Assembly (NCBI GenBank): GCA_029560455.1
Contig: JAKQKW010000097.1
Coordinates: 1 to 24,243, forward strand
Length of the DNA stretch: 24,243 bases
Source: Candidatus Rifleibacteriota bacterium
Lineage (GTDB): Bacteria > Riflebacteria > Ozemobacteria > Ozemobacterales > Ozemobacteraceae
Direction of reading: 5' to 3'
Shown: piece by piece, positions 1-24,243 of the stretch
Layout: every line of letters starts with the position of its first letter
Position numbering within the stretch: the stretch's first letter is position 1
Notes under the pieces: model-generated
Seen by the model: only the letters and a program-made list of their open reading frames with translations
Database searches by the model: none
What the model was told of the DNA's origin: nothing
Made by a program: the position numbers and the translations under genes

Positions 1-1
1 C

Positions 2-766
2 CTTGAAGGTGTTCATGGCAAATTGCCCGAAAACCGGCGTTCGATGGTTTTTGACGAAGAGAATGAGCTTTACCGGCTGACCCGTGACCTGATCGCGCTG
101 CGGCGCGGCACCGACGCCCTGCGTCGCGGCCTGCAGTGCCACATTCATGCTGATGCAACTTCTATGGTTTATGGGCGTCTGACACCTGATGCGCTCGCGG
201 TTGTGGTCATCAATAACGGCGATCAGCCCCGCGAGATTGCCTGTGATTTTCCGTTCGCGACCGCAAAAGAACAGAAAATTCTCGAACCGGCTCTCGGTGC
301 GAACCGCGCTCTGTTGCGCCAGGGGCGCCTAGAAACCTTTCTGCCGGCAAAAAGCTTCGCTGTTTATCTGCCTGTTTCAGAACCTGGCTTTTATGAAAAG
401 GCCTTCAGGCACTGGCAGCGCCGCTATCATCATGAAACAAGCTGGGGCATGAAGAAATTTACGCTGAAGCTGAAGGTCGATTATCTGCCTGAGAAAGCAC
501 AGATGTTCGTGACCGGCAACTGTTCTGAACTCGGCAACTGGGATTCAGGGCGCAAAGCTGTGCCGATGCTGCCGGTCGCCGATGATGAATTTGAAGCTCC
601 CCTCAAAATGCCGCTGGGGAAAATTTTTGAGTGCAAATGCTTTTATCGCGTGCCCGACGAAAAGACCGGCAAGATGAACACGGTCTGGATGGAAGGCGAC
701 AACTTTATCGGCGAAGTGCGCGAAACCGGCAGCGAATACATTCACATGAGCTGGCAGATCAAATAA
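2..766 (+). CDS. GH13 alpha-amylase-family protein with C-terminal CBM20 domain (5' partial)
   Basis: The frame is open from base 2, so the gene begins before the window and only its C-terminal part is present. The first residues (NRRSMVFD, then LIALRRGTDALRRG) match the end of a GH13 catalytic barrel, where 'NRxxMxFD' and 'LIxLRRxxxALRxG' are typical. A short beta-sandwich-like domain follows. From about base 460 to 755 there is a CBM20-like starch-binding domain: VTGNCSELGNWD, a hydrophobic 'LPVADDEFEAPLKMPLG' strand pair, FECKCFYR, then an aromatic W before 'EGDNF'. The likely role is hydrolysis or rearrangement of alpha-glucans, with the CBM20 docking the enzyme to polysaccharide. The catalytic residues lie outside the window, so the exact activity (amylase, neopullulanase, glucanotransferase) cannot be decided. 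The TTG at base 23 is not a credible start because homology runs through it. It converges on the methyltransferase-like gene, with 55 bases between them and no hairpin terminator seen. Confidence 0.8.
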   Translation, partial: LEGVHGKLPENRRSMVFDEENELYRLTRDLIALRRGTDALRRGLQCHIHADATSMVYGRLTPDALAVVVINNGDQPREIACDFPFATAKEQKILEPALGANRALLRQGRLETFLPAKSFAVYLPVSEPGFYEKAFRHWQRRYHHETSWGMKKFTLKLKVDYLPEKAQMFVTGNCSELGNWDSGRKAVPMLPVADDEFEAPLKMPLGKIFECKCFYRVPDEKTGKMNTVWMEGDNFIGEVRETGSEYIHMSWQIK

Positions 767-821
767 GACGGCTGTCGACCAAATTTGCGCTCAAAACAGG
801 CAACGCAGATCTGCCATGGCT

Positions 822-1436
822 TTAGCCGAAAAAGGCGTTTACTCTGCTGCTCCAGGCAGCCCAGGCTTCAGGAAACTGTTGCTTCATCTGTTGATCTTCG
901 ATTCGGCAGGCGATTACAAGCAGACCGGCTCCGATTGCCCAGAGCGGCCAGCCTTTCTGCATGCCGAGCAATAGCCCGGCTCCCAGGCCCTGAATGATCA
1001 AGGCCAGCGCCATCGGGTGACGCCTTCTGGCAAATTCACCGGTCGTTACCAGGCGGTCGGTTTCGGCCGCGGCCAGTGCATAAACCGCCCGGGCTGCCGA
1101 AAAGGTTGCCAAAAGATGCAGACCAACCCCGAAAAATGCCGCAATCAGCCGGTATGCGTCGAACTGCGGTGCTGAAGCCGAGTAGACCAGGGCATACTCG
1201 GCCGCCGGGGTAAGAATCAGTATGGCCGTCGGCAGCAGGTTGAAAAGCAGCCTATACCAGGTCTTTTCGCAGATAGATTCTGAGAGTCTGCCGCTGCCGG
1301 CTTCTGCCACTGTCCCAGCCTCAGACTCACTAAAAGCCGGGACTGTCTTTGCGCCGACTTTTGCTGCCTGAGAGCGGTAAAAGCGCCGCGAGAAAAGGGT
1401 CAGGGCGGCATAAATCAGCAGTGGCATGGCATTCAT
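822..1436 (-). CDS. isoprenylcysteine/phospholipid methyltransferase-like membrane protein
   Basis: 204 residues. Hydrophobic segments lie at about 3-15, 65-85, 95-120, 142-158 and 163-176, so this is a small multi-pass inner-membrane protein. The C-terminal half has the family signature: LVTTGEFARRRHP at 129-141, with the RHP motif used in SAM binding, then a membrane hairpin, then 'IEDQQMKQQFPEAWAAW' at 179-195, matching the conserved 'EExxLxxxFGxxYxxY' segment. The family (ICMT/PEMT/NnrU-like) methylates prenylcysteines or lipids in eukaryotes; in bacteria substrates are mostly unknown, so I do not assign one. A polar insert at about 23-57 between the first two membrane segments is unusual for such a short member. 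The ATG start has a GGAG about 8 bases upstream. It lies downstream of the TPR operon on the same strand but is separated from it by a terminator hairpin, so it is probably transcribed separately. Confidence 0.65.
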   Translation of the reverse strand: MNAMPLLIYAALTLFSRRFYRSQAAKVGAKTVPAFSESEAGTVAEAGSGRLSESICEKTWYRLLFNLLPTAILILTPAAEYALVYSASAPQFDAYRLIAAFFGVGLHLLATFSAARAVYALAAAETDRLVTTGEFARRRHPMALALIIQGLGAGLLLGMQKGWPLWAIGAGLLVIACRIEDQQMKQQFPEAWAAWSSRVNAFFG

Positions 1437-1487
1437 CAGATGACTCCGGCTTCAACAGTTAAGCTTTTTAAAACACTGCAGCGACCC

Positions 1488-1519
1488 AAAATACAACAGC
1501 CCCCGGTGGCGGGGGCTGT
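1488..1519 (-). terminator. rho-independent terminator of the TPR operon
   Basis: A perfect 9-bp stem (arms 1496-1504 and 1511-1519, ACAGCCCCC/GGGGGCTGT) closes a 6-base loop. Read on the minus strand it is followed by TGTATTTT (1495-1488), a moderately T-rich tail. It sits 27 bases past the stop codon of the 20-repeat TPR gene and would end transcription of the whole minus-strand cluster. Strong stem, imperfect T-tract. Confidence 0.8.
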
Positions 1520-1546
1520 CGCATATTTGAATTGCCGCCTGACAGG

Positions 1547-3685
1547 TCAGATTTCGGCTTCGAGTTCCATTTCCTTTTCGCACTGTTCGATAAGCGTTTT
1601 GAGGTTGTCTGCTTCAACGCCGGTCGGGTTGGTGTGCAGGAAACGGCGGGCAGTGTCGATCGCATCTCTGAACTGGCGCTTGCGGGCATAGATAACCGCC
1701 AGGTTATAATATACCTGAACGAATTTGGGGTCGATTTCGAGCACTTTCATGTAAGCGGTAATCGCTTCGTTGATGCGGCCTTTTTCGAATTCTTCGGTGC
1801 CGATATTGTAATAAGCGGCGGCATCTTTCGGATTGAGCTCGATGGCTTTTTTCCAGAGTTCGATGGCCTGATCGTACATGCCCTTGTTGTAATAGGCGAT
1901 GCCGAGCTTGTTGCGGGCTTCTGAGTCCTGGGGGTTGTATTTGATGACGCGTTTCCAGATTTCGATGGCCTTGTCATACATTTCACGGTTGTGATAGGCG
2001 GTGGCAAGGTTCGAAAGAATGTCTGAATCTTCGGGCTTGTATTTGAGAGCTTTTTCCCAGCATTCGACCGCTTTGTCGAAGAGTTCCATCTTGATATAGG
2101 CGATACCGAGCTTGTTATAGAGCTCGCCGTTTTCGGGTGTGATGCGGATGGCGTCTTCCCATTCAGAGATGGCCTGGTCGAACATATTCTTCTGGAAATA
2201 GGCAATGCCGAGGTTGTTGTGGGCATCGACATCGTTAGGTGCCAGTTCTACCACCTTGCGCCACGAGAGAATCGCGTCATCGAGCAGACCCTTTTCGTCG
2301 AAGGCGTTGCCGATAACGAAATAGGTATTGGGGTTGTTCGGGTCGAGTTCGATGGCCTTTTTCCAGCTGATGATGGCGTTGTCGAGGCGGCGTTTCTGAC
2401 GATAGGCATGGCCGAGTTTAAAGAACAAATCGGGGTCGGTCGGGTTGAGGTTTTTGGCCTTTTCCCATTCGGTCAGGGCTTCGTCGAATCTCTGCAGATT
2501 GTAAAAAGCGATACCAAGGTTATGGTGCGCTTCGAAATGGTCATGGTCGAGCTCGATGGCCTTCTGCCACTGGAAAATGGCTTCCTGGGTTTTGTTGAGC
2601 TTCGAGTAGGCGATACCGAGCTTGTGGTGCAGCTGCGGGTCATCGCTGACGTATGAAATGGCGCGGTTCCAGAATTTGGCAGCTTCGGCGAAGTCTTCGA
2701 GGCCACAGTAGGCATTACCGATCTTTTCGCAGATATCGGCATCTTCGCTGCGCTTTTCTCTGACGGCGTTCCAGTAGGTGATCGCCTTCTGGAAATTTCC
2801 GGAATTATACTGTGCAACCCCGAGGTTGAAGTGGGCTTCGACGTCGTTGGGGTTCAGAGAAATGCACTTTTCCCAGCTGGCGATGGCCTTGTTGAGATCA
2901 TCGAGCTTGCCGTAGGCAGAGCCCAGTTTGAAATATACTTCTGAGCTGTCGGGTGTGATGTCGAGAATTTTCTGCCAGGTTTCGATGGCTTCGCGGTGCT
3001 GATTGAGCTTGCTGTAGGCGTTGCCGAGATTGTTGAAAATTTCGGGCTGGCGCGGGTTGAGCGACAGGGCCTTTTTCCATTCTTCGATAGCCTGCGGGAA
3101 CATTTCGAGGCGGTAGAAGACGATGGCAAGATTGTTGTGTGATTCAGAGTTCTTCGGGTTCAGTTCGATCGCCTTTGAAAAGGCAATGACCGACTTGTCA
3201 TCGAGACCCTTGTTGTAATAGGCAACACCGAGGCGGAAGAAAATATCGGCATCTTCAGGATTGAGGTTCGAGGCTTTTTCCCAGAGGGAGATGGCCTGAT
3301 CTTCTTTGCCGAGGTTGTAGTAGGCGATACCGAGCTTGAAATGAATCTCGGGGTCGTGATTGCGCACTTCGAGGCACTTTTCCCAGTATTCGATGGCACG
3401 CATGTCTTCGCCCTTGTTGTAGTAGGCGATACCGAGGTTATGCAGCACTTCGTAATTCTGCGGGTCGAGCGAAACCGCGATTTCCCATTCTTTCAGGGCT
3501 TCATCGATGCGATTGAGCTGGTAGTAGGCGACACCCAGTTTGAACCTGGCTTCGCTGTTCTGGGGGTTCTTGATCAGTGACTGAACCCATTCATTGATCG
3601 CCTGTTCATACTGCCCTTTGGTGTAGTAGGCTATACCCAGATTATAGTGGGTATTGGCTTCATCCTGCAGATAAGTGCGCTTCAT
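1547..3685 (-). CDS. 20-repeat TPR solenoid protein, cytoplasmic
   Basis: 712 residues made almost entirely of tetratricopeptide repeats: 20 back-to-back units of exactly 34 residues (residues 10-689), with a 9-residue lead and a 23-residue acidic tail rich in Glu. There is no signal peptide or membrane segment. Each unit carries the TPR core (LGxAYYxxG in helix A, A in helix B, P near the end). A tryptophan in helix B, as in 'EWEKA' or 'YWEKC', is present in 17 of 20 units; only units 5, 19 and 20 lack it. TPR arrays bind peptides and assemble complexes; 20 units would make a long superhelix of roughly two and a half turns. The ATG has a good GGAGG 5 bases upstream and lies 21 bases after the stop of the coiled-coil gene, so the two are co-transcribed. 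Its position in the cluster suggests it scaffolds the long-tailed proteins encoded upstream. Its ligand is unknown. Confidence 0.9.
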   Translation of the reverse strand: MKRTYLQDEANTHYNLGIAYYTKGQYEQAINEWVQSLIKNPQNSEARFKLGVAYYQLNRIDEALKEWEIAVSLDPQNYEVLHNLGIAYYNKGEDMRAIEYWEKCLEVRNHDPEIHFKLGIAYYNLGKEDQAISLWEKASNLNPEDADIFFRLGVAYYNKGLDDKSVIAFSKAIELNPKNSESHNNLAIVFYRLEMFPQAIEEWKKALSLNPRQPEIFNNLGNAYSKLNQHREAIETWQKILDITPDSSEVYFKLGSAYGKLDDLNKAIASWEKCISLNPNDVEAHFNLGVAQYNSGNFQKAITYWNAVREKRSEDADICEKIGNAYCGLEDFAEAAKFWNRAISYVSDDPQLHHKLGIAYSKLNKTQEAIFQWQKAIELDHDHFEAHHNLGIAFYNLQRFDEALTEWEKAKNLNPTDPDLFFKLGHAYRQKRRLDNAIISWKKAIELDPNNPNTYFVIGNAFDEKGLLDDAILSWRKVVELAPNDVDAHNNLGIAYFQKNMFDQAISEWEDAIRITPENGELYNKLGIAYIKMELFDKAVECWEKALKYKPEDSDILSNLATAYHNREMYDKAIEIWKRVIKYNPQDSEARNKLGIAYYNKGMYDQAIELWKKAIELNPKDAAAYYNIGTEEFEKGRINEAITAYMKVLEIDPKFVQVYYNLAVIYARKRQFRDAIDTARRFLHTNPTGVEADNLKTLIEQCEKEMELEAEI
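1619..3658 (-). repeat. tandem 102-bp coding repeats (20 TPR units)
   Basis: Twenty tandem 102-base units encode the 34-residue TPRs of the solenoid protein. The helix A segment is the best conserved at DNA level: variants of 'taggcgataccgagctt' recur throughout. The units are diverged from each other, so the array looks old and functionally constrained rather than freshly amplified. Confidence 0.85.
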
Positions 3686-3706
3686 ACGGCCTCCAGAGTC
3701 TTCCTT

Positions 3707-5332
3707 TTATTTGTTTTCATCATTGCCAGAACTCGGGTCTGGAATACTTTCAAACTTGTGCACAATAGAACTGATTGCGTTACCAAACGTCTCAAGGACT
3801 GATTTAAGCTTGCTGCCCTTTTTAAAGCTGTGCACAACTTTCGTGGCGGGCATGTCGAGTTTAGAGGATTTTAGTTGTAAACGGTGTCTGAACGCAAGCA
3901 TTTCATTAAAATTATTTGCATGCTTCGGCTCACATCTGCCGTTACCTGTTTTTTGAACTTTTATCTGGTGCTGAACAATCGCATTGGTTTGTAGATAAGG
4001 AGCTCTGACAAATGTTGCGATGATAAAGCGCATAAACAGCTCAAAAGATTGATGACAGATCTCGAATTCGGGTACCGGTGGAAAAAGCAATGTCTGCCGG
4101 GCGAGCCGCATGCTTTTCTGCCACCACATCTGTCGTGCGTCAACCACCGATTCAATTGTCGAGAACTTCAGGCGATCAGGTATTCTGTCCGAGCCGGTTT
4201 TGAAAAAGTCAGTGAATATTGAAAAATCAGGATTTTCTGGCTCAAACATTCTGTTCGGGAGGGCGATCTGCTGCATACGCCGGTCATTGATGCGGGGAAG
4301 GCGCAACTGGGTGCGCACTGCCTCTTTTGTCGGTCTGATTGCCCGCGAGAGGTCGGCAAAAACTGGCGGAATACGGTGGGTGCGTCTGCTGGCCGAAGCC
4401 GGAAATGAACGTGATATTTCACGTCTGAATTTTATGGCGGCCGGCAGTCTCTCTGGAAAGCAGAAAGGTATGTAAGGCATCAGATTTGCTGGTTCAAGAA
4501 CCGCGCCCCTGGCGGTTTCTTTGCTGCTACCCGCAGACTGGTCATAAACAACGGTGCGGTTGACTCCGGTAAGAATGGCGTCAAGGCGACTTTGCAGGTG
4601 ATTGCGTTCTTTCTGCAGCGAATCAATGGTTTCAATGAACTCTCTGGCCTGGACTTCATGCAGTTCGAGGCTCTTCTTCATTTCGCGATTGCTGGTGACA
4701 ACGTGTTCAAGATCACGATTGGCTTTATCCATGGCGGCCAGGGAGTTTTTGTGATCTTCGATGATTTTGCTGAGTTCTCCCTGAGCTTTTTTTAGATGAC
4801 CTTCGTATTCGGCAGTCTGGTTTTTCAGTTGATAATTACGTGTTCTCAGATCGTCGAGTTCTCTTCGGGCCGCCTCAAGTTCACTTTCGCGGGTGGTGAG
4901 ATTGGACGTGGCAGTTGACAGCTTCAGGCTGAGTTCTTTGCTGTGCAGCTGCATCTGAGAAATCTGAGTTGACAGAGCGGCTATTTTTTCATTGGCATTC
5001 TGCAGGCTTTTTTGGGTGTTTTTCAGCTCAACGACTGAATCAGCAAGGCTGAGCTTGAATTCATACACTTTCTGGTCGCGCTGTGCAATTTCATTTTTAA
5101 ACTTTTCAATTGCCGATTCAGCCGAGGTGTTGTCGAGCAGCGCCGAAACGTCAGCAAGCATCTGGTCAAAATCAACCTCTTCAATTAAGACGGCAGTTCT
5201 CAGCAGTTCTGTATTCTCTTCGGTTTCTGGTAAACCCCGGGCATGCCCAAGCAGCTGCTGAAACAAAAGCCTGACAGTTTCAAGCTTTTCCAGCAGGTCT
5301 CTCTGCTCAGGGTTCCCTGGGTTTGAACTCAT
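3707..5332 (-). CDS. coiled-coil protein with basic Pro/Arg/Phe-rich tail
   Basis: 541 residues from the ATG at 5332. A longer reading from TTG at 5392 is open, but it would run 56 bases into the PP2C gene; starting at the ATG leaves 4 bases after the PP2C stop, which fits translational coupling. Residues about 1-70 are helical and acidic. About 75-255 are a long heptad coiled coil (for example 'ELEAARRELDDLRTRNYQL'). From about 275 to the end the composition changes completely: basic, rich in Pro, Arg, Phe and Ile, with no recognised domain. This tail contains RIPPVFADL and LRLPRINDRR, which have close counterparts in the giant protein encoded at 6241-10116. No signal peptide or clear membrane span. 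I cannot name the family. An elongated structural or tethering protein working with the neighbouring giant and TPR proteins is an inference. A frameshift causing the composition change is unlikely because the frame stays open and keeps CTG/CCG-type codon use. Confidence 0.75.
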   Translation of the reverse strand: MSSNPGNPEQRDLLEKLETVRLLFQQLLGHARGLPETEENTELLRTAVLIEEVDFDQMLADVSALLDNTSAESAIEKFKNEIAQRDQKVYEFKLSLADSVVELKNTQKSLQNANEKIAALSTQISQMQLHSKELSLKLSTATSNLTTRESELEAARRELDDLRTRNYQLKNQTAEYEGHLKKAQGELSKIIEDHKNSLAAMDKANRDLEHVVTSNREMKKSLELHEVQAREFIETIDSLQKERNHLQSRLDAILTGVNRTVVYDQSAGSSKETARGAVLEPANLMPYIPFCFPERLPAAIKFRREISRSFPASASRRTHRIPPVFADLSRAIRPTKEAVRTQLRLPRINDRRMQQIALPNRMFEPENPDFSIFTDFFKTGSDRIPDRLKFSTIESVVDARQMWWQKSMRLARQTLLFPPVPEFEICHQSFELFMRFIIATFVRAPYLQTNAIVQHQIKVQKTGNGRCEPKHANNFNEMLAFRHRLQLKSSKLDMPATKVVHSFKKGSKLKSVLETFGNAISSIVHKFESIPDPSSGNDENK

Positions 5333-5336
5333 CAGG

Positions 5337-6131
5337 TCAGAATTTCTGCAGATGCTGGTAGAGACAGACGCTGATGTTGTCTCCGCCACCATTCAGGCAT
5401 GCTCCCCTGACAAGAAGATCAGCAAGTTTTTTCAGATCGGTTCCTTCGGGGTTATATTCACTTCTGACGATTTCTTCGAGGTCGACAGGCTCAACATAGC
5501 CGCACAGACCATCAGAACAGAACAATATCAGATCGCCATACTCAAGTGGCAGATTCTTGCGGTCAACTTTTACGGCATCGCCAATGCCGAGGGCACGTGT
5601 TATCACGTTGCGCTGGGGGTGAATAAACGCTTCGTCGGGGGTTATTCTTCCCTGGTCTACAAGTTCCTGGACGAGAGAATGATCTTTAGTTATCGGGTGC
5701 AGGACATTCTGGTGAAAGCGATAGGCCCTGCTGTCGCCAACATGGGCCAGAGCCAGACCGTTGCGGTAGATAATGCCACTGACAATGGTCGTGCCCATAC
5801 CTTCCATTTCAGGATTCTGCGAGGCTTCTCTGAAAATTGTGAGGTTGGCGGCCTGAAACCAGGCTTCAAGCAGCAGGGTTTTGTCGGCATTGAGAAGATC
5901 TTCAGGCTGTTTCTCAAAAAGGTTTTTGACAATGTTTTCTTTGACCGTTTTGACAGCCAGCATTGACGCAAATTCCCCGGCAGCCGCCCCGCCCATGCCG
6001 TCTGCAAGAATAAGCGCTGTCAGTTCGATCTGATTGCCGAGAGGGCCGCACCAGCTCAATGCCAGACTTTCGGCGTAGTCTTCGTTGTTCGGCCGAACCT
6101 TGCCTTTGTCACTCAGTGTATAAAAACTCAT
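5337..6131 (-). CDS. PP2C-family Ser/Thr protein phosphatase (PrpC/Stp type)
   Basis: 264 residues, the normal size of a stand-alone bacterial PP2C (PPM) phosphatase. The whole metal-dependent core is visible in order: RPNNEDY (13-19), ADGMGG (43-48), GMGTTIV (111-117), HVGDSRAYR (130-138), DHSLVQELVDQG (150-161), NVITRALG (175-182), FCSDGL (204-209) and GGGDNIS (248-254). The metal-binding aspartates D18, D44, D207 and D251 are present, so it should be active. It removes phosphate from Ser/Thr of cytoplasmic proteins; no cognate kinase is in the window. The ATG follows GGGAG with about 8 A-rich bases between. A strong sigma70-like promoter lies immediately upstream, and the coiled-coil and TPR genes follow at spacings of 4 and 21 bases, so this gene leads a sub-operon. 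The Ser/Thr-rich giant proteins next to it are plausible substrates, by inference only. Confidence 0.93.
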   Translation of the reverse strand: MSFYTLSDKGKVRPNNEDYAESLALSWCGPLGNQIELTALILADGMGGAAAGEFASMLAVKTVKENIVKNLFEKQPEDLLNADKTLLLEAWFQAANLTIFREASQNPEMEGMGTTIVSGIIYRNGLALAHVGDSRAYRFHQNVLHPITKDHSLVQELVDQGRITPDEAFIHPQRNVITRALGIGDAVKVDRKNLPLEYGDLILFCSDGLCGYVEPVDLEEIVRSEYNPEGTDLKKLADLLVRGACLNGGGDNISVCLYQHLQKF

Positions 6132-6159
6132 TTTTTTTCTCCCGCTTGGGTCTCAACGC

Positions 6160-6188
6160 ATTTTAATTACTTTAAATCAGCAAGTCAA
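6160..6188 (-). promoter_or_regulatory. sigma70-type promoter for PP2C-coiled coil-TPR
   Basis: On the minus strand TTGACT (6188-6183) is separated by exactly 17 bases from TAAAAT (6165-6160), close to the sigma70 consensus. The expected start site is near 6153, giving a leader of about 20 bases that contains the GGGAG ribosome site of the PP2C gene. It lies in the 109-base gap between the second giant gene and the PP2C gene, the only sizeable gap inside the cluster. Confidence 0.75.
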
Positions 6189-6240
6189 CGATAGTGCACC
6201 GAACTACGGGCATTTTTTTTACAGCCGGCCTGTCAGATAT

Positions 6241-9200
6241 TTACTTTTTTGGCAGCACAGGCCTTTGCCACATCTGATCTATCCATTCTGGAACAAAGGC
6301 GGATTTGAACGCTTCTGGCCGGTGCCTGATACTTACCTGAGCATGACCTGGCCTTGTTTCAACCTTAAACATGGCTGTTTCGATGAATCTGTTTTTACTT
6401 TCAGTCCTTATTGGGTTATTGGTGAAATTGTGCACTGGTTGCCAGACCGGGGAAGCCTGATAAACCGTTGCAAAAACCTGAACAGGCTGCCTGTCGACGG
6501 TTTTTTCCTGGGCCGCCGTCGGCATGGCTGTGTGACCCGCAGAAAATTCCCTTGTTTCAGATTTTGCAGGAACCGGAAAGGCAAGATCGGAAAATCTCAC
6601 ATTGCTCGTAAGCATTGACCACAATGTGATTCTCGGCTCTGATACGATCTCGAGTGGTTTTTCACGATGATTTTCTCCAAATGCAAGGCTTGGCAAAGAT
6701 TCTGAAGTCTGCATTTCATTGCGGTATTTTCTGACCGCACCGGGCAGATTGAGGCAATAATTCATTACCGGTGATTCGGGCTGCAAAAAACTGTGCATCA
6801 TTATTATCCAGTGCAGCGGTTCGAGCGGCATTCTTCTGACGGCACGATTTTTCAGGCCAAATTCTGAATATTTTTCGCTGACTGGTCTCAACTGTATGGT
6901 TTTTGCAACATTTCTGAAACTATAGTTCCTCAGATTTTTCTTCAGGCGCGAACGGCTCTTTTCGCGCATTATAAAAAAGGTTTCGGGATTGATGAACTGC
7001 TGCAGGTATTTTTCCGGGTTCTGCATTTGCATGGCTGAAATGGCGGCTTCAGAAAGAGTAAGGCGTCGTTCAAATGACAGTGACTGACTTATATCAGAAA
7101 GGTGACGGGGCTTTGAGCCCTGAACCTGAAGAAAACTGGCTGGCAGCGGCAGAATATTTGCTCCGGCATCTGCAAAAATGAAAGCGGTAGAACGCAATTC
7201 ATCCGGAAGAGTGATTGCAGTAACCGACATTCCGGTATCAGGCTGCGCTGGCTGTTCTATTGTTCTGTGGCTCATTCTTGTTTCGGGGCGCCACGGAAAG
7301 CGGAAAGATCGGAATCTTGCATGATAGTGTGATTTGAAGCTTTCTGCGACGTCGTCATTAAAAACCGGTTTCTGCTGCAGCTGAGAAATTTCGCAGTTGG
7401 AAATGCTGAAGCGGCTCTGTGATTCGCGCACGGCAGGCCTGCTCAGAACAGGATCGGGCAGGCATGGTCTGAAAAGCTTGGCGGCAGGCTGCGTTTCGGC
7501 TGCTATCAAGGTTTTTGCAACTGCAGTCGAGAAGCGTCGGGCGCGCAGCAAGAGGCGGTTGATCCGGACCATACGTGGAACGCTGATGTCAGAGCTTTTT
7601 AAACGATAAGACTCTTTTTCTCTGCTTTCGGGAAGATGATTTATCAATGGCAGTTTAAGGCGAAGCCGCTGGTGAAACTTTTCTTCGTTGCGCGGAACAA
7701 TACAGCCTCCAGGCGTTCCAAGCCATGTGTGCAGAAAGTCGGCAATGCGCGGTGCCGGGCAGAGAGCACCTTTAAGATTGAGGTTGCCGACTAGATAAAA
7801 TTCCTTGCTGGCCAGGGCCGGATTGAGGTGGTTGTAGAGCAGTCGTCGCGGGTTCTTCATACTCAATGGCGGCAGAAACAGCTGATCTTTTTTGAGAATG
7901 AAGCTTCCGGTGCCGTGCAGTTTATTTGTCTGCGGTTGGTGCTGAGTAAATACCGGTTGCGAGCTCAGGCTGTAGAACCGCGGTTCAGAAAATGAAAAGG
8001 CTGGAAACCCGAAAGGATGGGGCAGCAGACTGATGCGGCAATTAAACCGCCGCAGGCTTTTTGCTCCGAGAGCCGGAATAATGAAATGCCTGACAGGCAT
8101 CTTAGAGCTGCCGGAATCGGAACAGATTTTCATTTCAAGCTGCAGCTGGGGTTTTATCTGCTCAGGAAGAATCTGCTGCAGAGCAAATCTTCTCAATCGC
8201 AGTCTCGGCTTCAGGCGTGGCTGTCGCAAAGTCTTGAGGGGCACAAAGCGTTCGTTACTGCCTGCGGGCAAAGATTTTTCGGCTAAAGTGCAGAGCGGAA
8301 AAAAGCTGGTTTCCTTGTCAATTTTCTTCAGGGGTTTTAGTTTTGAAGATACAAATCCTTCGCTTATGCTGTGCAGTTTGAAACGTAGCTGCCGCAAAGG
8401 TTTTCGGCGTTTTGGCGACGGTTCGATCCGCATGTCTGGCAGTGGTTGCGGGGTTGCCGGCCTTACCCGCCTCGGCATTGCGCTGGCTAAAATCGACGTA
8501 ATGGTTGAGTTCTGCCCAAGCAGATTCAGAGAGACATCCTGATGTTTGAACTGTGGGTCGGCCTTGTCGAGTTTTGATTTCGGGCAGCCTTTTTCTGAGG
8601 TGGCGAACCGCCCGGACTCAATTTTTGAAAAGGCAGAGAAGAAGAGGCTCGTCGTGGTCAGTCTCTTACTCTGGCTCGGGACTATTATGTTGCGCAGCTG
8701 TGCAAGAGTGTAGTGGGCGTGTCTTGCCGCTCTGACCATGAAACTTGCTTTTTTTATGCGGTAATCTGCAGGGATGCAGACTCTGGCAAATGCAGACTGA
8801 ACAGCGAATAACTTATTATACCGGGGTGAGACCATCATGCGGGGAAACTCTGCCGGAATACGACGATTTTGGGGAAGCCTCAGATTGAGGGTCGCATCTG
8901 GCAAAGTTGCCGAAAAAAGCAGGCTGGTGGCCGGAAAGTTCTGGCGCTGCAATCTCAGCCTGAGACGAAGCCTTGGAGCATGATACAGCGCCGAAAACCA
9001 GCCAAAGTCAGCGGGCAAAGCGCGCTCTTTCTGCAAAAAGGCTTTGGGGCTGCAGACCGAAAAAAACGGATCTGCTTTCTCTATGCGGCCAGCTGGTTTG
9101 TTGTGAGATTCAGAAGGAGTTACCGGAGAAAACTGGTCTGGCAGATTGCTGAACTTTCTCTGTTTTTCCGGGCATGATCTGGCAAAGGCCTGGTTATGCG

Positions 9201-10116
9201 TCAGGTTGATTTTTTTTCTTAAAAAACCAGGCGAGAAGATAATTTTATTTTCGAGCACGAAATTTTGATGTTTTTCATGGTCGAGAATCCGCTTTTCCGG
9301 CAAAAGCTCAATGTTTGCAGTAAACACTGGTTGGCTGGTGCTTCTGTTCAGGCTGGTCTGCATTGAGAAGCCAGTGCTTTCGGCCTCAGGAATCAATGTT
9401 TTAAGGGGCATCGGCCGGCGCTTATCATTGCCGTCAAAGAAGAGCAGCGGTGCGGTCAGGTAATCGGCAAAAGTCTTGAGCACGGGAGAAACGCAGGCAA
9501 ATTTTTTCCAGCGTTTTTTCGAACTCAAGACTGAAAAAAAGGTGCCAATGGTTGAATTTATCTGGCTCCAGGCAGCTTTTTCAATTCTATACAGACGTGG
9601 GAGTTGATCAGAAACAAATTTGAACCCGGGGTGTGGCCTGTCTGTATGACAATGGCAGCTTTTCAGTTGACAAACTGAAACCTGCATTCCGGGGCTTCGA
9701 CTGCTAATACTGGCCGGTTCAATAAACAGCGCCGTCTGATTTCTGACCGGCGATTTTTCGTTCCAGCAGCAGGCAAGCGAGGAACGCTGCGGCAGAGATT
9801 GACGAGGAAATTCGTCGGTCCAGACCGATCTGGTTGCAAATGGCAGAAATGGTTCTGGAGCAGTCGCACTGCCAGGCCTGATTTTTCTGTTTCCGGCTGG
9901 TTTTCTGCGAAAACGGAACAGGTGCTCGCTGTCGCAGCAGTAGCATTTTCTTGCCAGAGGAGATGCTGATGGTTGCACCGGCAGATGCTTTTCGGCGAGA
10001 ACCGGTTTGCCCACGACACTTAACGGTCGTCGGGTAAGAAAAATCTTGGGACCGGAGAATCTGGATGGGCTATCCAGAACCGGCAGACCTTTCTTTTGCG
10101 GCAATTTCAGACTCAT
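6241..10116 (-). CDS. giant basic Pro/Arg/Ser/Phe-rich protein, no known domain
   Basis: 1291 residues in one frame, starting at an ATG that overlaps the stop of the upstream gene as ATGA. I recognise no domain. There is no signal peptide, membrane span or coiled coil; the composition (Arg, Lys, Pro, Ser, Leu, Phe; few Asp/Glu) suggests a long, mostly disordered, strongly basic chain. In the first 100 residues I count 19 Lys/Arg against 5 Asp/Glu. Short motifs recur irregularly: RIEKA (177-181, 344-348), RIKKAS (453-458), KLDKADP (515-521), KIDKETSFF (598-606); FFSV/FFSA/LFSA (193, 351, 400, 492); SQPVFT (261, 719); PLKTL (237, 626); and runs such as RLRLRLRLQR (382-391). Cys clusters lie near the N-terminus (58-61, 116-117, 149-156). 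Codon use (CTG, CCG, AAA) matches its neighbours and no long frame competes on the other strand, so it is a real gene. Function unknown; a scaffold or nucleic-acid-binding role would fit the charge. Confidence 0.75.
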   Translation of the reverse strand: MSLKLPQKKGLPVLDSPSRFSGPKIFLTRRPLSVVGKPVLAEKHLPVQPSASPLARKCYCCDSEHLFRFRRKPAGNRKIRPGSATAPEPFLPFATRSVWTDEFPRQSLPQRSSLACCWNEKSPVRNQTALFIEPASISSRSPGMQVSVCQLKSCHCHTDRPHPGFKFVSDQLPRLYRIEKAAWSQINSTIGTFFSVLSSKKRWKKFACVSPVLKTFADYLTAPLLFFDGNDKRRPMPLKTLIPEAESTGFSMQTSLNRSTSQPVFTANIELLPEKRILDHEKHQNFVLENKIIFSPGFLRKKINLTHNQAFARSCPEKQRKFSNLPDQFSPVTPSESHNKPAGRIEKADPFFSVCSPKAFLQKERALPADFGWFSALYHAPRLRLRLRLQRQNFPATSLLFSATLPDATLNLRLPQNRRIPAEFPRMMVSPRYNKLFAVQSAFARVCIPADYRIKKASFMVRAARHAHYTLAQLRNIIVPSQSKRLTTTSLFFSAFSKIESGRFATSEKGCPKSKLDKADPQFKHQDVSLNLLGQNSTITSILASAMPRRVRPATPQPLPDMRIEPSPKRRKPLRQLRFKLHSISEGFVSSKLKPLKKIDKETSFFPLCTLAEKSLPAGSNERFVPLKTLRQPRLKPRLRLRRFALQQILPEQIKPQLQLEMKICSDSGSSKMPVRHFIIPALGAKSLRRFNCRISLLPHPFGFPAFSFSEPRFYSLSSQPVFTQHQPQTNKLHGTGSFILKKDQLFLPPLSMKNPRRLLYNHLNPALASKEFYLVGNLNLKGALCPAPRIADFLHTWLGTPGGCIVPRNEEKFHQRLRLKLPLINHLPESREKESYRLKSSDISVPRMVRINRLLLRARRFSTAVAKTLIAAETQPAAKLFRPCLPDPVLSRPAVRESQSRFSISNCEISQLQQKPVFNDDVAESFKSHYHARFRSFRFPWRPETRMSHRTIEQPAQPDTGMSVTAITLPDELRSTAFIFADAGANILPLPASFLQVQGSKPRHLSDISQSLSFERRLTLSEAAISAMQMQNPEKYLQQFINPETFFIMREKSRSRLKKNLRNYSFRNVAKTIQLRPVSEKYSEFGLKNRAVRRMPLEPLHWIIMMHSFLQPESPVMNYCLNLPGAVRKYRNEMQTSESLPSLAFGENHREKPLEIVSEPRITLWSMLTSNVRFSDLAFPVPAKSETREFSAGHTAMPTAAQEKTVDRQPVQVFATVYQASPVWQPVHNFTNNPIRTESKNRFIETAMFKVETRPGHAQVSIRHRPEAFKSAFVPEWIDQMWQRPVLPKK

Positions 10117-13100
10117 GCCGAAATTTTCTGATTGATTTCCTGCAGTTTCTGATTTGTCTGGCGGGCCAGATTCATCAGGTCACGCAACCGCAGTTTGTTG
10201 ATCAGATACTTTTCTCTTTGCTGGCTCTGGGGCATTCGATAGACGTTCATGCTGCGCTCGCCGAAACCGGCTTTTGTATGGCCTGTTTGTTCGTGACTGG
10301 CAAAGCTTTCGCAGGCATAGGGGCTTCGAGTGTTCGTCGCGGTTTCGCTGAATTCCTGACCAGCGGTTCGCATTGCCCTGAGCATGTGTCGAAGGTGTTC
10401 AAAGAGCATTTCAACCGGTTGGGGCGGCTTGACAAAAAAGTTGATCTGTTTTTGTTTTATCTCGCGGAAATACTTCTGGGCGGAAACGGCAAACGGGTAG
10501 CGGCGGCTTGTTTCAGGCTGGCGATGTTCCTGCCTGGTTTTTGCAGAAGATTTTTCAAAAGCCTCGGCTCTGATTTCACCAGCCTGCCAGATAATATTTT
10601 TCAGATCGCTTTCAATTTTCAAAGCAAGCTTCGCTGCTGAAAGATCGGCAATTTTCGGGTTTTCGACCCGACGGTAGCGGAGCGGAAGCGCTCGTGGTAT
10701 CAGGGGCATCGCATGGCAGATTTCCCAGGTAAATGGCATGGCAGATATTGATGGCAAGGGGAACAACCTCCGCGGTAATGACGGTCGGTAATCGATGCGA
10801 ATATCGATACCCGGGCCGGGGAAATGGTGGAATCTGCGCAGTCCCTGGCGCATCGACATGGTCGACAAAAGCAGTTCATCGATACTGAATTCGTTCAGCC
10901 AGGCTTTTCTGGTTATCTGAGCGGCCGCAGAGTGCCTGCCGCGTTTAAGAGTCAGGCCCGGATGGTAACCAGAGAAAAGGTCGACAGGCAGCCGGTCGAG
11001 ATGGCATGAGCGGCTGATGACAGAAGAGCTGAAACTTTTTGTAAGAGCTACGGCAGGCTGGGCGGGTAGAGAAGTGAACCGGGTATTCAGTTTGCCGGTT
11101 GCGGTTTTTTGCGACGACCGCAGCTGATTCGAGGCTGGCGAAAGGATCTCGAGCATTCTGGCCCGGCATGGCGGCAGTTGCCGGTTTTTAAGGGAATTGT
11201 CGACAACCCTGTCAGAGCTATAGATAGAAGCATCAGCCGAATCACGGTTTGATAAATCCCGGCCAGGTCTGAATTTAACGTGCAGCAGGTCAAAGACGTG
11301 TGACTCTGGGGCGGTAATCTGAGTGTATCTGAGGCTTTTGAAACCGTGTCCGGCAGAGAGGAAACAATGCGGCAACTGCTGGCACTTCGCTGCAAGCGGG
11401 TCGATAATGTTTTCGAATCTGCTTTCAGGAAAGGTCTGGCGGAAGAAAACCGGCAGCGTCGGTTTTAAAGGCTTTTTTGAACGTCTGGCTGAAATCAGGA
11501 AATCCCTTTTCAGGGGCAGGCGATCACTTGTTGAATAAACGTATTCCATCATCAGGTCTTCGATGGCAAAGCTGGACGGCAGCTTTGTATCATGCGGCGA
11601 CAGATAATTTTCGCAGACCTCTACTGCAGAAAGGTCTGTGGGTATATTCTGCGGGCAACTGGCTGCAACACTGTGAAAAGTGGAATCGAATTCGGGTACT
11701 GCCGGTTGTGGCAAAGTAAAGGGGGCCAGCTCAAACAGGTAGCTGGCCGGCATGTTTACGCTGACAGGGCTGGCAGGGGTTTCGATGAACTCAGCTGTGA
11801 CGGCTTGGGAATTAATCACAAAGCTTGCGTAATCTCTTGTCAGAAAGCTTGCTAAACGTGTTCCTGTGACGATTGTTTCAGCGTCTTCCGTTTCTACAGC
11901 TTCTTCAAATGCGAGCGGCAGTTTTGGCGGCACCGGTGGGGTGGTCAGAACCACCGTTTCGACCGGAAGTGTAAAATGATACGGGACCGGGAAAAGGTTG
12001 CTGTCGTAAGGAAAAAAGCTGCTGGCCAGATTAACAATGCCATACTCAGGGGGCGGGTCGATCGGCAGTCTGGCAAGAAAATCGTTTTCCGGCATGAATG
12101 GGCGGTTGCGGGCAAATTCATCGGGCATCGCCGTTGCCGCTTCCTCCGGTGGCAGAACCCATTCGTAGGCAGGTTCAAATTCGATCCAGTGCGTCATCTT
12201 TGCGCGTTCTGAGATGGCCTGAATAAAACAGAGATTTTCCTGAAAAAGGGCAGGCAGGGTGTAGACCAGCTGAAACTCGGGCGGAATAAAAAAATGTGTG
12301 ACGCTGCTTATTTCGCAGAACTTTTCACAGGCCGCGAAAGAGTACTGCTTGTATTTTCGGGCGGCATAGCCAAGAACGTGCGACAGTGATGGAACTTCGG
12401 GCAGGTCTGGCTCAAGTTTGAAAAGAATTGGTGAAGGCTGTCGATCTTTTTCGGGCAGAATTGGAATCTCAGGCTGCAGTCTGGATTCGGGCGGGGTGAC
12501 AAAACAGTCTTCGAACTTGTAAACCGGGCGCATTGCCATCCCTGAAACTGCGGTTTTTTCGATCTGGTTCACCGCCGTGTGGCTCTGCCCGAAGGCATTT
12601 AAGGCGAAAGTCCCTGGTGAAGCCCGCTGAATGATTTTACACTCCGGTTCCTGGCAGAGTTTGGGGTTGATTCCTACCAGGGGATGAGTGACACCGGAGA
12701 TTCTGATTCTGATGCGATAATTGCCAGAGCCTTCTTCGAGAAAAACCTGAAGTTCTGAGGGATGAATAAAAAGGCGGGCCGCTGTGACCTGTTGAACCTT
12801 TTCGAGATATGGCGAAAGCTTTTCGAGAAGTTCGCCATCGAGGCAGGCTTGAAAATCAGCGGTATGCTGGCCGCGAAACCTGAGAGGGCTGTCGGTGCCG
12901 GCATTGAGAAGACGGTTTAATGCCGAAACCGTCTGATGCATTAGTGAATCGGTTTTCAATACTGTGGGCCAGGCTTCGAGTCTCTGCTTTGGGAACTCTT
13001 CATTGACCGGTATGATATAGGTCTGCTGGCTGTCAAAGATTTTTCGCAGCTCCGAGCCGTTGACAACGCTTTCGGCAACCTTCTGGTCTTCGGGCGATGA

Positions 13101-13691
13101 AGGTACGCGGTTGAATATCAGCCAGGTATTTTCCTGGAGCTGGTATGACAACGCAGGGTTCTGCTGCAGCAGTTTGTCGAGGCAGATAAGTGATTTTTCA
13201 TCCGACTGGGAGACGATCAGTGAAGCGGGTCGACTGCCGCGCCACAGATGCTGGCGGGCGAGCAGATCAGAAACTTTCTGGCAATGGGAGAAGCCGGCAG
13301 GAAAATTGATGAAGACGCAGTCAAAACTCGCTTTTAGTTGAATAAAAAAATCTCTCAGGGATGTATCAGAAAACAGGAGAGAAGGATCGGCCAGTCTGTG
13401 TGCAGGAAAATATGAGATCTGCGTGGTTTCGGTAAAGTAAAAATTCTTCTGAAAACGGTTTTCTTCGGCCTTGATCGACTGCGAGATTTCGGGGTATTCC
13501 TGGAGAATGATAGACTGCGGGAAGGTGCTGCGCAGTTTGAGCGGCATTTCGCCATCGAGATCGATCAGGGCAATTTTCTGTTTCAGATTGTTGAGAAAAA
13601 CCGAAAGCCCGGCAATCAGTGAAGCCTTGCCGGAACCTGCTCTGACCGATGAAAAGAAATATACTGGAGTTAAAAAAGACGCCCTTGCCAT
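10113..13691 (-). CDS. giant protein: degenerate MinD/ParA-like head plus long low-complexity tail
   Basis: 1192 residues from the ATG at 13691; the frame is open upstream to a TTG at 13727, but homology begins after the ATG. Residues 1 to about 265 look like a SIMIBI-class ATPase: RAGSGKAS at 17-24 in place of KGGxGK[TS][TS], IALIDLD at 40-46 (Walker A' position), and FDCVFINFPAG at 123-133 in place of the usual 'DyvIIDxPxG'. The changed residues suggest weakened or lost ATP hydrolysis. Residues about 275-340 may form a small folded domain. From about 399 to 718 the chain is acidic and proline-rich (44 Asp/Glu to 17 Lys/Arg by my count); from 719 to the end it is basic (about 76 to 41) and ends in a short helical segment. 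No known family matches the tail. The gene starts 48 bases after the MBL gene and overlaps the next giant gene by 4 bases (ATGA), so the two proteins are probably made together. ParB is two genes upstream, which hints at a link to chromosome positioning. Confidence 0.75.
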   Translation of the reverse strand: MARASFLTPVYFFSSVRAGSGKASLIAGLSVFLNNLKQKIALIDLDGEMPLKLRSTFPQSIILQEYPEISQSIKAEENRFQKNFYFTETTQISYFPAHRLADPSLLFSDTSLRDFFIQLKASFDCVFINFPAGFSHCQKVSDLLARQHLWRGSRPASLIVSQSDEKSLICLDKLLQQNPALSYQLQENTWLIFNRVPSSPEDQKVAESVVNGSELRKIFDSQQTYIIPVNEEFPKQRLEAWPTVLKTDSLMHQTVSALNRLLNAGTDSPLRFRGQHTADFQACLDGELLEKLSPYLEKVQQVTAARLFIHPSELQVFLEEGSGNYRIRIRISGVTHPLVGINPKLCQEPECKIIQRASPGTFALNAFGQSHTAVNQIEKTAVSGMAMRPVYKFEDCFVTPPESRLQPEIPILPEKDRQPSPILFKLEPDLPEVPSLSHVLGYAARKYKQYSFAACEKFCEISSVTHFFIPPEFQLVYTLPALFQENLCFIQAISERAKMTHWIEFEPAYEWVLPPEEAATAMPDEFARNRPFMPENDFLARLPIDPPPEYGIVNLASSFFPYDSNLFPVPYHFTLPVETVVLTTPPVPPKLPLAFEEAVETEDAETIVTGTRLASFLTRDYASFVINSQAVTAEFIETPASPVSVNMPASYLFELAPFTLPQPAVPEFDSTFHSVAASCPQNIPTDLSAVEVCENYLSPHDTKLPSSFAIEDLMMEYVYSTSDRLPLKRDFLISARRSKKPLKPTLPVFFRQTFPESRFENIIDPLAAKCQQLPHCFLSAGHGFKSLRYTQITAPESHVFDLLHVKFRPGRDLSNRDSADASIYSSDRVVDNSLKNRQLPPCRARMLEILSPASNQLRSSQKTATGKLNTRFTSLPAQPAVALTKSFSSSVISRSCHLDRLPVDLFSGYHPGLTLKRGRHSAAAQITRKAWLNEFSIDELLLSTMSMRQGLRRFHHFPGPGIDIRIDYRPSLPRRLFPLPSISAMPFTWEICHAMPLIPRALPLRYRRVENPKIADLSAAKLALKIESDLKNIIWQAGEIRAEAFEKSSAKTRQEHRQPETSRRYPFAVSAQKYFREIKQKQINFFVKPPQPVEMLFEHLRHMLRAMRTAGQEFSETATNTRSPYACESFASHEQTGHTKAGFGERSMNVYRMPQSQQREKYLINKLRLRDLMNLARQTNQKLQEINQKISA

Positions 13692-13739
13692 GTTGTGCAC
13701 ATCATACCATACACACCGGGGCGGCAACTACAAAAAGCT

Positions 13740-14627
13740 TCAAATTTCGATGATCATTCCTTCACGGGCAAATTCAGCTCTATTGAACAGCTTCTTTGCC
13801 TGAGCTTCCATGTCTTTGAGTTTTTCATCGTTATGGAGCGGATCGTGGTGGGTAATAACCAGGCGTTTGGCTCCCGCAGCTTTTGCAGCTCTGATGCCCT
13901 CTTCTGGCGTTGAATGACCGAAACCCTGTTTTCCGGGACCGGGCAGATTGAATTTGTGCGGTGCATATTCGTCGCAGGTATACTGTCCGTCATAGATCAG
14001 CACATCGACGCCTCGTGCCAGCCCCAGCAGATTCTGATCGATCGAACCGTCAGTCGGGTGTTCACAGTCTGTGGCGATAGCGACGCACTTGCCGGCTTCT
14101 TCAATTCTGTATCCCAGGACACCGTTCGGATGAACGAGCTTAAAAGCGGTTATCGTGGCTTTGCCAATCTGCACGCGATTGTCGACAAGATTCTTAAAAT
14201 TGATTTTTGATGAAAGGTAATTCAGATCGACCGGAAAATAATAGTTGTCCATCTGACCGCGCAGTGTGGTTTCGATGCGATTGCCGACATCGGAGGCGCC
14301 GTAGAGATTGAATTCGTTGCAGCACTCGTCGATGCGGTTCCCTTTGCTGTCTTTTTTGCCGATATAGGCCGGTGCGAAAAACGGGAAACCCTGGATGTGG
14401 TCCCAGTGGGAGTGAGTGAAGAAAATGTGCGCGACGCCTTTGCCCTGGCCGAACTCCTGTTGCATCAGGCTGTTGCCAAGCACGCGAATGCCGGTGCCGG
14501 CATCGAAAATGATTCTCTCATGATCAGAAGTTAAGACTTCAATACAGGTGGTATTACCGCCGAATTCGACGGTGTCTTTACCCGGCACGGGTATCGACCC
14601 TCTGACACCCCAGAATTTAATAATCAC
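13740..14627 (-). CDS. MBL-fold metallo-hydrolase (COG1235/PhnP-like)
   Basis: 295 residues with the full metallo-beta-lactamase-fold hydrolase core. The N-terminus FWGVRGSIPVPG and FGGNTTCIEV (5-31) is the hallmark of a subgroup often annotated as cyclic-nucleotide phosphodiesterase-like or PhnP-like. The metal motif THSHWDHIQG (71-80) supplies H72, H74, D76 and H77; later ligands are probably H166, D187 or D213, and H238 or H260. The inserts 'FAPAYIGKKDSKGNRIDE' and 'NNYYFP'-like loop residues shape the substrate pocket. It probably hydrolyses a phosphodiester in the cytoplasm, but substrate cannot be read from sequence. The start is GTG at 14627 with AAAGG about 9 bases upstream. It follows parB by 23 bases and precedes the MinD-like giant gene by 48, so all three appear co-transcribed. 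Confidence 0.85.
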   Translation of the reverse strand: MIIKFWGVRGSIPVPGKDTVEFGGNTTCIEVLTSDHERIIFDAGTGIRVLGNSLMQQEFGQGKGVAHIFFTHSHWDHIQGFPFFAPAYIGKKDSKGNRIDECCNEFNLYGASDVGNRIETTLRGQMDNYYFPVDLNYLSSKINFKNLVDNRVQIGKATITAFKLVHPNGVLGYRIEEAGKCVAIATDCEHPTDGSIDQNLLGLARGVDVLIYDGQYTCDEYAPHKFNLPGPGKQGFGHSTPEEGIRAAKAAGAKRLVITHHDPLHNDEKLKDMEAQAKKLFNRAEFAREGMIIEI

Positions 14628-14650
14628 ACCGCTTTACCTTTCAAATAGAA

Positions 14651-15532
14651 CTACAGGCAAACCGATACCATTGACTCTACAACTCTCTCAAGATCGTCCC
14701 TGTCGTAGAATTCAATTTCAATCCGGCCCTTGTTTTTGCCCTGACGAATGCGAACCTTGGCGCCAAGAAGCTCCTGAAGGTTTTCTTCGACAGCTCGAAC
14801 GTGCATATCAGAACTCATCAGTAATCTGCCTTTCTTCTGACAGGCGCTGGAGTTATCTGTTTTTTCGCGGGCGATCTGCTTTTCGGTTTCATAAACCGAA
14901 AGCTGGTCGGAAACAATTTTTCTGGCCCACAGCCGCACATCAGCCGGATCTTTCAGCCCGGCGAGCATTTTTGCATGCCCTGCCGATATCTGACCGTCTG
15001 CGACCATCAGCTGAACCTCGGGGGGAAGCTGCAGAAGCCTGAGCCGGTTGGTAAGCGCTGATCTGCTGCGCCCAACCTTTTCTGCCAGCTGGTCGTGGGT
15101 CAGGCCGAAATTCAATAGAATGTCTCTGAGGGTTCTGGCTTCTTCGATCGGATTGAGATCCTGTCTCTGAATGTTCTCGATCAGGCCGGCGAGCATGGTT
15201 TTTTCTTCGTTGAGCTTGCGAATGACCGCCGGAATAGTGTTCATTCCGGCAATTTTGCTGGCCCGGTAGCGTCTTTCACCTGAAACGATCTGATACCTGC
15301 TGCCGATCTGTCGCACCAGAACCGGTTGCAGAACGCCATTCTCGCGAATTGACTGCGCCAGTTCTTCCAGTGCCTGTTTATCAAAGATCTTGCGGGGCTG
15401 GTTCGGGTTCGGGTAGACCTTTTCAAGAGGCAGAACCTTGAATTCCATCTCGGTGTGGCCACCTTCGCCAATACACCCCGTGTTATTGATATCGACAACT
15501 TCGCTGTCAATGTTTAACAGGTTTTTGAACAT
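14651..15532 (-). CDS. parB: chromosome-partitioning protein ParB/Spo0J
   Basis: 293 residues from the ATG at 15532. The frame is open to a TTG at 15598, but that stretch carries a likely promoter and the ATG has GAGAGAGA about 9-10 bases upstream. The CTP-binding ParB/sulfiredoxin-like domain shows NPNQPRK (42-48), GVLQPVLVR (66-74), SGERRYRAS (84-92) and ENIQRQDLNPIEEA (119-132). A helix-turn-helix for parS recognition follows (about 144-168, with LAEKVGRSRSALTNRLRLLQ). The C-terminal dimer region is KGRIEIEFYDRDDLERV. All key motifs are intact, so it should load on parS and slide as a CTP clamp. The N-terminus (MFKNLLNIDSEV) lacks the usual Arg/Lys-Gly-Leu-Gly motif that engages ParA, and no ordinary parA is adjacent; the only ATPase-like gene nearby is the degenerate one two genes downstream. 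It heads the minus-strand cluster. Confidence 0.93.
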   Translation of the reverse strand: MFKNLLNIDSEVVDINNTGCIGEGGHTEMEFKVLPLEKVYPNPNQPRKIFDKQALEELAQSIRENGVLQPVLVRQIGSRYQIVSGERRYRASKIAGMNTIPAVIRKLNEEKTMLAGLIENIQRQDLNPIEEARTLRDILLNFGLTHDQLAEKVGRSRSALTNRLRLLQLPPEVQLMVADGQISAGHAKMLAGLKDPADVRLWARKIVSDQLSVYETEKQIAREKTDNSSACQKKGRLLMSSDMHVRAVEENLQELLGAKVRIRQGKNKGRIEIEFYDRDDLERVVESMVSVCL

Positions 15533-15569
15533 TAAATTGCCATCTCTCTCAACATAATTAATGGCATCT

Positions 15570-15598
15570 ATGTTATCATGCACTTGAAAGTCATACAA
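15570..15598 (-). promoter_or_regulatory. putative parB promoter
   Basis: On the minus strand TTGTAT (15598-15593), a 17-base spacer and TAACAT (15575-15570) form a fair sigma70-like promoter. The expected start near 15563 would give a 30-base leader ending in GAGAGAGA before the ATG at 15532. It overlaps the region that must also drive the divergent TPR gene, whose best -10 candidate is TACAAT at 15594-15599 on the plus strand. Both are predictions from sequence match only. Confidence 0.45.
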
Positions 15599-15626
15599 TA
15601 TTCTTTAAAAAAAACAGGGGAAAAGT

Positions 15627-16829
15627 ATGAAGCAGATTAAAACAATGCTTATCGTTTCACTGATGCTGTTCTGCCACAATCTGGCAGGTGCCCAGCCTGT
15701 ACAGTCGACTCCCGAATACCAGAAGGCGATGCAGCTTCTGGCACAGGGTACATATGAACAGGCTATTGAAGAACTGAAAACGCTGCTTGGCAATGATAAA
15801 TTTCACTCACCGGCGATGGTCGAAATCGGCAAAATCCGCATCAAGCAGGCTGAAGCTGAGATGAGCAATGCGCTGGCCCATTTCAGTGAAGCGGCTGATA
15901 TGCTCAACAGCGGTGTCATGTCTGGCGGTGTGACCGGCCCCGAACTGCCGAAAACCCTTTACGACCTTGCCAGAGTCTACGAAGAACGTATTAAAAACTA
16001 CGTGATGGCTTCAGAAATCTACAACAAGATAATTGAAGAGCACCCGACTTTTCTTGCTATCGACAAGGTATATTTCAATCTTGCCACCTGCCAGGAAGCC
16101 ATGGGCATGTATGAACAGGCTGCCACCAACTACAAGAAGATCGTAACTGATTACGGCTACAGCACCTACTTTCAGGCTGCCCAGGAAAAAATGAAGAAAC
16201 TTTCGATCGGCACCGGCGCCCAGGAAGGCGCAATTGCCGCCCAGGGTGAGATTGCCGCCGATGCCAAAGACGAGCAGGAAATCAAGGCAAACATGGACCT
16301 CGGCGATATGCACGCCGAATCTGGCAACTTCAAGGAAGCGGCCAACGCTTACCGCAAAGCGATTTCGGCGAGCACTGACCCTGATGATGCCATTTCCGGA
16401 TATCGCAAGCTGATCGGCATGCTTGACGAAAAAGAAAAGGATTACCAGGGAGCGGCGAAAGCTCTCGAAGAAATGCTGCAGCGTTTCCCCGATGCGCCGG
16501 GCGGCGAAGATCTCGTCTATCGCCTTGGTCGCATCTATGAGCAGGACATGGATTCGATGAAGACTCAGGTGATCGACGGCAAGATCAGATACCGCAAAAG
16601 CTCTGAAAACGTCGAAAAAGCGATCGATTATTATAATTCGGTAACCGAAAAGTATCCTGATGCCGATGTATCTGCAGATGCCTTTCTGCGCAAAGGCGAA
16701 CTCTACGAAAAGGAACTTAAGGACTATGACAAGGCCCGGGCATCGTATCAGGAATTTCTCAGAAAGTTCCCCGGTCATAGTGAAGCAGACAGCGTCAGAC
16801 AGAAGCTCGACGAAATCGAAGGCTACTGA
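15627..16829 (+). CDS. exported TPR protein (periplasmic)
   Basis: 400 residues. A clear signal peptide is present (MKQIKTMLIVSLMLFCHNLAGA, cleavage after the last Ala), with no lipobox Cys, so the product is probably periplasmic. The mature part is a set of irregular TPR and Sel1/YbgF-like helical repeats: QGTYEQAIEELKTLL, YVMASEIYNKIIEEHP, GMYEQAATNYKKIV, GNFKEAANAYRKAI, DYQGAAKALEEMLQRFP, VEKAIDYYNSVTEKYP and DYDKARASYQEFLRKFP. Repeats ending in 'FP' or 'YP' resemble BamD/YbgF-type modules used in outer-membrane or envelope assembly. An Ala/Gln-rich linker lies at about 192-212. The ATG is preceded by AGGGGA. It is the first gene of the plus-strand operon that continues with the putative outer-membrane protein and HD-GYP genes, and it is divergent from parB. 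An envelope assembly role is inferred. Confidence 0.85.
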   Translation: MKQIKTMLIVSLMLFCHNLAGAQPVQSTPEYQKAMQLLAQGTYEQAIEELKTLLGNDKFHSPAMVEIGKIRIKQAEAEMSNALAHFSEAADMLNSGVMSGGVTGPELPKTLYDLARVYEERIKNYVMASEIYNKIIEEHPTFLAIDKVYFNLATCQEAMGMYEQAATNYKKIVTDYGYSTYFQAAQEKMKKLSIGTGAQEGAIAAQGEIAADAKDEQEIKANMDLGDMHAESGNFKEAANAYRKAISASTDPDDAISGYRKLIGMLDEKEKDYQGAAKALEEMLQRFPDAPGGEDLVYRLGRIYEQDMDSMKTQVIDGKIRYRKSSENVEKAIDYYNSVTEKYPDADVSADAFLRKGELYEKELKDYDKARASYQEFLRKFPGHSEADSVRQKLDEIEGY

Positions 16830-16839
16830 TTCGCATAAT

Positions 16840-17553
16840 TTGCTGAAACAGGGGCGGCAGCGCTTTTTAAAAGCGGGCGTTGCGGCCCTTTTCTATTGTC
16901 TCGGTTTGTGTTTCGCACCGGCGCCGGCCGTGCATGCCAATGCCACGGTTAATGGCCTGAGCGGTACCATGATTGTGCCGGGTCTTGACGTTCTGTCTCC
17001 GGGCGGAGCACGCGCTGCCATTCACATGGTCGGCGAGACCGAATTCAACGAGGCCACGTTTAAAGGCGTTTTCGCTTTTTCTGACGACTCAGAAGTGGCT
17101 ATTGTCAAACGTTTTGCCATTCGTGGCAAGGCCGAGCAGACTGAACCGATGTTCGCCGGCAAATACAAGGTCAGGCCGAACATGGCGGTTGCTGCCGTTC
17201 TCGACCCGAACGAGGGCTACCAGGATTCAGTGATGCTGCTGACCGGCATGCCCGGCAATCGCGTTGTTCTCGGTCTTGGCACCAATATAGCCATGAACCC
17301 TGACGAAAAGAAGGCTTCTTTTGGCCGTTACAGCCAGAAGAGCGCCGAGGTTGACCCGGTGTTCTTTATCATGGGCGCCAGTCTGAATCTGGATATAGAT
17401 ACAAAACTGACGATTGACTATTCGGGTAATGATTTTGTTCTTGGTCTTCGTCACGCTTTTGACGAAGCCCTGAGTCTCGATTTTGGTCTTTACACTCCAA
17501 GCAGGATCTATGACCGGCATCGTTTTATCGTCGGTGCCAACTTTGGGTTTTAA
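16840..17553 (+). CDS. exported putative outer-membrane beta-barrel protein
   Basis: About 237 residues from TTG at 16840, 10 bases after the stop of the TPR gene. The frame is open further upstream, but that part overlaps the TPR gene in another frame and has no ribosome site. The chosen start gives a proper signal peptide: a basic stretch (KQGRQRFLK), a hydrophobic core (AGVAALFYCLGLCF), and a cleavage-like AVHA before Asn. The mature chain begins NATVNGLSGTMIVPGLDVL, similar in style to the 'NGLTGLIxxPTA' opening of YjbH-like and other small outer-membrane proteins. Alternating hydrophobic strands follow, and the last residue is Phe (ANFGF), typical of BAM-inserted barrels. It lacks an ATG near the start, and CTG at 16843 is an alternative. 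No specific function can be given. Three bases separate it from the HD-GYP gene. Confidence 0.65.
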   Translation: MLKQGRQRFLKAGVAALFYCLGLCFAPAPAVHANATVNGLSGTMIVPGLDVLSPGGARAAIHMVGETEFNEATFKGVFAFSDDSEVAIVKRFAIRGKAEQTEPMFAGKYKVRPNMAVAAVLDPNEGYQDSVMLLTGMPGNRVVLGLGTNIAMNPDEKKASFGRYSQKSAEVDPVFFIMGASLNLDIDTKLTIDYSGNDFVLGLRHAFDEALSLDFGLYTPSRIYDRHRFIVGANFGF

Positions 17554-17556
17554 ATT

Positions 17557-18228
17557 ATGCTGATTTCAGTTTTCAATGCAGTTTTGATCGTTCTGGTCAC
17601 CTGGCTTGCCTATCGTTATTTCGAATTGCGCGAACGCACCAGCCCGACTGAAGAGCGCTATTCCCAGTTTGTTTCGGGTGTTGCCTCGATCGTTGACCGC
17701 ATCGAAGGCTATGATGCCGCCCATTCACTCGAAGTTGCACAGACTGCCGAAAAAATCGCTGCCGCCGCCGGCTTTGAAGGCGAACAGCTGCAGGCTCTCA
17801 AGGCTGCAGCGATGTTGCACGATGTCGGCGAAACCCTTCTGCCGCGTGAAATTCTGCGCACCGCCGAACGCCTCAATGACGAGCAGACTTATCTGATGCG
17901 CACCCACCCGCTGCTTGGCGAACTGCACCTGAAAAGCCGTATGCAGGCTCCCGATGAAGTGCCAGCCATTATCCGCTGGCATCACGAACGCTGGGATGGT
18001 CTTGGTTACCCTGATAATCTCAAGGGCGAAGAGATTCCGAAAGCTGCCCGCATTCTCGCCATCGCCGACGCCATTTCAGCAATGCGCCATTCAAGGTCAT
18101 ATCGTCTGAAGCAGTATAAAAGCCAGAAAGACATCGATGCCGAAATCGAGCGTCAGGCCGGTCTGCAGTTTGACCCCGAACTGGCTGCACTCTGGCTGAA
18201 GCTGTCGCCGGCCGCCGGGAACAACTGA
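17557..18228 (+). CDS. membrane-anchored HD-GYP domain protein (cyclic di-nucleotide phosphodiesterase-like)
   Basis: 223 residues. One N-terminal membrane segment (about 2-19) anchors a cytoplasmic HD-GYP domain (about 35-190). Visible motifs: HSLEVA (56-61), LHDVGE (87-92) with the HD pair H88/D89, HPLLGE (117-122), HHERWDGLGYP (142-152) with the GYP signature, and ILAIADAISAM (166-176) with the late Asp. HD-GYP proteins hydrolyse c-di-GMP or, in some subgroups, cGAMP. The usual Lys of HDxGK is Glu here (HDVGE), which may alter the metal centre or catalysis. No GAF, PAS or receiver domain is attached, so input must come through the membrane segment or a partner. The ATG lies 3 bases after the preceding stop and the next gene starts 1 base after its own stop, so it is inside a tight operon with envelope genes. 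Confidence 0.88.
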   Translation: MLISVFNAVLIVLVTWLAYRYFELRERTSPTEERYSQFVSGVASIVDRIEGYDAAHSLEVAQTAEKIAAAAGFEGEQLQALKAAAMLHDVGETLLPREILRTAERLNDEQTYLMRTHPLLGELHLKSRMQAPDEVPAIIRWHHERWDGLGYPDNLKGEEIPKAARILAIADAISAMRHSRSYRLKQYKSQKDIDAEIERQAGLQFDPELAALWLKLSPAAGNN

Positions 18229-18229
18229 A

Positions 18230-19168
18230 ATGCTGCGTCTGCAATCATCATGGCTGCTTGAAGCGGTAGGGGAAATAGGTGGCGTTGACTCGATCTTTTT
18301 TCCGTGTTTTCATCGCTTTTCAGCTCTGAACTGGCTCAGCCGCAAAGAAATTACCCTCTATCTCAATTCACCCATTGACAGTCAGGCTATGCTGGCGCGT
18401 GCATGGTTGAACAGCCGTGATGGCGGTTTCAGCGAAAAAAATCTTCAGAAGTTCAATCAGGTGATCAAAAAGCCGCTCGAACTCGAAATGAACCCGTTCA
18501 AGACCTGGAAAGACCGCCTGTTTACCAGCAAACAGCTGGATTACCTGTTTTACTGGCGCGAAGCCGCTTACGAGATCGATGATGAAAAACAGCGCGAAAT
18601 CTTCTGGGCCGCCGTTTATCAGATACTCTCTTACTGGCTCACCAGCAAGGGTTTTGTGAGTCGGCAGACGCTCGAACCTGATCAGATAATGGCTTTTTGC
18701 CTTGAACAGCATCGCAGTTTCGTCAAAGGTCGAACTGGTCGCATCGAGATTTCAAACATCGCTCTCGACGAACTTGCAGTCGATCGTAACCCGCTGGTCG
18801 CTTTTCCGCTGATGTTCGACGACGAAGAAACTCAGGAAGCAGAACTGCAGACCGTCTTTTATGCGTGGTTTCACGGTCATGCCGATCTGGAGCAGGCTCG
18901 CCGCGACATAAAAAACTGCCTGCGTCGCTACCTTATTTCATTTGAGAAGACACCCGATTATTCGACTTTTGTGCGTCTGGCCGCAAATGCTGACATGGCG
19001 GTTCTCTGCTGGTCAGGCCGCGACCTGCCGCCAAAACTCTACGAACAGGAAATCGTCGAACCGATGCGCAGCGCCTTTTCATCGCGCTACGGCCAGTCAC
19101 GCCTGTTCTTCAAAGCTGTTGACCGCTCGATCGACGCCTACGATTACCTGCTCGTTTTTCACGGCTGA
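18230..19168 (+). CDS. hypothetical protein, possibly a decayed D12-class DNA methyltransferase fold
   Basis: 312 residues, cytoplasmic, no signal or membrane segment. I do not recognise it with confidence. The order of segments resembles D12-class adenine methyltransferases. Residues 21-36 (SIFFPCFHRFSALNWL) sit where the SAM motif 'DLFxGSGxxSxxL' would be, followed by a strand and 'NSPIDSQAMLARAWLNS' (46-62) where 'NDIxxYxxxxxxALIxN' is expected. Then LFTSKQLDYLFYWREA (97-112) resembles 'xFTxxNxxKIDxIRxxI'. Residues about 189-215 would hold the catalytic DPPY, but read PLMFDDEE. Both the glycine loop and DPPY are missing, so it should not methylate DNA. The gene starts 1 base after the HD-GYP stop and is the last of the operon, suggesting a regulatory or structural role linked to it. 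The D12 link is an inference from pattern only. Confidence 0.6.
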   Translation: MLRLQSSWLLEAVGEIGGVDSIFFPCFHRFSALNWLSRKEITLYLNSPIDSQAMLARAWLNSRDGGFSEKNLQKFNQVIKKPLELEMNPFKTWKDRLFTSKQLDYLFYWREAAYEIDDEKQREIFWAAVYQILSYWLTSKGFVSRQTLEPDQIMAFCLEQHRSFVKGRTGRIEISNIALDELAVDRNPLVAFPLMFDDEETQEAELQTVFYAWFHGHADLEQARRDIKNCLRRYLISFEKTPDYSTFVRLAANADMAVLCWSGRDLPPKLYEQEIVEPMRSAFSSRYGQSRLFFKAVDRSIDAYDYLLVFHG

Positions 19169-19251
19169 CCTGGATCAGTATTTGATTTTTTCGTGTTGCA
19201 GCAGAGTGAATTACAATGCTTTGTGTAATTTTTCACTTGCCTGATCCAGAG
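19169..19251. repeat. nested inverted repeat after the HD-GYP operon
   Basis: Perfect 9-base arms CTGGATCAG (19170-19178) and CTGATCCAG (19241-19249) enclose a second inverted repeat: GTGAATTACA (19206-19215) pairs with TGTAA (19224-19228) and TTCAC (19232-19236), leaving a 3-T bulge and an 8-base loop. A run of six T follows the left arm (19186-19191). It begins one base after the stop codon. It may end the upstream transcript or be a structured RNA element; it is not a textbook terminator because no T-run follows the right arms. Confidence 0.55.
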
Positions 19252-19275
19252 GTTTATTTGGGGGCGGGGATGTGT

Positions 19276-19281
19276 TACAAT
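19276..19281 (+). promoter_or_regulatory. putative -10 box of the DUF4352/TPR gene
   Basis: TACAAT lies only 10 bases before the ATG at 19292, with TG two bases further upstream but no good -35 (TTTATT at 19253-19258 at 17 bases). If used, transcription would start about 3-5 bases before the ATG and the mRNA would be nearly leaderless. No ribosome site is seen between it and the ATG. Confidence 0.4.
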
Positions 19282-19291
19282 ACCTGCCACT

Positions 19292-20455
19292 ATGCACAGA
19301 AAGATTTATTTTGTTCTGTTAATTCTTTTCGTCTTCTTTTGTTCACCCGCTCTGCTGGCGCAGGCTGGCGGGCCGGTGTTCTTCATGGGTGAAGACGTGC
19401 TGCACCCTTCGGGCTTTGTGCTGACCGTCAACGAATACGTCAGGCGCCCGTTTCAGTCGGGGCTCGGCGGTCAGGCCCGCCAGGACGAAGTTTATATCAA
19501 TCTGACGATGGTTAATACCGGTGTCAAAACCTTCTCGATCGACCCGCTGAAAGATTTCGAACTTGAGCTGCATAACACTTTTCCGGCTGTAATCGACCAG
19601 GAAGGCCGGGCGGCGAAAAACTCTTTCAATGTTTTTCCGAGCACCCAGTCGCGTATCGACCTTTATTTCAAGGTCGACAGCGAACAGAAAATCGCGCCGG
19701 TGCTCAAATTCAAGCTCGAAGACTCAACCGTCGGCGTCGTCTGCGATGCTGAACTCGAAAAACTTCTGCAGAAAGCCGAAGATGGCCCGTTGCCAACCGA
19801 AGAGGCTGTCAGAATCGGTCAGGCGCTGATTAATGCCGGTCGCTTTTCTGAAGCTGAAAAGATCGTTAAGCCGGCGCTTGAACGCGACCCGGCCAATACG
19901 CAGCTGCTGTTGCAGATGGCCAGTGTCGAAGATGCCAGCTATAACCGTGAAAATGTCGGTTTCTACCTGCAGCAGATTAATCCGGGCAGCATCAGCAGCC
20001 AGCAGGAAGCCTTTGCGGTCGGCCGCATGGCCGTCAGTCTCGGCTTTTACCCGCTCGCGATTGCCGTGCTCGAACCATTTGCCAGTACCGGCCGACTTGA
20101 AAATCAGCAGAAACTGCTGCTGGCACGTGCCTATTATTATGAGAACCGCCTTACCGAGAGCGAGCATTTGCTGACGCCTTTACTGGCCGCCGGCACTGCT
20201 GAGCATACCGCCTTTTTCACGATGGGCAATCTTTATGACAAGAAAAACGAGCTCAACAAGGCTATCGAATACTGGGAAAAAGCGGTCGAAATTGAACCGA
20301 ATTACGCCGAAGCACAATATAACCTTGGCGTCGGCTATTTCAAACTTAAAAAACTTGATAAGGCCCGCGAATGCTGGGAAAGGGTACGCCTGCTGCGACC
20401 CGATTCTGAGACACTGCTGGCCGCCGAAGAGGCACTCAAGGCAACCGAATACTGA
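19292..20455 (+). CDS. exported DUF4352-like plus TPR protein
   Basis: 387 residues. The signal peptide is MHRKIYFVLLILFVFFCSPA followed by LLAQA, with cleavage near residue 25; the Cys at 17 is not in a convincing lipobox, so periplasmic is more likely than lipoprotein. Residues about 29-150 form an Ig-like beta domain of the DUF4352 kind: GFVLTVNEYVRRPF, EVYINLTMVNTG, FELELHN, then 'FNVFPSTQSRIDLYFKV' and a closing LKFKLED. From about 165 to the end are TPR-like repeats; the last two are canonical and carry the same Trp in helix B (AIEYWEKAVEIEP, ARECWERVRLLRP) as the cytoplasmic 20-repeat protein in this window. It probably binds an envelope partner. No ribosome site is apparent, while a -10-like TACAAT lies just upstream. 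trpS follows after 62 bases with its own strong ribosome site. Confidence 0.82.
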   Translation: MHRKIYFVLLILFVFFCSPALLAQAGGPVFFMGEDVLHPSGFVLTVNEYVRRPFQSGLGGQARQDEVYINLTMVNTGVKTFSIDPLKDFELELHNTFPAVIDQEGRAAKNSFNVFPSTQSRIDLYFKVDSEQKIAPVLKFKLEDSTVGVVCDAELEKLLQKAEDGPLPTEEAVRIGQALINAGRFSEAEKIVKPALERDPANTQLLLQMASVEDASYNRENVGFYLQQINPGSISSQQEAFAVGRMAVSLGFYPLAIAVLEPFASTGRLENQQKLLLARAYYYENRLTESEHLLTPLLAAGTAEHTAFFTMGNLYDKKNELNKAIEYWEKAVEIEPNYAEAQYNLGVGYFKLKKLDKARECWERVRLLRPDSETLLAAEEALKATEY

Positions 20456-20517
20456 TGGGCCCGCGTGGCTCTGAAAGCTGATAAAACAGGACTTTAGCTG
20501 CACAACAGGAGATAACA

Positions 20518-21501
20518 ATGGCAAAGAAAAGACTGGTAAGCGGAATGAGAACCACCGGTTCTCTGCATCTGGGGCATCTCGAAGGCACCCTCAAAAACTG
20601 GGTCGCCCTCCAGGAAAAATACGAATGCTTCTTCTTTGCCGCCGTCTGGCACGCTTTTACTGACCGTCTCAAAATCGACAATCTTCCTGAAGTCATCGAT
20701 GAAATGATTGTCGACTGGCTCAGCGTCGGTATCGACCCCGAAAAATCAGTCATCATGCGCCAGTCTTCGATGCTCGAGCATGCCGAACTGGCCGTGATTC
20801 TCAGTAATATGACACCGCTCGGCTGGCTCGAGCGCTGCCCGACTTTCAAAGACGATGTGCGCGACGACGAAGCCCGTTCGACCGTTTCGCTCGGCAAACT
20901 GATGTACCCGGTGTTGATGACCGCCGACATCGCCTGCTACAATGCTGAAGTCGTTCCGGTCGGCCGTGATCAGCTGCCGCATCTCGAACTCAGTCGCGAA
21001 ATCATCAGGCGCTTCAACGGCAATTATGGTGACATCCTCAAAGAGCCCGAAGCGATTCTGTCGTCAGTGCCGATGCTGCTCGGTATCGACAAACGCAAAA
21101 TGAGCAAATCTTATAACAACAGCATCGAACTGCGCGAAACGCCAGCCAGTCTCAAGGATAAAATTCAGCAGATGATCACCGACCCGCAGCGCGTACGCCG
21201 CAATGACCCGGGTGACCCCGAAGTCTGCACCGTTTACGCCTACCACAAGATTTATACGCCCGACCGTCTCGAAGAGCTCGGGGCCGGTTGCCGCAGCGCC
21301 GCCATCGGCTGCCGCGACTGCAAAAACATTCTGTTCGAACGCATCAACGCCATGCTCGAGCCGATCCGCCAGCGCCGCGAAGAGATCAAGGCCCGCCCGG
21401 GTTACATCGCCGACGTTCTCGCTGCCGGCGAAAAACGCGCGCACGAGGTTGCCGGTGAGACGATGCATTCAGTGCGAAAGGCAATGGGTTTCCTTTATTA
21501 A
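20518..21501 (+). CDS. trpS: tryptophanyl-tRNA synthetase, [4Fe-4S]-type
   Basis: 327 residues, the usual length for a bacterial TrpRS, a class I synthetase charging tRNA-Trp in the cytoplasm. The HIGH motif is HLGH (17-20) within SGMRTTGSLHLGHLEG, and KMSKS is at 194-198 (KRKMSKSYNNSI). The opening 'SGMRxTGxLHLGHLxG' is of the Thermotoga type rather than the 'QPTGxLHLGNYLGA' of E. coli. Four cysteines, C237, C258, C265 and C268, are spaced C-x20-C-x6-C-x2-C, close to the C-x22-C-x6-C-x2-C that holds a [4Fe-4S] cluster near the anticodon site in Thermotoga maritima TrpRS. The ATG has AGGAG 8 bases upstream. Its stop (TAA) overlaps the scpA ATG by one base, so it is coupled to the condensin genes. 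Confidence 0.95.
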   Translation: MAKKRLVSGMRTTGSLHLGHLEGTLKNWVALQEKYECFFFAAVWHAFTDRLKIDNLPEVIDEMIVDWLSVGIDPEKSVIMRQSSMLEHAELAVILSNMTPLGWLERCPTFKDDVRDDEARSTVSLGKLMYPVLMTADIACYNAEVVPVGRDQLPHLELSREIIRRFNGNYGDILKEPEAILSSVPMLLGIDKRKMSKSYNNSIELRETPASLKDKIQQMITDPQRVRRNDPGDPEVCTVYAYHKIYTPDRLEELGAGCRSAAIGCRDCKNILFERINAMLEPIRQRREEIKARPGYIADVLAAGEKRAHEVAGETMHSVRKAMGFLY

Positions 21502-22361
21502 TGAGCGCCTACCAGGTAAAACTTCCGGTCTTTGAAGGCCCGTTCGATCTGCTCTATCACCTGATTGAAGAGCAGAAGATCAATATTTACGATATTCCGA
21601 TCGCACACATCGCCGGTCAGTATCTCGAATACCTGCAGATGATGGAAATCCTCGACATGGAAGTCGCTTCCGGCTTTCTTATCATGGCTGCCACGCTTCT
21701 CGAAATCAAATCGAAAATGCTGCTGCCGAAAGAAAAGCCCGAAGAGATCAGGTCGGGTGACGAAGACATCGACGAGAGCATGTATGAAGAAGATGCCCGC
21801 GCCGGCCTCGTGGAAAAACTGCTCGAATACCGGCGTTTCAAACTCGTCGCACTGCAGCTGCGTGAGATGGAACGCAGCGCCTCGCGCATCTTTACCCGTT
21901 CGTCTGACCTCGAGCGCGGCCCAGAAGAGATTCTCGAAATCAATATCGGGCCGGTCGAGCTGCTGAATATCTTTCATGCGCTTGTCAGACGCCGGCTCAG
22001 CCCGCCGATTCACCGGGTTGTTCTTGAAAAAATAGGTATTCTCGACCGCATCAATGAAATTCGCGATATGCTCAAGAAATTCAAGGGCGAAGTCACCTTC
22101 GGCAAACTGCTGAAAAAGGGTGCCACCCGCTACGAAACGGTGCTGTCGTTCATGGCTGTTCTCGAAATGGCACGCACCGGCGAACTTGCTTTTGCCCAGA
22201 AAGCCAACTTCGAACCCATCGTTCTGCGGCAGGGCAAAAACGGGCGCCCCGCACCTGAAGCCGAACTGCCTGCCGACCCTGAAAAGCCCGAAGAATTTGC
22301 CAATGCCGACGAAATGCTTTCTGAAGAAGAGAACCTGACCGTCGCAGAAACTCAGGAGTGA
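21501..22361 (+). CDS. scpA: segregation and condensation protein ScpA (kleisin)
   Basis: 286 residues, cytoplasmic. The N-terminus LPVFEGPFDLLYHLIEEQKI (8-27) and IYDIPIAHIAGQYLEYL (30-46) is the classic ScpA opening that binds the SMC neck; ASGFLIMAATLLEIKSKMLL follows at about 57-76. The C-terminal winged helix that binds the SMC cap lies at about 195-240 (VTFGKLLKKGATRYETVLSFMAVLEMA region). Residues 245-286 are an acidic, probably flexible, extension. ScpA bridges SMC and ScpB in the condensin that organises the chromosome. It overlaps the trpS stop by one base (TAATG) and is followed directly by scpB. No smc gene is in the window. Confidence 0.95.
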   Translation: MSAYQVKLPVFEGPFDLLYHLIEEQKINIYDIPIAHIAGQYLEYLQMMEILDMEVASGFLIMAATLLEIKSKMLLPKEKPEEIRSGDEDIDESMYEEDARAGLVEKLLEYRRFKLVALQLREMERSASRIFTRSSDLERGPEEILEINIGPVELLNIFHALVRRRLSPPIHRVVLEKIGILDRINEIRDMLKKFKGEVTFGKLLKKGATRYETVLSFMAVLEMARTGELAFAQKANFEPIVLRQGKNGRPAPEAELPADPEKPEEFANADEMLSEEENLTVAETQE

Positions 22362-22363
22362 CC

Positions 22364-23113
22364 ATGGAAAACAGCGAAAATAACATAAATCAGACAACCG
22401 AAGAAATAGTCGAAACCCACGAACAGCAGCCGGTTGCCGAACCCCGTGAGGAAGCTAGTTTTGAACTGCTTTGTGCGGCTCTCGACGGTCTGCTTCTGGT
22501 TCAGAACAAGCCAATCAGCATCGAAAAGCTCGCCGCCGTTCTGTCGATTTCTCCTGAACGGGTGACTGAAGTCGTACAGGCCCGCAAAAAGGCCTACGAT
22601 GAAGACGAAAAAAGCGGCCTGCAGATCGCCATTCTCGAAAACGGGGTGCAGCTGGCAACCAAGGCGCGCATTTCGCAATTCATTCAGCGGCTCGACGGCC
22701 AGAAGCTCGTTTCCCTGTCGCTACCGGCACTCGAAACCCTTTCGGTAATCGCTTTCAAACAGCCGATCACCAGAGCCGAAGTCGATGCTATCCGCGGCGT
22801 CAGCTGCGATGGCGTCATTTCGAACCTGCTCGAAAAGAAGCTGATCTATGTTTCGGGCGAAAAGCAGGTGCTTGGCAAGCCGCGCCTCTATTCAACCACT
22901 CAGGATTTTCTCTATTATTTCGGCATGAAGAGCCTCAAGGAACTGCCGGTTCCGTCGGTTGACATCCCTGATCAGCTGACCCCCGAAGGGCAGAAAGAAG
23001 AAGCGGTCAGAGACCAGCGTGCCAGTGAAAAAGAATTCAACGATAGTCAGGGACTTATGCCGATAGAAGATAATAGCGCTGATTCGGTTCCAACTCAGAC
23101 CCCGGAGAACTAG
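22364..23113 (+). CDS. scpB: segregation and condensation protein ScpB
   Basis: 249 residues from ATG at 22364, which has AGGAG 5 bases upstream; an in-frame GTG at 22358 overlaps that ribosome site and is less likely. The first 30 residues are polar and acidic. Two winged-helix domains follow: residues about 31-110 (LLCAALDGLLLVQNKPISI opening) and about 111-190, including LPALETLSVIAFKQPITRAE, VDAIRGVSCDGVISNLLEK and the strand GKPRLYSTTQDFLYYFG. These are diagnostic of ScpB. It dimerises and clamps the centre of ScpA in the SMC-ScpAB condensin. The C-terminal 50 residues are acidic and probably disordered. The start is 2 bases after the scpA stop; the M16 peptidase starts 1 base after its own stop. 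Confidence 0.95.
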   Translation: MENSENNINQTTEEIVETHEQQPVAEPREEASFELLCAALDGLLLVQNKPISIEKLAAVLSISPERVTEVVQARKKAYDEDEKSGLQIAILENGVQLATKARISQFIQRLDGQKLVSLSLPALETLSVIAFKQPITRAEVDAIRGVSCDGVISNLLEKKLIYVSGEKQVLGKPRLYSTTQDFLYYFGMKSLKELPVPSVDIPDQLTPEGQKEEAVRDQRASEKEFNDSQGLMPIEDNSADSVPTQTPEN

Positions 23114-23114
23114 T

Positions 23115-24243
23115 TTGCAAGCTTCGCCCTATCTTAAGCTGACCCTGAACAACGGCGTCGAAATAATTGCCGAAAGATTCGATACCGTGCAGAGCGTTTC
23201 CATCGGCATGTTCCTGAAAAGCGGTGTGCTTTACGAGACCCCCGAAATGATGGGGGTTTCGCATTTTATCGAGCACATGATGTTCAAAGGCACGAAGAAG
23301 CGTTCGCCGCGCATGATCGCCAGCGAATTCGACCGCATTGGCGGTTATCTCAATGCCTTTACCGCCAAGGACTACTGCTGCTACTACGCCAGAGTCGTGA
23401 AAGACAAGCTCGACGTCGCCGTCGACGTGCTTTCCGACATGGTGATCAATTCGCAGTTCGACCCTGAAGAGCTCGAACGCGAGCGTCGTGTCATTCTCGA
23501 AGAAATCAAGATGTATGAGGATTCGCCAGACGAGATCATTCACGAGCTGCTCGGGCAGAATCTCTGGAAACACTCGCGGCTCGGCAACCCGATTCTCGGC
23601 ACTGCCGAAACGGTTGCGGGCATGAAGCGCGACCAGATTTACGATGTTTTCAACCGCCAGTATGTGACCGGTAATCTGCTTGTCTGTGTTGCCGGCAACT
23701 TCGACTGGGATGAACTGCAGAAGCTGCTCGAAAAGAAGCTCAAAACTCTGCGTTCCGGTGAGTTCAAGCCGCGTGAGTCGGCGGTCAAGCCGTCGATAGC
23801 TTCGACGATCTATCAGAAAGATATCGAGCAGGTGCATCTGACCCTCGGCACCGAGGGCGTTTCGTTCTCAGATTCTCGCCGCTTCGCGATTACCATTTTG
23901 AACGCTGCTTTCGGTGGTGGTATGAGCAGTCGCCTGTTCCAGGAAATCCGCGAGAAGCGCGGTCTGGCCTATACGGTTTATTCGTATCACACGTCTTACA
24001 AAAAAACCGGTCTGTTCGGCGTTTACGCGGGCACGTCAATGGAACACCTGAAGAAGGTGCTCGAACTCTTTCATAACGAAGTCGAAAAGATCGCTGCGAA
24101 GGGTTTGACGAAGAAAGAACTCGAAGATACCCGCGAGCAGCTCAAGGGTAATCTGCTGATCGCTCTCGAAAGCACGACTAATCGCATGAATCGTCTGTCG
24201 ACCGGCTTTTTGTATAACGTCGAGCCGCAGCTGCCCGAAAACA
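23115..24243 (+). CDS. M16-family zinc peptidase (3' partial)
   Basis: Runs off the right edge; 376 residues are present from a TTG start at 23115, with GGAG at 23104-23107 seven bases upstream. TTG is chosen because the homology (YLKLTLNNGVEIIAERFD) begins within a few residues and there is no ATG before it in frame. The M16 zinc-binding HxxEH is HFIEH (in GVSHFIEHMMFKG), and the third ligand lies in the downstream helix of ERERRVILEEIKMYEDSPDE. NAFTAKDYCCYYARV follows, as in mitochondrial processing peptidase-like and YmxG/PqqL-like members. Near residue 265 the second domain shows FGGGMSSRLFQEIREKRGLAY, the conserved glycine-rich 'GGGMSSRLFqeiRekrGLaY' signature. No signal peptide, so it is probably cytoplasmic. 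It is likely transcribed with trpS-scpA-scpB. Confidence 0.93.
   Translation, partial: MQASPYLKLTLNNGVEIIAERFDTVQSVSIGMFLKSGVLYETPEMMGVSHFIEHMMFKGTKKRSPRMIASEFDRIGGYLNAFTAKDYCCYYARVVKDKLDVAVDVLSDMVINSQFDPEELERERRVILEEIKMYEDSPDEIIHELLGQNLWKHSRLGNPILGTAETVAGMKRDQIYDVFNRQYVTGNLLVCVAGNFDWDELQKLLEKKLKTLRSGEFKPRESAVKPSIASTIYQKDIEQVHLTLGTEGVSFSDSRRFAITILNAAFGGGMSSRLFQEIREKRGLAYTVYSYHTSYKKTGLFGVYAGTSMEHLKKVLELFHNEVEKIAAKGLTKKELEDTREQLKGNLLIALESTTNRMNRLSTGFLYNVEPQLPEN

Follow-up and report, generated by a model that had tools for sequence, protein, structure and literature searches.

Among described systems, the PomX/PomY/PomZ proteins of Myxococcus xanthus are among those closest to the locus presented here, by architecture. 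One account of them describes a ParA/MinD-type ATPase, a coiled coil, an alpha-solenoid and disordered parts that meet in a nucleoid-linked cytoplasmic body (PMC10307791). For O-GlcNAc transferase (OGT), substrates are described as lying extended inside the TPR helix with Asn contacts to their backbone (PMC10164912), and Riflebacteria have been noted to stand out by how many of their gene families are unknown (PMC10849945). The window, a stretch of 24,243 nucleotides from Candidatus Rifleibacteriota, holds two adjoining genes, ORF1 and ORF2, which constitute a large conserved unknown of Riflebacteria at the chromosome-partition locus. With its neighbours the pair forms a cassette that resembles PomXYZ in architecture, in that it appears to combine a ParA/MinD-type ATPase, a coiled coil, an alpha-solenoid and disordered parts. 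Unlike in PomXYZ, the solenoid is a separate protein made of TPRs, the ATPase is altered and fused to a tail, two chains exceed 1000 residues, and the coiled-coil protein is not present in every lineage.

The original prediction of two minus-strand frames joined by an ATGA was borne out, as were the short frames opposite (80–191 aa) and the neighbour-like codon use. ORF1 (10113..13691, 1192 codons) starts with the ATG at 13691, has its stop at 10113 and encodes a MinD/ParA-like head and, after it, a long tail that belongs to no known family. ORF2 (10116–6241, that is 6241..10116, 1291 codons) encodes a basic protein, likewise of no known family, and the ATGA stop/start overlap lies at 10113..10116; these and all features below are on the minus strand. 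When the 7.45 kb were imitated 300 times with a first-order Markov model, no open frame was longer than 352 codons and the maxima averaged 198, which excludes chance as the source of both frames. Synonymous codon use correlated with that of the pooled neighbours at r = 0.88 for ORF1 and 0.71 for ORF2, as against 0.02–0.54 for ten other frames in the same DNA, each with 33–62 stops. Since no 19-residue window in either chain exceeded a mean hydropathy of 1.39, there is no membrane span, in agreement with the prediction. The chains had also been called Arg-rich, which holds for ORF2 (8.8% R, pI 10.5, net +104) but not strongly for ORF1 as a whole (6.5% R, pI 8.6). A basic ORF2 was seen in all 13 complete single-frame ORF2s in the slot, window included (pI 9.5–11.8, net +32 to +104), and the Pro content of the chains is 8–9%.

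The two genes overlap by 4 bases in 14 of the 19 loci in which both ends were seen, window included; four others have a gap of 9–13 bases and one an overlap of 32 bases (first-start calling). As originally proposed, we infer a two-protein scaffold made in equal amounts. Upstream, an extended −10-like element, TGGTATGAT (13701..13709), lies 18 nt before the ORF1 ATG, and a TGNTANNNT element stands 14–18 nt before the homologous ATG in 18/18 loci, window included (distances partly counted by hand), being less −10-like in the three rumen-type loci G004, G022 and G023. Its conservation at this distance supports the ORF1 start at ATG 13691. Judged from sequence, the position of TGGTATGAT suggests a leaderless or nearly leaderless ORF1 mRNA, and ORF1 is apparently served by a separate promoter, so that co-transcription with parB is not required and its link to that gene may be loose.

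Homologues with intact frames are spread through Candidatus Riflebacteria, with 46 proteins for ORF1 and 14 for ORF2 (among about 8000 candidates sharing most words; the length window of the protein searches favours homologues of similar length). The closest pairs revealed purifying selection, with dN/dS of about 0.1 for ORF1 and 0.2 for ORF2, well under 1, while dS was saturated in most pairs; further ORF2 pairs gave 0.31 and 0.52. These values leave out window ORF1 against its 80–86% relatives, which are known as protein only. Alignments covered 23 of 28 ORF1 homologues plus the window (A1), 26 of 28 plus the window and six loci (A3), 10 of 14 ORF2 homologues plus the window (A2), 13 of 14 plus the window piece and five loci (A4), and 16 of 33 fragments (A5). 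Sequence change in the ORF1 tail and in ORF2 is rapid, with indels scarce among close relatives: pairs of at least 44% identity showed 0–1.9 gap events per 100 substitutions. Neighbouring proteins gave 0–2.3 (PP2C), 1.0–2.4 (TPRb) and 1.0–2.4 (u297), and the low rate is not special to the tails, as u312 (0–0.7 at 51–62% identity) and the coiled-coil protein (0.6–1.1 at 63–65%) showed. Chain length is steady in most lineages but not all, with 1281–1312 aa for ORF2 in 9 of 13 cases and exceptions at 1169 (G015), 1360 (G017), 1496 (G005) and 1615 aa (G006); in G017 ORF1 is also exceptional, at 1389 aa. The ORF2 kinship of G017 and G015 is weak. In G007 and G008 an ORF2 profile match is absent and three ORFs fill the slot, the third of which matched ORF2 with an E-value of 0.009 but a probability of 4%. 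A common origin of the ORF1 tail, ORF2 and the coiled-coil protein was rejected (E 0.28–0.59).

The predicted ATPase-like head of ORF1 could be confirmed as a MinD/ParA (deviant Walker-A) fold of the SIMIBI type in residues 1–265 (12897..13691). AF2 modelling, Foldseek and VIA-align place this fold at residues 6–269, the stretch to which the VIA-align test, a re-ranking of Foldseek's own chains, really applies. Motifs were counted in 60 related and partly overlapping rows (46 proteins and 14 loci, window included), at what we take to be the places of the signature Lys and Walker B. As in MinD/ParA ATPases, including FlhG, BcsQ and CpaE-like proteins, the P-loop GK with its Lys and the adenine-side Asn are retained, and Asp stands at the DxD positions in most rows. 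Unlike in these ATPases, the Walker-B Asp is replaced by Asn in 59/59 readable rows, the signature Lys position that opens the deviant Walker A is usually Arg (R 44, K 5, other 7 in 56 readable rows), the metal-binding Thr position holds Ala or Ser in nearly all rows, and a tail of about 850 residues follows. Residues 286–332 (12696..12836) form a small conserved helix-strand-strand unit according to the structure model and the sequences. A by-eye likeness of residues 270–345 to a GspE-N2E-like domain (type II secretion ATPase) gained no support from profiles, with no convincing match in PDB sequences or Pfam; NCBIfam gave weak whole-protein GspE matches in 5 of 33 ORF1 rows.

The ORF1 tail (residues 346–1192, 10116..12656) ends in a helix at 1169–1191. 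ORF2 carries conserved islands at its N-terminus (residues 1–66, 9919..10116) and centre (residues 678–760, 7837..8085, with LLPHPFGFP and SMKNPRR). In profile and family-library searches, with the ORF1 tail searched as part of ORF1, no known family covered most of either chain, which bears out the earlier statement that no described family resembles them. With the intact homologues and the low dN/dS, none of the three outcomes named beforehand as refuting the idea came about. The ORF2 profile had no match in PDB sequences, Rfam gave nothing at gathering score, and a Pfam Egg_lysin match (E 0.04, 2 of 19 ORF2 rows) was taken as chance. In ORF2, FxxP, PxxF, [RK]xx[RK]F and alternating basic/hydrophobic strings were weakly enriched (z 2.6–4.8, related sequences pooled), and FP and LxxLxF were not. 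Short-motif repeats were dropped as evidence, the alternating strings being more enriched in the ORF1 head.

The parB gene lies at 14651..15598. ORF1 is present in 20 of 21 genomes with a ParB 52–84% identical, in none of six with a distant ParB and in none of 12 without ParB. The remaining genome, G018, has a parB contig that breaks off; a different contig carries an ORF2-like gene, before which the final part of an ORF is seen. ORF1 thus accompanies the cassette ParB type in 20, probably 21, of 21 genomes and in 0/18 others (23 genomes matched; G014, G020 and G032, whose sole Walker-A match lay in a protein of about 318 aa, were not counted). ORF2 profile matches (17/39 genomes) and the 712-residue TPR protein (18/39, with 29 candidates scored per genome) all fall within these 21. 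Since the genomes form one lineage, this co-occurrence may be shared descent. The pair had been predicted to be tied to the functions of the cluster, and co-occurrence favours this, while the apparent promoter of ORF1 speaks against a required co-transcription with parB. The ParABS of sister genomes G033–G036 shares its ParB family and phylum with the cassette genomes. These four are the only ones of 39 with a Soj-like ParA (E ≤ 1e-100), and all four of their ParBs carry the ParA-activating motif, whereas the cassette genomes lack a canonical ParA and the motif was found in none of the 18 cassette ParB N-termini read (the window and 17 of the 21 genomes). With what we take to be the parS consensus, exact sites were found in 5 of 21 cassette genomes, 4/4 ParA-bearing sisters and G038 (reversed-pattern control 0/39); near parB, sites with at most two mismatches were seen in 2 of 15 cassette loci including the window, both with two mismatches, and in 4/4 sister loci. 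The standard partition motor has apparently been lost at the cassette parB locus.

Gene order in the cassette is conserved among loci. In the window it comprises a 295-aa MBL-fold hydrolase (13740..14627), an Stp1-type PP2C Ser/Thr phosphatase (5337..6131, promoter-like site at 6188–6160), a coiled-coil protein with a basic tail (3707..5392), whose gene is missing from its place between the PP2C and TPR genes in four rumen-type loci, and a 712-aa protein of 20 gapless TPRs with a nearly invariant inner groove (1547..3685). The latter may be the strongest clue. At positions 2, 5, 6, 9, 12 and 13, which we assume to form the inner groove, 1.7% of residues were non-consensus in 16 sequences, compared with 14.5% at thirteen positions taken as outward (Mann-Whitney p = 7e-16) and 9.9% at all others. 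Position 2 is acidic in 15 of 20 repeats, and position 6 is invariant in all 20. In the PDB, engineered TPRs matched first, followed by OGT as the closest natural protein, and the two share Asn at position 6 (10/20 repeats), presumably the equivalent of the OGT ladder position. Unlike OGT, the 712-aa protein has no transferase domain, has 20 repeats and mixes Asn with Lys.

What ORF1 and ORF2 do can be read in several ways. Its place near parB, the ParA-family fold of its head and the lack of a Soj-like ParA in every cassette genome would suit ORF1 as the organism's own ParA, a tail-swollen partition ATPase working with ParB. Set against this are the uniform Walker-B Asn, the signature Lys in only 5 of 56 rows and the missing activating motif in cassette ParBs. 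NCBIfam favoured MinD models (30 of 33 members) over the ParA family (ParA_partition, 17/33), with the best single E-value (5.6e-10) going to a polysaccharide tyrosine-autokinase family, and when hhalign compared the head with five in-phylum groups, the four sister ParAs gave the weakest fit, a ranking confounded by alignment depth. A ParA origin of the head was not supported by these comparisons, and we hold the partition reading to be quite unlikely. A role like that of BcsQ, regulating an envelope or export complex, is suggested by BcsQ as the first Foldseek match and a recurrent weak NCBIfam match (28/33), yet the MinD, ParA and BcsQ matches lie close together and the conserved cassette contains no recognised membrane protein, synthase or porin; we consider this very improbable.

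The tails, for their part, might adopt a large fold of an unfamiliar kind, with ORF1 and ORF2 forming a sizeable complex, globular or fibrous, on which AF2 fails with 19–33 sequences. The few indels between close relatives, as in the folded neighbours, and the islands along ORF2 fit such a complex. By hydropathy and charge the chains, with a single exception, also fall slightly on the folded side of the Uversky line, so that AF2 may have overlooked folded proteins here. However, AF2 found no folded part in ORF2 residues 1–1200 (pLDDT 32.8, 19 sequences) and, modelling head and tail of ORF1 together, mostly no confident structure for the last 850 or so residues (pLDDT mostly <50); hydrophobic periodicity gave no consistent signal, Pro makes up 8–9% of the chains, and length varies in four distant lineages. 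On balance we regard a large fold as somewhat unlikely. That most of the length of both proteins belongs to no known family could also indicate spurious frames, decayed genes or mobile-element cargo, but this is refuted by the Markov control, the low dN/dS in the closest pairs, the 46 ORF1 and 14 ORF2 homologues, the conserved synteny and the absence of any PHROG or PADLOC match to ORF1 or ORF2, which leaves it practically no probability.

Our tentative preference is for an undescribed, Riflebacteria-specific cytoplasmic scaffold, with ORF1 and ORF2 as its large chains, bound by the TPR superhelix, and the ATPase-derived head as switch or anchor. The superhelix would hold the chains, which are basic and rich in Pro and Phe, in extended form within its acidic/aromatic Asn/Lys groove. 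Contacts would be mainly to their backbone, as in OGT, so that sequence could vary freely as long as spacing stayed steady. Together with the coiled-coil protein where present, the chains would build a cytoplasmic body whose phosphorylation is set by PP2C; the head would bind a nucleotide and act not as a motor but as a slow switch or a module that docks, perhaps onto the nucleoid or ParB, giving an overall logic like that of PomXYZ. A nearly invariant groove and fast-changing ligands fit together only if binding is mostly to the backbone or to conserved islands; the groove may instead serve a different partner. A bolder version, in which ParA was lost in Riflebacteria and the cell is organised by a new fibre or hub of two >1000-residue chains along a 20-repeat TPR superhelix that fixes spacing, not sequence, with an altered MinD-like cap, appears doubtful. 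Within a library of open-access papers we found no described system with this fixed-spacing principle, and no title or abstract describing ORF1- or ORF2-like proteins. With the nearly invariant TPR groove, the pair offers a directly testable hypothesis for selection on a long, poorly modelled protein with little sequence conservation. The phylum-wide spread, the altered active site of the head and the TPR protein had been overlooked in the earlier reading of this DNA.

In the window, ORF1 ran for 1192 codons on the minus strand, from the ATG at 13691 to the stop at 10113, and ORF2 for 1291 codons on the same strand, from 10116 to 6241, with an ATGA common to the end of the one and the start of the other, as the original prediction had it. 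Because the longest open frame in 300 Markov imitations reached only 352 codons, a chance origin of these frames is ruled out. Codon use was indeed neighbour-like (r 0.88 for ORF1 and 0.71 for ORF2, against 0.02-0.54 for other frames of the same DNA). Protein searches placed the closest relatives in Candidatus Riflebacteria/Ozemobacteraceae, and intact homologues were present for both frames. For ORF1, 28 proteins were found in a first search and 46 in a profile search, 43 of these measuring 1156-1258 aa, with three shorter ones of 875 (designated partial), 958 and 1083 aa; for ORF2, 14 proteins of 1291-1318 aa were found. Records naming an organism were Riflebacteria/Rifleibacteriota, except one labelled Erysipelotrichia, the contig of which bears the same locus. 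In loci read as DNA, ORF1 was 1162-1240 aa long in 13 of 14 and 1389 aa in genome G017, and ORF2 was 1281-1312 aa long in 9 of 13, while the distant genomes G015, G017, G005 and G006 gave 1169, 1360, 1496 and 1615 aa. Length is therefore constant inside most lineages, but not universally.

Both frames are under purifying selection, for which the original prediction had proposed dN/dS as a check. Among the closest pairs listed, dS being saturated in most pairs, dN/dS was 0.10-0.15 for ORF1 and about 0.2 for ORF2, with 0.31 and 0.52 in two other ORF2 pairs; the MBL-fold hydrolase, ParB and PP2C gave 0.03-0.10, the coiled-coil protein 0.10-0.16 and the TPR protein 0.008-0.033.

The predicted ATPase-like head of ORF1 proved to have a MinD/ParA-type fold. 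AlphaFold2 (33 sequences) modelled residues 9-265 mostly at pLDDT 70-90 and residues 286-332 as helix-strand-strand; the remainder scored mostly under 50, and two helices appeared there, at 1092-1109 and 1169-1191. Foldseek and VIA-align grouped residues 6-269 with MinD, FlhG, ParA, BcsQ and nitrogenase Fe protein at almost equal scores, and profile and NCBIfam comparisons did not establish descent from ParA. In 60 aligned heads, counted over readable rows, the P-loop Lys was kept in 56/56 and the Walker-B Asp was replaced by Asn in 59/59; the signature Lys gave way to Arg in 44 rows and to other residues in 7, remaining Lys in 5; at the metal-binding Thr position, Ala was read in 31, Ser in 22 and Thr in 3. 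The head likely binds nucleotide, and ordinary hydrolysis is doubtful.

ParB was found at E <= 1e-15 in 27 of 39 genomes of the phylum that were examined, at 52-84% identity in 21 and at 35-41% in six. ORF1 was present in 20 of the 21, in 0/6 with the more distant ParB and in 0/12 without ParB. In the 21st genome, G018, the parB contig stops 118 bases past parB, and on the TPR contig lie PP2C, the coiled coil and an ORF2-like gene of 1349 aa (profile E 1.8e-6), which shares bases with the end of another ORF. ORF2 profile matches (17/39 genomes) and TPR-712 (18/39) all fell within the 21, of which G007, G008, G015 and G017 gave no ORF2 match. Since the genomes are draft and related, absence and co-occurrence weigh less than these raw counts.

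A canonical ParA of 258 aa, which adjoins parB in G034, matched at E <= 1e-100 only in the sister genomes G033-G036 of the 39; within the 21 cassette genomes the best match was 2.6e-34 (G017), the others were 3e-17 or weaker, and two had none. The ParBs of G033-G036 start with a GLGRGL/ALGKGL motif, which was found in 0/18 cassette ParBs read; PMC12462528 describes ParA binding through a conserved motif at the ParB N-terminus. ParA therefore appears to have been lost in the cassette lineage. That ORF1, which some sources name 'ParA family protein' or 'MinD-like ATPase', stands in for ParA is less likely, since changes affect both the active site of its head and the motif of ParB. The window parB (14651-15598) was compared with L083, L088, L089 and L090: the cassette ParBs read are motif-less, and the four sister genomes have the motif and an adjacent ParA. 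In two further genomes, ParB (L084 9643-10518, L085 11296-12171) has neither a ParA neighbour nor the activating motif, and lies beside a gene that we take to be RsmG-like; ParA may thus have been lost more than once.

TPR-712, the product of the final cassette gene (window 1547-3685), consists of 20 gapless 34-residue TPRs, and no internal indels occurred among 16 sequences (the window and 15 others, 83-94% identity). In these, groove positions 2, 5, 6, 9, 12 and 13 were non-consensus in 1.7%, against 14.5% at thirteen positions assigned to the outer face and 9.9% at all the rest (groove vs outer face p = 7e-16). Position 6 is Asn or Lys in 18/20 repeats and invariant, and helix-packing positions are likewise conserved. 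In G005, TPR-712 kept 87% identity vs 73% for TrpRS, 63% for ParB and 63% for MBL. With its low dN/dS and almost invariant groove it was the best conserved among the cassette proteins compared. Among natural PDB structures it matched OGT most closely; according to PMC10164912, OGT binds extended substrates within its TPR helix via Asn-backbone contacts, Pro being favoured and Gly disfavoured. Pro is abundant in the ORF1/ORF2 chains, which in most lineages are also basic and poor in Gly, the ORF2s of G005 and G006 having 7-8.5% Gly; we infer that these chains could be clients of TPR-712.

ORF2 was strongly basic in 13/13 complete single-frame copies, the window included. It had been predicted to hold no known domains, which agrees with family, phage, defence and PDB sequence searches (Pfam, NCBIfam, PHROGs, PADLOC, PDB) that gave no trustworthy match. 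AlphaFold2 (19 sequences) modelled its residues 1-1200 at a mean pLDDT of 32.8. In pairs of at least 44% identity, the tails had, for every 100 substitutions, 0-1.9 internal gap events, compared with 0-2.3 for PP2C, 0.6-1.1 for the coiled-coil protein and, for the neighbouring genes TPRb, u297 and u312, 1.0-2.4, 1.0-2.4 and 0-0.7; more distant pairs gave 1 to 7, alignment error included. Hydropathy was marginally on the folded side. Taken together, these two features do not match the behaviour expected of a loose linker: either the chains have a fold that escaped AlphaFold2, or binding to a partner that sets their spacing makes them ordered. Our preferred reading is a scaffold in the cytoplasm: the TPR superhelix, together with the coiled-coil protein where present, would organise ORF1/ORF2, the altered ORF1 head would serve as a nucleotide-dependent anchor and PP2C would act as regulator. 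By architecture, the nearest described system is PomXYZ, with an ATPase, a coiled coil, a HEAT solenoid and disordered parts (PMC10307791).

The element TGNTANNNT lay 14-18 nt upstream of the homologous ORF1 ATG in 18/18 loci (window 13701-13709, homologous sites elsewhere) and was most like an extended -10 box, except in three rumen-type loci; the ORF1 transcript may begin with the AUG or close to it, leaderless. The top promoter-like match within window 1-16000 sits upstream of PP2C, the 14 matches found there being near chance (11.0 +/- 2.6 expected). ORF1-ORF2 may therefore be a separate bicistronic unit. The two genes overlapped by 4 bases in 14/19 loci with both ends visible; the junction was otherwise a 9-13 base gap in four rumen-type loci and a 32-base overlap in L066 (first-start calling).

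The order parB-MBL-ORF1-ORF2-PP2C-coiled coil-TPR was found in the window, L057 and L066, and in several more loci up to contig ends. The coiled-coil gene between PP2C and TPR was missing from the rumen-type loci L058, L059, L067 and L129, additional genes separate MBL from ORF1 in G017, ORF1 lies away from parB in G024, and G019 has different genes downstream of ORF2, with TPR on a separate contig. A TPR gene at 15627-16829 overlaps the next gene (from 16660) by 170 bases (16660-16829) under first-start calling, identically in L055, L056 and L068, and a start may be mis-set. In G007 and G008, three large ORFs fill the usual ORF2 place (L063 6912-16272, L064 6813-15051); the third matched ORF2 at E 0.009 and a probability of 4%, and may be distant kin.
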